Of a stretch of 64,000 nucleotides of DNA, positions 1 to 64,000 are shown piece after piece. A model generated the notes under the pieces. It did no database searches and was not told the DNA's origin. It saw only the letters and a list, made by a program, of their open reading frames with translations. The position numbers and the translations under genes were made by a program. Position 1 is the first letter of the stretch. Each line of letters begins with the position of its first letter. Source of the DNA: Streptomyces roseifaciens (lineage in GTDB: Bacteria > Actinomycetota > Actinomycetes > Streptomycetales > Streptomycetaceae); assembly GCF_001445655.1 (NCBI RefSeq), contig NZ_LNBE01000004.1:1178001-1242000 (forward strand), written 5' to 3'.

Positions 1-839
1 GAGAACACCGGGATGATCTCGCTGATGATGCCGAAGAACGGCAGGGCGATGATGTAGACCTCGGGGTGGCCGAAGAACCAGAACAGGTGCTGCCACAGCA
101 GCGCCCCGCCGCTCGCCGAGTCGAAGACCAGGGACGCGAAGCGCCGGTCCGCCTCCAGCACCAGCAGCGCCGCCGCCAGCACGGGGAAGGCCAGCAGGAT
201 GAGGATCGAGGTGAAGAGCACGTTCCAGGTGAAGACGGGCATCCGGAACATCGTCATCCCGGGGGCGCGCATCCCGATGATGGTGGTCAGGAAGTTCACC
301 GCACCGAGGATCGTGCCGAAGCCGGAGAGCGCCAGCCCCATGATCCACATGTCGGTGCCGATGCCGGGGGAGCGGACCATGCTGCTCAGCGGGGCGTAGC
401 CGGTCCAGCCGAAGGTGGCGCCGCCCTGCGGCATCAGCAGGCTGGAGACGACGATCAGGCCGCCGAAGAGGTACAGCCAGTACGCGAACATGTTGAGCCG
501 GGGGAAGGCCACGTCCGGGGCGCCGATCTGCAGGGGCATGATCGCGTTGGCGAAGCCCGCGAAGGCGGGGGTCGCGAAGAGCAGCAGCATGATCGTGCCG
601 TGTGCCGTGAAGGCCTCGTTGAACGACTCGTTGGTCATCAGCTGCAGGCCGGGCCGGGCCAGCTCGGCCCGCATCAGCATCGCCAGCAGCCCGCCCGCCA
701 GGAAGAAGGCGAACGAGGTGATCAGATAGAGGTGGCCGATCGTCTTGTGGTCGGTCGTCGTCAGCCAGTCGATCACGATCCGGCCCGGTCGGCGCTCCCG
801 CACCGGCCCGGTGGTCGCCTGCGCGGTGTCCGTCCCCAT
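1..839 (-). CDS. ctaD: Cytochrome c oxidase subunit I (CtaD), 5' part
   Basis: This is the catalytic haem-copper subunit of the aa3 terminal oxidase, an integral membrane protein that reduces O2. Only the first 279 codons lie in the window; the gene continues past base 1. The ATG at 839 has a GGAG about 8 bases upstream. The N-terminus contains [15 protein letters not shown], the classical CtaD opening after a short cytosolic tail. The last visible residues contain [18 protein letters not shown], the conserved helix VI segment with the copper-ligand His and the cross-linked Tyr. No ctaC or ctaE is adjacent here, so it may be a second, stand-alone copy. That is inference, because the downstream side is outside the window. 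Confidence 0.96.
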
Positions 840-1304
840 CTGCGCTCCCTCGATGTCACCTTCGACGGGCTTTCGGGCTCACGCCATGATGCTCGCCCCG
901 GGGGCCGTCGCGCGAGGGTGCCTCCTGGGGTTCCGGGGGCGGGCGCGGCCGGTCCGGTGAATCGGAATTCTTTATTCCGGATGTTTCCGGACCGCGCTAT
1001 TCCAGTGACCGTGAACACGGATCCGCAATATCCTGTGCGCCCGTTGTGCGGTCATTTCCGGTACGTGCCCGGGTGATTTCGGCGGACCTCCCGAAAAGAT
1101 GCCGCGCATTTCCCGCCGAGGATTGGTGAAGACGTTCCGCGCGATCCCGTAATCCCCGTAGGGGTGAAGTGTTCCGCGGCAAACCACAACGGGTTCTCTG
1201 TGACAGAAGTGTGACCGCCGGAGGACGGTGGCCCCACGGCCCCGCGCTCCGGCCGCCCCGGACTCCGCTTCCGTACGGCGACGGGGCGGCCTACGGTGAC
1301 GGGC
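840..1304. other. Intergenic region between divergent ctaD and I78 gene
   Basis: No convincing gene was found in these 465 bases; the short frames are shadows. It should hold divergent promoters for ctaD and the inhibitor gene. An inverted repeat with arms CGGAAT and ATTCCG lies at 963-979, inside a locally AT-richer patch. No match to a named operator was recognised. Confidence 0.5.
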
Positions 1305-1520
1305 ATGGCACCTCTACCGAACCTCCCCGCCGACCCCGACGACGACCCCGCCGCCTACGTCGGCCTCGCGACGGCCGCCGCGGCCGAGCGGGCCCGCGCC
1401 CGCGGCTGGGCCACCGTGCGGGCCCTCGCGCCCGGCACGCTCGTCACCATGGAGTACCGGGCGGGCCGGCTGAACTTCGAGGCCGAGGACGGCGTCGTGA
1501 AGCGCTGCTGGAAGGGCTGA
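1305..1520 (+). CDS. I78-family peptidase inhibitor-like small protein
   Basis: A 71-residue protein that fits the I78 inhibitor family of small proteins acting on serine proteases. The C-terminal half carries the family signature, seen as GWATVRALAPGTLVTMEYR followed by RLNFE and a Val-rich end. There is no signal peptide, so it is probably cytosolic. A GTG three codons upstream (1296) would add MTG; I chose the ATG at 1305. The gene converges on the PAP2 gene and shares a strong terminator with it. Its target cannot be read from the sequence. The family call is confident and the role is inferred. Confidence 0.85.
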   Translation: MAPLPNLPADPDDDPAAYVGLATAAAAERARARGWATVRALAPGTLVTMEYRAGRLNFEAEDGVVKRCWKG

Positions 1521-1565
1521 CGACCCGCGGCCGGCGACCCGCGCGGCCGACGACCCGCGCATACG

Positions 1566-1618
1566 ACGACGGCGGCCCCGGAACCTCTCCGAAGAGGTGG
1601 TTCCGGGGCCGCCGTCGT
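1566..1618. terminator. Bidirectional terminator hairpin
   Basis: Perfect 20-base inverted arms (1566-1585 and 1599-1618) around a 13-base loop lie between the convergent I78 and PAP2 genes. There is no U-tract, as is common for GC-rich actinomycete terminators. It should serve both genes. Confidence 0.85.
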
Positions 1619-1636
1619 ACGCGGGGAAGCGGGCCG

Positions 1637-2647
1637 TCAGCCGCCGACCGTCCGGCCGCGGCCCGCGGCCGGGCCCAGCGGGCTGGTGCGCGGCGCCCGG
1701 TCGGGGTTCGGCGGGCGGCGGCTGCCGGTCGGCGTGACCGGCGTCCGCTCGGAGCGGGCCGTGTGCGGCCTCGCCGGCAGGTGGGGGCGCCCCTCGGGGG
1801 CCCGCACGCTCGCGGACCGGCCCCCGACGCCCACCGGCTCGCGGGCCGGCTGCTGGTCGTCGGCGGGGGAGCGCGGGGCGGCCACGGCCACCGGGGCGAC
1901 CGGGGCGGGCACGAACACGGCGCGCTCGCGCACCCGGCGCCACAGGGCCAGCAGCCACGCCTCGGCGCGGGCCATCGGCGCCTCGAACCACGGCAGGGCG
2001 AGCAGCACCAGCAGCCCGGCCGTCCAGCCGAGGGTCACGTCGCTCATCCAGTGCGTACCGAGGTAGACCGTGGTCATGCCGACGCCCAGTGCGAGGAGCG
2101 CGGCGATCACCGAGGCCACCCGGCGGGTGCGCGGGGTGGTGGCCAGATAGGCCAGGACGCCCCAGGTCACCACGGCGTTGGCGGTGTGCCCGGAGGGGAA
2201 TATGTCGCCGCCCGCGAACATCTCGTTCGAGCCGATCGAGGTGGCGTAGTGCGGACCGAGCCGGCCCATGCCGATCTTCGCGGCGCCCACGGTGGCGTTG
2301 AGCAGCAGCAGCGACGTGCCGAGGACCAGCAGCGGCCGCAGCGTCCCCAGCCTGTAGGTGCGCCAGCCCAGCCAGGCCGCGACCGCGACGGCGGTCGGGC
2401 CGCGCTGGCCCAGGACCACGAAGTAGTCGAGGAAGGTGTGGATCTCCGGCCACTGCTTGTACGGCCGGAAGAGCATGACCTGCCAGTCGAACCGCACCGG
2501 CCAGGACGTGGTGAGCACGCCGACCACGATGGCCAGGTAGACCACGGAGGTCGCCACGAAGATCCCGAGGCGGGTCCGGGTCATCCGCGGCCGCACGGGC
2601 TCGGTCGGGCGCTCCTCCGCTTGGACGAGCTCGTCGTTGGTACGCAC
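1637..2647 (-). CDS. PAP2-superfamily membrane phosphatase
   Basis: A 336-residue integral membrane protein of the type-2 phosphatidic acid phosphatase superfamily, which dephosphorylates lipid phosphates such as PA or undecaprenyl pyrophosphate. Several hydrophobic helices span residues about 28 to 240. The three-part active site is visible: KIGMGRLGP near residue 125, PSGHT near 152, and YLGTHWMSD near 196. About 100 C-terminal residues are Pro/Arg/Ala-rich and probably disordered and cytosolic. The start is the GTG at 2647, which lies inside a palindrome (2645-2669) that could be an operator. The substrate is unknown. Confidence 0.88.
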   Translation of the reverse strand: MRTNDELVQAEERPTEPVRPRMTRTRLGIFVATSVVYLAIVVGVLTTSWPVRFDWQVMLFRPYKQWPEIHTFLDYFVVLGQRGPTAVAVAAWLGWRTYRLGTLRPLLVLGTSLLLLNATVGAAKIGMGRLGPHYATSIGSNEMFAGGDIFPSGHTANAVVTWGVLAYLATTPRTRRVASVIAALLALGVGMTTVYLGTHWMSDVTLGWTAGLLVLLALPWFEAPMARAEAWLLALWRRVRERAVFVPAPVAPVAVAAPRSPADDQQPAREPVGVGGRSASVRAPEGRPHLPARPHTARSERTPVTPTGSRRPPNPDRAPRTSPLGPAAGRGRTVGG

Positions 2648-2669
2648 TCAATCGACGTTACATTGAGTG
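2645..2669. promoter_or_regulatory. Palindrome overlapping the PAP2 start codon
   Basis: Eight-base arms CACTCAAT and ATTGAGTG are separated by nine bases and cover the GTG start of the PAP2 gene. The spacing and AT-rich arms suit a dimeric repressor site, but no known consensus was recognised. Confidence 0.4.
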
Positions 2670-2920
2670 ACAGGAAGCTTCGGCCGATCGGGCCTGTTTG
2701 TGATGACGATGTGATGTGGAATGCGTCTCAAGCATGACGTGCGCCACATTGGATTCCCCGGGGCAACTCCCGTCCGGGAAATTCCCGGGCCGCCCCGACC
2801 GCCCTCCCGGGCCCTATTCCTTCTCTTTGCGGCCCGTTGTTTATCGGGGATTGGCCGGGCCGTTCCACTACGTTTTCCGGTGGCTCCGGGAGGGAGCCGG
2901 GCGGCCGTCCCGGAAAACGA

Positions 2921-4114
2921 TCACGGGGGGCCGGAGCCGTGCAGCCAGAACGCCCCGTACACCGCGGACACCAGCACCACCACGCCCACCGTCGCCACCG
3001 CCCGTACCGTCCGTGTCCGCGCGAGGGCCACCGCGAGCGGCAGCAGCAGCGGGAAGGCCGGCATCATCAGGCGCGGCTTCGAGCCGAAGTACCCCTTCGC
3101 CGTCAGCGCCAGCAGCAGCACCGCGCCCGCGTAGCCCAGCAGCGGCAGCGGCTGGCGCTGCCGCACGCACGCCGCGTACAGCCACAGCACCAGGCCCACG
3201 CCCACCAGCAGGCCGAGCCCCGCGGCGAACGCGGAGCCGAAGAGCCGCCCGGCGACGAACGAACCGAAGGCCAGCCCTCCGTCGAAGCCGTTGCCCCAGC
3301 CGCCTTGGACGTCCAGATAGCCCGTGAAGCTGCCGGTCCGCACGCCGACCCAGGCGAAGTACGCGAGCCAGCCCAGCGGTGCGAGCACCGCGCCCAGCAG
3401 CATCCGGGGCAGCTCACGCCGCTCCCGCAGCTCCTGCCGTTCCCCGCGCCGCAGCGCGACCAGCACCCCTAGCCACACGGCCAGGACCACCGCCGCCCCC
3501 ACCGGGCGCGTCAGCCCGGCGAGCGCCGCGAAGGAGCCCGCCCACACCCAGCGCCGGGTGAGCACCGCGTACAGGCTCCACGCCGCCAGCGCCGTGAACA
3601 GCGACTCCGAGTAGGCCATCGACTGCACGATCCCGACCGGCAGCGCCGCCCACAGTGCGACGAGCGCCACCCCCGCCCGCCGGCCGTACAGCCGCTCCCC
3701 GATCAGGAAGACGGCCCAGGCCGCGAGCAGTGAGGACAGCGCGCTGACCACCAGGCCCGCATCCGCCGCCGACAGCGGGAAGACCGCCGACAGGCCCCGT
3801 TCCAGCCAGGGCAGCAGCGGGAAGAACGCCAAATCCGAGTGGATCTTCCCGCCCGGCAGGTGAAGTGTGTAGCCGTAGCCGTCCTCGGCGATGCGCGAGT
3901 ACCAGAGGGAGTCCCAGCGCGCCGAGAGCAGCTGGTGCGGGCTCTTGCCCGCGAAGTGCCCCCACACGGCGAGCACCGCGATCCCCAGTGCCCGCACCGC
4001 CGCGTAAACCAGCAGGGCGGGCAGTGCACGGCGCAGCGCGCCACGCACCCGGCGGGCGGCGGGCGGCCGGTCCGCCCCGGCGCCCGTACCGGCGGGAGAA
4101 AAAAGATCAGTCAC
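2921..4114 (-). CDS. PIG-V-like (GT76-type) mannosyltransferase, membrane protein
   Basis: A polytopic membrane protein of 397 residues resembling bacterial members of the PIG-V mannosyltransferase family, which use a lipid-linked sugar donor on the outer face of the membrane. Typical family segments are SARWDSLWYSRIAEDGY near residue 64, FFPLLPWLER near 97 and YSESLFTALAAWSLY near 168. A conserved NGFDGG/GSF region and about ten hydrophobic helices follow. The start is a GTG at 4114. The PAP2 gene lies 273 bases downstream on the same strand. The natural acceptor is unknown. Confidence 0.8.
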   Translation of the reverse strand: MTDLFSPAGTGAGADRPPAARRVRGALRRALPALLVYAAVRALGIAVLAVWGHFAGKSPHQLLSARWDSLWYSRIAEDGYGYTLHLPGGKIHSDLAFFPLLPWLERGLSAVFPLSAADAGLVVSALSSLLAAWAVFLIGERLYGRRAGVALVALWAALPVGIVQSMAYSESLFTALAAWSLYAVLTRRWVWAGSFAALAGLTRPVGAAVVLAVWLGVLVALRRGERQELRERRELPRMLLGAVLAPLGWLAYFAWVGVRTGSFTGYLDVQGGWGNGFDGGLAFGSFVAGRLFGSAFAAGLGLLVGVGLVLWLYAACVRQRQPLPLLGYAGAVLLLALTAKGYFGSKPRLMMPAFPLLLPLAVALARTRTVRAVATVGVVVLVSAVYGAFWLHGSGPP

Positions 4115-4315
4115 CGATCAATTGTCCAGCATGCGCGGAGCGCCTCCACGATCGGCCCGGACGGTGACGGAGCACACGGATCCGTGCCCGGGACTCGCGT
4201 ACTCTGTCGAGTCACTCGCCCACGACGATTCCCCCGGCCACCCACCGGGCGGCAACCCCGGCCCACGTCCCCAGGGCCGGCGGGCGGACGGCGAGCGCAC
4301 GATACGGAGGTGTGA

Positions 4316-6042
4316 ATGTCCGGGACGACCACGGCCGGCCCGCCGAGGGCCGACGGCGTCCCCCGGCAGCGGTACCGGCGCGGACAGCGGCAGCGGCCGC
4401 CGTACGGGCCGGGCGCCGGCGCCGGGGCGAACCGCTGGACCGTCCTCGTCGTCCTGTGCGTCAGCCTGCTCCTCGTCGCCGTCGACGCGACCGTCCTGCA
4501 CGTCGCCGTGCCGGCCGTCACCGAGGACCTGCGGCCCGGGGCGATCCAGCTGCTGTGGATCGTCGACGTCTACCCGCTGGTCTGCGCCTCGCTGCTGATC
4601 CTCTTCGGCACCCTCGGCGACCGCGTCGGCCGCCGCCGGGTGCTGCTGCTGGGCTACGGGCTCTTCGGCGCGGCCTCCGCGCTCGCGGCGTTCGCCCCCA
4701 CGCCCGAGGTGCTCGTCGGGGCCCGCGCGCTGCTCGGCGCGGGCGGCGCGATGATCATGCCGGCGACGCTGTCGATCCTCCGCCAGGTCTTCCCCGACCG
4801 GCGCGAGCGGGCCCTCGCCGTCGGCGTGTGGAGCGCGGTCGCCGCCGTGGGCGCCGCGGTCGGGCCGCTGCTCGGCGGCTTCCTCCTCGAACACTTCTGG
4901 TGGGGATCGGTCTTCCTCATCAACATCCCGCTGATGGCCGCCGCACTCCCGGTCGGGCGCTGGCTGCTGCCCGAGTCGACCGGGCCCCGCGACGGGCCCT
5001 GGGACGTGACCGGCGCGCTCATGGCCGCGTTCGGGCTGTTCGGGCTCGTCCTCGGCGTGAAGCGGGCCGGGGCCGGCGACGCGCTCAGCCTCGGCACGAT
5101 CGTGCCGGGGGCCGTCGGCGCGGCCCTGCTGATCCTCTTCGTCCGCCGGCAGCGCCGGCGCACCCACCCGCTCGTCGACCTCCGGCTGTTCGCCCGGCCC
5201 GCCTTCGGCACCTCCGTCGGGTGCATCGTGCTGGCCATGCTCGCGCTCGTCGGGCTGGAGCTCATAGCCGCCCAGTACCTGCAGCTCGTCCTCGGGCTCA
5301 CCCCACTGGAGACCGGCCTGCGGCTGCTGCCGCTCACGCTCGCCGCGATGGCCGCCGGGCTCGTCGGCTCCCGGCTGCTGCAGCGGCTCGGCCCGCGCAC
5401 GATGGTCGCCCTCGGCTTCGTCCTGACCGCCTCGGCCGTCGCCTCGCTGACCGCGATGGGGCTGCACGACCGGCCCGGGGTCCTCGTGGCCTGCTTCGTC
5501 CTGCTCGGCTTCGGCCTCGAGACCACGCTCTTCGGCGCGTACGAGTCGATGCTCAGCGAGGCGTCCGCGGAGTCCGCGGGCGGTGCCGCGGCGATCGGCG
5601 AGACCTCGTACCAGCTCGGCGCCGGCATCGGCATCGCCCTGCTGGGCAGCGTCATGAACGCCGCGTACGCGCCCGGCGTCGACTCCGTTCCCGGCGTGCC
5701 CAGCGCGGCGGGCGCCTCCCGGCTGGGGGGACCGGCCGGGAGGCGACGTCGTACGCCTCGCCGAGGGGGGGGGGCCCCCCGGGGAGCCACTCCCTCGGCG
5801 AGGCGTACGACGTCGCCTCCCGGCTGGGGGGACCGGCCGGGGAGGCGCTGCGGGTCGCGGCGCGGGACGCATTCGTGCACGGGCTGCACGTGACGCTGGC
5901 GCTGAGCGCGGCGTTGCTGCTGGCGGGGGCGGTCGCCGCGCTGCGGCTGCCGCGGGTGATGGACTGCGGGGCGGTGGCGTCTCCGGCGCCGGTGCCGGCC
6001 CCGGCTCCGGCCGAGGAGAGCCCGGCACCGCCGGTCACGTAG
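4316..6042 (+). pseudogene. DHA2-type MFS drug transporter, frame-shifted by a palindromic insertion
   Basis: A 14-TM major facilitator of the drug:H+ antiporter-2 type. Codons from the ATG at 4316 run in one frame through the MFS motif GDRVGRRRVLLLG and all helices up to about 5715. The C-terminal part (SHSLGEAYDVASRLGG, then a final helix and an Ala/Pro tail) is in a different frame, open to the stop at 6042. Between them, 27-base direct repeats (5714-5740, 5815-5841) flank a 33-base inverted repeat. Removing the 101-base unit between the direct repeats rejoins the frames exactly. If the insertion is real, the product is a truncated 525-residue protein with an aberrant tail. Otherwise this is an assembly error in a GC-rich hairpin. 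Confidence 0.8.
5714..5841. repeat. 33-bp inverted repeat nested in 27-bp direct repeats, inside the MFS gene
   Basis: The perfect inverted arms are 5735-5767 and 5792-5824, with a 24-base G/C-homopolymer spacer. Direct repeats at 5714-5740 and 5815-5841 have a period of 101 bases. The pattern fits a template-switch or fold-back duplication of the downstream copy. Confidence 0.92.
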
Positions 6043-6171
6043 CGATCGGCGGTGCGGTGCGGCGGTGCCGAACCGGCGCCCGGATCCTCTGGACTCGGCC
6101 GGTTACCCGGCCGTAGCGTGCTGGCGAAGCGAAAGACGATCACATTCGCCCGCACCCCGCCGGAGGCAGCC

Positions 6172-7338
6172 GTGTTCGACCCGCATGATCCCCTCGGGAT
6201 CGAGGACCTGCTCAGCCCCGAGGACATCGCCGTCCGGGACACCGTCCGCCGCTGGGCCGCCGACCGTGTCCTGCCGCACATCGCCCAGTGGTACGAGGCC
6301 GGTGAACTCCCCGGCGTCCGCGAGCTCGCCCGCGAGCTCGGCGCGATCGGCGCGCTGGGCATGCAGCTCAGCGGCTACGGCTGCGCGGGCGCGAGCGCCG
6401 TCCAGTACGGCCTGGCCTGCCTGGAGCTGGAGGCCGCCGACTCCGGCATCCGCTCCCTGGTCTCCGTCCAGGGCTCCCTCGCGATGTACGCGATCCACCG
6501 CTTCGGCTCCGAGGAGCAGAAGCAGCAGTGGCTGCCGGCGATGGCGGCGGGGGAGACCATCGGCTGCTTCGGCCTGACGGAGCCCGACCACGGCTCGGAC
6601 CCGGCCGGCATGCGCACCTACGCCAAGCGCGACGGCACCGACTGGGTGCTGACGGGCCGCAAGATGTGGATCACCAACGGCTCGGTCGCCGGGGTCGCCG
6701 TGGTCTGGGCCCGGACCGACGACGGCATCAGGGGCTTCGTCGTGCCCACCGACAGCCCCGGCCTGTCCGCGCCGGAGATCCGGCACAAGTGGTCGCTGCG
6801 CGCCTCCGTCACCAGCGAGCTGGTCCTCGACGAGGTGCGGCTGCCCGCGGACGCGGTGCTGCCGGAGGCCACCGGGCTGCGCGGCCCGCTCGGCTGCCTG
6901 AGTCACGCGCGGTACGGCATCGTCTGGGGCTCGATGGGCGCAGCGCGTACGAGCTTCGAGACCGCGCTCGACTACGCGCGCACGCGCGAGCAGTTCGGCA
7001 AGCCCATCGGCGGCTTCCAGCTCACCCAGGCCAAGCTCGCCGACATGGCGGTGGAGCTGCACAAGGGGATCCTGCTGGCGCACCACCTCGGGCGGCGGAT
7101 GGACGCGGGGAGCCTGCGACCGGAACAGGTGAGCTTCGGCAAGCTCAACAACGTGCGGGAGGCGATCGAGATCTGCCGGACGGCGCGGACGATCCTCGGT
7201 GCGAACGGGATCTCCCTGGAGTACCCGGTGATGCGGCACGCCACGAACCTGGAGTCCGTGCTGACGTACGAGGGCACGGTGGAGATGCACCAGCTGGTGC
7301 TGGGCAAGGCGCTCACCGGTCTCGACGCGTTCCGGTAA
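6172..7338 (+). CDS. Acyl-CoA dehydrogenase, glutaryl-CoA dehydrogenase-like
   Basis: A 388-residue FAD enzyme that oxidises an acyl-CoA to the enoyl-CoA. It most resembles the glutaryl-CoA dehydrogenase branch. Visible features are the N-terminal all-alpha domain, the FAD-binding stretch CFGLTEPDHGSDP, KMWITNGS, the C-terminal ARTREQFGKPIGGFQLTQ, and YEGTVEMHQLVLG with the catalytic Glu near residue 367. The frame is open further upstream, but GTG 6172 has GGAGG six bases before it and opens with the family-like VFDPHDPLGIEDLL, so I chose it. It stands alone between the broken transporter and sepF-like gene, so pathway assignment (lysine/tryptophan degradation) is inferred only from the family. 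Confidence 0.92.
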   Translation: MFDPHDPLGIEDLLSPEDIAVRDTVRRWAADRVLPHIAQWYEAGELPGVRELARELGAIGALGMQLSGYGCAGASAVQYGLACLELEAADSGIRSLVSVQGSLAMYAIHRFGSEEQKQQWLPAMAAGETIGCFGLTEPDHGSDPAGMRTYAKRDGTDWVLTGRKMWITNGSVAGVAVVWARTDDGIRGFVVPTDSPGLSAPEIRHKWSLRASVTSELVLDEVRLPADAVLPEATGLRGPLGCLSHARYGIVWGSMGAARTSFETALDYARTREQFGKPIGGFQLTQAKLADMAVELHKGILLAHHLGRRMDAGSLRPEQVSFGKLNNVREAIEICRTARTILGANGISLEYPVMRHATNLESVLTYEGTVEMHQLVLGKALTGLDAFR

Positions 7339-7423
7339 GCCCTCGCCCTTCGCGGCTTCGCCCCCTTGCGGCTCCACCCCCTCGCAGCTCCGCCGCGGAA
7401 CTCGGCTCTGGTTGCCGCTCGGC

Positions 7424-7861
7424 TCAGCTCTGGTTGAAGAAGCCGCCGTTCGCCCGTCCCCTCGGCTCCCCGCTGACCACCATGTAGTCGGCGGGGGTCA
7501 GCAGGAACACGCGGTTGGCCACGCGCTCGATGGAGCCGCGCAGTCCGAACGTCAGCCCGGCGGCGAAGTCCACGACGCGCTTGGCGTCGTTGGGCTCCAT
7601 GCCGGTGAGGTTGACGATCACCGGGACGCCGTCGCGGAAGAGCTCGCCGATGCCCCGGGCGTCGCGGAAGCCGTCCGGGGTGACGGTGGCGATGCGCGTG
7701 CCCTGTTCCTGCGCGGCCTCGTCCGCCACCCGCACCTTGGGGTTGGTGACCCAGGCGTCACCGGGCTCGGGTCCCTCGGCGTACTCGTCGTCGTAGTAGC
7801 GCTCGTCATCGCTGTCGTCGACGAGGCCGAGCCAGGCACTCGCCTTGCGCACCGATCCCAT
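7424..7861 (-). CDS. SepF-like cell division protein
   Basis: A 145-residue member of the SepF/DUF552 family. These are cytosolic proteins that bind FtsZ and shape the Z ring. The N-terminus lacks a strong amphipathic membrane helix but keeps the start [13 protein letters not shown], followed by an acidic Asp/Glu/Tyr linker (residues 15-33). The conserved SepF core includes [47 protein letters not shown] in part, and [11 protein letters not shown]. It is shorter than canonical SepF and sits beside a DUF5685 gene rather than in the ftsZ cluster. It therefore fits the extra SepF-like proteins (Sfl type) of streptomycetes that modulate sporulation septation. Confidence 0.9.
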
Positions 7862-8147
7862 GGACGCCTCCTCTCACACGCGGGGTGTTCCGTCCGCTTC
7901 TCTATCGTCGTCCATGATGCGGATGGTGTGCCAAGTGGATAGCCGCCGGACGAGCATTTCGTGACGCATCTGGTGCAAACCGGTTGGCGGTGCGTCAGAA
8001 ACCCCGCAGGCCCCTTCTTGCGCCCTGGACCTGGGCATATGCGGCTACGGCGGGCGATTGGGGGGCGCGGGGCGGGCCCCGGTCGGGTCGGGTGGTCAGG
8101 TGATTAGGATGCCCGGGTCCATTCACACCACACACGGGGGCTGGGTT

Positions 8148-9422
8148 TTGTTCGGGATCATAAGGCCATGCCGGCACCGGTTGTCAGAGGCCATGCGCAC
8201 GGAATGGATGGCGCATCTGTGCGGACTGTGCCTCGCGCTGCGCGGCGACCACGGACAGTTCGCGCGCGCGGCCACCAACTACGACGGTCTGGTCATATCG
8301 GTCCTGGTGGAAGCCCAGTCGCCGGCGGACGAGGGCGCCAACTCCTGGCGCCGCACGGCCGGACCGTGCCCGCTGCGCGGCATGCGCACCGCTTCCGTGG
8401 CCAAGGGTGAGGGGGCGCGTCTCGCCGCCTCGGTCTCGCTGGTGCTGGCGTCGGCGAAGATGCGCGACCATGTCGCCGACGGCGACGGCGTGTTGGCGCG
8501 CCGCCCGGTCGCCGCGGCGGCGCGCCGCGTGGCCGCGAAGTGGGACCGGGCCGGTGCCCGTACGGGAGCGGACCTCGGTTTCGACACCGCCGTCCTGGTC
8601 GACGCGGTCGAACGGCAGGCCGGCATCGAGGCGCTGGCCGGTGCGGGGACGTCGCTGCTGACGGTGACGGAGCCCACCGAGACGGCCACCGCCGCGGCCT
8701 TCGGCTACACCGCCGTGCTCGCCGGGCGGCCGGGCAACAAGGAGCCCCTGGAGGAGGCGGGCAGGCTCTTCGGGCGGCTCGCGCACCTGCTGGACGCCGT
8801 GGAGGACATGGCGGAGGACGCGGAGACCGGGGCGTGGAACCCGATCGCCGCGACCGCTACCGACCTCGCCGAGGTGCGCAGGCTGTGCGACGACGCGGTG
8901 CACGGCGTCCGTCTGGCGCTGCGCGAGGTCGACTTCGCGAGCAGGAGCCAGAGCCGGCTCGCACACGTCCTGCTCGCGCACGAGCTGGAGCGCGCCGTCG
9001 ACCGGGCGTTCGGCACGGCGGGCTGCGGGCACGCCGGACACGCCGGACACGCCGGACCGGCCGGACACGCCGGATCCGCTGTCCTCCAGGACGGCGCGCC
9101 GCAGGGCGCGTTCGGACCGCCGCCGGTCATGCCGCCCGGCCAGATGCCGCCGGGCCAGATGCCGCCCGGCGCGCCGCCCGAGCCGCCGCGGCGGGGGCGG
9201 CAGCGCGGGCTGATAGCCGGCTGTGCGGTGTGGGCCACGCTTTTCTGCACGTGTCAGGTCTGCTGCCGCGACCCGTACTTCGACCCGTGGGACGGCCAGC
9301 AGCGTGAGGGCTGGTGCCACAAGTGCGACTGTGGCGACTGCGATTGCAGCGGCTGCGGCGATTGCTGCAACTGCTGTGACTGCTGCGGTGACTGCGACTG
9401 TGGTTGTGACTGCGGTTGTTGA
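8148..9422 (+). CDS. DUF5685 family protein with Cys-rich C-terminal tail
   Basis: About 424 residues. The TTG at 8148 gives the family-like opening FGIIRPCRHRL, followed by HLCGLCLALRGDHG, an N-terminal CxxC-type cluster suggesting metal or cofactor binding. The central part is helical with Ala-rich segments. Residues about 295 to 365 hold His-Ala-Gly repeats and Pro-Gly-Gln-Met repeats. The last 35 residues contain 17 cysteines in CD/CG/CC alternation, preceded by CTCQVCC. No function is established to my knowledge. The tail looks like a metallothionein-like or iron/copper-loading region, which is inference. It is transcribed divergently from the sepF-like gene across 286 bases. Confidence 0.85.
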   Translation: MFGIIRPCRHRLSEAMRTEWMAHLCGLCLALRGDHGQFARAATNYDGLVISVLVEAQSPADEGANSWRRTAGPCPLRGMRTASVAKGEGARLAASVSLVLASAKMRDHVADGDGVLARRPVAAAARRVAAKWDRAGARTGADLGFDTAVLVDAVERQAGIEALAGAGTSLLTVTEPTETATAAAFGYTAVLAGRPGNKEPLEEAGRLFGRLAHLLDAVEDMAEDAETGAWNPIAATATDLAEVRRLCDDAVHGVRLALREVDFASRSQSRLAHVLLAHELERAVDRAFGTAGCGHAGHAGHAGPAGHAGSAVLQDGAPQGAFGPPPVMPPGQMPPGQMPPGAPPEPPRRGRQRGLIAGCAVWATLFCTCQVCCRDPYFDPWDGQQREGWCHKCDCGDCDCSGCGDCCNCCDCCGDCDCGCDCGC

Positions 9423-9563
9423 GAACGAGGGTAAGCCTCGTGGTCGAGCGCGATGCGAGGGGAGGGTGCGGCGCAATGCCGCGGATGTGAAGGTCTGAAG
9501 CGTGAAGGCCTGAAACGTGAAGGCGTGAAGGCGTGAAGGCGTAGGGCTCCGCGGGAAGCGCGG

Positions 9564-9674
9564 TCAGCCCGAGCAGGAACCCGGAAGAGGTGCACGGAAG
9601 CCGGGACACGACGCGGACCACACCCGACCGAAGTCGATGTGGTCCCGGGTGACCAGCCGTTGCCCTGGGTGCAT
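9564..9674 (-). CDS. Putative leader peptide of the LVTRxHIDFxRV-SAxC type
   Basis: A 36-residue frame beginning MHPGQRLVTRDHIDFGRV and then WSASC, with an ATG at 9674. It matches the pattern of small actinobacterial leader peptides (LV-S/T-RRHIDxxRVSSAxC) that precede sulfur-assimilation genes. Those are thought to work by cysteine-dependent attenuation, with ribosomes reading the Cys codon controlling the downstream gene. Two key positions differ (Asp for Arg, Trp for Ser). No sulfur gene follows on this strand; the next minus-strand gene is sepF-like, about 1.7 kb away. The sulfur-type monooxygenase operon lies on the other strand. It may be a relic or a misoriented regulator. Confidence 0.5.
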   Translation of the reverse strand: MHPGQRLVTRDHIDFGRVWSASCPGFRAPLPGSCSG

Positions 9675-9757
9675 GGGCCAAGTGGAACAGCCTTCCGTTT
9701 CCCCGTCAACTGTGCTGAGACGGCCTGCCCACAGTGTGGACAGGAGTACGGACAGGC

Positions 9758-9788
9758 TTGACAGTTGGCCAGGGCACGTGAATAGCCT
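9758..9788 (+). promoter_or_regulatory. Promoter of the FAD/LLM monooxygenase operon
   Basis: A -35 TTGACA (9758-9763) and -10 TAGCCT (9783-9788) are separated by 19 bases, like vegetative HrdB promoters. It lies about 120 bases upstream of the first gene of the operon. Confidence 0.55.
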
Positions 9789-9906
9789 CGGAGTTCGGCC
9801 GTGCTGAGGGGCGCGGCCGGATGCGCACGACGCCTCCGATGTGAAGGCACGTCCCGTCGAGTGAAGGCACGTCCCGTGTCCGATCCCGTATCCACGGAGC
9901 CTTCCC

Positions 9907-11880
9907 ATGCCCTCCCTCGTCGTCATCGGTGCCGGTCCGCGCGGCACCGGCCTCCTCGAACGCATCGCCGCCAACGCCCCCGGACTCCTCGCGGGGGCCC
10001 GCCTCGATCTCCACCTCGTGGACCCCTTCCCGCCCGGCGGCGGCCGCGTGTGGCGCCACGACCAGTCCCCGCTGCTGTGGATGAACTCCATGGCCGAGGA
10101 CGTCACCGCGTTCACCGACGCCTCGGTGCGGACCGAGGGGCCCGTACGCCCCGGCCCGACGCTCGCCCAATGGGCGGCCTGCGTCCGCGACGGCACGGTG
10201 CCCGCCCCGCCCGACCCCGCGACCGCCGGCGAGGTCCGCGCCCTGACCGGACGCAGCTTCGCCGGACGGCGGGTGCAGAGCGCCTACCTGCGCTGGACGT
10301 ACGAACAGGCCGTGGCCGCCCTGCCGCCCGGCGTCACCGTCCACGAGCACCGGCGGCGCGCCTTACGCCTGTCCGGCGCGCGCGACGCACGGCAGCACGT
10401 CTGGCTGGAGGGGCTCGCGGCACCGCTCCCCGCCGACCTCGTCGTCCTCGCCCTCGGTCACCTGCCGTCCGCCCCCGACGCCGGGCAGAGCGCCCTCGCC
10501 CGTTTCGCCGCGCGCCACCGGCTGGCCTACCTGCCGCCCGAGTTCACCGCCGACAGCGACCTGAGCGCCCTGCGCCCCGGCGAGCCGGTGATCGTCCGCG
10601 GCCTCGGGCTCGCCTTCGTCGACCTGATGGTGCTGCTCACCGAGGGGCGCGGCGGCACGTACGCCACCGGCCGCGACGGCGAGCCGGTCTACCGCCCCTC
10701 CGGACGCGAACCCGTCCTGTACGCGGGCTCCCGGCGCGGCGTCCCGTACCGCTCGAAGATCGGCTACTCCTGGGAGGGCGAACGGCCGCCGCTGCCCCGC
10801 TTCTTCGGCCCGGCCGAGGCCGCGGCGCTGCGCGACCGGCCCGGCCCCCTCGACTTCCGCCGCGACCTGTGGCCCCTGGCCGGGAAGGAGCTCGGGTTCG
10901 CCCACTACCACCGGCTGTTCACCGCGCACCCCGAGCGCACCCGCATGCCCTGGCCGGCTTTCGAGGAGCGGTACGCCTCCTGCGCGTCCGGCAGCGCCGA
11001 GCTCCTCGCCCTGACCGCCGCAGCCGTGCCCGGCCCGGCCGACCGGTTCGACCCGGCCGCGCTCGACCACCCCCTCGCCGGCCGCCGCTTCACCGGAGCC
11101 GACGCCCTGCAGCGCGGCCTGCGCGCCCACATCGAGGCCGACCTCGCCCGCCGTCACGACCCCCGCCACAGCCCCGACCTCGCCGTCTTCCTCGGCCTGC
11201 TCTCCGTCTACGGGCAGCTCGCCGGCCTCGGCGACACGGGACCCTGGTGGCACGGGTTCTTCAGCTACCTCGCCTCCGGCCCGCCCGGACCCCGGCTGCA
11301 GCAGCTCCTCGCGCTCTCCCGCGCCGGGGTGGTGCGCTTCCTCGGCGCCGACCTGACCGTCACGGCCGACGCGGAACACGGCGTGTTCCGGGCGCACAGC
11401 GCGAGCGCGCCGGGCGTCGTGACCGCGGCGCGCGCCCTGGTCGAGGCGCGGCTGCCGCCCCCGTCCGTCGCCCGCTCCCTCGACCCCCTGCTGCGCTCCC
11501 TCCACCCCGAGGCCGCCACCACGCCCGCCGGCCTGCTGGCCGTCAGCCCCGAGGACGGCCGGATCCTCGGCCCCGACGGACGCCCGCACCCGCGCCGCTT
11601 CGCCCTCGGACCGCACACCGACGCCCGCGCGACCGCCGCCTTCGCCCGGCCGGGCACCGACGCCCCGGCGTTCCGCCAGAACGACGCCACGGCGCGCGCC
11701 GCGCTGAGCTTCCTGCGCACGGTCGCGGGCCGTACTCCTCCGGAGCGGGACGGGGGCTCCCGCGGGCCCGGCACCGCCGGTCACGTAGTGGGGGCCGGAG
11801 CGCCGTCGCGGCGGAAAGGACCGCCGGGCCCCGGACCCGTGGATGCGCCGGGGGCCGGGGCTCGCCCCGGGAAGCGGTGA
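9907..11880 (+). CDS. FAD/NAD(P)-binding protein (NAD_binding_9 type)
   Basis: A 657-residue flavoprotein-like enzyme opening with the Rossmann motif VVIGAGPRGTGLLERIAAN. A second nucleotide-binding-like segment (VIVRGLGLAFVDLMVLL) lies near residue 225. The C-terminus keeps the family sequence PAFRQNDATARAALSFLR at about residue 590. The last 55 residues are Gly/Pro/Arg-rich and resemble read-through of a repeat: a 23-base stretch (11766-11788) is identical to the 3' end of the MFS gene. The native stop may have been lost there. It is the first gene of a same-strand operon with two LLM monooxygenases, which suggests oxidation of a scavenged compound. The exact reaction is unknown. Confidence 0.8.
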   Translation: MPSLVVIGAGPRGTGLLERIAANAPGLLAGARLDLHLVDPFPPGGGRVWRHDQSPLLWMNSMAEDVTAFTDASVRTEGPVRPGPTLAQWAACVRDGTVPAPPDPATAGEVRALTGRSFAGRRVQSAYLRWTYEQAVAALPPGVTVHEHRRRALRLSGARDARQHVWLEGLAAPLPADLVVLALGHLPSAPDAGQSALARFAARHRLAYLPPEFTADSDLSALRPGEPVIVRGLGLAFVDLMVLLTEGRGGTYATGRDGEPVYRPSGREPVLYAGSRRGVPYRSKIGYSWEGERPPLPRFFGPAEAAALRDRPGPLDFRRDLWPLAGKELGFAHYHRLFTAHPERTRMPWPAFEERYASCASGSAELLALTAAAVPGPADRFDPAALDHPLAGRRFTGADALQRGLRAHIEADLARRHDPRHSPDLAVFLGLLSVYGQLAGLGDTGPWWHGFFSYLASGPPGPRLQQLLALSRAGVVRFLGADLTVTADAEHGVFRAHSASAPGVVTAARALVEARLPPPSVARSLDPLLRSLHPEAATTPAGLLAVSPEDGRILGPDGRPHPRRFALGPHTDARATAAFARPGTDAPAFRQNDATARAALSFLRTVAGRTPPERDGGSRGPGTAGHVVGAGAPSRRKGPPGPGPVDAPGAGARPGKR

Positions 11881-12061
11881 AAGGGCGGGAGCGGGGCCCC
11901 GTTCTCCCGCACGCAGCGGGAAGCGGTGGTGCCCCCGGAAGCCCCTCCCGCCGGAGCGGACGGGCACCGCCGCCCCGGAGCACCTCCCAGCCGTAGCCGG
12001 GGAGAGCAACCACCCACCGAGCCACCGGCCCCACCGTGGCCCCACACCCCCAGGGAAGCCC

Positions 12062-13102
12062 ATGTCCGCACCCATCCGGCCCCTGCACCTGGCCGTGAGC
12101 ATCGACCGCCCCGGCGTCCGGGACGCCGAGCCCTACGTCCGCGCGGCCCGCCTCGCCGAGCGCGGCAGGCTGGACTTCGTCACCCTCGGCGACACGCTCG
12201 GCCCGCCCCGGCGCGGCGAGAGCCGCCTCGACGCCCTCGCCGTCCTCGCCCGCGTCGCGCCCGCCACCGAACGCATCGGCCTGGTGCCCACCGTCACCAC
12301 CACCCACACCGAGCCGTTCCACGTCTCCAACGCCGTCTCCACCCTCGACTGGGTCAGCGGCGGCCGCGCCGGCTGGACCGTGGAGGTCTCCGGCACCGAA
12401 GCCGCGGCGCGCCACTTCGGCCGCCGCGCCGCGGCCCCCGCCGACGAGCTGTGGCACGAGGCCGCGGCCGTCGCCGACGTCGCCGCCCGGCTCTGGGACA
12501 GCTGGGAGGACGACGCCGAGATCCGCGACGCGGCCACCGGCCGCTTCGTCGACCGCGACAAGCTGCACCACGTCGACTTCGAAGGCCCCGGCTTCTCCGT
12601 CCGCGGGCCCTCCATCGTGCCCCGGCCCCCGCAGGGCCGGCCGGTGATAGCCGTCGACGCCACCCGCCTGCTGCCCCGCGCGGCCGCCGCCCGCCACGCC
12701 GACGTCGCCTACGTCCGCACCGGGCCCGCGCCCACCCCCGGCGCGGTCCGCGCCGCCCGCGACGACCTGCACGCCCGGCTGCGCTCCCTCGGCCGCGACC
12801 CCGGCCGGATCGTCGTCCTCGCCTCCCTGCCCGTCGCGCTGTACGCGGCCGCCGACGCCGTCGCCCTCGCCGACCTGGCCGGCTCCTGGTGGGCCGACGG
12901 CGTGGTCGACGGCTTCCACTTCCGGCCCGAGGACCCCGACCGGGACCTCGCCCTGCTGGTCGACGGGACCGTCCCCGTACTCCAGCACCGCGGCCTGCTG
13001 CGCTCCTTCTATCCCGGCGGCACGCTCCGCGAGCACCTGTGCCTGCCGCGCCCCGCCAACCGCTACGCCGATCGCCACGCCACCGCGAGGAGGCCCGCAT
13101 GA
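12062..13102 (+). CDS. LLM-class flavin-dependent oxidoreductase
   Basis: A 346-residue bacterial luciferase-like monooxygenase (TIM-barrel, FMN or F420 class). It opens HLAVSIDRPG and contains VLARVAPATERIGLVPTVTT and VSTLDWVSGGRAGWTVE, the typical barrel strands. It ends with SFYPGGTLREHLCLP, as in NtaA/SnaA-type enzymes. The ATG at 12062 follows AGGGAAG; the open frame extends further upstream but without family similarity. Its stop overlaps the next start (ATGA), so the two LLM proteins are translationally coupled. They probably act on the same or successive substrates. Confidence 0.88.
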   Translation: MSAPIRPLHLAVSIDRPGVRDAEPYVRAARLAERGRLDFVTLGDTLGPPRRGESRLDALAVLARVAPATERIGLVPTVTTTHTEPFHVSNAVSTLDWVSGGRAGWTVEVSGTEAAARHFGRRAAAPADELWHEAAAVADVAARLWDSWEDDAEIRDAATGRFVDRDKLHHVDFEGPGFSVRGPSIVPRPPQGRPVIAVDATRLLPRAAAARHADVAYVRTGPAPTPGAVRAARDDLHARLRSLGRDPGRIVVLASLPVALYAAADAVALADLAGSWWADGVVDGFHFRPEDPDRDLALLVDGTVPVLQHRGLLRSFYPGGTLREHLCLPRPANRYADRHATARRPA

Positions 13103-14412
13103 CCGCCCCCGGGGCACGCCGCCGCAAGCAGATGCACCTGGCCGCCCACTTCCCCGGCGTCAACAGCACGACCGTGTGGACGGACCCGCGGTCCGGCAGT
13201 CAGATCGACTTCTCGTCCTTCCGGCACCTCGCCGCCACCGCCGAACGCGGCCTCTTCGACTTCTTCTTCCTCGCCGAGGGCCTGCGGCTGCGCGAGCACA
13301 AGGGCCGGATCCACGACCTGGACGTCGTCGGCCGCCCCGAGTCGCTCACCGTGCTCGGCGCCCTGGCCGCCGTCACCGAACGGATCGGCCTGGCGGCCAC
13401 CGCCAGCACCACGTTCAACGAGCCCTACGAACTCGCCCGGCGCCTCGCCTCCCTGGACCACCTCAGCGGCGGGCGCGCCGCCTGGAACGCCGTCACCTCC
13501 TCCGACGCCTTCACCGGCGAGAACTTCCGCCGCGGCGGCTACCTCGACCGGGCCGAGAGGTACACGCGCGCCGCCGAGTTCGTCGCCACCGCGCGCGAGC
13601 TGTGGGACTCGTGGACGCCCGAGGGCGTGCCGCGCCCCTTCGCCCACCACGGGCGGCACTTCTCCGTCTCCGGCACCTTCGACGTGGCCCGCAGCCCGCA
13701 GGGCCACCCGGTCGTCATCCAGGCCGGGGACTCCGACGAGGGCCGGGAGTTCGCGGCCTCCGCCGCCGACGTGGTCTTCACCAGGCACGGCACCCTGGAC
13801 GCCGGCCGCGCCTTCTGCGCCGACGTCAAACGGCGGCTCCCCGCGTACGGCCGGCGCCCCGGCGACCTCAAGATCATGCCCGGGGTGACGTTCGCCCTCG
13901 GGGACACCGACGCCGAGGCCCAGGAGAAGGCCGCCGAGATCCGCAGGCAGCAGGTCTCCCCGCAGAACGCGCTGCTCGCCCTGGAGCAGGTGTGGGGCCG
14001 GGACCTGTCCGCCTACGACCCCGACGGGCCGCTGCCCGACGTCGACCCGGACCCGGGCGGCGAGGTGGCCCAGGGGAGGGTGCGGATAGCCGACCCGTTC
14101 GCCGTCGCCGCCCGCTGGCGTGCCGTCTCCGAGGCCAAGGGGCTGTCCATCCGGCAGACCGTGATCGAGACGACCGGCCGGCAGTCCTTCATCGGCACAC
14201 CCGCCTCGGTGGCCGCCCAGCTGGACGAGTTCGTCACGGCCGGGGCCGCCGACGGCTTCATCCTCGTCCCCCACCTCACCCCCGGAGGGCTCGACGACTT
14301 CGTCGACCGCGTGGTGCCCCTGCTGCAGGAGCGTGGCGCGTTCCGTACGGAGTACACGGGCGCGACGCTGCGCGAACACCTCGGGCTGCCGCTGCCCGTA
14401 TGGAAAGGTTGA
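13099..14412 (+). CDS. NtaA/SnaA/DszA-type flavin monooxygenase
   Basis: A 437-residue FMNH2-dependent monooxygenase of the nitrilotriacetate/pristinamycin/dibenzothiophene-sulfone family. Family marks are MHLAAHFPGVNSTTVW, the barrel segment FFFLAEGLRLREHKGRI, TFNEPYELARRLASLDHLS, AAWNAVTSSDAFTGENF and GHPVVIQAGDSDEGREFAA. The C-terminus has SFIGTPASVAAQL and GGLDDFVDRVVPLLQERG. It is typically fed by a separate flavin reductase; none was recognised next to it. Such enzymes are often found with ABC importers in sulfur or amine scavenging, which fits the importer at 19.9-25.6 kb. Confidence 0.92.
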   Translation: MTAPGARRRKQMHLAAHFPGVNSTTVWTDPRSGSQIDFSSFRHLAATAERGLFDFFFLAEGLRLREHKGRIHDLDVVGRPESLTVLGALAAVTERIGLAATASTTFNEPYELARRLASLDHLSGGRAAWNAVTSSDAFTGENFRRGGYLDRAERYTRAAEFVATARELWDSWTPEGVPRPFAHHGRHFSVSGTFDVARSPQGHPVVIQAGDSDEGREFAASAADVVFTRHGTLDAGRAFCADVKRRLPAYGRRPGDLKIMPGVTFALGDTDAEAQEKAAEIRRQQVSPQNALLALEQVWGRDLSAYDPDGPLPDVDPDPGGEVAQGRVRIADPFAVAARWRAVSEAKGLSIRQTVIETTGRQSFIGTPASVAAQLDEFVTAGAADGFILVPHLTPGGLDDFVDRVVPLLQERGAFRTEYTGATLREHLGLPLPVWKG

Positions 14413-14417
14413 CCGTC

Positions 14418-15218
14418 ATGAGCACGGACACGGGCAACGACGCACGGCAGCAGTGGAAGACGTGGCGCGAGGAGCGTACGGAGACGGTCTGCGCACCGTA
14501 CGGGCCGCTCGCGCTCACGGGGACCTACTGGCTCGCCGACGCCGCCGAGGGGCGATTTCCCGCCATCCCGGGGCACTGGACCGAGGACGGCGACGCCGTA
14601 CTGCTGACCGCCACGGCCGCCGACGGGCTCACCGCGGACGGGCGGCCGGTGAACGGTGAGGTCCGGCTCGGCGTCGACAAGGGCCCGGCCGCGACGGCCC
14701 GTGTCGACCACGGCGGACGCAAGCTCGTGGTGCTGCGCCGGGAGGGGCTGTGGGCGGTGCGCGTCTTCGACCCCGGCTCGGCCGGGCGGCGGGCGTTCAC
14801 CGCGATCGACGCCTTCGAGTACGACGAGGACTGGGTGCTGCCGGGGGTCTTCCGCCCGTACGACGGCAGCCGCAGGGTGCGGGTGGAGAACGCGGACGGG
14901 CGGGAGCGGGGACTCGGCCTGGACGGGGAGCTGGCCTTCACCGCCGCCGGTTCCGCGTTCGCGCTGCAGGTCGCCGTCGAGGTGGACGGCACGCTGTGGG
15001 CGGTGTTCGCCGACGGCACGAGCGGGGACACCAGCTACCGCTTCCGGTTCCTGCGGACGCCCGCGCCCGGCGTCGACGGACGGGTGACGGTCGACTTCAA
15101 CCACGCCCTCCTGCCGCCCTGCGCCTTCGCCGACCACTTCATCTGCCCGTTCCCGCCCCCGGGGAACACCTTGCCGATCGCGGTCCCGGCGGGGGAGCGC
15201 CGCGTGCTGGTGGGCTAG
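14418..15218 (+). CDS. DUF1684 domain protein
   Basis: A 266-residue soluble protein. The DUF1684 signature is visible in the C-terminal half: an [16 protein letters not shown] segment, then [14 protein letters not shown] and [20 protein letters not shown] near the end, with GERRVLVG at the terminus. It starts five bases after the preceding LLM gene, so it belongs to the same operon. The biochemical role of the family is not established. Co-occurrence with flavin monooxygenases suggests an auxiliary role in the same pathway. Confidence 0.85.
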
Positions 15219-15381
15219 CGCCCCCGACGGATACGGGTGCGCGCCGTCCGAAAGATGCTCTTGCGGCGGTCGGCGCGCGGCCCGAATACTCCCGAACAGT
15301 GCTTGTCAGGGGCACGACGAAAGTGGAATCCCGCGTGCCCGTTCCGGCTGCACCTCACCGACCCCACTCGGGAGGAAGAAC

Positions 15382-16296
15382 GTGAGCATCAAGCGCACCA
15401 CCCCCCGCACCGCGACACGTATCGCCCTCGCCTCCGCCCTCGCCGCCGCGGCCGCCCTCGCCGGCACCGCCGCCCACGCCGAGGGCAACGCCGCATCGGC
15501 CCCCGTCAGACACTCCGCCGCCCAGCTGTCCGCCGCGAGCACCGCCGTACAGGCCGCGGACGTCGCCGGCACCGCCTGGGCCGTCGACCAGGAGTCCGGC
15601 ACGCTCGTCGTCACCGCCGACTCGACCGTCTCCGCCGCCGCCCTCGCCAGGATCAAGCAGAAGGCCGGCACCGCGGTGGAGGCCATACGCATCGAGCGCA
15701 CCCCCGGCACCCTCCGCCCCTTCCTCGCCGGCGGCGACGCGATCTACGCCCCGAGCTGGCGCTGCTCGCTCGGGTTCAACGTGCGCAAGGGCAACACCGC
15801 CTACTTCCTCACCGCAGGCCACTGCACCGAGGGCAAGCCGCCCTACTACAGCAACTCCGGGCACACCACGAGCATCGGCCCCACCACGGGCACCAGCTTC
15901 CCGGGCAACGACTACGGCATCGTGCAGTACACCAACGGCTCCCTCCCGCACCCCAGCGAGGTCAGCCTCTACAACGGCCGCACCCAGCGGATCACCGCCG
16001 CCGGCAACGCGACCGTCGGCCAGTCCGTGCAGCGCAGCGGTTCCACGACCGGCCTGCACGGCGGCAAGGTCACCGGCCTCAACGCCACCGTCAACTACGG
16101 CAACGGCCAGGTCGTCCGCGGCCTCATCAAGACGAACGTCTGCGCCGAGCCCGGCGACAGCGGCGGCGCCCTCTTCGCCGGCTCCACCGCCCTCGGCCTC
16201 ACCTCCGGAGGCAGCGGCAACTGCAGCTCCGGCGGAACGACCTACTTCCAGCCCGTCGGCCCGGCGCTCAAGGCGTACGGGGTGACGATCGGCTGA
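15382..16296 (+). CDS. Secreted S1 serine protease, streptogrisin/alpha-lytic type
   Basis: A 304-residue preproprotease. The signal peptide runs to AAHA at residue 33, followed by a short pro-region ending around residue 114. The mature chymotrypsin-fold domain begins near [21 protein letters not shown]. The catalytic triad is His147 (TAGHC), Asp177 (GNDYGIV) and Ser260 (GDSGG). Cys pairs match streptogrisins. The start is a GTG with GGAGGAAGAA just before it. The short pro-region resembles the streptogrisin A/B class. The product is extracellular, and a neighbouring SSI-type inhibitor is a plausible regulator. Confidence 0.94.
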
Positions 16297-16335
16297 GGGC
16301 CCGCCCTCCCTCCGTTCCCGCGTCCACCAGCTCGG

Positions 16336-16382
16336 GAGCCCCCAGCACAGGAGTCCCCGGTCCGCACCTCGGCCGGGGGCTC
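16336..16382 (+). terminator. Possible terminator after the first streptogrisin gene
   Basis: Eight-base arms GAGCCCCC (16336-16343) and GGGGGCTC (16375-16382) lie 40 bases past the protease stop. The loop is long and no U-tract follows, so this is tentative. Confidence 0.35.
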
Positions 16383-16447
16383 GACCCTGTGCCCGATACG
16401 GGCATACCGTGGACATAACACCTGAGATGTACGGCAGGGGGCCTGCC

Positions 16448-17320
16448 ATGGTCGAGGAACTGGTGGTGGCAGCCGTGGCCGCGGCGTCCGCCGGGGCGGT
16501 GTACGTCGCGGCGGCGGCCCGCGTGGTCAAGCAGTACGAACGCGGCGTGGTGCTGCGGCTGGGGCGGCTCCTGCCCGAGATCCGCTCCCCGGGGTTCACA
16601 TTGATCGTCCCGGTCGTCGACCGGCTGCGCAAAGTGAACATGCAGATCGTCACGATGCCCGTGCCCGCCCAGGAGGGCATCACCCGCGACAACGTCACCG
16701 TCCGAGTGGACGCCGTCGTCTACTTCAAGGTCGTGGACCCGGCCGAGGCGGTCATCGCCGTGGAGGACTACCGCTTCGCGGTGTCCCAGATGTCCCAGAC
16801 GTCACTGCGCTCGATCATCGGCAAGAGCGACCTCGACGACCTCCTGTCCAACCGGGAGAAGCTCAACCAGGGCCTTGAGCTCATGCTCGACAGCCCCGCC
16901 ATCGGGTGGGGCGTGCAGATCGACCGCGTCGAGATCAAGGACGTGTCGCTGCCGGAGACGATGAAGCGGTCCATGTCCCGGCAGGCGGAGGCGGAGCGCG
17001 AGCGGCGGGCCCGGGTGATCAACGCGGACGCGGAGCTGCTGGCGTCGAAGAAGCTCGCCGAGGCGGCGGCCACGATGGCCGACCAGCCGTCGGCGCTGCA
17101 GCTGCGGCTGCTGCAGACGGTGGTGGCGGTGGCGGCGGAGAAGAACTCCACGCTGGTCCTGCCGTTCCCGGTGGAACTCCTCCGCTTCCTGGAACGCTCG
17201 GCCCAGCAGGGCCTCGTCCCCCCGGACACGCCCCGCGCACCGAAGCCGCCGCCGCCCGACCCGGCCGTGGAGCCCCCGCCGCCCCCGGAGGAACTCCCGC
17301 CGGGACCCCCGAACCCTTGA
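16448..17320 (+). CDS. SPFH/stomatin-like membrane protein
   Basis: A 290-residue slipin/stomatin-type protein with one N-terminal membrane helix (residues about 6-22). The SPFH core includes VVKQYERGVVLRLGRL, SPGFTLIVPVVDR, VDAVVYFKVVDP, LRSIIGKSDLDDLLSNRE and GVQIDRVEIKDVSLPE. A coiled-coil Glu/Arg/Ala region (about 185-220) and a Pro-rich tail follow. Such proteins form oligomeric membrane microdomains and often partner an NfeD protein, but none is seen here. ATG 16448 has AGGGGG upstream; two earlier in-frame starts exist. It is same-strand between two protease genes, and any functional link is unproven. Confidence 0.92.
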   Translation: MVEELVVAAVAAASAGAVYVAAAARVVKQYERGVVLRLGRLLPEIRSPGFTLIVPVVDRLRKVNMQIVTMPVPAQEGITRDNVTVRVDAVVYFKVVDPAEAVIAVEDYRFAVSQMSQTSLRSIIGKSDLDDLLSNREKLNQGLELMLDSPAIGWGVQIDRVEIKDVSLPETMKRSMSRQAEAERERRARVINADAELLASKKLAEAAATMADQPSALQLRLLQTVVAVAAEKNSTLVLPFPVELLRFLERSAQQGLVPPDTPRAPKPPPPDPAVEPPPPPEELPPGPPNP

Positions 17321-17801
17321 CACAGCCGAGCGAGCCCGGGGCTTCGGGCTCCTTCTCCGCCGCGGCGCCGGTCGGCCTGCGCCGCCGGAATGGCCCGTTG
17401 GGCGTCACGTCGCCGCGGTGGGGTAAGAGGCAGGCGCAGCCTGTGAATCCGGGGCCATGGCCTCTGAGGCGCGGTCGTGGCGGGTGACCCGGACGGCGTA
17501 GTCCCGTGGTGCCGGTGGGGTCCGGGGCCACCCCGGTGGGCTAAGGCGGCGGCGCCGTATTTTCGCGGGCCGCGCCGTGCAACTCCCCGCGCTCCCGCGC
17601 GCATCCCGTGCTGGGGCGCGTAAAGCGACACGCGCGCAGGAGGAGTCCGCCTTGTGCGCGCCCTCCCCGGTTCCGGGATACTCGATTGGTCGACTTGGCA
17701 TGGACGCGCCCTCTGTAAAGCCGGAGGCGAACCATGTCGTACCCCCTCCGGGCCCGCGGTGATCCCGTGGCGGTGCCCAACCCCCCACTGGAGGTGCCGA
17801 G
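17321..17801. other. Intergenic region upstream of the second streptogrisin gene
   Basis: 481 bases with no supported gene; open frames here are low-complexity shadows. It should contain the stomatin terminator and protease promoter. I could not pick a confident -10/-35 pair. Confidence 0.4.
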
Positions 17802-18884
17802 TTGAAGCGCAGATGGATCTCCGTGCGCGCGGCCCTGGCGGCCGCAGCCACAGCCGCCCTCGCGGCCGTGACCCTCAGCCCGCAGGAGGCCGGCGCCTCG
17901 CCCGCCCCGGCCCCCGCGCTCTCCGCCTCCGACGCCGCGGCCGTCGCCCGGGCCCTCCCGGCCGGGCCGGAGGACGCCACTGCGGGTTCGTACTACGACT
18001 CCACACTCGGCACGCTCGTCGTCAACATCACCGACGGAAAGGCCGCCGGCCTGGTCCGTGCGATGGGCGGCGAGCCCCGCGCCGTGCGCAACTCCCGGGC
18101 CGAGCTCGACTCCGCGAAGGCCACGCTGGACGCGGGCGAGGCGATCCCCGGGACCACCTGGGGGACGGACCCGACCCTCAACCGGGTCGTCGTGACCGCC
18201 GACCCCACGGTCACGGGCGCGAAGCTGGCGCAGCTCAAGAAGTCGGTCGGGTCCCTCGGGGACGCCGTGCTGGTGAAGAGGACGTCCGCGAAGCTCACCC
18301 GGTACGTCGCGGGCGGCGATGCGATCTTCGGCGCCACCCACCGCTGCTCCCTGGGCTTCAACGTCAAGCGGGCCGGCAGGCCGGACGGCTTCGTCACGGC
18401 CGGGCACTGCGGCAAGGCGGAGAGCACCTGGCGCGCCACCAACGGCGGCCCGCAGATCGCGACGACCGAGAACGCGGTCTTCCCCGTCCACGACTACGCC
18501 CTCGCGGTGTATCCCGCCACCGGCGCCGTCGACCACCCGAGCGCCGTGAACCTCTACAACGGCACGTCGCAGACCGTCACCGCCGCCCGTGACGCGGTCG
18601 TCAACGAGCCGGTCCGGCGCAGCGGGTCCACCACCGGGGTGAAGAGCGGCACCGTCAAGCGCACCGGCGTGACCGTCAACTATCCGGAGGGCCAGGTCAT
18701 CGGCCTGACCGAGACCACCGCCTGCGCCGAGGCCGGCGACAGCGGCGGATCCTACTTCTCCGGCAGCGACGCCCTGGGGATCCTCTCCGGCGGCAGCGGC
18801 GACTGCACGAGGGGCGGGATGTCGTACTTCCAGCCCCTGCCTCCGGTCCTCGCGGCGTACAACGCGACCCTCGGCGGTTCCTGA
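17802..18884 (+). CDS. Secreted S1 serine protease, streptogrisin C/D-like, with long pro-region
   Basis: A 360-residue preproprotease. The start is a TTG preceded by CTGGAGGTG. A signal peptide ends near residue 32, followed by an alpha-lytic protease pro-domain with TYYDS-like SYYDSTLGTLVVNITD and TWGTDPTLNRVVVTADPTV. The mature domain begins near [21 protein letters not shown]. The triad is His202 (TAGHC), Asp231 (VHDYALA) and Ser314 (GDSGG). The pro-region is longer than in the protease at 15.4 kb, so this copy resembles streptogrisin D-type enzymes. It converges on the SSI gene across a strong terminator. Confidence 0.94.
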   Translation: MKRRWISVRAALAAAATAALAAVTLSPQEAGASPAPAPALSASDAAAVARALPAGPEDATAGSYYDSTLGTLVVNITDGKAAGLVRAMGGEPRAVRNSRAELDSAKATLDAGEAIPGTTWGTDPTLNRVVVTADPTVTGAKLAQLKKSVGSLGDAVLVKRTSAKLTRYVAGGDAIFGATHRCSLGFNVKRAGRPDGFVTAGHCGKAESTWRATNGGPQIATTENAVFPVHDYALAVYPATGAVDHPSAVNLYNGTSQTVTAARDAVVNEPVRRSGSTTGVKSGTVKRTGVTVNYPEGQVIGLTETTACAEAGDSGGSYFSGSDALGILSGGSGDCTRGGMSYFQPLPPVLAAYNATLGGS

Positions 18885-18929
18885 ACGGCTGTGCACCGCC
18901 GTCCACCGCTGCTGCGGAAGACGACGGAG

Positions 18930-18970
18930 GGCGGCCCCCGGACACACCTCCACGGTGTCCGGGGGCCGCC
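18930..18970. terminator. Bidirectional terminator between protease and SSI genes
   Basis: Perfect 16-base inverted arms (18930-18945 and 18955-18970) with a nine-base loop lie between the convergent protease and SSI genes. Confidence 0.85.
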
Positions 18971-18997
18971 TCGCGTTCAGTCGCTCTGCGGGGGGTT

Positions 18998-19453
18998 TCA
19001 GAACTCGAAGAGCTGCCCCTTGCCCGCCTTCGCCTCGCACGGGTTCGCGAAGGTGCGCTCGAAGCGGACCCGCTTGCCCTCCCACACGCCGTCGGCGGTG
19101 ACGACGCTGGGGTTCCACTCCCTGGTGCAGGCCGTGCCGGACTTGATGGTGGTGATCTTCTCGAGGTCACCGCCGGCCGCGCGCAGTGCTGTGCACGCGC
19201 CCTTCGCGTCCGGGTGCGAGCCCGTCGCCTTGGGGAAGCAGGTCAGCGTCACCGCGCGGTCGACCGAGGCCTCGGTGGAGTTCGCACCGTGACCGACGGT
19301 CAGGACCAGGGCGGAGGACGCGTACAGACTCTGCGTCTGTGCTGCGGGGACAGGTGCGGGTGCTGCGCTCGCGGTCGTCGTTCCGGCGGCCAGGAGGCCG
19401 CCGCCCAGTGCGAGCGCGGCGCCCATCGCGATGCCCCCAGTGATGTACCGCAT
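18998..19453 (-). CDS. Streptomyces subtilisin inhibitor (SSI) family, secreted
   Basis: A 151-residue precursor. The signal peptide ends at about ASAAPA (residue 30) and the mature inhibitor is about 110 residues. The SSI fold is clear from [43 protein letters not shown] and the terminal LFEF. Four cysteines (72, 87, 109, 139) make the two standard disulfides. By alignment with SSI, whose P1 is Met in CPM-V, the reactive-site P1 here is Arg111 (CTR-E). That predicts trypsin-like rather than subtilisin specificity. ATG 19453 has GGGAG upstream; the frame extends further but without signal-peptide logic. It faces two secreted S1 proteases. Confidence 0.94.
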
Positions 19454-19866
19454 TCCGAACACTCCCTTGCTCGTGGCTGCAGATAACGGACGGAAGTCTT
19501 GCCCAAGTTGGGCATGAACGCACATTGGTCGAACACTTTCAGTCGCTGGTTGAAAACCCTCGGTAGTGGCCGGAACTCATGTGAGGCGCGTCTCATACGA
19601 GACGTGAGGGAAGTCGTCCGGCTTTCACGCATGCCCGATTGGGGGTAATTGCGGCGATTTAATGTTACGGGGATATTGACCAGCGAAGATTCCTTGTAAT
19701 CCTTGATGAATTATCAAAACTGCCTTCAAAAAGATGGTTTGCGGCCACCTGTTTCATTGGATCTAATGATCCGCACCCCGGGGCGGGAGACCCCCGCAGC
19801 CCGGCCGAAAAGAGGCCCGCCGTGTGACCAACCGGCGGCCGGAGCGATTCAGGAGCGCGGCAGCAA
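19454..19866. other. Divergent intergenic region with AT-rich island
   Basis: 413 bases with no gene. It must carry the SSI promoter and the promoter of the ABC transporter operon. A palindrome with arms CGTCTC and GAGACG lies at 19589-19604. Bases about 19630-19770 are visibly AT-richer than the surroundings, which is unusual for this genome and suggests a regulated promoter or foreign DNA. Confidence 0.5.
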
Positions 19867-20838
19867 ATGGCCGAAGTGCACTCAGGAGGACCCCTCGAAG
19901 CGCCCTCCCGCGGGCCCCTCGCCACCGCCTGCCGCGCCTTCCGGCGCGACCGCACGGGCATGGCCGCCCTCGCCGTCGTCCTGTTCTGCGCCGTGCTCGC
20001 GGCGGCCGCGCCCCTGGTCACGGCCTTGTACGGGAAGAATCCCACCGAGCACTACGGCCAGCACGGCACCGGGTTGCTCAGCGCCGAAGGCCTGCCGGTC
20101 CTGCCCAACGGCGGCATCTCCGCCGACCACTGGTTCGGCATCGAACCCGGCCTCGGCCGCGACGTGTTCGCCCAGCTGCTGTACGGCATGCGCACCTCGC
20201 TGCTGGTCGCCTTCGCCTCCGTCGCCGTGATCGCCGTGACGGGCGTCGTCCTCGGGGTGACCGTCGGCTATCTCAGCGGTCTCGCCGACCGGGCCTTCAC
20301 TTTCGTATGCAATGTGCTGCTCGGTTTTCCGACACTTCTGCTCCTCCTCGCGCTCAGCCCGGTCATCCAGACCCGCTTCGTCGGCCCCGGGGAGAACGAG
20401 CCCGCCTGGATGCAGTTCACCTCCCTCATCCTGGTCTTCTCGGCATTCGGCTGGGTGCCGCTCGCGATGGTCCTGCGCACTTCCGTAAGGGCCCTGCGCG
20501 AGCGGGAGTTCGTCGAGGCGGCACGGGCCGTCGGGGCGAGCCGCCGGCACATCGTGCTGCGCGAGCTGCTCCCCAACGTCTGGGCGCCCGTGCTCGTGCA
20601 CGTCACGCTCGCCGTCCCCGGCATCGTCACCGCCGAGGCCGCGCTGTCCTTCCTCGGCGTCGGCATCAACGAACCGGTCCCCGACTGGGGCCGCATGATC
20701 TCCCGCGGCTCCGAGGTCTTCTACGACGACCCGACCTACATGGTCTTCCCCGGCGTGGCGATCCTCGTCTTCGTCCTCGCCTTCAACCTCCTCGGCGACG
20801 CGGTACGGGACGCGCTCGATCCGCGGATCGTGCGCTAG
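19867..20838 (+). CDS. Peptide/nickel-type ABC transporter permease (DppC-like)
   Basis: A 323-residue inner-membrane permease, with an N-terminal helix at about 30-50 and the transport domain from about residue 105. The ATPase-docking EAA loop is EAARAVGASRRHIVLRELLPN, followed by AALSFLGVGINEPVPDWG, typical of OppC/DppC. The insert between helix 1 and the core (GKNPTEHYGQHGTG, HWFGIEPGLGRDVF) is the usual periplasmic-side GTDxxGRD-like region. It opens a same-strand set of permease, binding protein, permease and fused ATPase, so the importer is complete. The likely cargo is a peptide-like or sulfur/amine compound handled by the monooxygenases upstream. Confidence 0.93.
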   Translation: MAEVHSGGPLEAPSRGPLATACRAFRRDRTGMAALAVVLFCAVLAAAAPLVTALYGKNPTEHYGQHGTGLLSAEGLPVLPNGGISADHWFGIEPGLGRDVFAQLLYGMRTSLLVAFASVAVIAVTGVVLGVTVGYLSGLADRAFTFVCNVLLGFPTLLLLLALSPVIQTRFVGPGENEPAWMQFTSLILVFSAFGWVPLAMVLRTSVRALREREFVEAARAVGASRRHIVLRELLPNVWAPVLVHVTLAVPGIVTAEAALSFLGVGINEPVPDWGRMISRGSEVFYDDPTYMVFPGVAILVFVLAFNLLGDAVRDALDPRIVR

Positions 20839-20854
20839 CGCTCCGCGCGCGCCG

Positions 20855-20932
20855 AGTTCGACTGCGGGCCGTCCGTGGCTGGTCGCGCAGTTCCCCGCGC
20901 CCCTTATGGGCGCTGCCCCTTACGGGGCGCCC
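20855..20932. repeat. Streptomyces-type interspersed intergenic repeat
   Basis: The stretch TTCGACTGCGGGCCGTCC, then GGCTGGTCGCGCAGTTCCCC and GCGCCCC is, from memory, a sequence found in many Streptomyces intergenic regions. It forms two short hairpins (GCGCCC...GGGCGC and GCCCCTTACGGGGC), which could stabilise or attenuate the transcript between the permease and the binding-protein gene. Confidence 0.6.
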
Positions 20933-20967
20933 CGCCTTCCCTTTCCCTTCTCGACCCGGAGTTCACC

Positions 20968-22752
20968 ATGGCCCGCATCCGTCCGCGCACCGCAGCCGCC
21001 CCGGCCCTCGTCACTGCCGCCGTCCTGCTGATGTGCTCCTGCTCGGCCGGCGCGGGCAAGGACGCGGAGGGGGCGAAGGGCGGCGGCGCCACGGCCGCCA
21101 AGAGCGGCCAGCGGCTGACCGCCACGCTCGGCACCGCCAAGGACAGCCGGGGCCCGGCCCCGGCCGTCGAGGGGGCCCGGACCGGCGGCACGATCCGCAT
21201 CGCCAACGCCAACGACTACGGCCACCTCGACCCGCAGAAGATCTACGCGGGCGAGTCGTACAGCACGTCCCTGCTGTGGGGCCGGCAGCTGACCCAGTAT
21301 CAGGTCGTGGACGGCAAGCCCAAGCTCGTCGGCGACCTCGCCACCGACACCGGGCGGTCCTCCGACGGCGGCCGCACCTGGACGTACGAGCTCAAGGACG
21401 GCATCGCCTGGGAGGACGGCGAGCCCATCACCTCCGAGCACGTGAAGTACGGCATCGAGCGCACCTTCGCCCCCGGCTTCGAACTCGGCCCCACCTACTG
21501 GCCCGAGTGGCTCACCGGCTCCGAGGACCGCACCGCCGCCGTCGAGAAGTACGCCGGCCCCGAGCACGGCGACCTCGACGCCATCGAGACCCCCGACGCC
21601 AAGACGATCGTCTTCCGCTTCCCGCAGCCGCAGTCCGACGTGCCCTACATGGCCGCCCAGTCCTCCTCGTCCCCCGTCCGCAAGGACAAGGACACCGGCA
21701 CCGGCTACGACACCCGGCCGTTCGCCACCGGCCCCTACCGGATCGCCGAGCACAAGCAGAACCAGAGCCTGACCCTGGAGCGCAACCCGCACTGGAAGCC
21801 GGAGACCGACCCCATCCGCCACCAGTACGCCGACCGCTTCGAGTTCACCTTCGGCAAGAAGATCCTCAACACCGCGCAGGAGGTCCTCAACGGGCGCGGC
21901 AGCGGACCCGACACCCTCTCCACCAAGAGCGAGGTGCCGCCGGAGCTCTACGCCGAGGCCCGGCGCGACGCGAAGAAGAAGGACCTCCTCGTCGCCGGCA
22001 GCCAGGGCGCCTACACCAGCGACCTCTACATCAAGAACAGCCGCGTCACCGACCCCGAGGTCCGCAAGGCCATCCACTACCTCTTCCCCCGCGAACAGGC
22101 CCGCCAGGTCCTCGGCGGCCCCCGCCTCGGCGACTTCGCCACCACGCTCTCCTCGCCCGCCGTCGTCGGCTGGAAGAAGTACGACCTCTACCCCGTCGCG
22201 CCCGCCGGGGACATCGAGAAGGCCAAGGAGCACCTGGCCCGGGCGAAGACCAAGGTCGACACGCTCACCTACGCGTACGAGAGCGACGCCCCCGAGAAGG
22301 ACCGGCTCGCCCAGGTCCTCGTCGAGGCCTTCGCCAAGGCGGGCATCAAGCTCGTCACCAAGCCGCTGGAGAAGGCCGCCTTCACCAACGAGGTCTTCCG
22401 CGGACCGGCCCCCTACGACCTGTGGCTGTCCACCAACTCCGTCGACTGGCCCACCCCGTCCACGCTGCTGCCCGACAGCTACCACAGCAAGCTCGACGCC
22501 CTCGCCAACTCCATCCGCTACAGCAACCCCGAGGTCGACAAGGAGCTGGAGCGCATCGCGACCATCGGCGAGGCGCAGCAGAAGGCCGACGCCCTCATCG
22601 CCCTCGAACGGACCGTCATGAAGGACGTCCCGGTCGTGCCGTTCCTCTACACCGGCGTCACCCAGTTCCGCGGGGAGAACGTCGGCGGCGCCGCCATCCA
22701 CCCGATCTACGGCTCCATCGCGGCGGCGGACCTGTACCTGAAGAAGTCCTGA
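20968..22752 (+). CDS. ABC transporter substrate-binding lipoprotein (SBP_bac_5, DppA/OppA-like)
   Basis: A 594-residue family-5 extracellular solute-binding protein. The signal peptide ends in a lipobox (VLLMCSC), so it is membrane-anchored outside the cell. The mature part begins with a Gly/Lys linker, then GGTIRIANANDYGHLDPQKIYAG, DGRTWTYELKDGIAWEDGEPIT-like cluster-C motifs, ATGPYRIAEHKQNQSLTLERNPHW and YSNPEVDKELERI near the end. The frame is open upstream of ATG 20968 through the intergenic repeat, but that ATG directly precedes the signal peptide. It defines the specificity of the importer, and the ligand cannot be read from sequence. Confidence 0.95.
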   Translation: MARIRPRTAAAPALVTAAVLLMCSCSAGAGKDAEGAKGGGATAAKSGQRLTATLGTAKDSRGPAPAVEGARTGGTIRIANANDYGHLDPQKIYAGESYSTSLLWGRQLTQYQVVDGKPKLVGDLATDTGRSSDGGRTWTYELKDGIAWEDGEPITSEHVKYGIERTFAPGFELGPTYWPEWLTGSEDRTAAVEKYAGPEHGDLDAIETPDAKTIVFRFPQPQSDVPYMAAQSSSSPVRKDKDTGTGYDTRPFATGPYRIAEHKQNQSLTLERNPHWKPETDPIRHQYADRFEFTFGKKILNTAQEVLNGRGSGPDTLSTKSEVPPELYAEARRDAKKKDLLVAGSQGAYTSDLYIKNSRVTDPEVRKAIHYLFPREQARQVLGGPRLGDFATTLSSPAVVGWKKYDLYPVAPAGDIEKAKEHLARAKTKVDTLTYAYESDAPEKDRLAQVLVEAFAKAGIKLVTKPLEKAAFTNEVFRGPAPYDLWLSTNSVDWPTPSTLLPDSYHSKLDALANSIRYSNPEVDKELERIATIGEAQQKADALIALERTVMKDVPVVPFLYTGVTQFRGENVGGAAIHPIYGSIAAADLYLKKS

Positions 22753-22799
22753 CCCGGAAGCCCTGATCGGAAGCCACGACCGGAAGCCCTGACCCCGAC

Positions 22800-23792
22800 A
22801 TGACCGGCTACCTCCTGCGACGGGCCCTCCAGGCCGCGGCGGTGCTCCTCGCGATCACCGCCGCCGCCTTCGGGCTCTTCTACGCCGCCCCCTCCGACCC
22901 CGCGCTCATCGCCTGCGGCCCCAAGTGCGACACCGCACAGGTCGAGGCCGTCCGCCACAGCATGGGCCTGGACCAGCCGCTGGCCGCCCAGTACCTCGAC
23001 TACCTGCGCGGCCTCGTCGCCGGCCGCACCATCAGCGACGTCGACGGCAGCGTCATCGACTGCGCCGCGCCCTGCCTCGGCTACTCCTACACCCTCCACC
23101 AGCCCGTCCTCGACGCCATCGGCGACCGCTTCCCCGTGACGCTGTCGCTCGCTGGAGGCGCGCTCGTGGTGATCGTCGTCCTCGGCATCGGCGCCGGCTT
23201 CACCGCCGCGCTGCGCCGGGGCACGGCCGGCGACCGGCTGCTGTCCGGCTTCACCCTGGTCGGCGCGAGCGTGCAGATCTACTTCCTCGGCTACGCCCTG
23301 CAGTACCTGCTGGTCTACTCGACCGACCTGATGCCGCTGCCCGGCTACGTCCCCCTCGCCGAGGGGCCCGGCGCGTGGGCCGCCGGGCTGCTCCTGCCCT
23401 GGCTCGTCCTCGGCTTCGTCAACGCCGCCGTCTTCGCCCGCCTCGCGCGCTCCCAGACGCTCGAGACGATGCACGAGGGGTACGTGCGGACGGCCCGCGG
23501 CAAGGGGCTCACCGCGCTGCGGGCGCACGGGAAGTACACGGCGCGCGGCGCCGCCGGGCCCCTCGTCCAGCTGCTCGGGCTGGAGGCCGGGGCGCTCTTC
23601 GGCGGCGCGTTCATCACCGAGACCGTCTTCGGGCTCGGCGGCGTCGGAAAGCTCGCCGTCGACTCCGTCGTCCAGAACGACCTGCCGACGGTGGTCGGCA
23701 CGGTGCTGCTCGCCGCGTTCTTCGTCGTGGTGTTCGTGGCCCTCGCCGACCTGGTGGTGGCCTGGCTCGACCCGAGGGTGAGGCTCGCATGA
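22800..23792 (+). CDS. Peptide/nickel-type ABC transporter permease (DppB-like)
   Basis: A 330-residue inner-membrane protein opening MTGYLLRRALQAAAVLLAITAAAF, the standard DppB first helix. It has the family DPA-like PSDPALIACGPKCDTAQVEAVRHSMGLDQPLAAQYLDYLRGL. A roughly 30-residue Cys-containing external insert (IDCAAPCLG) follows, then the EAA loop (YVRTARGKGLTALRAHGKY) and GALFGGAFITETVFGLGG. It pairs with the DppC-like permease. The stop overlaps the ATPase start by four bases. Confidence 0.94.
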   Translation: MTGYLLRRALQAAAVLLAITAAAFGLFYAAPSDPALIACGPKCDTAQVEAVRHSMGLDQPLAAQYLDYLRGLVAGRTISDVDGSVIDCAAPCLGYSYTLHQPVLDAIGDRFPVTLSLAGGALVVIVVLGIGAGFTAALRRGTAGDRLLSGFTLVGASVQIYFLGYALQYLLVYSTDLMPLPGYVPLAEGPGAWAAGLLLPWLVLGFVNAAVFARLARSQTLETMHEGYVRTARGKGLTALRAHGKYTARGAAGPLVQLLGLEAGALFGGAFITETVFGLGGVGKLAVDSVVQNDLPTVVGTVLLAAFFVVVFVALADLVVAWLDPRVRLA

Positions 23793-25621
23793 CCCCGGCC
23801 CTGTCCGTACGCGACCTGACGGTCTCCTTCAAGGGGCGCGGCGGTACGCACGTCACGGCCGTCGACGGCCTCTCCTTCGACCTGGAACGCGGTGAAGTCC
23901 TGGGGCTGGTGGGGGAGTCCGGCTCGGGCAAGTCCACGGTGGGGCTCGCCGCGATGGGGCTGCACGACCCGGCCGGTACGCGGGTGAGCGGCAGCGTGCT
24001 GGTCGGCGGCACGGAGGTCGTCGGCGCGCCCGAGTCAGCGGTGCGTGCGCTGCGCGGCGCGCGGATCGCCATGGTCTTCCAGGACGCGCTCGCCGCGCTC
24101 TCGCCCTTCCACACGGTCGGCGCGCAACTGGCCGAGGCGTACCGCGTGCACGCCCCGGCGGGCGCCGGGCGGCGGGCCGACGCGAAGGAGAAGGCCCTCG
24201 CCGTACTGGAGCGCGTCGGCATCCCTGCCGCCCGCGCCCGCGACTACCCGCACCAGTTCTCGGGCGGCATGCGGCAGCGCGTGATGATCGCCATGGCGCT
24301 GGTCAACAGCCCCGACGTGCTCATCGCCGACGAGCCCACGACGGCGCTGGACGCGCGCGTCCAGCGGCAGGTCCTCGGCCTCCTGGCGGAACTGCAGGAG
24401 GAGAGCGGCACGGCGGTGCTGCTCGTCACCCACGACGTGGGGGTGGTGGCGCAGACGTGCGACCGCATGCTCGTGATGCGGGGCGGGAGGGGCCTGGAGG
24501 AGGGCCCCACCCGCAAACTGCTGAACGACGCGACGCACCCGTACACGAGAGCGCTGATCGGCGCGGCCCCGACGCTGAACACGGTGCCGGGGACACGATT
24601 GCCGACGGTCGACGACCCTGCTCCGGCTGCGGCCGGGCACGGCGGCGCTGCCGGGCAAGGGGTGTCCGCCGCGACGGCGGGTCGTCCGACGGCGGAGTCC
24701 GGCGGTGCCGGGCCGGCCTCGGCTGCTGCCGGGAAGGGGGTGGCGCGCCCTGCCGGCGGACGTGCCGGGCAAGGGGTGTCCGCCGCGACGGCGGGTCGTC
24801 CGACGGCGGAGTCCGGCGGTGCCGGGCCGGGCCCTGGCGGGCCCCTCGCCGAGGTTATCGACCTCCGCGTGGAGTTCGTAGGCCGCCGGGGGCTCTGGGG
24901 AGGGCGCGGCGCCGCCGTCCAGGCCGTGCGTGGCGTCAGTCTGCGTATCGGCGCAGGTGAGACGCTCGGGCTCGTGGGCGAGTCCGGGTCCGGGAAGTCG
25001 ACCACGGCGAGGGTCCTCACGGGGCTGCAGCGCCCCACGTCGGGGGCCGTGCGGTTCGACGGCCGGGACATCTCCCGCGCCGCGGCCGACACCCGCCTGC
25101 GCCGCGAGCTCAGCCGCGACGTACAGCTGGTCTTCCAGGACCCGTACGCGTCGCTCAACCCGCGCCGTACCGTCGAGGAGATCGTCACCACGCCGCTGCG
25201 GGTGCACACCGCCCTGGGCAGGGAGGAGCGCCGCGCCCGGGCGGCGGAGCTGCTGGAGCAGGTGGGCCTGCAGGCCGCCCACCTCGGCCGCTACCCGCAC
25301 GAGTTCTCCGGCGGCCAGCGCCAGCGCATCGGCATCGCCCGCGCCCTGGCCCTCCGCCCCCGCCTGGTCATCGCGGACGAGCCGGTGTCGGCGCTGGACG
25401 TCTCCGTGCAGGCGCAGGTGCTCAACCTCCTCATGGACCTCCGCGACGAGCTGGGCCTGTCCCTTCTCTTCGTCTCGCACGACCTCGCCGTCGTCCGGCA
25501 CTTCTGCGACCGGGTGGCGGTGATGCGGGCCGGGACCGTCGTGGAGAGCGGGCCGCGGGACGAGGTGTTCGGCGACCCGAAGGCCCCCTACACGCGCGAG
25601 CTACTCGCGGCCACGATGTAG
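23789..25621 (+). CDS. Fused double ABC ATPase (DppD-DppF-like)
   Basis: A 610-residue cytosolic ATPase containing both nucleotide-binding halves of an Opp/Dpp importer in one chain. Half 1 has Walker A GESGSGKST (residue about 47), FSGGMRQRV signature and VLIADEPTTALD Walker B. Half 2 (from about residue 350) has GESGSGKST, FSGGQRQRI and LVIADEPVSALD. Each half ends with the Opp-type C-terminal segment (HPYTRALIGAAP; APYTRELLAATM). The linker, about residues 280-350, is Ala/Gly/Pro-rich and contains a 68-base direct repeat. It is coupled to the permease by ATGA overlap. Its 3' end overlaps the convergent terpene-synthase-like gene by 21 bases. Confidence 0.95.
   Translation: MTPALSVRDLTVSFKGRGGTHVTAVDGLSFDLERGEVLGLVGESGSGKSTVGLAAMGLHDPAGTRVSGSVLVGGTEVVGAPESAVRALRGARIAMVFQDALAALSPFHTVGAQLAEAYRVHAPAGAGRRADAKEKALAVLERVGIPAARARDYPHQFSGGMRQRVMIAMALVNSPDVLIADEPTTALDARVQRQVLGLLAELQEESGTAVLLVTHDVGVVAQTCDRMLVMRGGRGLEEGPTRKLLNDATHPYTRALIGAAPTLNTVPGTRLPTVDDPAPAAAGHGGAAGQGVSAATAGRPTAESGGAGPASAAAGKGVARPAGGRAGQGVSAATAGRPTAESGGAGPGPGGPLAEVIDLRVEFVGRRGLWGGRGAAVQAVRGVSLRIGAGETLGLVGESGSGKSTTARVLTGLQRPTSGAVRFDGRDISRAAADTRLRRELSRDVQLVFQDPYASLNPRRTVEEIVTTPLRVHTALGREERRARAAELLEQVGLQAAHLGRYPHEFSGGQRQRIGIARALALRPRLVIADEPVSALDVSVQAQVLNLLMDLRDELGLSLLFVSHDLAVVRHFCDRVAVMRAGTVVESGPRDEVFGDPKAPYTRELLAATM
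24649..24830 (+). repeat. 68-bp direct repeat in the ABC ATPase linker
   Basis: Copies at 24649-24716 and 24763-24830 are identical and lie 114 bases apart (38 codons), so the frame is kept. Each encodes a GQGVSAATAGRPTAESGG linker segment. Each copy ends in CCGGCGGTGCCGGGC, a core also present in inverse orientation at 6021 and 11767. Confidence 0.88.
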
Positions 25622-26587
25622 GGCGGTGCCCGCGCCGCCGCTCGTGGAGGGGACGGGCGGCGGTGCGGGTCGCCGTGGGCGCAGCAGGTCGACGGGGACG
25701 CCGGTGACGTCGTCGGCGAGGAGGAGCGGCCGGTGCCCGCCGGGTTCGGGGGCGGCCGCCCCGGCCGGACCGCCGTGCAGGGCCCATGCCAGCCGGCCGT
25801 CCGCCCAGAGCGTGAGGGCGTGGGCGTAGGCGGACACGGCGGAGAGCGCGGCCGGAGGGAGCCCGGCCCGCGCCGCCTCGGCCGCGAAGCCGTGGAGCGC
25901 GTCCCGGAGCGCATCGCGGAGCTCCTCCGCTTCCGGCTCCGTACCGTCCCGCGAGAGCACGGCGGAGGCGGCGCCGGTCACGGCCCGGAACGATGCCAGC
26001 TCGCGTGCGGACGGCGGGAGTTCGCCCCCGCAGACGTACTCGACGAGGTCGAGGGCGGACCCCGCGGCGAGGGCGTCCCAAGGCCGCCGGTCGGCGAGTT
26101 CGCGGAAGCGGGCGGCGAAGCGCTCGCGCCATGCAGGCGACATGGCCGGGGCCGTCATCCGCCAGACGTCGGCGAGGGCTCTCTGCAGCGCCGTCCGGGC
26201 CGGCGGGGTGGGCCCGCCGTCCGTGGGCAGGAAGTCGGGCAGCGCACCGAACCCGAACGCGTACTCCTCCCCGCGAGGATGGCGGCACCGGTCGTCCAGG
26301 ACGTGGAACCAGACGATCCAGGCCGCCGTCCGCTGCAGTCGCGGGCACGTGGCCTGCGGAGCCACCCGCGCCGCGAGGTCGACGCAGCGCGCCCGGCGGA
26401 AGCGCCGCTGGGCGGAGAAGGACTGGATGAGCCCGGTGCGCCGCACCCACCGGTCGGTGAACGCGGCGGCTTCGTCGATGTGCGGGCTGACCCGCTCGGG
26501 TTCGGGCTCGGGGAGATCGGTGACCGGCGGCCGGTAACTGGGCACGAGGGACACGACGTTCCTCAAGGACGAGGGATGGGAAGTCAC
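25601..26587 (-). CDS. Terpene synthase-like protein with degenerate metal-binding motifs
   Basis: A 328-residue protein of the class I terpene cyclase fold. The N-terminus is Pro-rich; the aspartate region reads WFHVLDDRCRHPRGEEYAFG, where DDxxD/E should stand but the distal acid is replaced. The segment before the NSE triad is recognisable (SALDLVEYVCGGELPPSAREL), but the triad itself is replaced by AVTGAASAVLSRDG, so N, S and E are absent. The chain is also shorter there. The end (AYAHALTLWADGRLAWAL) matches the family C-terminus. It is probably not a normal Mg-dependent cyclase. The GTG at 26587 is chosen on a weak GGGGTGGA; an ATG at 26647 is possible. Confidence 0.6.
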   Translation of the reverse strand: MTSHPSSLRNVVSLVPSYRPPVTDLPEPEPERVSPHIDEAAAFTDRWVRRTGLIQSFSAQRRFRRARCVDLAARVAPQATCPRLQRTAAWIVWFHVLDDRCRHPRGEEYAFGFGALPDFLPTDGGPTPPARTALQRALADVWRMTAPAMSPAWRERFAARFRELADRRPWDALAAGSALDLVEYVCGGELPPSARELASFRAVTGAASAVLSRDGTEPEAEELRDALRDALHGFAAEAARAGLPPAALSAVSAYAHALTLWADGRLAWALHGGPAGAAAPEPGGHRPLLLADDVTGVPVDLLRPRRPAPPPVPSTSGGAGTALHRGRE

Positions 26588-26711
26588 AGCGTCCACCCCG
26601 GCACCGCACCGGATCCATGGCCCGGCCCCGGTTCGCCAGCGGCTCATCAGTGCGCGGCCCGGCGCGCGGGGAATCGTGCGCGCCGGGCGGCGACCGACGA
26701 GGCAGGAGGGG

Positions 26712-27287
26712 TCAGGCGGCTTCGGCGCGCTCGCGGCCGGCTTCCCTGCCGGTGCCGTCCATCTCCCATCCGAGGAAGGAGTAGACCACGATCAGGACGC
26801 CCCCGCAGAAGATCGCCCAGTCGGCGAGGTTCATCACGCTGAAACCGCGGACGGAGATGAAGTCGACGACCGCGCCCTCGAAGCCTCCGGGGGAGCGGAA
26901 GAGACGGTCCGTCAGATTACCGAGCGCACCGCCCAGCAGCAGCCCCAGCGCGACGGCCCACGGGGCGCTGTAGAGCTTGCGCGACAGGCGGACGATCACC
27001 ACGGCGACGGTCGTGGCGACGATCGTGAGCACGATGGTCATCGCCTCGGCGATGCCGAACGCCGCACCGGGGTTGCGTAGCACCTGCAGCTCCAGCCAGC
27101 TGCCGATCAACTGGACGGGAGCCCGGTTCTCCAGCCCGGCGACCACGGCCAGCTTGGTGCCCAGGTCGAGCGCGTAGGCGACGCCCGTCACCGCGAGGAG
27201 CAGGGGTATCCGCCGGCGGGCCGTGACGCCCTCTCCCCGGCCTTCACTGGGCACGCCCGCGGCCCGGCCCTGATCCGTCAAGTTCAC
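26712..27287 (-). CDS. lspA: Lipoprotein signal peptidase II
   Basis: A 191-residue membrane aspartyl protease that removes the signal peptide from diacylglyceryl-modified prolipoproteins. Four TM helices are apparent. The catalytic aspartates are Asp127 in GNLTDRLFR and Asp156 in NLADWAIF, and the conserved [11 protein letters not shown] lies near residue 71. It has a 25-residue polar N-terminal extension and a charged tail. It is not in the usual ileS/rluD neighbourhood, so it may be an additional copy. The divergent neighbour is the cupin gene. Confidence 0.94.
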
Positions 27288-27470
27288 TCACCTCGAAGAA
27301 GTCTGTCGTCCGGTCGTATCCCGGCTCACGGTTCCGAACCGAACCCGCGTACGGGATCGATGTCGCTCGCCTCAGCCTACGGACCGCCCCGGCCCCACCC
27401 GAGCCCAGGCCCGGCATCCTTTACCGTTCGGTCGACCAACCGGCCCCGCAGCCCGCCTAGCCTCTTCGCC

Positions 27471-27797
27471 GTGACGACGATCAACGTGAACGACACCGCC
27501 GCGGCCCTGCAGCAGGAGTGGAACTCCCTCGTGCTGGGGCACGTAGGCCCGGCCTGCATCAAGGTGCTGCGCATGAACGAACTGCCCCTGGAGGAGGAGA
27601 GCCACGACGCTCCGGAAGCCCTGCTCGTCCTGGAGGGGCGGCTCGAACTCGACGTCGCGGGCGCGGCGGTGCCGGTCGAAGCAGGCGGGCTCCACGTGAT
27701 CCCCGCGGGAACACCGCACGCGGTCCGCCCGGGAAGCCACGGCACCCTCGTCATCGTCGAGCTCGACGACCTCGACGAACTCGACCCCCGTCCGTAG
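27471..27797 (+). CDS. Small cupin-domain protein
   Basis: A 108-residue single cupin barrel. The conserved parts are ESHDAPEALLVLEGRLELDVAG and VEAGGLHVIPAGTPHAVRPGSHGTLVIVEL. One His (in ESHDAPE), one Glu and a C-terminal His are present as potential metal ligands. The GTG at 27471 was chosen, as upstream codons are Pro-rich non-homologous sequence. Cupins of this size act as isomerases, dioxygenases or sensors; the substrate is unknown. Confidence 0.8.
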   Translation: MTTINVNDTAAALQQEWNSLVLGHVGPACIKVLRMNELPLEEESHDAPEALLVLEGRLELDVAGAAVPVEAGGLHVIPAGTPHAVRPGSHGTLVIVELDDLDELDPRP

Positions 27798-27817
27798 CCC
27801 CGGCCCGCCCGGCTTCG

Positions 27818-28843
27818 TCAGGGCGTGCCCGCGGGTTCGTTCCTCTCCTGCCTCCGCACCCCCGCACACACCATCGTCACCGCCGCCCCCGCCACCGCCC
27901 ACGCCGACAGGACGAGCAGCGGGCCCGTCAGGCCGTTGCCGTGGAAGTAGGCGAGGGAGCGGGCGGACCAGGTGCCGGCGCCCGGGGGGAGGGCCGGGCC
28001 GATGGCGTTCCAGAACGGGGGGAGCAGGGGGTACGGGTAGGCGCCGCCGGCGCTCGGGTTGCCCAGGACGACCACGATCGCGATGGCCAGGCCGATGCCG
28101 ACGATTCCCGCGAGGCCCTGGAGGGCGAGCGTCGTCGCTCCGACGGCGAAGACCACCAGCGTTCCCAGGCCCCACAGTCCGAGGATGCCCCCGGGCAGCG
28201 CGTCGAGGACCGGGCCTGCGATGACGGTCCCGAGCAGGCCGGCGGCCGCCGAGTAGAGGGCGAGGGCGCCGAGCCGGATGACGGCCCGGTGGGGGTTGGC
28301 GGGCCGGGCGCCCGCGCTGATGGCGAGGATCGCGGCGCACAGGTAGCCGCCCACGCACCATCCGACCACCAGGTAGAACGAGGTCAGGCCGCGGGCGTCG
28401 CCGGCCGCGGCGGGTGCGACGTCCCTGACCCGTACGGTGCGGCCCTCCACGGCCTCGGCCCGGGTGAGCACCGCCTCGGTGGCCTGGGCGAGGGAGGCGC
28501 CCGCGCCGCCGGCGACGAGGAGGGTGTCGGTGGTGCCGCGCGGGTCGACGACGAGCGCGGCGTCGAGGTCGCGCTCGCGGATCTTCGCGACGGCCGCCGC
28601 CTCGCCGCCGTCCACCGTGCGCACGTCCAGGGGCCTCCCGGGCAGCCTGTCGAGCCGTTCCTCCAGCTGCCCGCCGATCGCCCGAGGGGCGACGAGGCCC
28701 AGGGCGACCTCTTTCGGCCGTGGGTCGTGGAAGGCGCCGACGTAGGAGGCGATGAAGGCGAGCTGGAGCACCAGGGCGCCGATCACCAGGACCGCGGCCC
28801 GGGCGGTCACCGCGCTGCGCAGTTCCTGGGCGAATGAGGGCAT
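27818..28843 (-). CDS. DUF3533/ABC-2-like membrane protein
   Basis: A 341-residue membrane protein with one N-terminal helix (residues about 15-38) and an external domain of roughly 110 residues (VALGLVAPRAIGGQLEERL, LDAALVVDPRGTTDTLLVAGGAG). Five or six C-terminal helices end in a short charged tail. This architecture is that of the DUF3533 or YhgE/Pip-like export-type family related to ABC-2 permeases. No ATPase is adjacent. It is divergent from dnaE2 with the LexA box between them. Confidence 0.75.
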   Translation of the reverse strand: MPSFAQELRSAVTARAAVLVIGALVLQLAFIASYVGAFHDPRPKEVALGLVAPRAIGGQLEERLDRLPGRPLDVRTVDGGEAAAVAKIRERDLDAALVVDPRGTTDTLLVAGGAGASLAQATEAVLTRAEAVEGRTVRVRDVAPAAAGDARGLTSFYLVVGWCVGGYLCAAILAISAGARPANPHRAVIRLGALALYSAAAGLLGTVIAGPVLDALPGGILGLWGLGTLVVFAVGATTLALQGLAGIVGIGLAIAIVVVLGNPSAGGAYPYPLLPPFWNAIGPALPPGAGTWSARSLAYFHGNGLTGPLLVLSAWAVAGAAVTMVCAGVRRQERNEPAGTP

Positions 28844-28929
28844 GTCCCGAGCCTGCGGGGTGCGGGGGGCCTGCGCAGGCGGTGCGGGCTGTCCGGGTGA
28901 TCGCCCCTCGCTCGCCTCCGCACACGTGT

Positions 28930-28945
28930 TCGTACGAATGTTCGA
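28930..28945. promoter_or_regulatory. LexA (SOS) box upstream of dnaE2
   Basis: TCGTACGAATGTTCGA matches the actinobacterial/Bacillus-type SOS box TCGAACN4GTTCGA at 11 of 12 fixed positions. It lies 70 bases before the dnaE2 start and about 90 bases before the divergent DUF3533 gene. Confidence 0.8.
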
Positions 28946-29014
28946 GAGAGTGGTTTATGGTGGATGGAGAGGGCGGTTTTCAGCCAGGGGGTGACAGGGA
29001 CGGCAGGAGGTGCG

Positions 29015-32000
29015 ATGACCGGGCTCGACACGTTCACGCACCTGCACACCGCATCCGGCTTCTCGATGCGGTACGGCGCCGCGCACCCCGAGCGGCTGGC
29101 CGAGCGCGCCGCCGAGCGCGGCATGGACGCCGTCGCCCTCACCGACCGCGACACCCTCGCCGGAGCGGTCAGGTTCGCCAAGGCGAGCGCCAAGGCCGGG
29201 GTGCGCCCGGTGTTCGGCGTGAACCTGGCCGTGCGGGAGCTGCCCCGGCAGTCCGCGCAGCAGCGGCAACGGCAGCGCACCCCCGTACGCGGCGGCGCCT
29301 TCGTCGACGAGTCCGCGCCGCGTGCGGTCTTCCTCGCCCGGGACGGCGCGCACGGCTGGGCCGCCCTGTGCGGACTGGTCTCCGCGGCCCATGCGGACAC
29401 CAGCCATGCGGACACCACCCGTGCGAACACCACCCACGCGCACGCCGCCTCCCCCCGCCCCGAGCTCACCCGCGAGGACCTGGCGGCTGCCGCCCCCGGC
29501 ATCCGCACCCCTCTCCACGTCCTCCTGGGCCCTGACTCCGAGCCCGGCCGCGCGCTCGCCGCGGGCCGCCCCGACCGGGCCGCCCGGCTGCTCGCGCCCT
29601 GGCGGGAAATGTTCGGTGACGCCCTGCGGCTGGAGGCCGTGTGCCACGGCCGCACCGGCACCGGCCCGGGCTCCCTGCGGCTGGCCGCCCGTACCGTCGG
29701 CTTCGCCGCGGAGCAGGGCGTCCCCGCCGTCCTCAGCAACGCCGTGCGCTACGCCGACCCCGGGCAGGGCCCCGTCGCCGACGTCCTGGACGCGGCCCGC
29801 CGGCTGGTGCCGATCGACCCCCGCAGGCCGGAGTCGCTCGACAGCGGGGAGCGCTGGCTCAAGGGGCCCGGCGACATGGCCGCCCTCGCCGAGCGGATCG
29901 CCGAGGCCGCCGGGCTCCGCCGGGACGCGGCCCGCCGGCTGCTCGCCACGACCGAGGAGACCGCCGCCGCGTGCCTGGTCGACCCCGAGGACGACCTGGG
30001 CCTCGGCAAGGTCCACTTCCCCGAGGCGCACCTGGTCGGCGCCGGGCGCCGCACCGCCGACCGCGTGCTGCGCTCCCGCTGCACGGCGGGCATGGTGCTG
30101 CGCGGGTACGACCGGCGGCCCCGCTACCGGCAGCGGCTGGAGGAGGAGCTGGCGATCATCGCAGGGCGCAACCTCGCCTCGTACTTCCTCACCGTCGCCC
30201 GGGTCGTGGACGACACCCGCGCCCTCGGCGTCCGGGTCGCCGCCCGCGGCTCCGGCGCCGGCTCCCTGGTCAACCACCTGCTCGGCATCGCGCACGCCGA
30301 CCCGGTCGAGCACGGCCTGCTGATGGAGCGCTTCCTGTCCGTCCACCGCAAGGCGCTGCCCGACATCGACATCGACGTGGAGTCCGCGCGCCGCCTGGAC
30401 GTCTACCGCGCGATCTTCGACCGCTTCGGCGCGGACCGGGTCGCGACCGTCGCCATGCCCGAGACCTACCGCGTCCGGCACGCGATCCGGGACGTCGGCA
30501 CGGCCCTCGGCAAGGACCCGGCCGAGGTGGACCGGCTCGCCAAGGCGTTCCCGCACATCCGCGCCCGCGACGCCCGCGCGGCCCTGGCCGAGCTGCCCGA
30601 GCTGCGCGGGGTGGCCGCGGAGGACCACGGCCGGCTGTGGGAGCTGGTCGAGGCGCTGGACGGGCTGCCGCGCGGCGTCGCCATGCACCCGTGCGGGGTG
30701 CTGCTGTCGGACGCGACCCTGCGCGCCCGTACGCCCGTCGTGCCGACCAGCGGCGAGGGCTTCCCCATGGCGCAGTTCGACAAGGACGACGTGGAGGATC
30801 TCGGGCTGCTCAAACTCGACGTGCTGGGCGTGCGGATGCAGTCCGCGATGGCGCACGCGGTGGCCGAGATCGCACGGGCCACGGGGCGGCGCATCGACCT
30901 CGACGACCCCGCGGACGTACCGCCGGGCGACCCCCGTACGTACGAGCTGATCCGGTCCACCGAGACGCTCGGCTGCTTCCAGATCGAGTCGCCCGGCCAG
31001 CGCGACCTCGTCGGCCGGCTCCAGCCGTCCACCTTCCACGACCTCGTGGTCGACATCTCCCTCTTCCGGCCGGGCCCGGTCGCGGCCGACATGGTGCGGC
31101 CCTTCGTCGCGGCCCGGCACGGGCGCGCGCCCGTGCGCTACCCGGACCCGGCGCTGGAGGACGCGCTGCGCGAGACCTACGGCGTGGTCGTCTTCCACGA
31201 GCAGATCATCGAGATCCTGCACGTCATGACCGGCTGCGACCGGCACTTCGCGGACGAGACGCGCCGCGCGCTGTCCGACCCGCAGCTGGTGGGCCGGGTG
31301 CGCGTCTGGTTCGCGGAGGAGGCGGCGAAACTCGGCCACCGGCCCGACGCCGTGCGCCGCACCTGGGAGATCGTGGAGGCGTTCGGCAGCTACGGCTTCT
31401 GCAAGGCGCACGCCGTCGCGTTCGCCGTGCCGACCTACCAGTCGGCGTGGCTGAAGGCCCATCACCCGGCGGCCTTCTACGCCGGGCTGCTCACCCACGA
31501 CCCGGGGATGTACCCCAAGCGGCTGCTGCTCGCGGACGCGCGGCGGCGCGGCGTGCCGATCCTGCCGCTGGACGTGAACCGATCGGGCGCGACCTATTCG
31601 ATCGAACTGGTGTCCGACGCGAGGGGGTCGGACGGGAAGGGGTCCGGCGCCGGCGTGTGGGGCCTCCGCCTGGCCCTCTCCGACGTGCAGGGCATCACCC
31701 GGGCCGAGACCGGACGCATCACGGCCGGCCGCCCGTACACCTCCCTCCCCGACCTGTGGCACCGCGCCCGCCCCGGCCGGCCCGTCGCCGAACGCCTCGC
31801 CCGGGTCGGCGCGCTGGACGCCTTCGGCACCAACCGCCGCGACCTGCTGCTGCACATCGCGGAACTGCACCACGGGACGCGGGGACGGCACCACGCCGAC
31901 GCCGCCCAGCCCACGCTGATCGACGGCGTCCTGGCCGAGCCCATCGGCCTGCCCGACCTCGACGCGGCCGAGCGCCTGGACGCCGAGCTGAGCGTGCTCG

Positions 32001-32566
32001 GCATGGACGCCTCGCGCCACCTGATGGCCGATCACCGGAAGTTCCTCGACGAGCTGGGGGCGATGCCCGCCCGGCGGCTGCGCGACGTCCGGCACGGTGA
32101 GACCGTCCTGGTCGCGGGCGCCAAGGCCGCCACCCAAACGCCACCCATCCGCTCCGGCCGGCGCGTCATCTTCACCACCCTCGACGACGGTACGGGCCTG
32201 GTCGACTGCGCCTTCTTCGACGACAGCCACCCCGCCTGCGCGCACACCCTCTTCCACTCCTGGCTGCTGCTCGTCCGCGGTGTCGTCCAGCGCCGCGGGC
32301 CGCGCAGCCTGAGCGTGGTGGGTGCGGCGGCGTGGGACCTCGCGCAGCTGACGAGGCTCCGTGCGGAGGGCGGGCTGGAGGCGGTGGCCGAGGTCCTCGC
32401 CGAGGGCGCGGCACCGGCCCCGGCCGCCGCCGCGGAGCCGTCCGGGCGGCGCATCCGCCTGTCCACCGGCTACGCCATGCACCCCTGGGCGGACCTCCGG
32501 CCCGCGGGCGAAGGCGCGGCCACGGGCCGCAAGTTGTGGCACGCGAGCCCGGGGAGCGCGGGATGA
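29015..32566 (+). CDS. dnaE2: Error-prone DNA polymerase III alpha subunit (DnaE2/ImuC)
   Basis: A 1183-residue C-family polymerase used in mutagenic translesion synthesis. An N-terminal PHP domain (FTHLHTASGFSMRYG) is followed by the polymerase core with the catalytic PDIDIDVESARR (Asp450, Asp452). The fingers and beta-binding region include GLPRGVAMHPCGVL, LGCFQIESPGQRDLVGRL and FCKAHAVAFAVPTYQ, and a C-terminal OB fold follows (RRVIFTTLDDGTGLVDCAFF). The length is close to that of DnaE2 proteins. ATG 29015 follows AGGAGGTGCG. A LexA box sits just upstream, so DNA damage should induce it. Its stop overlaps the polymerase-Y gene by four bases, forming a mutasome-type operon. Confidence 0.96.
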   Translation: MTGLDTFTHLHTASGFSMRYGAAHPERLAERAAERGMDAVALTDRDTLAGAVRFAKASAKAGVRPVFGVNLAVRELPRQSAQQRQRQRTPVRGGAFVDESAPRAVFLARDGAHGWAALCGLVSAAHADTSHADTTRANTTHAHAASPRPELTREDLAAAAPGIRTPLHVLLGPDSEPGRALAAGRPDRAARLLAPWREMFGDALRLEAVCHGRTGTGPGSLRLAARTVGFAAEQGVPAVLSNAVRYADPGQGPVADVLDAARRLVPIDPRRPESLDSGERWLKGPGDMAALAERIAEAAGLRRDAARRLLATTEETAAACLVDPEDDLGLGKVHFPEAHLVGAGRRTADRVLRSRCTAGMVLRGYDRRPRYRQRLEEELAIIAGRNLASYFLTVARVVDDTRALGVRVAARGSGAGSLVNHLLGIAHADPVEHGLLMERFLSVHRKALPDIDIDVESARRLDVYRAIFDRFGADRVATVAMPETYRVRHAIRDVGTALGKDPAEVDRLAKAFPHIRARDARAALAELPELRGVAAEDHGRLWELVEALDGLPRGVAMHPCGVLLSDATLRARTPVVPTSGEGFPMAQFDKDDVEDLGLLKLDVLGVRMQSAMAHAVAEIARATGRRIDLDDPADVPPGDPRTYELIRSTETLGCFQIESPGQRDLVGRLQPSTFHDLVVDISLFRPGPVAADMVRPFVAARHGRAPVRYPDPALEDALRETYGVVVFHEQIIEILHVMTGCDRHFADETRRALSDPQLVGRVRVWFAEEAAKLGHRPDAVRRTWEIVEAFGSYGFCKAHAVAFAVPTYQSAWLKAHHPAAFYAGLLTHDPGMYPKRLLLADARRRGVPILPLDVNRSGATYSIELVSDARGSDGKGSGAGVWGLRLALSDVQGITRAETGRITAGRPYTSLPDLWHRARPGRPVAERLARVGALDAFGTNRRDLLLHIAELHHGTRGRHHADAAQPTLIDGVLAEPIGLPDLDAAERLDAELSVLGMDASRHLMADHRKFLDELGAMPARRLRDVRHGETVLVAGAKAATQTPPIRSGRRVIFTTLDDGTGLVDCAFFDDSHPACAHTLFHSWLLLVRGVVQRRGPRSLSVVGAAAWDLAQLTRLRAEGGLEAVAEVLAEGAAPAPAAAAEPSGRRIRLSTGYAMHPWADLRPAGEGAATGRKLWHASPGSAG

Positions 32567-33681
32567 GCGCCCGAGCGCGGCTCGCCGCGGTCCCGGACCC
32601 GCCGCCGGACGCCCTGCCCGGACCGCCTGCCCCGCCCGCCCCGGCCGGCCCGCCCACCGTGCTCTACGTCCACTTCCACGCCGAGGCGGGCGCACCCCTC
32701 GGCGAGGAGACCTACGACGGCCTGCTCGCGCTGCTCACCGAGGTGACGCCCGTCGTCCAGGCGGTGCCGCCGGACGCGGCGCTGATGGAAGTGCGCGGCG
32801 CCACACGGTACTTCGGGCACGGCCCCGCCGGTCTCGCCGCGCTCGTACGGGTACGCGCCCTCGCGCGGTACGGGGCCGACTGCACGGTCGGCATCGCGGG
32901 CAACCCGATGCTGGCCCGGATGGCCGCGCAGGACGGGCCGCCCGGCGCGGTGCGCACGCTGCCCGGGGACCCCGCCGCCGTGACCGCGTTCCTCGCGGGC
33001 AAACCGGCCGCAGCCCTGTACGGCGTGGGCCCTGCCACCGCCCGCACCCTGTGCTCGTACGGGCTCGACAGCGTCGGCCGCATCGCCGCCGCGCCGCTGC
33101 CCGCGCTGCAGCGGATCCTGGGGCCCGCGGCCGGGCGGCGGCTGCACGAACGGGCGCGCGGCATCGACCCGACCCCCGTCACCCCGGGGGCGCGGGCCCG
33201 CTCGATGGCCGCGGAGCACCGCTTCGGCAGGGACGAGCTGGACGCGGACCGGCGCCGCCGCGCGCTGCTGGCGCTCGCCGACGGGCTGGGCGGCCGGCTG
33301 CGGGAGAGCGGCCGGGTCGCCCGGGGGCTGACCCTCACCGTGCGCTACGCGGACGGGTCGACGACCACCCGCTCCCGGACCTTCACCGAGCCGACCGCGC
33401 ACACCCCCGCGCTGACCTCGGCCGCGTACGCCCTGCACGACGCGCTCGGGCTGCAGCGCGCCCGGGTCCGCAGCGTGGCGCTGCGCGCGGAGGGCCTCGG
33501 CGAGGCCGGATCGGCCGCGCACCAGCTGTCGTTCGACCCCGCCGACGAGAAGGCGCGCCGGATCGAGGCGGCCGTCGACCGGGCGCGGGCCCGCTTCGGG
33601 CCGGCCGCGGTGGGTCCGGCGGCGGCGGTCCGGGGGCCGGCGGCCGCGCGGGCGCAGGGGAAGCGGCGGGACGTGGCCTGA
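32563..33681 (+). CDS. ImuB-like Y-family polymerase homologue, probably non-catalytic
   Basis: A 372-residue Y-family DNA polymerase-like protein coupled (ATGA) to dnaE2. Palm and fingers are recognisable: VLYVHFHAEAGA stands where VHxDxDxF is expected, ALMEVRGATRYFG where SIDEAYLDVTG is expected, and CTVGIAGNPMLARMAA is the conserved small-domain motif. The acidic metal ligands are replaced at both sites, as in ImuB, so it likely acts as a scaffold between the beta clamp and DnaE2. A little-finger domain follows. No ImuA' homologue lies beside it. No clear clamp-binding pentapeptide was identified. Confidence 0.85.
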   Translation: MSARARLAAVPDPPPDALPGPPAPPAPAGPPTVLYVHFHAEAGAPLGEETYDGLLALLTEVTPVVQAVPPDAALMEVRGATRYFGHGPAGLAALVRVRALARYGADCTVGIAGNPMLARMAAQDGPPGAVRTLPGDPAAVTAFLAGKPAAALYGVGPATARTLCSYGLDSVGRIAAAPLPALQRILGPAAGRRLHERARGIDPTPVTPGARARSMAAEHRFGRDELDADRRRRALLALADGLGGRLRESGRVARGLTLTVRYADGSTTTRSRTFTEPTAHTPALTSAAYALHDALGLQRARVRSVALRAEGLGEAGSAAHQLSFDPADEKARRIEAAVDRARARFGPAAVGPAAAVRGPAAARAQGKRRDVA

Positions 33682-33726
33682 GCGGGGCAGGCGGGGGCTG
33701 GTCCCTTGTTGCGGACCGGCGTCCCG

Positions 33727-33796
33727 CACATGAAAAACATGTGTCGTATTCCTTGACCGATCAAGGAAGATCCACGCATTCTTACCCGCAGGTAAG
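33727..33796. promoter_or_regulatory. Cluster of three palindromes upstream of the lipase gene
   Basis: Three perfect inverted repeats lie in 70 AT-richer bases. They are CACATG/CATGTG at 33727-33743, TTCCTTGA/TCAAGGAA at 33749-33768, and CTTACC/GGTAAG at 33781-33796. They look like operator sites for one or more dimeric regulators of the lipase gene; the factors are unknown. Confidence 0.5.
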
Positions 33797-33878
33797 TTAA
33801 CGGCTTTTCAGCCCATTCCTGTTCCTGGTCACCCGTGTGCCCACCGCCGGGACCATCCCCCACCAGCGAGGTGTTCAT

Positions 33879-34778
33879 ATGAAGCTGCCCTGGAGACCCC
33901 TGCGCACCCTGCTCCCCGCACTGGCTCTCGCCCTCTCGGCCACCGCCCTCACCGCCCCCGGGGCCGCGGCCGCCCCGTCCCCCGAGCCCCGCGCCGCTGC
34001 CGCTTCCGGCACGACCGTCAGCAGCGGCTGGAACGACTACTCCTGCAAGCCGTCGGCCGCCCACCCGCGCCCCGTCGTCCTCGTGCACGGCACCCTCGGC
34101 AACTCCTGGGACAACTGGCTCGTCCTCGCGCCCTACTTGAAGAACCGCGGCTACTGCGTATTCTCCCTCGACTACGGCAAGCTGCCCGGTGTGCCGGTCT
34201 TCTACGGCCTCGGCCCGATCGCGAAGTCGGCCGAGGAGCTCTCCGCGTACGTCGACAAGGTCCGCGACGCCACCGGTGCGGACAAGGTGGACATCGTCGG
34301 CCACTCCCAGGGCGGCGCGATGCCGCGCTACTACCTCAACTTCCTGGGCGGCAAGGACAAGGTGAACTCCCTCACCGGCATCGCCCCCAACAACCACGGC
34401 ACGACGCTGTCGGGCCTGGTCACCCTGATGGACAAGATCCCCGGAGCCCGCAAGGCGCTCGGCGGCATGACCCCCGGCCTCACCGACCAGGCGATCGGCT
34501 CCGACTACCTCAAGCGCATGAACTCCGTCCCCGACACCGTGCCGGGCGTCCGCTACACGGTCATCGCGACCAAGTACGACGAGGTCGTCACGCCGTACAC
34601 CTCGGGCTACCTGACCGGACCCGACGTGCGCAACATCCTGCTCCAGGACCTGTGCTCCGTGGACCTCTCCGAGCACATCGCGATCGGCACCGTCGACCGC
34701 ATCGTCGCCCACGAGGTCGCCAACGCCCTCGACCCGGAGCACGCCACCCCGACCACCTGCGCGTCCGTCATCGGCTAA
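33879..34778 (+). CDS. Secreted triacylglycerol lipase/esterase
   Basis: A 299-residue secreted alpha/beta hydrolase. The signal peptide ends around AAAAPS (residue 32). The oxyanion motif is VVLVHGTLGNSWDNW, and the nucleophile Ser143 is in GHSQGGAMPRYYL. The acid is in TKYDEVVTPY and the catalytic His in EHIAIGTVDR, as in the Streptomyces EstA/lipase class 2 family. Four cysteines suggest disulfides outside the cell. ATG 33879 follows GAGGTG; the frame opens earlier. It lies downstream of the triple palindrome region and is probably monocistronic. Confidence 0.93.
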   Translation: MKLPWRPLRTLLPALALALSATALTAPGAAAAPSPEPRAAAASGTTVSSGWNDYSCKPSAAHPRPVVLVHGTLGNSWDNWLVLAPYLKNRGYCVFSLDYGKLPGVPVFYGLGPIAKSAEELSAYVDKVRDATGADKVDIVGHSQGGAMPRYYLNFLGGKDKVNSLTGIAPNNHGTTLSGLVTLMDKIPGARKALGGMTPGLTDQAIGSDYLKRMNSVPDTVPGVRYTVIATKYDEVVTPYTSGYLTGPDVRNILLQDLCSVDLSEHIAIGTVDRIVAHEVANALDPEHATPTTCASVIG

Positions 34779-34821
34779 AACCGCTGGCCCCGGCGCCGCC
34801 CATGGGGAAGTCTCAACCCTC

Positions 34822-35331
34822 ATGAGCACCTCGAACACTGTTCTGCAGGCCGGTGGCGACGTGACGGTCACCCTGGTCAAGGAGTCCCGGTCCGGCATCG
34901 GTTACCCCGCGGTCGTCGTCCGCGACGACGGCACCCACGCCGTCGTGCGCGCGCCGTGGGCGGCCCCCTCGGACCGGGACTTCGGCTTCGTCCGCTTCGA
35001 ACGCGGCGACGTCTTCACCGAGCACTACTGGCGCGACCGCTGGTACGCCGTCAAGGAGGTCCGCACCGCCGACGGCACCCTGAAGGGCTGGTACTGCGAC
35101 ATCACCCGCCCCGCACGGATCACCCCGGACGGCGTCGTCTCCACCGACCTGGACCTCGACCTGTGGGTCTCGGCGGACGGCACCACGGTGCTCCGCCTGG
35201 ACGAGGACGAGTTCGAGGAGAGCGGCCTGGAGGAGCACGACCCGGCAGCGGCGGACCGGGCCCGCGCGGCCCTGGACGAACTGGAGCGGGTGGCGCGTGC
35301 GGGCGGGCTGACGGGGTTGCTGGGCCGGTAG
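34822..35331 (+). CDS. DUF402 domain protein
   Basis: A 169-residue protein with the DUF402 core: FERGDVFTEHYWRDRWYAVKEV, GWYCDITRPARITPDG and DLDLDLWVSADGTTVLRLDEDEFEESGL. The acidic Asp-rich strand (residues about 108-132) probably binds a divalent metal. Characterised DUF402 proteins include nucleoside tri/diphosphatases, so phosphatase or RNA-processing activity is plausible. It follows the lipase by 43 bases but with different logic, so it may have its own promoter. Confidence 0.85.
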   Translation: MSTSNTVLQAGGDVTVTLVKESRSGIGYPAVVVRDDGTHAVVRAPWAAPSDRDFGFVRFERGDVFTEHYWRDRWYAVKEVRTADGTLKGWYCDITRPARITPDGVVSTDLDLDLWVSADGTTVLRLDEDEFEESGLEEHDPAAADRARAALDELERVARAGGLTGLLGR

Positions 35332-35394
35332 CCCTGCGCCGCCCCACCTGGGGCAGGAATCTATGCGAGAACGTGACTGGAGGGCTCATTCCCC

Positions 35395-35423
35395 TTGATC
35401 AGGGGCAACCCCCTCCGTAGCTT
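35395..35423 (+). promoter_or_regulatory. Promoter of the DUF6879/XRE/DUF397 module
   Basis: TTGATC (35395-35400) and TAGCTT (35418-35423) are separated by exactly 17 bases. The spacer contains the small palindrome GGGGCAACCCC, and CCCCTTGATCAGGGG overlaps the -35. It is a strong vegetative-type promoter 28 bases before the first small gene, with a likely operator for the XRE protein. Confidence 0.6.
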
Positions 35424-35450
35424 GCTGCCGACGGCAAGGGAGGGGCTCGC

Positions 35451-35645
35451 ATGAAGCTGACCAAGGTCGCCGGGGAAGACCCGGACTGTGACTCCGGCGA
35501 CTGCGCCAACGTCTTCACCACGGACCAGCCCGGAAAGATCGCGGTACAGGGATATCTGACCGACCACCCGGCTCCCGAGGGCGAGGCAGTCGTGACGATC
35601 CCTGAGCGTGTGCTGAGGGAGGCCGCTCGTGCTCTTGGATGGTGA
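35451..35645 (+). CDS. Small hypothetical protein of the XRE/DUF397 module
   Basis: A 64-residue acidic protein. The N-terminal half is Asp/Cys-containing (EDPDCDSGDCANVF) with the pattern of DUF397-neighbour proteins, then GKIAVQGYL and a C-terminal helix PERVLREAARALGW. ATG 35451 follows a strong GGGAGGGG. Its stop overlaps the next start by 17 bases, so it is translated together with the DUF6879 gene. No function is recognised. The position at the head of the operon suggests a small partner or antitoxin-like protein (inference). Confidence 0.75.
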   Translation: MKLTKVAGEDPDCDSGDCANVFTTDQPGKIAVQGYLTDHPAPEGEAVVTIPERVLREAARALGW

Positions 35646-36138
35646 TGCGTGGGCCGCGTACTTCCGTGACTTCGAACGGTCCGCGTGGCGGCTCGAAGCG
35701 CAGCCGGCCTACGCCATGCCGGCGGAGGCCGAGAGTCTGGCCCGCTTCCTTCGGGGAGAGCCCAAGCCTGATGACCACAACGCCAAGTGGCACGTGACCG
35801 TCCGGGATGCCGTGAAGGCCGGCAGGACGTTCGGCCGGGTGAGGGTGGTGCGCCGGCCGCTCACGAGCTACCAGAAATATCAGTTCGCCTGGGGTATCCC
35901 GGGCAACATCCGGGCCGGGGAGGACATCCGCGTCCTCGACCTGACGGACAGGGATCCGGGGCTACCGGATCAAGACTTCTGGCTGTTCGACGAGACGACC
36001 GTGGTGCACCTCAACTACCGGCCGGACGGGACCCAGATCAACCGGGAACTGATCCGGTCGCCCGACCTCGGCAAGTACCTCGCATGGCGTGACCTCGCCC
36101 TGGAAAACTCAGTTCCCTTCCGTGACTATCGAGCCTGA
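35629..36138 (+). CDS. DUF6879 family protein
   Basis: A 169-residue protein matching the DUF6879 pattern: AAYFRDFERSAWRLEAQPAY near the start, GRTFGRVRVVRRPLTSYQKYQF in part, GEDIRVLDLTDRD and DFWLFDETTVVHLNY. The family is of unknown function and regularly sits with XRE-DUF5753 regulators in actinomycetes, as here. It starts inside the preceding small gene and ends inside the XRE gene, so the three are coupled. Confidence 0.88.
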   Translation: MLLDGDAWAAYFRDFERSAWRLEAQPAYAMPAEAESLARFLRGEPKPDDHNAKWHVTVRDAVKAGRTFGRVRVVRRPLTSYQKYQFAWGIPGNIRAGEDIRVLDLTDRDPGLPDQDFWLFDETTVVHLNYRPDGTQINRELIRSPDLGKYLAWRDLALENSVPFRDYRA

Positions 36139-36979
36139 GCATCAAGCAAGAGAGCGAAAAGACCTCGCGGAGGCGCTACGGGGCCTCCGCGAGGCGGCCG
36201 GGCTGAGTGGTGAACGCCTTGCCGTGCGCTGCAATATGAGTCAGACGAAGATCAGTCGAATAGAGACCGGCCGGGCGCTGCCCACCGTCATCGACGTCCA
36301 GCGGATCCTGACCGCTCTCCAAGTGCCTGCGGAAGTCGCGGACGAACTGCTGAAGCTGGCTCGCAGGGCGAATGTCGACTATGCATCCTGGCGGACATAC
36401 GCCCGTGTCGGCCTGTACCGGAAACAGGCCGAATTGAAGGCGCTGGAATCGACGTCGCGAGTGATGCGGCACTTTCTTCCGGCCATTCCCACGGGCCTGC
36501 TGCACGTCCGGCAGTACGCAGAGCAGACCCTGGCGAAGGCGGTGAAGAGTGACCCCGCCAGGGATGTCGCCAGAGCCGTACAGGCACGCATGGACCGTCA
36601 GGCCATCCTGGACGATCAATCGCGTCACTTCACGTTCCTGCTCACGGAGCAGGCGGTGCGGTGGCGCAGGGCGGACCATGAGGTCATGGCGGCGCAGTGC
36701 GCGCACATGGCCGAGGTGTCCCGGAGGCCGAACGTCGAGCTTGCGGTCATTCCCCGGGCGGCCCGGGTCCCCGGTACGCCCATGAACATCTTCGTGGTCT
36801 ACGACGACCGGCTCGTCACCGTCGAACTGTTCTCGGGTGAAGTCGTATTGCGTGATCCCCGGGACATCTCCCATCACGTGGAGCTGTTCGAACTATTCCT
36901 CGGATGTGCCCTCACGGGAGCGGATGCAACAGCATTCCTCACAGGGGCCGCCGAGGACTTCATGCGTCTACGTGACTAA
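36122..36979 (+). CDS. XRE-family regulator with DUF5753 domain (WhiJ-like)
   Basis: About 285 residues. The N-terminal helix-turn-helix is seen as LREAAGLSGERLAVRCNMSQTKISRIETGRALP. The DUF5753 ligand/partner domain follows: RHFLPAIPTGLLHVRQYAEQT in part, VQARMDRQAILD, FLLTEQAVRWR, RPNVELAVIPRAAR and VYDDRLVTVELFSGEVVLRDP. Such proteins are WhiJ-like regulators of Streptomyces differentiation and normally act with a DUF397 protein. The start is uncertain: GTG 36122 or GTG 36089, neither with a clear RBS, as expected for coupled translation. Confidence 0.9.
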   Translation: MTIEPEHQARERKDLAEALRGLREAAGLSGERLAVRCNMSQTKISRIETGRALPTVIDVQRILTALQVPAEVADELLKLARRANVDYASWRTYARVGLYRKQAELKALESTSRVMRHFLPAIPTGLLHVRQYAEQTLAKAVKSDPARDVARAVQARMDRQAILDDQSRHFTFLLTEQAVRWRRADHEVMAAQCAHMAEVSRRPNVELAVIPRAARVPGTPMNIFVVYDDRLVTVELFSGEVVLRDPRDISHHVELFELFLGCALTGADATAFLTGAAEDFMRLRD

Positions 36980-37077
36980 GGGTTCTCGCGAGTCGCAGGT
37001 CGTAGAAACATGGTCGATGACAGCGGACATCGAAAAGCCCGGTGCGGTGTCCACCCCGACCATCAGGAAGGTTTTCC

Positions 37078-37302
37078 ATGACTGACCTGTACGGCCTGCC
37101 GCTCGAAGGCGCCCGGTTCTCGAAGGCGTGCGGGGGGAACACCCACCCGGACGGTGAATCGTGCGTGACCCTCGCCCGTATCGGTGAGGACGCTTACGCC
37201 CTCGGCGACAGCAAGCGGCCCGACGTGGCTCCGCTGAGGTTCACCGGTGCCGAACTCGGCGCGGCCGGCATCGATCCGGCCCGTTTCGGTCTCTCGGCCT
37301 GA
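37078..37302 (+). CDS. DUF397 family protein (BldB-related partner)
   Basis: A 74-residue protein with the DUF397 signature: FSKACGGNTHPDGESCVTLARIG, then ALGDSKRPDVAPLRFTGAELGAA. DUF397 proteins are small partners of XRE-DUF5753 regulators and relate to the developmental protein BldB. It lies 98 bases behind the XRE gene, with a GGAAGG-type RBS before ATG 37078, and it ends at a terminator hairpin. That closes the module. Confidence 0.9.
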   Translation: MTDLYGLPLEGARFSKACGGNTHPDGESCVTLARIGEDAYALGDSKRPDVAPLRFTGAELGAAGIDPARFGLSA

Positions 37303-37319
37303 CCGGCCGCTCATCGACC

Positions 37320-37355
37320 GGTGGCCTTCGCTCTCCGGGGAGGGCGGGGGCCACC
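37320..37355 (+). terminator. Terminator of the XRE/DUF397 module
   Basis: Arms GGTGGCC (37320-37326) and GGCCACC (37349-37355) enclose further pairing (CTCTCC with GGAGGG). It starts 18 bases after the DUF397 stop. Confidence 0.55.
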
Positions 37356-37389
37356 TCCAACTGCGCTGACGCCGAACGGGTAGAGCCCC

Positions 37390-37857
37390 TTGCACTTCCA
37401 CGGATATCTCTGGACCGGCGACAAAGCGGTCCACGACAAGGAGAGCGTCCGGCGCCCTCCGTCGTCCACGGAGCCCGCCTCCACGAGTCCCCCTGAGGTC
37501 ATCCAGCGGTACCGGGAAGCCGTCACGGAGTGGCGGGTGACGGGGGTCCCGCCGATGCAGACGGCGCACTGGCTCCTGAAACCGGCCGCGTTCGTACGCG
37601 GGACCTGGGACGATCCCGAGCGGGCGGCGGCGTGGCTCGGCGACCGCCTGGTGGAACACGCGCCCCGCTTCGCGGCGAAGGCCGACAGGGGGAGTGCGTG
37701 GCAGGCCGCCCTCGTTGCCGCTGCGGCCGAGCGGCTGGGGTGGGGCGGGGACGTCTCCCACGGCTTCTACCTGGAACGACCGGTGTTCCTGTCCCTGGCC
37801 TTGGTGACATGCTCTCCGAACCGTGCGATGGCGGACCAGCCGTGCCCGGCCGGGTAG
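37390..37857 (+). CDS. Hypothetical protein
   Basis: A 155-residue soluble protein starting at TTG 37390 and opening HFHGYLWTGDKAVHDKE. A Pro/Ser-rich linker is followed by helices with several Trp (YREAVTEWRVTG, AHWLLKPAAFVRGTWDDPERAAAWLGDRLVEHA). I do not recognise a characterised family, though this opening looks like a streptomycete-restricted family. The end (CSPNRAMADQPCPAG) is low quality and may be non-native. It lies after the DUF397 terminator, so it is a separate unit. Confidence 0.6.
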   Translation: MHFHGYLWTGDKAVHDKESVRRPPSSTEPASTSPPEVIQRYREAVTEWRVTGVPPMQTAHWLLKPAAFVRGTWDDPERAAAWLGDRLVEHAPRFAAKADRGSAWQAALVAAAAERLGWGGDVSHGFYLERPVFLSLALVTCSPNRAMADQPCPAG

Positions 37858-37872
37858 CCGCTGCGCCCGTAC

Positions 37873-37995
37873 TCAGCGCGGCAGGTCCGTCCCCTTCACA
37901 TGGGACACGAAAGCGGCCCACGCCCCGGTCGTCCGCCGCAAGGCGGCCTCGTCCACGACAGCCCGCAGGGTGAGCGGGGCCGCCCTGCACCGCAC
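37873..37995 (-). pseudogene. Possible DUF397 C-terminal remnant
   Basis: The minus-strand frame of 40 codons ends TTGAWAAFVSHVKGTDLPR, resembling the AWxxFxxxVK end of DUF397 proteins. The family N-terminus (SSYSGD... C) is absent; instead the frame begins within five bases of the type III PKS stop. It may be a truncated DUF397 gene left by rearrangement, or a chance frame. Confidence 0.35.
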
Positions 37996-37999
37996 CCCG

Positions 38000-39079
38000 T
38001 CACCAGCCGAGGAGTACCAGTTCGCTGGTGAGGCCCGGGCCGAGGGCGAGGAGGAGGCCGGGGGAATCCGGGGGCGGCGGGGTGGTCATTGTTCTGGCGA
38101 GGACGTCGAGCACGGAGGCGGAGGAGATGTTGCCGTGGTCGGCCAGGGAGGCCCGGCTGTGGGCGAGGGCGGCGGGCGGCAGGTCGAGGGAGCGGGCGAG
38201 GGCCTCGATGATTTTCGGGCCGCCGGGGTGGCAGACCCAGGTGGCGATGTCGTTCGCGGTCAGTCCGCGGCCGGCGAGGAAGTCGTGGACCTCGCCGGGG
38301 AGGTGTTTCTCGATGAAGTCGGGGACCTGCGGGGAGAGGAACACGGCGAAGCCGTCGGTGCCCAGGCGCATGCCCATGAGGTGCTCGGTCCCGGGGTGCA
38401 GGCGGCTGCGGGTCGCCAGCAGCGCGGGGCCGGAGGTCTCCCGGGCCCGGTGGGCGCCGAGGACCACGGCGGCGGCCGCGGCATCGCCGAACAGGCTGGT
38501 CGCGACGAGGTTGGCGACCGAGGCGTCCGCGTACTGGAAGTTCAGCGAGCACAGCTCCACGGAGACCAGGACGGCCACCTGGTCCGGGTGGCCCTTCAGA
38601 TAGTCGTGCACTCTCGACAGGCCGGCGGCGCCTCCCGCGCAGCCGAGGCCGAGCATCGGCATGCGCGCCACGTGCTGCGGCAGGCCCACGCGCTGGACGA
38701 GTTCGGCGTCGAACGACGGGACGGAGGCCCCGGTGGTGGTCGTGGTGACGACGGCCCCGACCTCCTCGGGCCGTACGTCCGCCGCCCCGAGGGCCCGGGC
38801 GAGAGCTTCCTGCCCGACCTGACGCGCGGTGGCGGCCCACACCTCGTTGTACTCGGTGAAGGTGCGCGGCCGGGGGTACTCGGCCAGGGGCAGGGAGAGG
38901 TTGCGGTACTCGATGCCCGTGTGGGCGGCGATGCCGGTGAACTGCCGGCGGAGCGCCGGATCGGCGGAGAGGAACGCCCCGGCGAACACGGCGGCGATGT
39001 CCCGCTGGCGGTGCCGGTGCGGCGGTGCGGACACCGCGACGGAGGCCACCCGGGGAGCTGCCGGGCTCGCGTCGCTCAT
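38000..39079 (-). CDS. Type III polyketide synthase (chalcone synthase-like)
   Basis: A 359-residue homodimeric ketosynthase. The catalytic triad is Cys147 ([13 protein letters not shown]), His284 (VCHPGGPKI) and Asn317 ([12 protein letters not shown]). The C-terminal [19 protein letters not shown] replaces the family GFGPGL signature almost exactly. The N-terminus differs clearly from the RppA/germicidin class (no LCKPA-type opening), so starter and product are open. Alkylpyrone, resorcinol and naphthalene products are all possible. No methyltransferase, oxygenase or P450 is adjacent. Confidence 0.94.
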
Positions 39080-39104
39080 GGGCCGTCTCCTTCTGCCGCT
39101 TTCC

Positions 39105-39174
39105 GCACGGTTCCCTCACACGGTTTCTCCCGCGCGGTTTCCTTCGCATGGATTCCCTCGCACGGTCGGGCCCC
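39105..39174. repeat. 14-bp degenerate tandem repeat upstream of the type III PKS
   Basis: Five imperfect units of about 14 bases (pattern CACGGTTTCCCTCG) run from 39105 to about 39174, within the roughly 300-base gap between the PKS and the secreted protein gene. They could be binding sites or neutral slippage. Confidence 0.6.
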
Positions 39175-39375
39175 ACCGTGACGCGCGTGCGGCCCGGTCC
39201 GGCAGGGCGTGAAGCCGGGCGTGAGGGCGTGTACTGCGGCGTGGAAGGCACTGTGATGCTTTCGGTGCCGCGGGGAAGGCGGTGGAAAGCGGTGGAACCG
39301 GAGACGCCCGGGGTAGCCAAGGTGCCGGTAACCGCGCCGAGGGCCGGCGCACGCACCGGAAGCGAAGAGGTACCC

Positions 39376-39945
39376 ATGATCGGCAAGCGTGGCATCGGGA
39401 TGGCTCTGTCCTCCCTCACCCTGGTCGCGGCGAGCGTCGGCTGGGCGCCGACGGCCCAAGCCCGTACCGCCCAGGCCGACATCACCCATGACCGCCCCGC
39501 GCACGACCACTCCATCCAGGACTGCACGGGTCAGGAGAACATCACCTACGGCCCGGGTCTCGGTCTCTCCTCCGAGGCCTCGAAGGTCACCGTCGACGGC
39601 GCTTATCACTGCACGGACGCGTCAGGCCGCAGCACCACCGCCAAGTACCACACCGAGGGCGCCACGGCCGGCACCTGCCTGCTCCTCGCGTGGAACAAAT
39701 CAGAGGAGACCCTGCATTACGCGGATGGCAGCAAGGCGGTCATCGCTTACCACTCCGGCCCTTCCCTACGGGTTCTGGGCCTCAACACCGCGAGGCTCTC
39801 GGGCGTGGTCGTCTCCGGGCGAGGCAAGGGGTCGGTCGCCGAGAAGACCATTCAGACGGTGCCCGGCAGCCTGCCGACCGACTGTGTGCTCGCCGACGGG
39901 ATCCGGCACACCACCGCGTTCACGCACCTGAGCATCCACCCCTGA
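39376..39945 (+). CDS. Secreted hypothetical protein
   Basis: A 189-residue protein with a signal peptide (ALSSLTLVAASVGWAPTAQA, cleavage near residue 29). The mature part has three cysteines, a CTGQENITYGPGL opening and a beta-rich pattern (KVTVDGAYHCTDASG, GTCLLLAWNKSEETLHYADG). It is similar in style to small secreted streptomycete proteins of unknown function. ATG 39376 has GAAGAGG upstream; earlier in-frame codons are non-homologous. No neighbours link it to a pathway. Confidence 0.75.
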   Translation: MIGKRGIGMALSSLTLVAASVGWAPTAQARTAQADITHDRPAHDHSIQDCTGQENITYGPGLGLSSEASKVTVDGAYHCTDASGRSTTAKYHTEGATAGTCLLLAWNKSEETLHYADGSKAVIAYHSGPSLRVLGLNTARLSGVVVSGRGKGSVAEKTIQTVPGSLPTDCVLADGIRHTTAFTHLSIHP

Positions 39946-39989
39946 GGCCTCTTTGACGCCTCTTCGGCGTCCGTGTCCCCTTTCGGAGC

Positions 39990-41276
39990 CTAGCCGCGCC
40001 GCCGCCCCGCGAACGTCGTGAAGCCCCACGACAGCATCGCCAGCACCACCGGTATCACCAGCAGCACTCCCGAGAAGACCAGCACTCCCGCCGTGAGGAC
40101 GGAGCTGGCGATCGCCGCGTACCAGAGCCACGTCCGGCGGGGGAGGAGGGCGAGGGCCGAGAGGAGGCCGGCCAGGGTGACCGAGGCCAGGCAGGTGGAG
40201 GTCGCGCGCATCAGGCCGTCCAGGTCCGTCGTGCCCAGGGAGGCGATCACGCCGACCCCCGTGCAGGCGACCGCCAGGACCGCCAGGCTGCGCCGCGGCA
40301 CCTCGCCCGCGCCGCCGCCGTGGGCCAGCCACCGCGGGGCGGCGCCGTCGCGGCCGAGGGCCGCGCCCAGCCGGGAGGCGCCCGCGAGGTAGGTGTTGAC
40401 CGCGCCGAAGGTCAGGAACAGGGCCGCCACCGCGGCGATCGGCCGGGCGGCCGTGCCCGCGCTCTGCGCGAGCAGGTCGGTCAGCGGGGTGTCCGTGCCG
40501 GCGGCGGCCGGGCCGAGGGCGCCGATCGTCGTCACGGCCAGGACGAGGTAGAGGATCGAGACGGCCGCCAGGGTGTACACCGTCACCCTCGGCAGGTCGC
40601 GGACCGGGTCGGCGAATTCGCCCGACAGGTGGCTGGCCGCCTCCCAGCCCGCGAAGGCGAAGAACAGCACGCCCGCCGCCGAGCCCACCGAGCCCCAGCC
40701 GTGCGGCATGAACGGCGTGAAGTGCGCGGACGTCATGTGCGGCGCCGCCGCGACCGCCGCGCCCAGCAGCACCGCCGCCAGCAGGGCGACGAGCAGCAGC
40801 TGCACCCGCCCGGACAGGTGCAGGCCAGCGCAGTTGGCCGCGAACGACGCCGCGATGACCACCGCTCCGATCGCCGTGGCCGCGGCGGATCCCCAGCCGA
40901 GCGCCCCCGCCACGTACTGACCGCCGATGAGGGCCGCCGCCACGACGCCGATCGGCACGGCCCCGTAGAACCACCAGCCGACCGCCGCCGCGGCGCGCGG
41001 CCCGGCCGCCCGGTGGACGAAGGTCGCCACGCCGCCGCCGTCCGGGTACCGGGCGCCCAGCGCGGCGAACGAGAGCGCCACCGGCACGCTCGTCACGAGC
41101 AGGACCAGCCAGGCCAGGATCGAGGCCGGGCCGGCCGCGTCGGCGGCCAGGGCGGGCAGGGCCAGGACGCCGGGGCCGAGGACGGCGCCGGCGCACAGGG
41201 CCGTGCCGCTGCCTATGCCCAGCCGCCGAACGGACGGCCGGGCAGGGGCGGAGGTATGGGTGGTTCGTACGGTCAC
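39990..41276 (-). CDS. APC-family amino acid transporter (YjeH-like)
   Basis: A 428-residue, 11-12 helix transporter of the amino acid-polyamine-organocation superfamily. Family marks are LCAGAVLGPGVLALPALAA in helix 1, GGVATFVHRAAGPRAAA, FFAFAGWEAASHLSGEF in helix 6 and VNTYLAGASRLGAAL. This resembles the YjeH/L-methionine and branched-chain amino acid exporters. It is divergent from an Lrp/AsnC regulator across 81 bases, so that regulator probably controls it in response to an amino acid. Confidence 0.92.
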   Translation of the reverse strand: MTVRTTHTSAPARPSVRRLGIGSGTALCAGAVLGPGVLALPALAADAAGPASILAWLVLLVTSVPVALSFAALGARYPDGGGVATFVHRAAGPRAAAAVGWWFYGAVPIGVVAAALIGGQYVAGALGWGSAAATAIGAVVIAASFAANCAGLHLSGRVQLLLVALLAAVLLGAAVAAAPHMTSAHFTPFMPHGWGSVGSAAGVLFFAFAGWEAASHLSGEFADPVRDLPRVTVYTLAAVSILYLVLAVTTIGALGPAAAGTDTPLTDLLAQSAGTAARPIAAVAALFLTFGAVNTYLAGASRLGAALGRDGAAPRWLAHGGGAGEVPRRSLAVLAVACTGVGVIASLGTTDLDGLMRATSTCLASVTLAGLLSALALLPRRTWLWYAAIASSVLTAGVLVFSGVLLVIPVVLAMLSWGFTTFAGRRRG

Positions 41277-41357
41277 GGGGGCTGAAGTTAGCTGCAGAAG
41301 TGGCAGATGAGGGGACTCGCCGAACGAAATTCGGTGCGTGCGGCATCATGTGCCCTT

Positions 41358-41819
41358 ATGGACGACATAGATTCGGCGATCGTCAGGGAACTGCAGCGCG
41401 ATGCACGGCAGACCAACCGCGACCTCGCCCGCACGCTCGGCATCGCCCCCTCCACCTGCCTGGAGCGGGTGCGGGCGCTGCGCCAGCGCGGGGTGATCAC
41501 CGGGTACCGCGCGACGGTCGACCTGCGGGCGCTGGGGCGGCCGGTGCAGGCGCTGCTCTCGGTGCGGATCCGGCCGATGAGCCGGGAGGTCATCGAGGGC
41601 TTCAAGGCGTACCTCATCGGGCTGCCCGAGGTGCTCAACGTGTACGTGGTCGCGGGCGGCGACGACTTCCTCGTCCACGTCGCCGTGCCCGAGGTCGACG
41701 ACCTGCACAGCCTCCTCATGGACCGCTTCTCCGGGCGCCGCGAGGTCGTGGACTTCCGCAGCTCCGTGATCTACCAGCACGTGACCAAGGACGTGGTGGG
41801 GCCGCTCGTGGCAGGGTGA
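41358..41819 (+). CDS. Lrp/AsnC family transcriptional regulator
   Basis: A 153-residue feast/famine regulator. The N-terminal winged HTH (DDIDSAIVRELQRDARQTNRDLARTLGIAPSTCLERVRAL) and C-terminal RAM ligand domain (VLNVYVVAGGDDFLVHVAV, then DRFSGRREVVDFRSSVIYQHVTK) are complete. ATG 41358 is chosen; an in-frame start exists at 41307. The divergent APC transporter is the likely target. The carboxyltransferase gene follows four bases after its stop and may be cotranscribed. Confidence 0.94.
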   Translation: MDDIDSAIVRELQRDARQTNRDLARTLGIAPSTCLERVRALRQRGVITGYRATVDLRALGRPVQALLSVRIRPMSREVIEGFKAYLIGLPEVLNVYVVAGGDDFLVHVAVPEVDDLHSLLMDRFSGRREVVDFRSSVIYQHVTKDVVGPLVAG

Positions 41820-41823
41820 CGGC

Positions 41824-43560
41824 ATGGACGCAAGCAGCCCCGGCAACCCTACGGACGCAAGCAGGCCTACGGACCCGGGCAGCCCTACGGATCCGGGCAG
41901 GCCCACGGACGCCGGCAGGCCCCGTACCCCTGCCCTCGGCCTCATCCGCACGGTGGTGGACCCCGGCAGCTGGCACTGCTGGGACGAGCCCGTCGGCGTC
42001 ACGACGGACGACCCCGCCTACCGCGCCGACCTCCTCGCCGCGCGCGAGCGCACCGGCCTCGACGAGTCGGTCGTCACCGGCGAGGGGCGGGTCGGCGGCC
42101 GCCGAGTGGCCGTCGTGGCCTGCGAGTTCCGGTTCCTGGCCGGGTCGATCGGCGTCGCGGCGGGGGAGCGGCTGGTCCGGGCGGTGGAGCGGGCCACGGC
42201 CGAGCGGCTGCCGCTGCTCGCGGCGCCCGCGTCGGGCGGCACCCGGATGCAGGAGGGCACGGTGGCCTTCCTGCAGATGGTCAAGGTCGCCGCCGCCATC
42301 ACCGACCACAAGGCGGCGGGCCTGCCCTACCTCGTCCACCTCCGGCACCCCACGACGGGCGGCGTCCTCGCCTCGTGGGGCTCGCTCGGCCACCTCACCT
42401 CCGCCGAGCCGGGCGCCCTCATCGGCTTCCTGGGCCCGCGCGTCCACGAGGCCCTGTACGGCGAGGAGTTCCCGCCCGGGGTCCAGCTCGCGGAGAACCT
42501 GCTGGCCCACGGCCTGGTGGACGCGGTCCTGGCCGCCGAGCAGCTGCCGGGGATCGTCGGCCGGGCGCTGGCGGTGCTCTGCGACGACGACCGATCCGGT
42601 GCGCGGTCCGGTGTGCGTTCCGGTGTGCGTTCCGATGTGCGGCGGTCCGGCGAGCACCCCATGGCGACCATGCCCCCCGCCGTCCCCTCCGCCGCCGAAT
42701 CGATTCGCCGCTCCCGCGACCCCCAACGGCCCGGCGTGCGCGAGCTGCTGGACGCCGCGGCCACCGACGTCACCCTCCTCAGCGGTACGGGCGCGGGGGA
42801 GCGCGACCCGGGGCTGCTCCTCGCGCTCGCCCGCGTAGGCGGCACGCCCTGCGTGGTGCTCGGCCACGACCGCGGCAGCCGTCATGACCGCGGCAGCCGT
42901 CATGACGGCCGCAGCGCTACGGGGACCACCGGCGTGCCCGCCGCCGGGCAGGCGCTCGGGCCGGCCGGTCTGCGCGCGGCCCGGCGCGGGATGCGGATCG
43001 CCGCCGAGCTGGGCCTGCCGCTGCTCACCGTGGTCGACACGGCGGGCGCGGCGCTGTCGCGGGAGGCCGAAGAAGGCGGCCTGGCCGGGGAGATCGCCCG
43101 CTGCCTGGCCGATCTGGTGACCCTGCCGGCGCCGACGCTGTGCCTGCTGCTGGGGCAGGGAGCGGGCGGCGCCGCGCTCGCGCTGCTCCCTGCGGACCGG
43201 GTCGTCGCGGCCCGGCACGCGTGGCTGTCCCCGCTGCCGCCGGAGGGTGCCTCGGCGATCCTGTACCGCACGACGGACCGCGCCGACGAGGTGGCCGCCC
43301 GGCAGGGCGTACGCTCCGCGGACCTCCTGGCGCACGGGATCGTGGACCTCGTGGTCGAGGAGCCGGACGGCGGCGCGGCGTCTCCGGCGTCTCCGGCGTC
43401 TGCAGCGTCTTCGGCGGCGGAGTCGTCGGCGACCGACGATTTTCTGCCGCGCCTCGGGGCCCTTCTCGGGGCCGAAATGACCGCTCTCGGCGCACGCGAG
43501 CAGGGCGAACGGCTGGCCGACAGGCGGGCGCGCTACCGGCGGATCGGGCTGGGAAGCTGA
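41824..43560 (+). CDS. Fused acetyl/acyl-CoA carboxylase carboxyltransferase (AccD-AccA type)
   Basis: A 578-residue protein joining beta-like and alpha-like carboxyltransferase halves. The N-terminal half has FRFLAGSIGVAAGERLVRAVE, PASGGTRMQEGTVAFLQMVK and HPTTGGVLASWGSLGHLTSAEPGALIGFLGPRV. The C-terminal half has TVVDTAGAALSREAEEGGLAGEIA and LLLGQGAGGAALALLPADRV. The four-Cys zinc ribbon of AccD is absent. The first 33 residues and the inter-domain linker (GVRSGVRSDVRRSG; HDRGSRHDRGSRHD) are repetitive and probably disordered. A biotin carboxylase partner is not in the window. It lies just before the iron box and is not obviously part of the siderophore unit. Confidence 0.88.
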   Translation: MDASSPGNPTDASRPTDPGSPTDPGRPTDAGRPRTPALGLIRTVVDPGSWHCWDEPVGVTTDDPAYRADLLAARERTGLDESVVTGEGRVGGRRVAVVACEFRFLAGSIGVAAGERLVRAVERATAERLPLLAAPASGGTRMQEGTVAFLQMVKVAAAITDHKAAGLPYLVHLRHPTTGGVLASWGSLGHLTSAEPGALIGFLGPRVHEALYGEEFPPGVQLAENLLAHGLVDAVLAAEQLPGIVGRALAVLCDDDRSGARSGVRSGVRSDVRRSGEHPMATMPPAVPSAAESIRRSRDPQRPGVRELLDAAATDVTLLSGTGAGERDPGLLLALARVGGTPCVVLGHDRGSRHDRGSRHDGRSATGTTGVPAAGQALGPAGLRAARRGMRIAAELGLPLLTVVDTAGAALSREAEEGGLAGEIARCLADLVTLPAPTLCLLLGQGAGGAALALLPADRVVAARHAWLSPLPPEGASAILYRTTDRADEVAARQGVRSADLLAHGIVDLVVEEPDGGAASPASPASAASSAAESSATDDFLPRLGALLGAEMTALGAREQGERLADRRARYRRIGLGS

Positions 43561-43623
43561 GGCTCCGGCGGCACCAAGCTGGGCATTGAGGAAATAGCTG
43601 GTGTGCGAACCATCCAGAATTGA

Positions 43624-43642
43624 CAAGGTAAGCCTTACCTAA
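43624..43642. promoter_or_regulatory. Iron box (DmdR1/IdeR-type) of the siderophore operon
   Basis: The 19-base CAAGGTAAGCCTTACCTAA closely matches the inverse consensus TTAGGTTAGGCTAACCTAA of the actinobacterial DtxR-family iron repressors. It ends 15 bases before the GTG start of the first permease, so iron-loaded repressor should block the whole operon. Confidence 0.85.
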
Positions 43643-43657
43643 CCTAGGGTCTCCTCC

Positions 43658-44689
43658 GTGAACGAGACCGCTCCAGGAGCCGTCGCGCCCGCCGTCGGGC
43701 GTGCGGCTCCGATTCGCCGGGCCACCCTGCTCCTTGCAGGCGTGGCCGCGCTCGCCGTGTGCGCGGCGCTCAGCCTCGCGGCCGGCTCGCGCCCGGTGCC
43801 CCTGGCCACCGTGTGGCACGCGCTGGCCGGGGACGACGCCGGACGCGACGGCCTGGTCGTCACCGGGCTGCGCGTCCCACGGACCGTGATCGGCCTGGTC
43901 GTCGGCGCGGCGCTCGGCGTCGCGGGAGCCGTCGCCCAGGGCGTCACCCGCAACCCCCTGGCCTCGCCCACCACCCTCGGCATCAACGCCGGGGCGAGCT
44001 TCGCGGTCGTCACCGCCATCTACGCGCTGGGCCTCACCCGCCCCGTGGAGTACCTGTGGTTCGCCTTCGGGGGCGCCGCGCTCGCCACCGTCGCCGTGCT
44101 GGCGCTCGCCCGCCACGCCGGCGAACTCGACCCCGTACGGCTCGCGCTGGGCGGGACCGTGCTGGCCGCCGTCCTCAGCGCCTGGACCTCCGCGGTCATG
44201 CTGGCGAGCCACCGGACGCTGGACGAGGCCCGCTTCTGGCTGGCCGGTTCGCTCGCCGGGCGGCAGACCGACATCCTGCTGCCCGTCCTCGCGCCCCTGC
44301 TCGCCGGTCTCGTGCTGGCCCTCGCCATCACGCCCGCGCTCAACGCCCTCGCCCTCGGCGACGAGACCGCGCAGGCGCTCGGCGTGCCGGTCGCGAGGGT
44401 CCGCGCCGCCGGCGGGCTGGCCGTGGTGCTGCTCGCCGCGTCGTCCGTCGCCGTCGCGGGCCCGCTGTCCTTCGTGGCGCTCGCCGCCCCGCACCTCGTC
44501 CGCAAGCTCCTCGGCGCGGACCACCGCTGGCTCGTCCCGGGCTGTCTCGTCGCCGGGCCGCTGCTGCTCCTCGGCTCCGACATCGCCGGGCGGGTCGTCC
44601 TGGCCCCCACGGAGATCGAGGTCGGCATCGTCACGGCCTTCCTCGGCGCCCCGATGCTGGCCCTCCTCGCACGGAAGGCGACCCGATGA
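43658..44689 (+). CDS. FecCD-family iron-siderophore ABC permease 1
   Basis: A 343-residue, roughly ten-helix permease of the BtuC/FecCD family. Marks are GLRVPRTVIGLVVGAALGVAGAVAQGVTRNPLASPTTLGI in part, LAGSLAGRQTDILLPV and GPLSFVALAAPHLVRKLLGADHRWLVPG. The GTG start lies 15 bases after the iron box, giving an almost leaderless transcript. It overlaps the second permease by four bases. The role is import of the ferric siderophore across the membrane, as a heterodimer with permease 2. Confidence 0.95.
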   Translation: MNETAPGAVAPAVGRAAPIRRATLLLAGVAALAVCAALSLAAGSRPVPLATVWHALAGDDAGRDGLVVTGLRVPRTVIGLVVGAALGVAGAVAQGVTRNPLASPTTLGINAGASFAVVTAIYALGLTRPVEYLWFAFGGAALATVAVLALARHAGELDPVRLALGGTVLAAVLSAWTSAVMLASHRTLDEARFWLAGSLAGRQTDILLPVLAPLLAGLVLALAITPALNALALGDETAQALGVPVARVRAAGGLAVVLLAASSVAVAGPLSFVALAAPHLVRKLLGADHRWLVPGCLVAGPLLLLGSDIAGRVVLAPTEIEVGIVTAFLGAPMLALLARKATR

Positions 44690-45852
44690 GCGACCTGATG
44701 GGCGAGCGGACGGGGGAGCGGACGGGCGAGCGGATGCAGGGCGCGAACGGCACCGGGCCGCGGCCGGCAGCGCGCCGGAGCCCGGCCCCCGCGCCCGCCC
44801 GGGCGTTCCTCCCGCACCGCCCCGGCGCGGGCGGATCCGCCCTCGCCCGGCAGCGGCGCCGCATCGCCCTCCTCTCCGCCGCGGCCGTCCTCCTCCTCGC
44901 GGTCCTCCTCGCCCTGGGCCTCAGCGCGGGCGAGGTCCACGTGCCGCCCCTGGACGCGCTGCAAGCCCTCGTCGGCCTCGGCGACAGCGCCGACGTGATG
45001 CTCGTTCAGGAGCTGCGCGCCCCCCGCGCCGTCGCCGCCATCGTGGCCGGTGCCGGGCTCGCCGTCGCCGGGACGCTGATGCAGCGCGTGCTGCGCAACC
45101 CGCTCGCCTCCCCGGACGTGATCGGCGTGACCGGCGGCGCCTCCCTCGGCGCGGTCGCCATCCTCGCCACCGGCGCTCCGGCCGTCCTCACCCCGGCCGG
45201 AGCGCTCGGCGGCGGCATGCTGGCGGCCCTGCTGCTCGCAGTGCTCTCCTGGCGCGGCGGCGTCACCGTCACCCGCATCGTGCTCGTCGGCCTCGCCGTG
45301 CAGCAGGGACTCGCCGCCGTCGTGAACCTCTTCATCGTCCGGTTCCCCGCCGAACTGGCCGCGGACGCGCTGCAGTGGACCACCGGCTCGGTCTACGGCC
45401 GCACCTGGACCGAGACGGGCACCGGCGGCGCGCTCGTCCTGTCCGGCGTCGTGCTCGCCCTCGCCGGCCACCGCAGGCTCGCCGTCCTCGACCTCGGCGA
45501 CGAGTCCGCCGGCGGGCTCGGGATCGCCCCGAACGCGGCCCGCCTTCAGCTCCTGCTGCTCGCCGTCCTCCTGGCGTCCGTCGCCGCCGCCCTCACCGGG
45601 CCCGTCGGCTTCGTCGCCCTGGCCGTGCCGCACATCGTGCGGTTCCTGGCCGGGCCCCCGACGGCCGGCTCGCTCGTCCTCACCGCGCTCGGCGGCGCCG
45701 TCCTGCTGCTCGCCTCCGACCTCGCCGTCCTGCACCTGCTGCCCGTCCACGGCCTGCCCGTCGGGGTCGTCACCGCCACGCTCGGGGCCCCCTGGCTGCT
45801 CGTGCTGATGCTGCGTCAACTCAAGCCCACCGCTGGGAGCACCACCCGATGA
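44686..45852 (+). CDS. FecCD-family iron-siderophore ABC permease 2
   Basis: A 388-residue permease with an unusual 60-residue charged, repetitive N-terminal extension (GERTGERTGER). The transport domain follows, with VQELRAPRAVAAIVAGAGLAVAGTLMQRVLRNPLASPDVIGV in part, WTTGSVYGRTWTE and GPVGFVALAVPHIVRFLAG. It is coupled by ATGA to permease 1 and by ATGA to the ATPase, so stoichiometric synthesis is expected. Confidence 0.95.
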   Translation: MSDLMGERTGERTGERMQGANGTGPRPAARRSPAPAPARAFLPHRPGAGGSALARQRRRIALLSAAAVLLLAVLLALGLSAGEVHVPPLDALQALVGLGDSADVMLVQELRAPRAVAAIVAGAGLAVAGTLMQRVLRNPLASPDVIGVTGGASLGAVAILATGAPAVLTPAGALGGGMLAALLLAVLSWRGGVTVTRIVLVGLAVQQGLAAVVNLFIVRFPAELAADALQWTTGSVYGRTWTETGTGGALVLSGVVLALAGHRRLAVLDLGDESAGGLGIAPNAARLQLLLLAVLLASVAAALTGPVGFVALAVPHIVRFLAGPPTAGSLVLTALGGAVLLLASDLAVLHLLPVHGLPVGVVTATLGAPWLLVLMLRQLKPTAGSTTR

Positions 45853-47021
45853 GCGACGACCGTACGACCACGCCCGGCCCCACGGCCACATCCGGCCCCA
45901 CGGCCACGCCCGACTCCGCGGCTGCCGACGGTTCTGCTGTCACCCGCGGCACTGCGGCTGCCGACGGTTCCGCTGCCGCCCGCGGCACCGCGACCGCCCA
46001 CAGCCCGGCCGCCACCGGCACCCCGGCGCCTGCCCGCGGCCCCGTGGCCGACGGAGGCCCGGCATCGTCCCGAGCCTCCGTGGCCACCGGGGGCCCCGCG
46101 GCCGGTCCGGCGGCGTCCCGCGGCTCCGCCGACCCCCGCGGCTCTGCCGGCTCCGCCGCCCCGGCTGCGTCCCGCGACCCCGCCGCCCCCGCCGCCCCGG
46201 CGGCCCCCCGCGGCCTCGCCGCCCACGGCCTGAGTCTCGGTTACGCGGGCCGCACCGTCGTCGACGGCGTCGACCTCGCCGTCCCCGGCGGCGCTGTCAC
46301 CGCCGTCGTCGGCCCCAACGCTTGCGGCAAGTCCACCCTCCTGCGCGGACTCGCCCGCCTGCTGGCCCCGACCGCCGGCACCGTCACCCTCGACGGCGCC
46401 GACATCCACCGCATGCCCGCCCGCGCCCTCGCCCGCCGTCTGGGCCTGCTCCCGCAGCAGGCCGTGGCCCCCGAAGGCGTCACCGTCGAGGGGCTCGTAC
46501 GCCTCGGCCGCTACCCGCACCAGCGCATGCTCACCCCCTGGTCCAAGGCCGACCAGGCCGCCGTCGAAGAGGCCCTCGCCCGTACCGGCACCGACGTCCT
46601 GCGCGACCGCCCGGTCGACCAGCTCTCCGGCGGCCAGCGGCAGCGCGCCTGGATCGCCCTGGCCCTCGCCCAGGACACGCCCCTGCTGCTCCTCGACGAG
46701 CCCACCACCTTCCTCGACCTGCGCCACCAGCTCGACGTGCTCGACCTGGTCGAGGAGCTCAACGCCGAGGCCGGCCGCACCGTCGTGATGGTCCTGCACG
46801 ACCTCGGCCAGGCGGCGCGGTACGCCGACCACCTCGTGGTCATGTGCGACGGCAGACCGGCCGCCGCCGGCCCGCCGGCCGACGTCCTCACCGCCGAACT
46901 CGTCGAGGAGGTCTTCCAGGTGGAGTGCCGGGTCGTGCCCGACCCGGAGACCGGCACGCCCCTGGTCGTCCCCCGGGCCCGCTCCGGACGGCGGCGCGCC
47001 CCCGGCCGGCCCGCCGCCTGA
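45849..47021 (+). CDS. Iron-siderophore ABC ATPase (FecE/FepC-like) with Ala-rich extension
   Basis: A 390-residue protein whose ATPase part starts near residue 125 (AAHGLSLGYAGRTVVDGVDL). Walker A is GPNACGKST, the signature is LSGGQRQRAWIALALAQ and Walker B LLLLDEPTTFLD, and there is an H-loop His in VMVLHDLGQ. The usual family length is about 260-290, so the first 120 residues are extra: low-complexity Ala/Pro/Ser/Thr/Gly, probably disordered. No internal start with a good RBS was obvious, so the ATG at 45849, overlapping the permease stop, was kept. Confidence 0.93.
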   Translation: MSDDRTTTPGPTATSGPTATPDSAAADGSAVTRGTAAADGSAAARGTATAHSPAATGTPAPARGPVADGGPASSRASVATGGPAAGPAASRGSADPRGSAGSAAPAASRDPAAPAAPAAPRGLAAHGLSLGYAGRTVVDGVDLAVPGGAVTAVVGPNACGKSTLLRGLARLLAPTAGTVTLDGADIHRMPARALARRLGLLPQQAVAPEGVTVEGLVRLGRYPHQRMLTPWSKADQAAVEEALARTGTDVLRDRPVDQLSGGQRQRAWIALALAQDTPLLLLDEPTTFLDLRHQLDVLDLVEELNAEAGRTVVMVLHDLGQAARYADHLVVMCDGRPAAAGPPADVLTAELVEEVFQVECRVVPDPETGTPLVVPRARSGRRRAPGRPAA

Positions 47022-47120
47022 GGCCCACCCGCACCCGCCGGACCTCGGCCCCAAGCCCCACCCCCCAAGCCCCCACCCCCCACACCCGTCCCTCCCCTAC
47101 CGCTCAGACTGGAGTCCGCC

Positions 47121-48125
47121 GTGACCACCCACCTCAGACCACCCCTCCACCGGCTGCGCAGGGCGCTCGCCGCGCTCCTCGCCGTGATCATCGGCACGGC
47201 CGTGCTCGCCGCGTGCGGCGGCGACGAGAAGGCGAAGGACGAGGGCAAGGCCGCGGGCGGCACCGGCTTCCCGCGCTCGATCACCCACGCCATGGGCACC
47301 ACCGAGATCAAGCAGAAGCCGAAGCGCGTCGTCGTCCTCGACACCGGCGAACTCGACGACGTCACCATGCTCGGCATCGAGCCCGTCGGCGCGGTCTCCC
47401 CCCACATGAAGACCGAGGGCGGCTTCCCGCAGTACCTGTCGGCGAAGACGAAGAACACCAAGGACGTCGGCCCCATGGCCGAGCCGAACATCGAGCGGAT
47501 CATCTCCCTCAAGCCCGACCTGATCCTGTCCTCCAAGGTCCGCCACGCCAAGGTCTACGACCGCCTCAAGGGCATCGCCCCGACCGTCTTCACCGAGACC
47601 ACCGGCGCGCCCTGGAAGGAGAACCTCAAGGTCCACGCCAAGGCACTCGGCCTGGAGAAGGAGGCGGAGGCGGCCATGGGTGCGTACGAGAAGCGCGCCA
47701 AGGCCCTCGGCGAGGAGATCAAGAAGAAGAACAACGGCACGATGCCGACCGCGTCCGTCGTCCGCTTCGTCGCCGGCCCCACGCGCCTCTACCAGAAGGC
47801 CTCCTTCAGCGGCGTCGTCCTCTCCGACACCGGCCTGCGCCGCCCCGCCTCGCAGGACGTCGACGCCCCGATGACGGACGTCTCGCCGGAGCAGATCGAC
47901 AAGGCCGACGCCGACCTCGTCTTCGTCACCGTCGCCGACGACCCCGAGAAGACCCAGCAGAGCGCCGTCCAGGACAACCCGCTGTGGAAGGGCCTCGGCG
48001 CCGTCAAGAACGACAAGGTCGTCCAGGTGCCGGACGAGACGTGGATGTCCGGCATCGGCATCCAGGCCGCCAACCGCGTCGTGGACGACATCGCCAAGGC
48101 CGCCGGCGTCGACGTCCCCAAGTAG
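47121..48125 (+). CDS. Iron-siderophore binding lipoprotein
   Basis: A 334-residue periplasmic-binding-fold protein (FepB/FhuD class), membrane-anchored outside the cell. The lipobox is VLAACGG (Cys near residue 32). The mature part has TTEIKQKPKRVVVLDTGELDDVTMLGIEPVG, LKPDLILSSKVRHAKVYDRLKGIAPTV and a C-terminal DETWMSGIGIQAANRVVDDI. The GTG at 47121 lies 99 bases past the ATPase. It captures the ferric siderophore for the two FecCD permeases. Confidence 0.95.
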   Translation: MTTHLRPPLHRLRRALAALLAVIIGTAVLAACGGDEKAKDEGKAAGGTGFPRSITHAMGTTEIKQKPKRVVVLDTGELDDVTMLGIEPVGAVSPHMKTEGGFPQYLSAKTKNTKDVGPMAEPNIERIISLKPDLILSSKVRHAKVYDRLKGIAPTVFTETTGAPWKENLKVHAKALGLEKEAEAAMGAYEKRAKALGEEIKKKNNGTMPTASVVRFVAGPTRLYQKASFSGVVLSDTGLRRPASQDVDAPMTDVSPEQIDKADADLVFVTVADDPEKTQQSAVQDNPLWKGLGAVKNDKVVQVPDETWMSGIGIQAANRVVDDIAKAAGVDVPK

Positions 48126-48295
48126 CCGGTCCGCGGGGCCGGTTCACCCCGGCCCCGGACCCGGCCACCGGCAGCACCCCCGTTCCCCGGGCCCGCCGCC
48201 GGGCCGTCACCCCCTCCTCAACGGCCCGGCGGCGTCCCCCCCCCCACGTCCCCCCACGCATCACCGCCCCCCGCAGCCTGTCGAAAGGCGCTCCT

Positions 48296-49537
48296 GTGCG
48301 GCTTCACCTCCTCGCCCTGAACCCGACCGACTCCGTCACCCTCGGCTTCCTGCCCGCGGCCGCCCGTCTCGGAGTCGAGGTCACGCTCCTCACCGACCAG
48401 CCCGCCGCCCACCGCCGCGCGTACGAACAGAGCGTCGCCGACGGCGGCAAACTGCCCGAACTCTCCGTCCTCGGCTGCGACGTCACCGACTTCCGCGAGG
48501 TCGTCGCCCGGATCTCCGCGCTCGGCCGGTCGGCCCGCCCCGACGCCGTCTTCACCAACAGCGACCACCTCCAGCCCCAGGCCGCTCTGGCCGCCGCCTA
48601 CTTCGGCCTGCCCGGCAAGGACTGGCGCTCCGCCCTCGACGCCAAGAACAAGGCCCAGCTGCGCCGCCGCCTCGCCGAGGCCGGCGCCGACACCGTCCGC
48701 TCCGCCGAACTCGCCCCCGGCGACGAGCCGGAGGGCCTGCCCGGCCGGCTCGCGGACCTGGGCCTGCCCTTCCCCTGCGTCGTCAAGCCGCGCGAGGGCG
48801 TGGCCAGCGAGGACGTCGTGCTCGCCGAGGACGAGGCGTCCCTCGTCCGCCACTGTCACGACATCCGCACCCGCAGGCCCGGCGCCTCCCTCCTCGTGGA
48901 GGAGTACCTGGACGGCGAGCTGCACACCCTGGAGACGCTCGGCGACGGCAGCACCCTGCACGCCCTCGCCTCCTTCCGCACCCGCCTGTCCCCGCTGCCG
49001 CACTTCATCGAGGAACGCCTCGACCTGCTGCCCGCACCGCCGCAGCCGCACACGGAACAGGTGCTCGCCCAGCTGCGCGCCCTCGGCGTCGGCTTCGGCG
49101 CCTGCCACACCGAGTACGTGGCCCAGGGCTCCCGCGCCCGCATCATCGAGGTCAACTACCGCGCCATCGGCGACCAGTGCGACCTCGCCCTCGCCGACGC
49201 CCTCGGCGTCCCCCTCTTCGAGCACGTCCTGCGCACCCACCTCGGCGAGCCGCTGCCCGCGGACCTCGGCGCGCGACCTGACGGGCGGCTGCGCGTGGAG
49301 TATGTCTGTGCGGACCGCGGGGGTACGCTCGAAAAGGCCCCCCCGGCGAGCGACACCGAGCGCGACGGCGTACGGCTGGTCTACCGGCCGCTGCGCGGAA
49401 CCGGCGAGGCGCACCCGCTCCATCGCACCAACCGCGACTACCTCGGCGTCATCAGGGCGACCGGCACCGACCAGGGCCGGATCGACCGGGAAGTCGACGC
49501 GTTCCTGGCCGCACAGCGCTGGGAGATCATGTCATGA
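48296..49537 (+). CDS. ATP-grasp ligase, PvsA-like (siderophore biosynthesis)
   Basis: A 413-residue ATP-grasp enzyme that would activate a carboxylate as acyl-phosphate and form an amide. Marks are the N-terminal Rossmann-like RLHLLALNPTDSVTLGFLPAAARLG, the ATP-binding strand LPFPCVVKPREGVASEDVVLAED, SLLVEEYLDGELHTLETLGDG and the Mg-binding IIEVNYRAIGDQCDLALAD. The GTG start follows GAAAGG. As the first of five genes in the order ligase, NIS, MFS, NIS, decarboxylase, it is the positional equivalent of pvsA in vibrioferrin loci. It overlaps the next gene by four bases. The substrate is inferred only from synteny. Confidence 0.88.
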   Translation: MRLHLLALNPTDSVTLGFLPAAARLGVEVTLLTDQPAAHRRAYEQSVADGGKLPELSVLGCDVTDFREVVARISALGRSARPDAVFTNSDHLQPQAALAAAYFGLPGKDWRSALDAKNKAQLRRRLAEAGADTVRSAELAPGDEPEGLPGRLADLGLPFPCVVKPREGVASEDVVLAEDEASLVRHCHDIRTRRPGASLLVEEYLDGELHTLETLGDGSTLHALASFRTRLSPLPHFIEERLDLLPAPPQPHTEQVLAQLRALGVGFGACHTEYVAQGSRARIIEVNYRAIGDQCDLALADALGVPLFEHVLRTHLGEPLPADLGARPDGRLRVEYVCADRGGTLEKAPPASDTERDGVRLVYRPLRGTGEAHPLHRTNRDYLGVIRATGTDQGRIDREVDAFLAAQRWEIMS

Positions 49538-51282
49538 GCCTGACCAGCACGGACGTGGTGGAGGGCGACCTCCTGAGCCGCGTCCTCAGCACCCTGCTCC
49601 GCGAGGACGCCTACGGGCTGCGCCGCCACGCCCTCACCGAGCACCGCCCCGACGGCGACTGGCTCCACCTGCGCACCGCGGACGGGACCGTCCTGCTGCC
49701 CGTCGGCCCCGACGGCTTCCAGTGCGAGGTCCGGGTGCGCGAACCGCTCGCCGAGACGGACGGCGGCGTCCTCACCGGGCTGCGCCCCGTCCTCACGCGG
49801 CTGCGCGCCGCCGTGCCCCCCGAGGACCGGGCCGGCTACGACGCCTTCCTCGCCGAGTGCGAGGAGGCGCTGGCCGCCGCCCGCCTGCACGACCGCGTCC
49901 GCGACGGCGTCACCGCGCACCTGGCGGAGACCTACGGACAGCGCACCGACGGCTGGACGGGCCCGGGCGGCTCCCTCGCCTACGACACCCTCGCCGCCTA
50001 CCGCGACCACCCCGTCTACCCCACCGGCCGCTCCCGCGCCGGCCTCAGCGAAGACGAACTACGCGCGTATGCGCCCGAGTTCCACCCCTCCTTCGCCCTG
50101 CGCTGGCTCGCCCTCCCGCACGGCGCCGTGCGCGGCGACCGGTCCGGCCTGCCCTCCTGGTGGCCCACCCCCGCCGGGCTCGGCCTGAGCGGGCTGGACG
50201 CCACCCACGTCGCCCTGCCCGTCCACCCGCTCACCGCGGCCGGCCCCCTCGAGGCGGCCCTGCGCGAGGCCGGACTCGGCGGATCCGCCCGCTTCGCCGA
50301 GAAGCCCTGGCTGGAGGTGCTGCCCACCCTCTCCACCCGCACCGTCGCCGTCGCCGACGACCCCGCCGTCCACCTCAAACTGCCCCTCGCCACCGCCACC
50401 CTGGGCCTGCGCAACCGGCGCACCATCAAGCCCGGCACCCTCCTCGACGGCGAGACCGGCCAGCGCCTCCTCGAAGAGGTCATGGCCCACGAGCCCCGCT
50501 TCGCCGGGCGGATCCTCCTCGCCGACGAGCGCACCCACCTGCAGTCCGACCACGAACTCCTCGCCGTCCTCGCCCGCCGCTACCCCGCCGGCCTGCAGGA
50601 CGCCCACGTCCTCCCCGTCGCCGCGCTGCTCGCCCGCACCCCGGGCGGCTCCCTCGTCGCCGACGAACTCGCCGACCGCTACTACGACGGCTCCCTCGCC
50701 GCCCTCCTCGACGCCTACCTCACGCTCCTCCTGGACTGGCACACCACCCTCTTCTCGTACGGCATAGGCCTCGAATCCCACCAGCAGAACACCTCGCTCG
50801 TCCTGGACGCCCCCGGCGGCCGGACCCGTATGCGGCTGCTGCTGAAGGACAACGACGGGCCGCGCGTGCACGGCGTGCGCCTGGCCGCCCGGCTCGGCGG
50901 GGCGGCCGCCGACCTGCTGGGCTTCGACGACCGGCGCATCCTCGTGGCCGGCGACGGGCCCGTGGCCGACGTGTTCGCCACCATCACCGTCCACCTCTGC
51001 GCCGCCGCCCCCCTCTTCGAGCTCGCCCGGCTCGGCCGCGCCCCCCTCGGCGAGCTCCTCGCCCGCCTGCGCGACCGGCTCGCGGAAGCAGTCGAACGCA
51101 CCGCCCGCACCGCCCCCGGCGCCGCCGCCGTGCTGCGCGCCCGCGTCCTCGACGCCGACCGGCTGCCGGTCAAGGCCATGGTCACCGCCGGCACCCTGCT
51201 CACCAAGGAGCGCTCGGGCGCGGCCGACATCAACAAGCACTACGTCCAAGGGCCCAACTACCTGCGGGGCGCGGGCAGATGA
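49534..51282 (+). CDS. NIS synthetase (IucA/IucC family), PvsB-like
   Basis: A 582-residue NRPS-independent siderophore synthetase that adenylates a citrate-type carboxylate and forms an amide or ester. Family marks are LPVHPLTAAGPLE (in place of HPWQ), LEVLPTLSTRTVAV, HLKLPLATATLGLRNRRTIKPGT in part, and YGIGLESHQQNTSLVLDAPG. The C-terminal FhuF-like part has TAGTLLTKERSGAADINKHYVQGPN. It is in the pvsB position and ATGA-coupled both to the ligase and to the exporter. Which carboxylate and nucleophile it joins cannot be read from the sequence. Confidence 0.94.
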   Translation: MSLTSTDVVEGDLLSRVLSTLLREDAYGLRRHALTEHRPDGDWLHLRTADGTVLLPVGPDGFQCEVRVREPLAETDGGVLTGLRPVLTRLRAAVPPEDRAGYDAFLAECEEALAAARLHDRVRDGVTAHLAETYGQRTDGWTGPGGSLAYDTLAAYRDHPVYPTGRSRAGLSEDELRAYAPEFHPSFALRWLALPHGAVRGDRSGLPSWWPTPAGLGLSGLDATHVALPVHPLTAAGPLEAALREAGLGGSARFAEKPWLEVLPTLSTRTVAVADDPAVHLKLPLATATLGLRNRRTIKPGTLLDGETGQRLLEEVMAHEPRFAGRILLADERTHLQSDHELLAVLARRYPAGLQDAHVLPVAALLARTPGGSLVADELADRYYDGSLAALLDAYLTLLLDWHTTLFSYGIGLESHQQNTSLVLDAPGGRTRMRLLLKDNDGPRVHGVRLAARLGGAAADLLGFDDRRILVAGDGPVADVFATITVHLCAAAPLFELARLGRAPLGELLARLRDRLAEAVERTARTAPGAAAVLRARVLDADRLPVKAMVTAGTLLTKERSGAADINKHYVQGPNYLRGAGR

Positions 51283-52478
51283 CGGCCGTACTCCACGGCG
51301 GCCGCACCCGCGAGGAACGGCCCGTGCTGCGCACCCGCCAGGTCCACGCCGTCGCCGCCTGCTACTTCGTCGCGTCGTTCGCCGCCCTCGGCCTGCCCCC
51401 CTACCTCACCGAGATCCTGCCCTCCCTCGGCGACCACGGCGCCCGGTGGGCCGGGCTGCTCTACATCGTCCCCACCGTCTTCGGCGCCCTCGGCGCACCC
51501 CTGTGGGGCCGGCTCGCCGACCGCTACGGCCGCAAGCGCCTCCTGCTGCGCGCCCAGTTCGGCCTCGCCCTGTCCTTCCTGCTCGCCGGGACGGCCGACA
51601 GCCTGCCCGCCTTCGCCGCCGCCCTCGTCCTCCAGGGCGTCCTCGGCGGCACCTTCGCCGCCTCCAACGGCTACCTCGCCGCCTCCCTCGACGGCCGGCG
51701 GCTCTCCTGGGCGCTCACCCTGATGCAGGGCAGCGCCCGCCTCGCGCTCGTCGCCGCGCCCGTCGTCGTCGGCGGCCTCACGCCCTGGCTCTCCCCGCAC
51801 CGCCAGTACGCGCTCCTCGCCGTACTGCCGCTGGCCGCCGCCCTGATGCTGGCAGCCCTCCCCGAACCGCCGCCCACGGCGCCGCCCGCACCCGCCGCCC
51901 CGGAGGAGGAGGGCCCGCCGCCGGGCCCGCTGCGCACCCTCTACGCCCTCGAATTCGCCTTCGTCCTCGCCACCGTCATCTCCTACCCGTACCTCATCAC
52001 CCTGGTCGCCGAGCGGCTGCCGGGCCTCGGCCCCTCCGAGAGCGGCGCGCTCTTCGCCCTCCCGCACGCCTGCTACCTGCTGCTGGCCAAGCCCGTCCAC
52101 GCCGCCGTCGCCCACCGCCCGCACCTCGGCGCCGTCACCGGCTTCGCCTGCGTGGCCGTAGCCCTCGCCGGGCACTGGGGAGCCGGCACCGTCGCCTCCT
52201 TCGTGGCGCTGCGGCTGCTCCTGGGCGCCGGCATGACGCTGGGCCTGGTCAGCCTGTCCGCGCTCGCCGCCGAGGCGAGCCGGGGCCGCGGGCCCGGCCG
52301 CCTCTTCGGCTCGCTGGAGTTCATATCCAAGGCCGGAGCCGTCGTCGCCGGAGCGGCAGCCGCCGCCTCCACCGGCATCTGGGGCCCGGCCGCACCCGCC
52401 GTCGCAGGATCCGCCGTCGCCGCCCTGACGGCCGTCATCAGCACCCCCACCCTCCTCCGCACCCGCTGGAGCCGCTGA
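51279..52478 (+). CDS. MFS exporter, PvsC-like (siderophore export)
   Basis: A 399-residue, 12-TM major facilitator. The A-motif GRLADRYGRKRLLL sits between helices 2 and 3. The C-terminal half starts after the acidic Pro-rich loop at about residue 200 (PPTAPPAPAAPEEEGPPPG). It lies between the two NIS synthetases, coupled to the first by ATGA and adjacent to the second by TGAATG. That is the position of pvsC, the vibrioferrin exporter. Export of the newly made siderophore is the natural role. Confidence 0.92.
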   Translation: MTAVLHGGRTREERPVLRTRQVHAVAACYFVASFAALGLPPYLTEILPSLGDHGARWAGLLYIVPTVFGALGAPLWGRLADRYGRKRLLLRAQFGLALSFLLAGTADSLPAFAAALVLQGVLGGTFAASNGYLAASLDGRRLSWALTLMQGSARLALVAAPVVVGGLTPWLSPHRQYALLAVLPLAAALMLAALPEPPPTAPPAPAAPEEEGPPPGPLRTLYALEFAFVLATVISYPYLITLVAERLPGLGPSESGALFALPHACYLLLAKPVHAAVAHRPHLGAVTGFACVAVALAGHWGAGTVASFVALRLLLGAGMTLGLVSLSALAAEASRGRGPGRLFGSLEFISKAGAVVAGAAAAASTGIWGPAAPAVAGSAVAALTAVISTPTLLRTRWSR

Positions 52479-54191
52479 ATGTCCTCCGCAGCCGCCGCCG
52501 CCCTCCCCGGCGTGGCCACCGCCGACCACGTGGTCGCCCACACCCTGCTCAACTGCCTGCTCCGCGAGGTCTCCGGGCCCGAGCACCAGACCGCCGTCAC
52601 CGACGGCCACCTGCTGCTGCGCCTGCCCCGCTGCGGCGTCCTGCTCCGCGTGGGGCTGCGGCGCGCCTCCTTGTTCGGCGCGCACCGCTTCACCGGCCCC
52701 GTCCGGACCGAGCGCGACGGCACCTGGACCGAGCTGACGTGGCAGGAGCTCGCCGAGCACATCCACCGCGAGCTGGAGCTGCGCACCGGCGTCCGCAACG
52801 AGGAGTTCCTCGGCCAGGTGGCCGCCAGCCACGCCGGCGTCACCGCGGCCCTCGGCGCCCCGCGCGGCGCGGCGGGCCCCGACGCGTACATGGAATCCGA
52901 GCAGTCCCTCCTGTTCGGCCACCGCTTCCACCCCACCCCCAAGGCCCGCACCGGCGCCCCCGAGGACTGGGGCCGCTACGCCCCCGAGGCCCGCGCCCGC
53001 TTCCCCCTGCACCACCTGGCCGTGCGGCGCGAGCACGTACGCCAGGAGGCCGCGGCCGACGGGGCCCTCGCCGCCCTCGACCGGCAGCGGCCCGTCCCCG
53101 ACGGCTACCGGCTGCTGCCCGCCCACCCGTGGCAGTACGCGATGCTGCGCGAGCACCCCGTGCTGCGCGCCGCCGTCACCCGCGGCGACGTCCTCGACCT
53201 GGGCCCCGGCGGCGAGCCCTTCGAGCCGACCGCATCCGTGCGGACGCTCTACGACGGCCGGGACTTCCTCAAGTTCAGCCTCAACATCCGCATCACCAAC
53301 TGCCTGCGCAAGAACGCCGAGTACGAGCTGACCGGCGCGGTCGCCCTCACCCGCCTGCTGGAGCCCGTCGCCGCCGACCTCGCGGCCCGCTTCCCGGGCG
53401 CCGGCCTGCTGCGCGAACCCGCCTACCGCACCCTCGACCTCGGCAGCCGCGAACTCGCCGAGGGCTTCGGCGTCATCGTCCGCGAAGGGCTCGGCGCCCG
53501 CCTCGCCCCCGGCGTCACCGGGCTGCTGGCCGCCGCCGTCGCCGACGAGTACCCCACCGGCGGCGCCCACCTCGGCGCACTGCTGCGCGGCGGCGGCCCC
53601 GCGGAGGCCCTCGCCTGGTGGAAGGCCTACCTCGCGCTGCTCGTCCCGCCGGTGCTCGCGGCCTACTTCGACCACGGCGTCGTCCTCGAACCCCACCTGC
53701 AGAACGTCGTCCTCGGCGTCGGCGCCGACGGCATGCCCCGGCAGGTCCTCTTCCGCGACCTGGAGGGCACCAAGCTGCTCCCCGGCCACCACGCCGCGGC
53801 CCTCGCGGCGCTCCCCGCGGACGTGGCCGGGCCCCTCACGTACGACCGCGAGCGCGGCTGGGACCGCGTCGTGTACTGCCTGGTCGTCAACCACGTCGCC
53901 GAGATGCTCGCCGCCCTCGCCGACCGCCACCCCCGCCTCGAACCCGAGCTGTGGACCGCCGTCCGCGGCATCCTCGCCGACCGCGCCGCCGCCCACGGCA
54001 ACCCCCCGCTGCTGCGCGCCCTCGTCGCCGGGGTGCCGCTGCCCGCCAAGGCCAACCTGCTCACCCGCTGGGAGCGCAAGGCCGACCGGGACGCCGGCTA
54101 CGTGCGCATCTCCTCGCCCCTGGTGCCGGACCTGCTGTCCGCCCTCACCACGGCCGCCCGCACCGAGACCACCTGGAGCGCAGCACAGTGA
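52479..54191 (+). CDS. NIS synthetase (IucA/IucC family), PvsD-like
   Basis: A 570-residue second NIS synthetase. Marks are HPWQYAMLREHPVL (His216), PTASVRTLYDGRDFLKFSLNIRITNCLRKN in part, YFDHGVVLEPHLQNVVLGVG (Glu404, His406) and FRDLEGTKLLPGH. The C-terminus has PLPAKANLLTRWERKADRDAGYV, the typical IucA/IucC ending. It occupies the pvsD position and overlaps the decarboxylase start by four bases (GTGA). Two NIS enzymes imply two carboxylate couplings in the product. Confidence 0.95.
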   Translation: MSSAAAAALPGVATADHVVAHTLLNCLLREVSGPEHQTAVTDGHLLLRLPRCGVLLRVGLRRASLFGAHRFTGPVRTERDGTWTELTWQELAEHIHRELELRTGVRNEEFLGQVAASHAGVTAALGAPRGAAGPDAYMESEQSLLFGHRFHPTPKARTGAPEDWGRYAPEARARFPLHHLAVRREHVRQEAAADGALAALDRQRPVPDGYRLLPAHPWQYAMLREHPVLRAAVTRGDVLDLGPGGEPFEPTASVRTLYDGRDFLKFSLNIRITNCLRKNAEYELTGAVALTRLLEPVAADLAARFPGAGLLREPAYRTLDLGSRELAEGFGVIVREGLGARLAPGVTGLLAAAVADEYPTGGAHLGALLRGGGPAEALAWWKAYLALLVPPVLAAYFDHGVVLEPHLQNVVLGVGADGMPRQVLFRDLEGTKLLPGHHAAALAALPADVAGPLTYDRERGWDRVVYCLVVNHVAEMLAALADRHPRLEPELWTAVRGILADRAAAHGNPPLLRALVAGVPLPAKANLLTRWERKADRDAGYVRISSPLVPDLLSALTTAARTETTWSAAQ

Positions 54192-55402
54192 TCCTTCCCC
54201 GTGTCGCCGGGCACGCCGCCGGCCTGCCCGGCGAGGAACTGCCCGCCTACGTCTACGACCTGGCGGCCCTGACCGGGCACGCCGCCGAAGTGCGCGCGGC
54301 CCTGCCGCCGGAGACCGAGCTGTACTACGCGGCCAAGGCCAACCCCGCCCCCGAGCTCCTGCAGGCCCTCGCCCCGCACGTCAGCGGCTTCGAGGTCGCC
54401 TCCGGCGGCGAACTGGCCCACGTCCGCAAGGCCGTCCCCGGCCTGCCGCTCGCCTTCGGCGGCCCCGGCAAGACCGAGCCCGAACTGCGGCTCGCCCTCG
54501 ACCTGGGGACCGAGCGCATCCACGTGGAGAGCGAGAGCGAACTGCGGCTGCTCGCCGCCCTCGCCGCCGAACGCCCCGGCGGGGCGCCCGTGGACATCCT
54601 GCTGCGCGTCAACCTCCCCGTGAGCGAGGGTGACGGCGCGAGCCGCGACGGGCACGGCGAGCTGGCCGGCGCGGCCCTCGCCATGGGCGGCCGGCCCAGC
54701 CCCTTCGGCCTCGACCCGCGCCGCGCCGAGGCGTGCCTGCCCCTGCTGCGCGGCACCCGGCTGCGGCTGCGCGGCATCCACGCCCACCTGGCCAGCGGGC
54801 TCCCCGCGCCCGCCCTGCTCGCCGTCGCCGCCCGCGTCACGGCCTGGGCGCGCGAGCTGGACACCCGGCACGGCCTCGGGCTGGACGAGGTGAACGTGGG
54901 CGGCGGCATGGCCGTCGACTACGCCCGCCCGCACACCCGCTTCGACTGGGCCGCCTACGGCGCGGGCCTCGCCGCACTCGCCGCCGCGCACCCCGGCTAC
55001 ACCCTGCGCATCGAGCCCGGCCGCGCGCTGACCGCCCACTGCGGCTGGTACGTCACCGAGGTCCTCGACGTCCGGCACAGCCACGGCGAGGCGTTCGCGG
55101 TCGTGCGCGGCGGCACCCACCACATGCGCACCCCCGCCGCCAAGGGGCACGACCACCCCTTCACGGTGCTGTCCGTCGACACCTGGGAGCGCCCCTGGCC
55201 GCGCCCGGCCGCGCTGGACGAACCGGTCACCCTCAGCGGGCAGTTGTGCACCCCGAAGGACGTCCTCGCGCGGGCGGTCCCGGTCGCCGAGCTGCGGGCG
55301 GGGGACCGGATCGCCTTCGCGATGGCGGGCGCGTACGCCTGGAACATCTCGCACCACGAGTTCCTGATGCACCCGGCGCCCTCCTTCCGCTTCCTGCCCT
55401 GA
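54188..55402 (+). CDS. PLP-dependent fold-III decarboxylase, PvsE-like
   Basis: A 404-residue pyridoxal-phosphate decarboxylase of the ornithine/diaminopimelate (fold III) family. The PLP lysine is Lys50 in ELYYAAKANPAPELL. GGGMAVDYA and IEPGRALTAHCG bind phosphate, and Cys354 lies in SGQLCTPKDVLA at the dimer active site. The start is GTG at 54188. In vibrioferrin and staphyloferrin B pathways such enzymes decarboxylate a citryl-amino acid or free amino acid to give an amine such as ethanolamine. It closes the pvsABCDE-like block. Confidence 0.94.
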   Translation: MILPRVAGHAAGLPGEELPAYVYDLAALTGHAAEVRAALPPETELYYAAKANPAPELLQALAPHVSGFEVASGGELAHVRKAVPGLPLAFGGPGKTEPELRLALDLGTERIHVESESELRLLAALAAERPGGAPVDILLRVNLPVSEGDGASRDGHGELAGAALAMGGRPSPFGLDPRRAEACLPLLRGTRLRLRGIHAHLASGLPAPALLAVAARVTAWARELDTRHGLGLDEVNVGGGMAVDYARPHTRFDWAAYGAGLAALAAAHPGYTLRIEPGRALTAHCGWYVTEVLDVRHSHGEAFAVVRGGTHHMRTPAAKGHDHPFTVLSVDTWERPWPRPAALDEPVTLSGQLCTPKDVLARAVPVAELRAGDRIAFAMAGAYAWNISHHEFLMHPAPSFRFLP

Positions 55403-55629
55403 GCGGGTCCTGAGGGGCGGACCCGCGATCGTGCGGCGGGGGGGGGCGGGAGTTGGCCGGTTCCCACTGGTTTCCCGGCGTTTTACTCCTACATGGATGG
55501 TGAATGCATCTATATGGGCGTACCGTGATCCCCGCGGTCCCCGCCGCCCCCGAGGCGGGGCCCGCACCCCACGGGGGAGCAGCCGTACCCGGACACCCGG
55601 GCGGCCTACCGAAAGGGGAGAACGCAACG

Positions 55630-57480
55630 ATGTGCGGGATCACCGGATGGATCTCCTACGACCAGGACCTCACCGCCCTCACGACGGCGCGCGGCACGCT
55701 CGACGCGATGACGCACACCATGGCCTGCCGCGGACCCGACGCCGGCGGCACCTGGCTCGGCACCCACGCCGCCCTCGGCCACCGCCGCCTCGCCGTCATC
55801 GACATCGAGGGCGGCGCCCAGCCCATGCGCGTCGAACGCGACGGCCGCACCCTGCTCGTCACCACCTACAGCGGCGAGGTCTACAACTACCGCGAGCTGC
55901 GCGCCGAGCTGGAGAGCCGCGGGCACGCCTTCCGCACCAGCAGCGACACCGAGGTCGTCCTGCACGCCTACCTCGAATGGGGCGAGGACTTCACCGAGCG
56001 CCTCAACGGCATGTACGCCTTCGCCCTGTGGGACCCGCGCACCGAGGAACTCCTCCTCGTCCGCGACCGCATGGGCATCAAGCCGCTGTACTACCACCCC
56101 ACGCCCGACGGCGTCCTCTTCGGCTCCGAGCCCAAGGCCATCCTCGCCCACCCCGCCGTACGCCCCGCCGTCGATGCCGAAGGCCTCGCCGAGCTCATCG
56201 CCTTCACCAAGACCCCCGGCCACGCCGCCTACAAGGGCATGTACGAACTGCCCCCCGGACACACCGCCCGCATCCGCCGCGGCGGCCTGACCCTGCGCCG
56301 CTACTGGGCCCTGGAGGCCCGCGAGCACACCGACGACCTCAAGACCACCGTCCGTCACGTGCGCGACCTGCTCGACGACATCGTCGGCCGCCAGCTCATC
56401 GCCGACGTCCCCCTGTGCACCCTGCTCTCCGGCGGCCTCGACTCCTCCGCCATCACCGCCCTCGCCGCCGCCGGAGCCGGCCCCGTCCGGTCCTTCTCGG
56501 TCGACTTCACCGGCCACACCGAGAACTTCCGCCCGGACCCCCTGCGGCCCACCCCCGACGGCCCCTACGCCCACGCCCTCGCCGCCCACGTCGCCTCCCA
56601 CCACTCCGACATAGTTCTCGACGCCGCCGACCTGATGGCCAAGGCCAACCGCGACGCCGTCATCGCCGCCCGCGACATGCCCATCAGCGGCTTCGGCGAC
56701 GGCGACGTCTCCCTCTACCTGCTCTTCAAGGCCATCCGCGAACAGTCCACCGTCGCCCTGTCCGGCGAGTCCGCCGACGAGGTCTTCGGCGGCTACTCGT
56801 GGTTCCACAACCCCGACCACGTGCACGCCGGCACCTTCCCCTGGGCCGCCGCCGGAGCCGCCGACCGCTTCGCCGGCGAGCACAGCGGAGGCCGCTCCGC
56901 CCTCCTCGACCGCGGCCTCCTCGCCAAGCTCGACCTCGCGGGCCACGAGGACACCCGCTACCGCGAAGCCCTCGCCGAAGTGCCCCGCCTGCCCGGCGAG
57001 ACCGGCCTGGAACGGCGCATGCGGGAGATCAGTTACCTGCACCTGACGCGCTTCGTCCAGCTCCTCCTCGACCGCAAGGACCGCGCCAGCATGGCCGTCG
57101 GCCTGGAGGTCCGCGTCCCCTTCTGCGACCACCGCCTCGTCGAGTACGTCTTCAACACCCCCTGGGCCATGAAGACCTTCGACGGCCGCGAGAAGTCCCT
57201 CCTGCGCGCCGCCACCCGCGACCTCCTGCCGGACGTCGTCGCCGACCGCGTCAAGAGCCCCTACCCCAGCATCCAGGACCCCCGCTACGCCGCCGCCCTG
57301 CGCGCCGAGCTCTCCCGGGTCCTCGCCGACAAGGACGCGCCCGTACGGCCCCTGCTCGACACCGCGGCCGTCGCCGGCTCCCTCGCCGACGACGCCGGCG
57401 AGTCCTTCCGCTCCGCCACCGAACTCGTCCTCAACCTGGACGCCTGGCTGCGCATGCACGACACCGCGCTGGAGCTGTAG
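55630..57480 (+). CDS. asnB: Asparagine synthase (glutamine-hydrolysing)
   Basis: A 616-residue class II glutamine amidotransferase fused to an ATP-pyrophosphatase-type synthetase. Cys2 (MCGITGWISY) is the glutaminase nucleophile; HRRLAVIDIEGG and GEVYNYRELR follow. The PP-loop SGGLDSS sits at 267-273, with the synthetase segments LSGESADEVFGGY and LDRKDRASMAVGLEVRVPFCDHRLVE. ATG 55630 follows GGGGAG. It lies 228 bases behind the decarboxylase with its own likely promoter, so it may not belong to the siderophore operon. Sequence features are those of ordinary AsnB, although amidation of a secondary metabolite cannot be excluded. Confidence 0.94.
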   Translation: MCGITGWISYDQDLTALTTARGTLDAMTHTMACRGPDAGGTWLGTHAALGHRRLAVIDIEGGAQPMRVERDGRTLLVTTYSGEVYNYRELRAELESRGHAFRTSSDTEVVLHAYLEWGEDFTERLNGMYAFALWDPRTEELLLVRDRMGIKPLYYHPTPDGVLFGSEPKAILAHPAVRPAVDAEGLAELIAFTKTPGHAAYKGMYELPPGHTARIRRGGLTLRRYWALEAREHTDDLKTTVRHVRDLLDDIVGRQLIADVPLCTLLSGGLDSSAITALAAAGAGPVRSFSVDFTGHTENFRPDPLRPTPDGPYAHALAAHVASHHSDIVLDAADLMAKANRDAVIAARDMPISGFGDGDVSLYLLFKAIREQSTVALSGESADEVFGGYSWFHNPDHVHAGTFPWAAAGAADRFAGEHSGGRSALLDRGLLAKLDLAGHEDTRYREALAEVPRLPGETGLERRMREISYLHLTRFVQLLLDRKDRASMAVGLEVRVPFCDHRLVEYVFNTPWAMKTFDGREKSLLRAATRDLLPDVVADRVKSPYPSIQDPRYAAALRAELSRVLADKDAPVRPLLDTAAVAGSLADDAGESFRSATELVLNLDAWLRMHDTALEL

Positions 57481-57498
57481 AAGCGGTAGAGTCCGAGC

Positions 57499-57870
57499 GT
57501 GGCCCTGAAGATCAACGTCGACCCGGACGCGGCCGAGCCGCCCTACGAGCAGATCCGCGCCCGGATCGCCGAACGCGCCCGCTCCGGCGAACTCCCCGTC
57601 GGCTACAAGCTCCCGACGGTGCGCGGCCTCGCCGAAGAACTGGGCCTCGCCGCGAACACCGTCGCCAAGGCCTACCGCGCACTGGAGGCCGACGGGGTCA
57701 TCGAGACGCGGGGGCGCAACGGCACGTTCGTCGCAGCGCCCGGCGACACGGCGGCCCGTGAGGCCGCGGCTGCGGCCGCGGCCTTCGCGCAGCGCGCGCA
57801 CCGTCTGGGCCTGGACCACGAGGCGGCCCGCGCCGCAGCGGAAGAAGCCCTCCGCGCGGTCTACGGTTAG
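57499..57870 (+). CDS. Short GntR-family regulator (YtrA-like)
   Basis: A 123-residue regulator. The winged HTH is PPYEQIRARIAERARSGELPVGYKLPTVRGLAEELGLAANTVAKAYRALEADGVIETRGRNGTFV, read in pieces. The short C-terminal helix pair (AAAAAFAQRAHRLGLDHEAARAAAEEALRAV) is YtrA-type, lacking a large ligand domain. The GTG at 57499 lies 18 bases behind asnB, so it is probably cotranscribed with it. Its targets are unknown. Confidence 0.92.
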   Translation: MALKINVDPDAAEPPYEQIRARIAERARSGELPVGYKLPTVRGLAEELGLAANTVAKAYRALEADGVIETRGRNGTFVAAPGDTAAREAAAAAAAFAQRAHRLGLDHEAARAAAEEALRAVYG

Positions 57871-58126
57871 ACCACCCGGGCCGACGACCGGCACGGCACC
57901 GCCGGGCCACGCCGTCGTGGCCTGTCGCCGCTGCGGCGGACAGAGAGAGCGTGCGGCTGGCTGGGGCAGGTGCCGACGAAGGCCGGCCCTCCGCCACGGC
58001 GCATCGCCGCCACGACAAGGGCCCGCCGAAAACCCCCGCCGCAGCGGCGCTCAGCCACCGCGTGGCGGACCGGCGGTGCCGGAACCACCCCGGCCGGAGG
58101 CCATGAGGCGCGTCAAGGCGGGGGCG

Positions 58127-59284
58127 TCACAGATACAACCCCGCATCCGCCCCGTCGTGCTGCGGCGGCACCGACGCCGGCCCGCTGCCGCGCCGCAGGG
58201 CGAAGAGCTCCGCGAGCGTCGCGCCCTCGCGGCCCACTCCCTGGTCCGTGCCCAGCCAGCCCACGGACTCCGCGCGGCTGAGCGGGCCCACCTCGATGCG
58301 GGCCAGGCAGCGGCCCGGCCGCACCACGGCGGGGTGCAGGCGCTCCAGGTCCTCGTTGGTGGTGACGCCGACGAGGACGTTGCGGCCCTGCCCGAGCAGC
58401 CCGTCCGTGAGGTTCAGCAGCCGCGACAGGGCCTGGCCCGCCGTGTGCTTGGCCTCGCCGCGGATCAGCTCGTCGCAGTCCTCCAGGAGCAGCAGCCGCC
58501 AGCGGCCCTTGGAGCCGCCGTCGTCCTCGCCGATGGCGATGTCCATCAGATAGCCGACGTCGTTGAACAGCCGTTCGGGATCCAGCACGCAGTCCACCTG
58601 GCACCAGTCCCGCCAGGAGCGCGCGAGCGTGCGCAGGGCGGAGGTCTTCCCGGTGCCGGGCGGGCCGTGCAGGAGGAGCAGCCGGCCCGCGATGTCATCC
58701 GGGGTGATCTTCATCAGCCGGTCCATGGCGTCCGCGACGCGCGCGGTGTAGTTGGGCCGGACCTCCTCCCAGGTGCCCGCGGAGATCTGGCGGGTCGTCC
58801 GGTGCGGGCCGCGCCGCGGCGAGACGTACCAGAAGCCCATGGTCACGTGTTCGGGCTGCGGCTCGGGCTCGTCCTCCGCGCCCTCCACGGCCTGGCCCAG
58901 CACCTTCTTGGCCAGTTCTTCGCTGGTGGCCGTGACGGAGACGTCCGCGCCCCGGTTCCAGCGGGAGATCAGCAGCGTCCAGCCGTCTCCCTCGGCCAGG
59001 GTCGCGCTGCGGTCGTCGTCGCGGGCGGAGCGCACCACGTGGGCCGCGGGCGGCAGGAGCGTGGCCCCGGACTTCACGCGGTCCACGGAGCGGCTGTGCG
59101 CGTACGGCTGCTCGCCGGTGGCGAACCGGCCCAGGAAGAGGGCGTCGATGACGTCGGACGGCGAGTCGCTGTCGTCCACGTTGAGACGGATGGGCAGCGA
59201 TTTCTCGGTCGGAGTGAAGTCCGGGTCGGTGGGCAGGGCCTGCCTCCTGGCGCTGGGTCGGCGGTCGGCACACATGCCGCCCAT
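58127..59284 (-). CDS. AAA-type ATPase with DUF5925-like N-terminal domain
   Basis: A 385-residue cytosolic protein. Residues about 20-175 form a DUF5925-like domain (LPIRLNVDDSDSPSDVIDALFLGRFATGEQPYAHS, in part). The AAA module has Walker A GPPGTGKTSALRTLARSW, Walker B RLLLLEDCDELI, sensor-1 VLVGVTTNEDLERLHPAVVRPGRC and a YVSPRRGPHRTTRQISAGTW linker. ATG 59284 (MGG) or 59275 (MCAD) may be the start; neither has a strong RBS. The client or substrate is unknown. It is convergent with the GntR gene over 256 bases containing only imperfect inverted repeats. Confidence 0.88.
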   Translation of the reverse strand: MGGMCADRRPSARRQALPTDPDFTPTEKSLPIRLNVDDSDSPSDVIDALFLGRFATGEQPYAHSRSVDRVKSGATLLPPAAHVVRSARDDDRSATLAEGDGWTLLISRWNRGADVSVTATSEELAKKVLGQAVEGAEDEPEPQPEHVTMGFWYVSPRRGPHRTTRQISAGTWEEVRPNYTARVADAMDRLMKITPDDIAGRLLLLHGPPGTGKTSALRTLARSWRDWCQVDCVLDPERLFNDVGYLMDIAIGEDDGGSKGRWRLLLLEDCDELIRGEAKHTAGQALSRLLNLTDGLLGQGRNVLVGVTTNEDLERLHPAVVRPGRCLARIEVGPLSRAESVGWLGTDQGVGREGATLAELFALRRGSGPASVPPQHDGADAGLYL

Positions 59285-59407
59285 GATCCGGCACGGAGAG
59301 CCCTTGCGCACCCAGGTTTTCCCCTGATTCACGACCGGATCCGCAACACCCGTCCACGTTCGCCCGGAAGCCGCCGCACATCGTTTCGGCCGCGGATACG
59401 CTTGCCC

Positions 59408-60805
59408 ATGATGGGACGACGGGGTGTGAGTCGGACGTTTTGGCGGGCCGGGTGGCGGCGGGCCGGGCGGTGGCGGTTCGCCGTGCTGCTTGCGGCCGGT
59501 GCGGTCGCGCTGGCCCTGCTGGTCGTCCTCTGGGCGACCGGCCGGCAGACGGGAGGGGACGGTTCGCAGGACGGCGCGAACGGTGACAGGGCGGCGCTCG
59601 AGCTCGGCTGGGGCTTCACCCACACCCAGTACAGCGCCGACCGCGGCGACGACGCCGCCCGGCGGACCACGGCCGGGCTGCTCACAGGCTCCGGCATGCC
59701 GCAGAACCAGCACATCATGGGCTGGGGGGTCGACAACCCCGAGCCCAAGCCCGGCACGTACAACTTCGGCGATCTCGACCGCCGCGTCGCCTACATGCGC
59801 AAGACCGGCACGACCCCCGTGCTCACCCTGTGCTGCGCGCCCGACTGGATGAAGGGCGGCGGGGAGCGCACCGACTGGTCGCTGAAGTCCCTGGAGAAGG
59901 CGCCCGATCGCGCCCACTACAAGGACTTCGCCAAGCTGGCCGGCGTCATCGCCAAGCGCTATCCGGACGTTCGTCATTTCATCGTGTGGAACGAGTTCAA
60001 GGGCTTCTACGACGAGGGCCGCAACCGCTGGAACTACGAGGGCTACACCGAGCTGTACAACCTGGTCTACGCGGAGCTGAAGAAGCAGAACAGGGCCAAC
60101 CTGGTCGGCGGCCCGTACATCAGCATGGACAGCAATCCGCCCGGCTCCTCCTCCAACGCCTCCTCCCTGCGCGGGCCCTGGGGCTCGGTCGACCAGCGTG
60201 CCGTCGACGCCCTCAAGTACTGGAACGCCCACAAGAAGGGCGCCGACTTCCTCGTCGTCGACGGCGCCAGCTACACCCGCGAGGGCAGCAAGCTCTTCCC
60301 CGACGAGTTCGCCGCGACGCGCAAGTTCGCCGACGTGACCACGTGGCTGAGCAGGACCGTCGACCTGCCGGTGTGGTGGTCCGAGTGGTACGTGGAGCCC
60401 GCCGACGCCAACGACGACCGCAAGTCGTGGACCGAGGCGCACCGCACCGCCGTCCACGCCACGGCCTTGATCCACTTCGCCCGGGCGGGCGTCTCCGCGG
60501 CCTTCTACTGGAACCCGGAGGAGACGGGCGAGGACTGCCCCGGCTGTCTGTGGCGCAGCACCGAACTGAAGGGCGGCGGGGGCGGGCTGCCCATGCTGGA
60601 CCTGCTCTCCCGTTTCGGGAAGGCCTTCCCGCCCGGGGCGGAGCTGCGCACCCCGGAGGTCACGGGGGACAACCGCGACGCCGTGTCCACCCTCGCCTCG
60701 GGCAGCACCGTCCTCGTCGTCAACATGCAGGACCGCCGGCTGACCGTCGAGGTAGACGGCAAGAGCCTGGACCTGGAGCCCAACGAGATCCGCTGGACCG
60801 GCTGA
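59408..60805 (+). CDS. Membrane-anchored GH39-like glycoside hydrolase
   Basis: A 465-residue protein with an Arg-rich cytosolic N-terminus, one TM helix (about 24-43) and an extracellular TIM-barrel. The acid/base is probably Glu196 in FIVWNEFKGFYDEG, and the nucleophile Glu326 in VWWSEWYVEP. These fit the clan GH-A/GH39 arrangement, as does the C-terminal beta part ending LDLEPNEIRWTG. It is divergent from the AAA ATPase and convergent with a large exopolysaccharide-type membrane protein 30 bases away. Cleavage or modification of a surface polysaccharide is a reasonable role. Confidence 0.82.
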   Translation: MMGRRGVSRTFWRAGWRRAGRWRFAVLLAAGAVALALLVVLWATGRQTGGDGSQDGANGDRAALELGWGFTHTQYSADRGDDAARRTTAGLLTGSGMPQNQHIMGWGVDNPEPKPGTYNFGDLDRRVAYMRKTGTTPVLTLCCAPDWMKGGGERTDWSLKSLEKAPDRAHYKDFAKLAGVIAKRYPDVRHFIVWNEFKGFYDEGRNRWNYEGYTELYNLVYAELKKQNRANLVGGPYISMDSNPPGSSSNASSLRGPWGSVDQRAVDALKYWNAHKKGADFLVVDGASYTREGSKLFPDEFAATRKFADVTTWLSRTVDLPVWWSEWYVEPADANDDRKSWTEAHRTAVHATALIHFARAGVSAAFYWNPEETGEDCPGCLWRSTELKGGGGGLPMLDLLSRFGKAFPPGAELRTPEVTGDNRDAVSTLASGSTVLVVNMQDRRLTVEVDGKSLDLEPNEIRWTG

Positions 60806-60835
60806 CCCCCACCCGAACGGGCTACGGTGCCCGCT

Positions 60836-63800
60836 TCACGACATCGTCGCGAAGCGGTGCACCAGCGAGGCCAGCAGGACCAGCAGCAGCGGCAGCGCGA
60901 ACCAGTACGACCCCTGCAGCCAGCGCAGCTGACGCACCCCCGGCCGGGCCACGACCCGCAGCACCTCCCGCGCCATCAGCAGCACCAGCAGCGCCACCGC
61001 CGCCAGACCGCCGACCACCGACACCGGCGTCCACGTCACCCGGGGGCCCGCCGGTCCCGGCCGGGGCTGCGGGGCCTCACCGGCCGGCCTCTCCTTCAGC
61101 TCGTACAGCACCGCATCGTCGTTGACGAGCACGCGGCGCAGCTCCGGCCGGCCGTCGAGCGTGTGCCGGATCCGGGCGTCCCAGTCCGCCGCATAGCCTG
61201 CGTCGAGTTCGAGATAGACCGACTGGCCGCGGTTGACCATCACATACGCCCGGGGACCGGCCTTGCGGAGCGCGGTGACCAGATCGTCCACGCGGGCAGG
61301 ATCACGCGGGGCGAGCGTCGCGTCGTAGTGCACCCGCTCCATGTCCTTCGCACCCCACGGCATGGCGGGCGTGACGTTCTTCGAGGGGTCGCTGCTCATC
61401 CACAGCAGCCGTACGGTCGGCTCGTCGCGGGCGTACACGAAGTCCATCGCGGCGACCTCGCCGGGCCGCACCCGCTCGAAGGACTCGTTGCCCCAGCGGG
61501 CCACCAGGAAGCCGAAGATCAGGACCAGGCCCGCCAGCAGCGCGGCCACCGGCGCGAGGACCGGCCGGCCGGGCCGCTCCGTGGAGTGCGGGAACAGGGC
61601 GAGGGCCGCCAGGACGCACGCGCCCGGCAGGGCGAAGAGGAAGACCCGCAGGGCCACCTCGCCGCCGTAGGACTGCATGCCGAAGGCCAGGAAGGGCACC
61701 CCGGTCAGCACCAGCAGCGCCACGTCGCCGATCCCCGCCCGGCGGCGGCGCCACCAGCCGATCGCGGCGAAGGACAGCATCCCGCCCGCGAGCAGCACCC
61801 GGGCGTAGAGCACCAGCTTGTGGACGGGGCTGCCGCCCTCGATCCGGCCCGAGACCGACGAGGAGACGTTGCCGCCCAGGGAGCCCAGGCCGCCGAACAG
61901 CTCGTCGAAATGGCCCGACCAGTAGGGCTCCGCCAGGAAGCCCACCCACACGATCAGCATCACACCGCACAGCAGCGGCAGCCCGCGCAGCGTGGAGCGG
62001 CGGGTGACCACCAGGGCGGTCAGCACCCCCAGCATCACGAACGGCGTCAGCTGGTGGCTGGCCACCGACGCCGCGAACAGCGCGATGACCACGGCCAGCA
62101 GCGCGCCCTGCGCCCTCCGCCCGGCCGGCTGCGGCTCCGTCTCGCCCGGGAGCAGCGTGCCGCGCAGCTGCCGGGGCCAGCGGAACCACACCAGCAGCAC
62201 CGCGGCGAACAGCAGGTAGAAGAAGTAGTTGAGCGCTTGGGGCGAGAAGTAGTCCTGCCCCACCCAGCCGCACAGCACGAACAGCCAGGCCGCAGTCCAC
62301 TTCGCCCGCCACCCCGCGCGCACGGCCCGCAGCAGCAGCGCGAGCGGCGCCAGGCACAGCAGCTGGATCGCCGTCGGCCACCAGCGCAGCACCTCGGTGA
62401 GGTCGCTCACGCCCGCCGTCTTCGCGGCGAACGCCATCAGGGCGAAGAAGCCGGGCCAGCTCCAGCGGGCGTCCAGGTCCGGTGCCGCCACGCCCGTGCG
62501 GTCGATGAAGTCCAGGAAGCCCAGGTGCTGCCAGGCCGTAGCGAAGCGCGGCTGATCCTCCAGCACCGCCGGCAGGGCGTGCAGGGAGATCACCGTCAGC
62601 AGCAGCACGGCCGTGAGCAGCCGGCGCCGCTGCCCGTCCAGCCGCAGCGCGGCCACGAAGGAGACGACCAGCAGCGCCGCGCCCGCCAGCGTCGCCACGG
62701 GCAGCACGGAGATCAGGCCGAGCCCGCCCATACGGTCCAGGGTCGCCTCGCCGACGCCCACCAGCGGCAGCCAGTACAGCGTGAGGGCGGCCGCGAGCAG
62801 CAGCCAGACCGTCGCCTCGGGGCCGCTCCACCACGGCGCCGGGCCCGGGGGAGCGGAGGTCTTGTCCTGTGCGGCCTTGTCCTGCGCGGCCTTCTCCCGC
62901 GCGGGCGCCGCGACGGGCTGCTCGGAGGCCGCCTGGGACGCGGCCTGGGAGACGGAGTGGGACACGACGACTGCCTCCGGGGTGTGCCGGAGATCAGGGC
63001 GCCTCTCCAAGTGGTCGAAGTCCAGCCGCACGCCCAGCGGCATCGTGTCGGCGTCGAGCGCGGCGCGCAGCGCCCAGCGGGTGCCGTACGCGCCGCTGTC
63101 TCTCTCCCCGGGCTCCTGCTCGCCCTCACCCCCTAAGCCACGGGTGATGCCGTGCCGGGCCCCGCGCCGGAGCCCGCGGGGCTCGGTGCGCGGTGCGTCG
63201 TGCCGGTCGCCGCGGGCCGCCAGGTCGGCCAGATCGCCGTCCGGGGCCACGTCGGGGGCGTAGGCCGCGGGCTCCGGCCGGGCGAGGCGCAGTATCCGGC
63301 GGAGCTTGACCGCCGAGATGGAGACGATGACGGCCAGGCTGCAGATCTCGGCCACCCCCGCACCCGTGAGCCCCATGCGCGGCAGGAGCACCAGCGTCAG
63401 CCCGAGCACCAGCACGCACAGCAGCCCCTGGAGATAGGCCAGTCCGGCCGTCCGGCTCTGCGCCCGCAGCACCGCGAAGTAGACCTCCATGACCACGCGC
63501 AGCGCCGCGCCCACCGCGAACCAGCGCAGCAGCGGAGTGGCCGCATGGGCGTAACCGGGGCCGAAGACGCGCAGGATGTACGGCGCGAGGAGGAACAGCA
63601 GCAGACAGACCGGCACCATGATCGTGGCCATCCGGCGCAGCGCCGCCCGGCAGTTCTCCGCCAGCCGCGCCGGGTCGTGCGAGCCCTCCACCGTCAGCGA
63701 CGCGCCCATGTTGATGGCGAGCAGGTTGACCGTGCCGCCGATGGTGGTGGTGATGTAGAAGTACGCGTTGTCCTCGGAGCTGACCTGGGAGGCGATGATC

Positions 63801-64000
63801 ACCGGCACCAGGTAGACCACGGCCAGGGAGAACAGCGACCCCGTGTAGTCCCCGGCGAGGAAGCGGCCCATCTCCCGGTACGAGGCGGGCCGCGCGATCG
63901 CTTCCGTGGCGGTCACGTGCCGGGGCACCAGGCGGCGGAAGACCAGCCAGCCCAGCGGCACCACCGACACGGCGATCGAGACCACCCACGACACGAACAC
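60836..64000 (-). CDS. Flippase (Wzx/MATE-like) fused to polytopic polymerase/glycosyltransferase-like domain, partial
   Basis: At least 1054 residues; the 5' end lies beyond base 64000. The visible N-terminal part (to about residue 240) is the C-terminal half of a polysaccharide flippase: SYREMGRFLAGDYTGSLFSLAVVYLVPVIIASQ and GPGYAHAATPLLRWFAVGAALRVVMEVYFAVLRAQ. A disordered Gly/Glu/Ala-rich linker follows (about 240-390). Ten or so further helices resemble Wzy/O-antigen polymerase or glycosyltransferase membrane domains (WSWPGFFALMAFAAKTAGVSDL, GWVGQDYFSPQALNYFFYLLF). A 130-residue soluble segment (VRLLWMSSDPSKNVTPAMPWG) and a last helix pair close the chain. Flipping and polymerising in one chain is unusual. 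Confidence 0.82.
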   Translation of the reverse strand: MFVSWVVSIAVSVVPLGWLVFRRLVPRHVTATEAIARPASYREMGRFLAGDYTGSLFSLAVVYLVPVIIASQVSSEDNAYFYITTTIGGTVNLLAINMGASLTVEGSHDPARLAENCRAALRRMATIMVPVCLLLFLLAPYILRVFGPGYAHAATPLLRWFAVGAALRVVMEVYFAVLRAQSRTAGLAYLQGLLCVLVLGLTLVLLPRMGLTGAGVAEICSLAVIVSISAVKLRRILRLARPEPAAYAPDVAPDGDLADLAARGDRHDAPRTEPRGLRRGARHGITRGLGGEGEQEPGERDSGAYGTRWALRAALDADTMPLGVRLDFDHLERRPDLRHTPEAVVVSHSVSQAASQAASEQPVAAPAREKAAQDKAAQDKTSAPPGPAPWWSGPEATVWLLLAAALTLYWLPLVGVGEATLDRMGGLGLISVLPVATLAGAALLVVSFVAALRLDGQRRRLLTAVLLLTVISLHALPAVLEDQPRFATAWQHLGFLDFIDRTGVAAPDLDARWSWPGFFALMAFAAKTAGVSDLTEVLRWWPTAIQLLCLAPLALLLRAVRAGWRAKWTAAWLFVLCGWVGQDYFSPQALNYFFYLLFAAVLLVWFRWPRQLRGTLLPGETEPQPAGRRAQGALLAVVIALFAASVASHQLTPFVMLGVLTALVVTRRSTLRGLPLLCGVMLIVWVGFLAEPYWSGHFDELFGGLGSLGGNVSSSVSGRIEGGSPVHKLVLYARVLLAGGMLSFAAIGWWRRRRAGIGDVALLVLTGVPFLAFGMQSYGGEVALRVFLFALPGACVLAALALFPHSTERPGRPVLAPVAALLAGLVLIFGFLVARWGNESFERVRPGEVAAMDFVYARDEPTVRLLWMSSDPSKNVTPAMPWGAKDMERVHYDATLAPRDPARVDDLVTALRKAGPRAYVMVNRGQSVYLELDAGYAADWDARIRHTLDGRPELRRVLVNDDAVLYELKERPAGEAPQPRPGPAGPRVTWTPVSVVGGLAAVALLVLLMAREVLRVVARPGVRQLRWLQGSYWFALPLLLVLLASLVHRFATMS

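Follow-up and report, generated by a model that had tools for sequence, protein, structure and literature searches.

The window, a stretch of 64,000 nucleotides from Streptomyces roseifaciens, carries nine co-directional genes that very probably form an operon of the Pvs type for an iron siderophore. The best reading of the sequence comparisons is that the operon is repressed by iron and makes vibrioferrin or a near analogue of it. Pvs-type loci are already known in actinomycetes, and the one in the window is a genuine member of this known family.

Organization of the operon

All nine genes are read from the + strand, from the GTG start of the first gene at 43658 to the end of pvsE at 55402, and are preceded by a putative promoter and a predicted iron box.

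43620–43650, + strand: putative promoter read from the sequence (TTGACA at 43620–43625, TAGGGT at 43645–43650, 19-base spacer)
43626–43640, no strand assigned: predicted DtxR/IdeR/DmdR-type iron box AGGTAAGCCTTACCT, a palindrome with 0 mismatches to AGGTNAGNCTNACCT
43658–44689, + strand: FecCD-type iron-siderophore permease 1 (PF01032, 2e-89), with GTG start, possibly leaderless
44686–45852, + strand: FecCD-type permease 2 (PF01032, 2.5e-75), overlapping permease 1 by 4 bases
45849–47021, + strand: ABC transporter ATPase, FecE-like (FecE NF008409, 8.7e-92, under the cut-off), with a low-complexity N-terminal extension
47121–48125, + strand: substrate-binding lipoprotein of the importer (PF01497, 1.3e-31), with a lipobox-like LAAC at the N-terminus
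48296–49537, + strand: PvsA-type ATP-grasp ligase (identity to other PvsA, conserved columns)
49534–51282, + strand: PvsB-type NIS synthetase (tree clade, conserved columns)
51279–52478, + strand: PvsC-type MFS exporter (conserved columns)
52479–54191, + strand: PvsD/AcsD-type NIS synthetase (AcsD 2w02, 8.6e-69; tree clade, conserved columns)
54188–55402, + strand: PvsE-type PLP fold-III decarboxylase (6knh, 1.9e-74; conserved columns)

Pfam and NCBIfam profiles gave the order FecCD, FecCD, ABC ATPase, Peripla_BP_2, ATP-grasp, IucA_IucC with FhuF, MFS, IucA_IucC with FhuF, and Orn_Arg_deC. This bears out the original prediction, which had read the biosynthetic genes as ATP-grasp ligase, IucA/IucC synthetase, MFS exporter, IucA/IucC synthetase and PLP fold-III decarboxylase, with two FecCD permeases, an ATPase and a lipoprotein upstream, and had most junctions overlapping by four bases. 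Such overlaps were found at five of the eight junctions (permease 1–permease 2, permease 2–ATPase, A–B, B–MFS and D–E); the MFS and D genes abut, and gaps of 99 and 170 bases separate the binding protein gene from those of the ATPase and PvsA, respectively. The ATPase start was put at the ATG at 45849, the best start, because of the overlap with the stop of permease 2 and the upstream GGGAG; the profile scans of this protein were run from 46080.

Two neighbouring genes were considered as operon members and rejected. The asparagine synthase gene (55630–57480) occurs at only two of 38 genus loci (L030 and L034), both times together with the GntR gene that flanks it, and its neighbour in L034 is a four-gene locus; it is therefore regarded as chromosomal flank. 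The same holds for the carboxyltransferase gene upstream, which loci of either architecture (L030–L036) have in common.

Orthology of the biosynthetic proteins

Sequence comparison identifies the five biosynthetic proteins, the MFS exporter included, as orthologues of the Pvs proteins, a relationship that goes beyond shared gene order. PvsA is 31–50% identical to PvsA of the Piscirickettsia, Vibrio, Pantoea, Cupriavidus and Rhodococcus loci and keeps 78 of 108 conserved columns. PvsB keeps 92 of 119, as against 50–58 for AcsA/SbnC, and the MFS protein, whose gene lies between B and D, keeps 70 of 94, as against 27 for the achromobactin-type and 40 for the SbnD-type MFS. Discrimination is narrower for PvsD (97 of 119; AcsD 87–88, the NIS paralogue of the host 73, SbnE 67–70) and weak for PvsE (117 of 135; AcsE 112, SbnH 95–104). 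Since AcsD, SbnE, AcsE and SbnH keep many of the same columns, PvsD and PvsE taken alone would leave other citrate pathways possible.

In a tree of NIS synthetases with 97 rows, 40 PvsB-type rows lie on one side of a branch with SH-aLRT 100, the window PvsB grouping there with proteobacterial PvsB and outside the AcsA/SbnC rows. The window PvsD falls into one clade of 38 PvsD-type rows which includes AcsD; as AcsD lies on the side of the proteobacterial PvsD, the tree does not separate the two. The protein comparison and the synthetase trees, both proposed as checks in the original prediction, thus uphold the relationship to PvsA–E.

The order A-B-MFS-D-E was found in all six annotated Pvs loci from plasmids and, with all five genes, in 74 of 80 loci among the matches listed in a genome scan by tblastn. 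Among these matches, two loci have no match for E (L079, L116) and three have A or A-B only (L093, L134, L146); in all five the available sequence stops less than 7 kb beyond the A match. In a sixth (L132), D-E stands ahead of A.

The chief known counterparts, Vibrio pvsABCDE and Xanthomonas xss, share all five orthologous genes with the window, the exporter included, in identical order, and are likewise iron regulated; in the window this regulation is predicted from the box. Control in these systems is by Fur, where the window has a DtxR-type box. The importer of the window is of other stock, lies upstream and runs in the same direction, and no TonB receptor was found with it. The window proteins are 33–53% identical to their counterparts; against proteobacteria the values are 33–39% for A, 33–37% for B, 33–38% for D and 44–53% for E, whereas the Pvs proteins of Vibrio, Pseudomonas/Azotobacter and Xanthomonas are 43–60% identical among themselves. 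The window falls outside the group of proven producers, which counts against the best reading.

Nearer relatives are the plasmid loci of Rhodococcus sp. WAY2 and R. oxybenzonivorans (L009, L014), with the order A-B-MFS-D-E, 45–55% identity and an adjoining binding protein gene; they differ in having an aldolase/citrate lyase gene and in the ATPase and permeases, which lie downstream on the other strand. Loci that, by their gene content, were typed in this analysis as achromobactin (Sodalis pSG1, L147) or staphyloferrin B (Pseudonocardia, L148, and Methylocystis, L153) have AcsD/SbnE-, AcsE/SbnH- and AcsA/SbnC-like enzymes in common with the window, but where the window has its ATP-grasp ligase they have a third NIS synthetase, and they also carry an aldolase/citrate lyase and diamine-supplying genes. 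That the window itself encodes a pathway of one of these two types is highly improbable. Its only NCBIfam NIS matches are SbnC, SbnF and FslA, and the nearest PDB relative of PvsD is AcsD; however, those matches are far under the cut-off, and the 20 window proteins scanned include no third NIS synthetase, SbnA, SbnB or HpcH aldolase. Furthermore, no window protein groups with AcsC/SbnF in the NIS tree, PvsB lies apart from AcsA/SbnC, and the ATP-grasp gene occupies the place of their third synthetase. On the NCBIfam, tree and conserved-column evidence both identities were rejected.

Iron box and putative promoter

The original prediction had placed a DtxR-family iron box ahead of the first gene, and an exact 15-base palindrome is indeed present at 43626–43640, between the two putative promoter hexamers; a stricter 19-base consensus, TTAGGTTAGGCTAACCTAA, gave no match at up to 3 mismatches. 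The GTG of permease 1 begins 7 bases after TAGGGT, so that the mRNA may be leaderless. A promoter scan for TATAAT-like boxes with 16–18-base spacers gave no promoter at 43620–43650, but the promoter elements, their spacing and the placing of the box recur in L030, the closest relative.

Within the window the box count is unremarkable by itself, since the two matches to AGGTNAGNCTNACCT at up to 2 mismatches (0.81 expected) were reached in 17 of 100 shuffles. The 8.64-Mb genome contains 12 exact sites, the one in the window among them, and 32 sites per strand at up to 1 mismatch, where the reversed control pattern gives 5; it encodes one regulator with PF02742 (Fe_dep_repr_C). Of 40 other loci, 30 have a box (up to 1 mismatch) in the 400 bases ahead of the first gene. 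Random segments drawn from those loci, true sites included, had one in 221 of 8000 cases, and mononucleotide shuffles in 9 of 20000. A box is present in all 13 other full operons, that is, loci with importer and MFS genes. The ten loci without a box in this range count against an iron-repressed operon, as does the failure of the stricter consensus.

These data also bear on a possible role of the genes in handling another metal or in making a product that is not a siderophore, for example a zincophore or a building block of an antibiotic. The host has a second pvsA-pvsB pair, lacking D, E and an iron box, in the vicinity of a P450, an oxygenase/MFS frame and an MMPL protein, which implies that Pvs enzymes can be used elsewhere, and type-II loci L031–L035, which consist of A-B-D-E without exporter or importer, have no box. 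With the exact box in the window promoter, its presence in every other full operon and an importer of Fec type, such a role is nevertheless unlikely.

Importer

The upstream transporter had been likened to PvuBCDE, and this holds as a parallel of function but not as orthology. Trees were built for the binding protein and permease 1, with host paralogues chosen by likeness to the window, and in both the gamma-proteobacterial rows lie apart from the window (supports 97/97 and 100/100, respectively). The binding protein is 43 and 48% identical to host paralogues and 25–30% to proteobacterial ones; its top NCBIfam match is Fe(3+) dicitrate binding protein (5.2e-40, under the cut-off). The importer thus looks to have been recruited separately from that of Vibrio. 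A TonB-dependent receptor (PvuA) is absent, as had been stated, from the 20 window proteins compared with Pfam, as expected in a Gram-positive organism.

Proposed pathway and product

Under iron sufficiency a DtxR-family repressor bound at 43626–43640 would cover the promoter. Under iron starvation, PvsD would link L-serine through its hydroxyl to citrate, PvsE would decarboxylate the citrate-serine adduct to citryl-ethanolamine, PvsA would attach an amino acid to the amine of the latter, and PvsB would add 2-oxoglutarate, which cyclises. The MFS protein would export the product, and the lipoprotein, the two permeases and the ATPase would re-import its ferric complex. The NIS tree suggests a division of labour among PvsA, PvsB and PvsD unlike that printed in the available text of two reviews.

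Vibrioferrin is reported for Vibrio pvs; according to the accessible parts of the respective papers, it is also reported for Xanthomonas xss (PMC5130282) and is secreted by E. coli expressing the pvs operon (PMC5577590). The chances that the window operon makes vibrioferrin itself are about even. Lineage-wide changes beside the EVNYR motif of PvsA make a different amino acid, and hence a new analogue, possible: position 290, where all 81 scan rows have S, is A in 37 of 40 genus-group rows, and position 295 is C in 36 of 40 and R in 75 of 81. A product with the same citrate/ethanolamine/2-oxoglutarate skeleton and another amino acid (or acyl end), set by the altered PvsA (and PvsB), is somewhat short of an even chance. 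The PvsA changes near the ATP-grasp motif (S290A, R295C and W307L) are nearly fixed in the genus group, as are N416H, Q487H and Y548A of PvsB, the latter partly common to Rhodococcus/Nonomuraea; yet most conserved columns of both proteins are retained, C at PvsA position 295 also occurs in 4 of the 81 scan rows, and the substitutions could be drift.

Distribution in actinomycetes

PvsA was found in 37 of 150 genomes of the genus, that of the window included, and relatives of the locus also occur on Rhodococcus, Embleya and Nonomuraea replicons. The view that the pathway was undescribed in actinomycetes does not stand, as the S. avermitilis avs genes (SAV7320–7323) have already been named, in the part of PMC9394381 available, a cluster for a vibrioferrin-like polyhydroxycarboxylate siderophore with three synthetase components and one diaminopimelate decarboxylase. 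These synthetases and the decarboxylase match the type-II loci, to which avs would be homologous by its published annotation; unlike the window, avsABCD is listed there as four genes, without exporter or importer (PMC9394381). Excerpts of other papers give an antiSMASH region ‘Vibrioferrin 18%’ in S. tunisialbus (PMC7385001), an alpha-hydroxycarboxylate siderophore by CAS colour test in the actinobacterium Glutamicibacter sp. ZY1, and the same type cited for Streptomyces sp. S073 (both PMC12093950). Among the matches listed in the open-licence PubMed Central literature, none concerned vibrioferrin or a Pvs-type product isolated from an actinomycete.

Full and type-II architectures alternate on the tree (7 changes) while all importers fall into a single clade, a pattern consistent with the transport genes having been lost repeatedly. 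A broader proposal, rather doubtful at present, is that the actinobacterial Pvs operons make an undescribed family of citrate siderophores other than vibrioferrin, with a different amino acid added by the altered PvsA, in about a quarter of the genus; the A-B-D-E loci, which lack exporter and importer, would then have arisen by secondary loss, and the strains carrying them would depend on other transporters or put the molecule to a different use.

Iron uptake in Streptomyces is usually discussed in terms of desferrioxamines, with which the frequency of PvsA in the genus contrasts. The full operon offers a defined target for product discovery, controlled by an iron box and paired with a candidate dedicated binding protein. 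In one soil sample vibrioferrin was tentatively identified, with Azotobacter named as known producers in the portion of PMC7527475 available, and Streptomyces may be a further candidate source of vibrioferrin in soil. With complete and transport-free loci alternating, it should be possible to test how a siderophore pathway is maintained once its exporter and importer have been lost.

Operon layout and iron box

Pfam and NCBIfam domain searches of the window proteins recovered the gene order of the original prediction, in which the biosynthetic genes follow those of an importer. The host genome assembly comprises 8.64 Mb in 13 contigs.

43626–43640: predicted iron box, AGGTAAGCCTTACCT
43658–55402, plus strand: nine-gene operon, in the order FecCD permease, FecCD permease, ABC ATPase, Peripla_BP_2 lipoprotein, ATP-grasp protein (PvsA), IucA/IucC synthetase (PvsB), MFS protein, IucA/IucC synthetase (PvsD), PLP fold-III decarboxylase (PvsE)
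38000–39049, minus strand: nearby gene for a type III polyketide synthase of the chalcone synthase family

The better start for the ATPase is ATG 45849, which gives a 4-base overlap; the protein read from there has a low-complexity N-terminal extension resembling that of L030, the closest relative locus. Overlaps of 4 bases, predicted for most junctions, were seen at five of eight. A pattern search found no second iron box in the 170-base gap upstream of pvsA, and a scan of 43400–55800 found no terminator-like sites on the plus strand.

The DtxR-family iron box proposed ahead of the first gene was borne out as the sole exact match in the window to the palindrome AGGTNAGNCTNACCT, and is among 12 exact sites of this type genome-wide; the window held zero matches to a stricter 19-base consensus. 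The box occupies most of the spacer between the putative promoter hexamers TTGACA and TAGGGT, with a GTG start 7 bases 3′ of the latter, and L030 repeats this layout of box, promoter and start. With at most one mismatch and within 400 bases upstream of the first gene, the box recurred at 30 of the 40 loci compared (three on plasmids and 37 that came out of the genus search), including all 13 with both importer and MFS genes. Among the ten loci lacking a near box, L040, L055, L057 and L059 carry one farther upstream, and L031–L035 and L050 have none anywhere in the stretch analysed. As controls, a box was present in 221 of 8000 random segments drawn from these loci without removing the true sites, and in 9 of 20000 mononucleotide shuffles. 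A DtxR-family Fe_dep_repr_C domain was found in one host protein.

Relationship to known Pvs proteins

Among the best 120 of 2647 PvsA matches, the nearest was from Streptomyces sp. KLMMK (96% identity), and nearly all named entries were Streptomyces, with one Streptosporangium and one labelled Stenotrophomonas. Relatives of PvsA were located by tblastn on plasmids of Rhodococcus, Cupriavidus, Pantoea (annotated there as PvsA), Vibrio and Piscirickettsia, and the order A-B-MFS-D-E is common to all six annotated plasmid loci. The same order was detected by tblastn with the window proteins at 74 of the best 80 loci of a species-genome scan made by PvsA alignment and sorted by similarity to PvsA of a Vibrio; Vibrio, Pseudomonas, Azotobacter and Xanthomonas are among the sources. 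Six loci depart from this order. In five of them the sequence analysed ends soon after the A match: L079 and L116, where E gave no match, and L093, L134 and L146, where matches stopped at A or at B. In L132, D-E precedes A.

The proposed tree of the NIS synthetases, a quick maximum-likelihood tree of 97 sequences with a long-branch warning for outgroup rows, placed the window synthetases with the PvsB-type and PvsD-type proteins. The 40 PvsB-type sequences, two of them paralogues from A-B pairs, form one side of a branch with SH-aLRT 100, adjoined by AcsA and SbnC. The 38 PvsD-type sequences share a single clade (99) with two AcsD proteins and two PvsD-like proteins of Streptomyces, while SbnE lies outside it; AcsC and SbnF group apart from both types.

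Columns conserved at 95% or more in non-actinobacterial Pvs proteins (84 loci; one reference row, L146, is not proteobacterial) and kept by the window proteins
Protein (rows after length filter): window; comparison
PvsA (83): 78/108
PvsB (55): 92/119; AcsA/SbnC 50–58/119
MFS (76): 70/94; unrelated MFS exporters 27/94 and 40/94
PvsD (80): 97/119; AcsD 87–88, SbnE 67–70, host NIS paralogue 73
PvsE (79): 117/135; AcsE 112, SbnH 95–104

By these counts, A, B and the MFS protein are diagnostic, D less so and E hardly. Tree and columns agree with the assignment of the biosynthetic genes as pvsA-B-C-D-E.

Distribution, architectures and importer

Of 150 genomes from the genus, host included, 37 have a PvsA match (E ≤1e-40), as do three of 396 genomes sampled phylum-wide (four candidates scored per genome), namely the host and two of the same genus. 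Importer and MFS genes accompany 13 of the 37 loci from other genomes (L030–L066), and 19 carry A-B-D-E only; permease 1, binding protein and MFS were detected at L057, MFS with no detected importer genes at L059 and the A-B pair only at L050, while L038 and L042 are truncated where their contigs end. Loci from S. chartreusis, Embleya and Nonomuraea have the A-B-D-E form.

A quick tree was built from joined A, B, D and E sequences (41 rows, without L038, L042 and L050, two Rhodococcus loci being scored as full type); on it the full and transport-free types require seven changes, six of them forced by supported branches. The full-type binding proteins (the window and 12 of 14 loci possessing one) form a single clade (99/96 bootstrap/SH-aLRT), as do the permease 1 proteins (98/98). 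Since the MFS gene is orthologous to proteobacterial pvsC and occupies the equivalent place in the order, the transport-free loci would be explained more simply by loss from an ancestor with the full set. The A-B-D-E loci L031–L035, near the window's lineage and without any box, also have neither exporter nor importer in the stretch analysed.

The importer had been likened to PvuBCDE. Gamma-proteobacterial proteins lie apart from those of the window in both trees (97/97 for the binding protein, 100/100 for permease 1), so that the importer looks parallel to PvuBCDE and not descended from it. In both trees, which include several long-branch rows and host paralogues chosen by likeness to the window, the window proteins are on the side of the host paralogues and Rhodococcus; for the binding protein, support for joining the window to the host paralogues is only 90/88. 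We infer the importer substrate from linkage and from Fec-type similarity, which is below curated cut-offs.

Related clusters

L015 9814–12716, minus strand (contig C2, about 902813–905715): second host pvsA-pvsB pair
L050: counterpart pair in genome G060
L148, Pseudonocardia sp. EC080619-01 plasmid pBCI1-2, 2383–13864: staphyloferrin B-type cluster of an ant-associated actinomycete
L151, Streptomyces sp. BHT-5-2 plasmid p1, 7412–15348: PvsD-like synthetase, 59% identical

Both A-B pairs are 64–65% identical to that of the window, with no detectable pvsD, pvsE or iron box; a P450, a FAD-oxygenase/MFS frame and an MMPL protein neighbour the host pair, and possibly the pair is re-used in another pathway. 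L148 encodes SbnA, three NIS synthetases, an MFS protein, an aldolase, an annotated alanine racemase, a metal-dependent regulator and a binding protein. Beside the PvsD-like gene of L151 are genes for a decarboxylase, an MFS protein, a two-component system and a NIS synthetase of another kind, and no ATP-grasp domain occurs among the eight proteins scanned; L151 is a putative further type of NIS cluster.

Proposed biosynthesis and product

AcsD joins citrate and L-serine, and AcsA and SbnC are 2-oxoglutarate-adding synthetases. PvsE aligns along its length to chain 6knh, which is SbnH, the decarboxylase of staphyloferrin B synthesis, whose substrate is a citryl adduct. The PvsA profile matches L-amino acid ligases (3vot, 7e-28), and related pathways have a third synthetase where the Pvs pathway has PvsA. 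From these likenesses and the position of PvsA, the route probably begins with PvsD, which groups with AcsD and would join citrate and L-serine; PvsE would then decarboxylate the citryl adduct, PvsA would add an amino acid and PvsB would add 2-oxoglutarate last.

An aldolase/citrate lyase family gene lies beside the plasmid Pvs loci L007, L008, L009 and L014 (Pantoea, Cupriavidus pHG1, Rhodococcus), perhaps as a dedicated citrate source by analogy with staphyloferrin B; none was seen at the window locus. In the portions consulted of two reviews, PvsA is given the ester and PvsB and PvsD the amides (PMC5577590, PMC6836290), and one of the two states that the specific Pvs functions are still untested. 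A metagenome-cloned pvs operon expressed in E. coli led to secretion of vibrioferrin, according to an excerpt of PMC5577590.

That the architecture was undescribed in actinomycetes proved too strong a claim, because excerpts of published reports term avs of S. avermitilis vibrioferrin-like (PMC9394381) and give an antiSMASH vibrioferrin match for S. tunisialbus (PMC7385001). What holds is that, among the matches listed from open-licence PubMed Central, none described an isolated actinomycete Pvs-type product or a full operon with importer and exporter.

In PvsA, the residue right after the E-[IV]-N-Y-R motif is S in 81/81 scan sequences and A in 37/40 from the genus, and five residues farther R is found in 75/81 (C in four) and C in 36/40, respectively. 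The A, B, D and E proteins of Vibrio and Xanthomonas yield vibrioferrin despite differing from each other at 48–57% of residues, and those of the window differ from them at 47–67%. That the S. roseifaciens operon makes vibrioferrin itself has, in our estimate, roughly an even chance.
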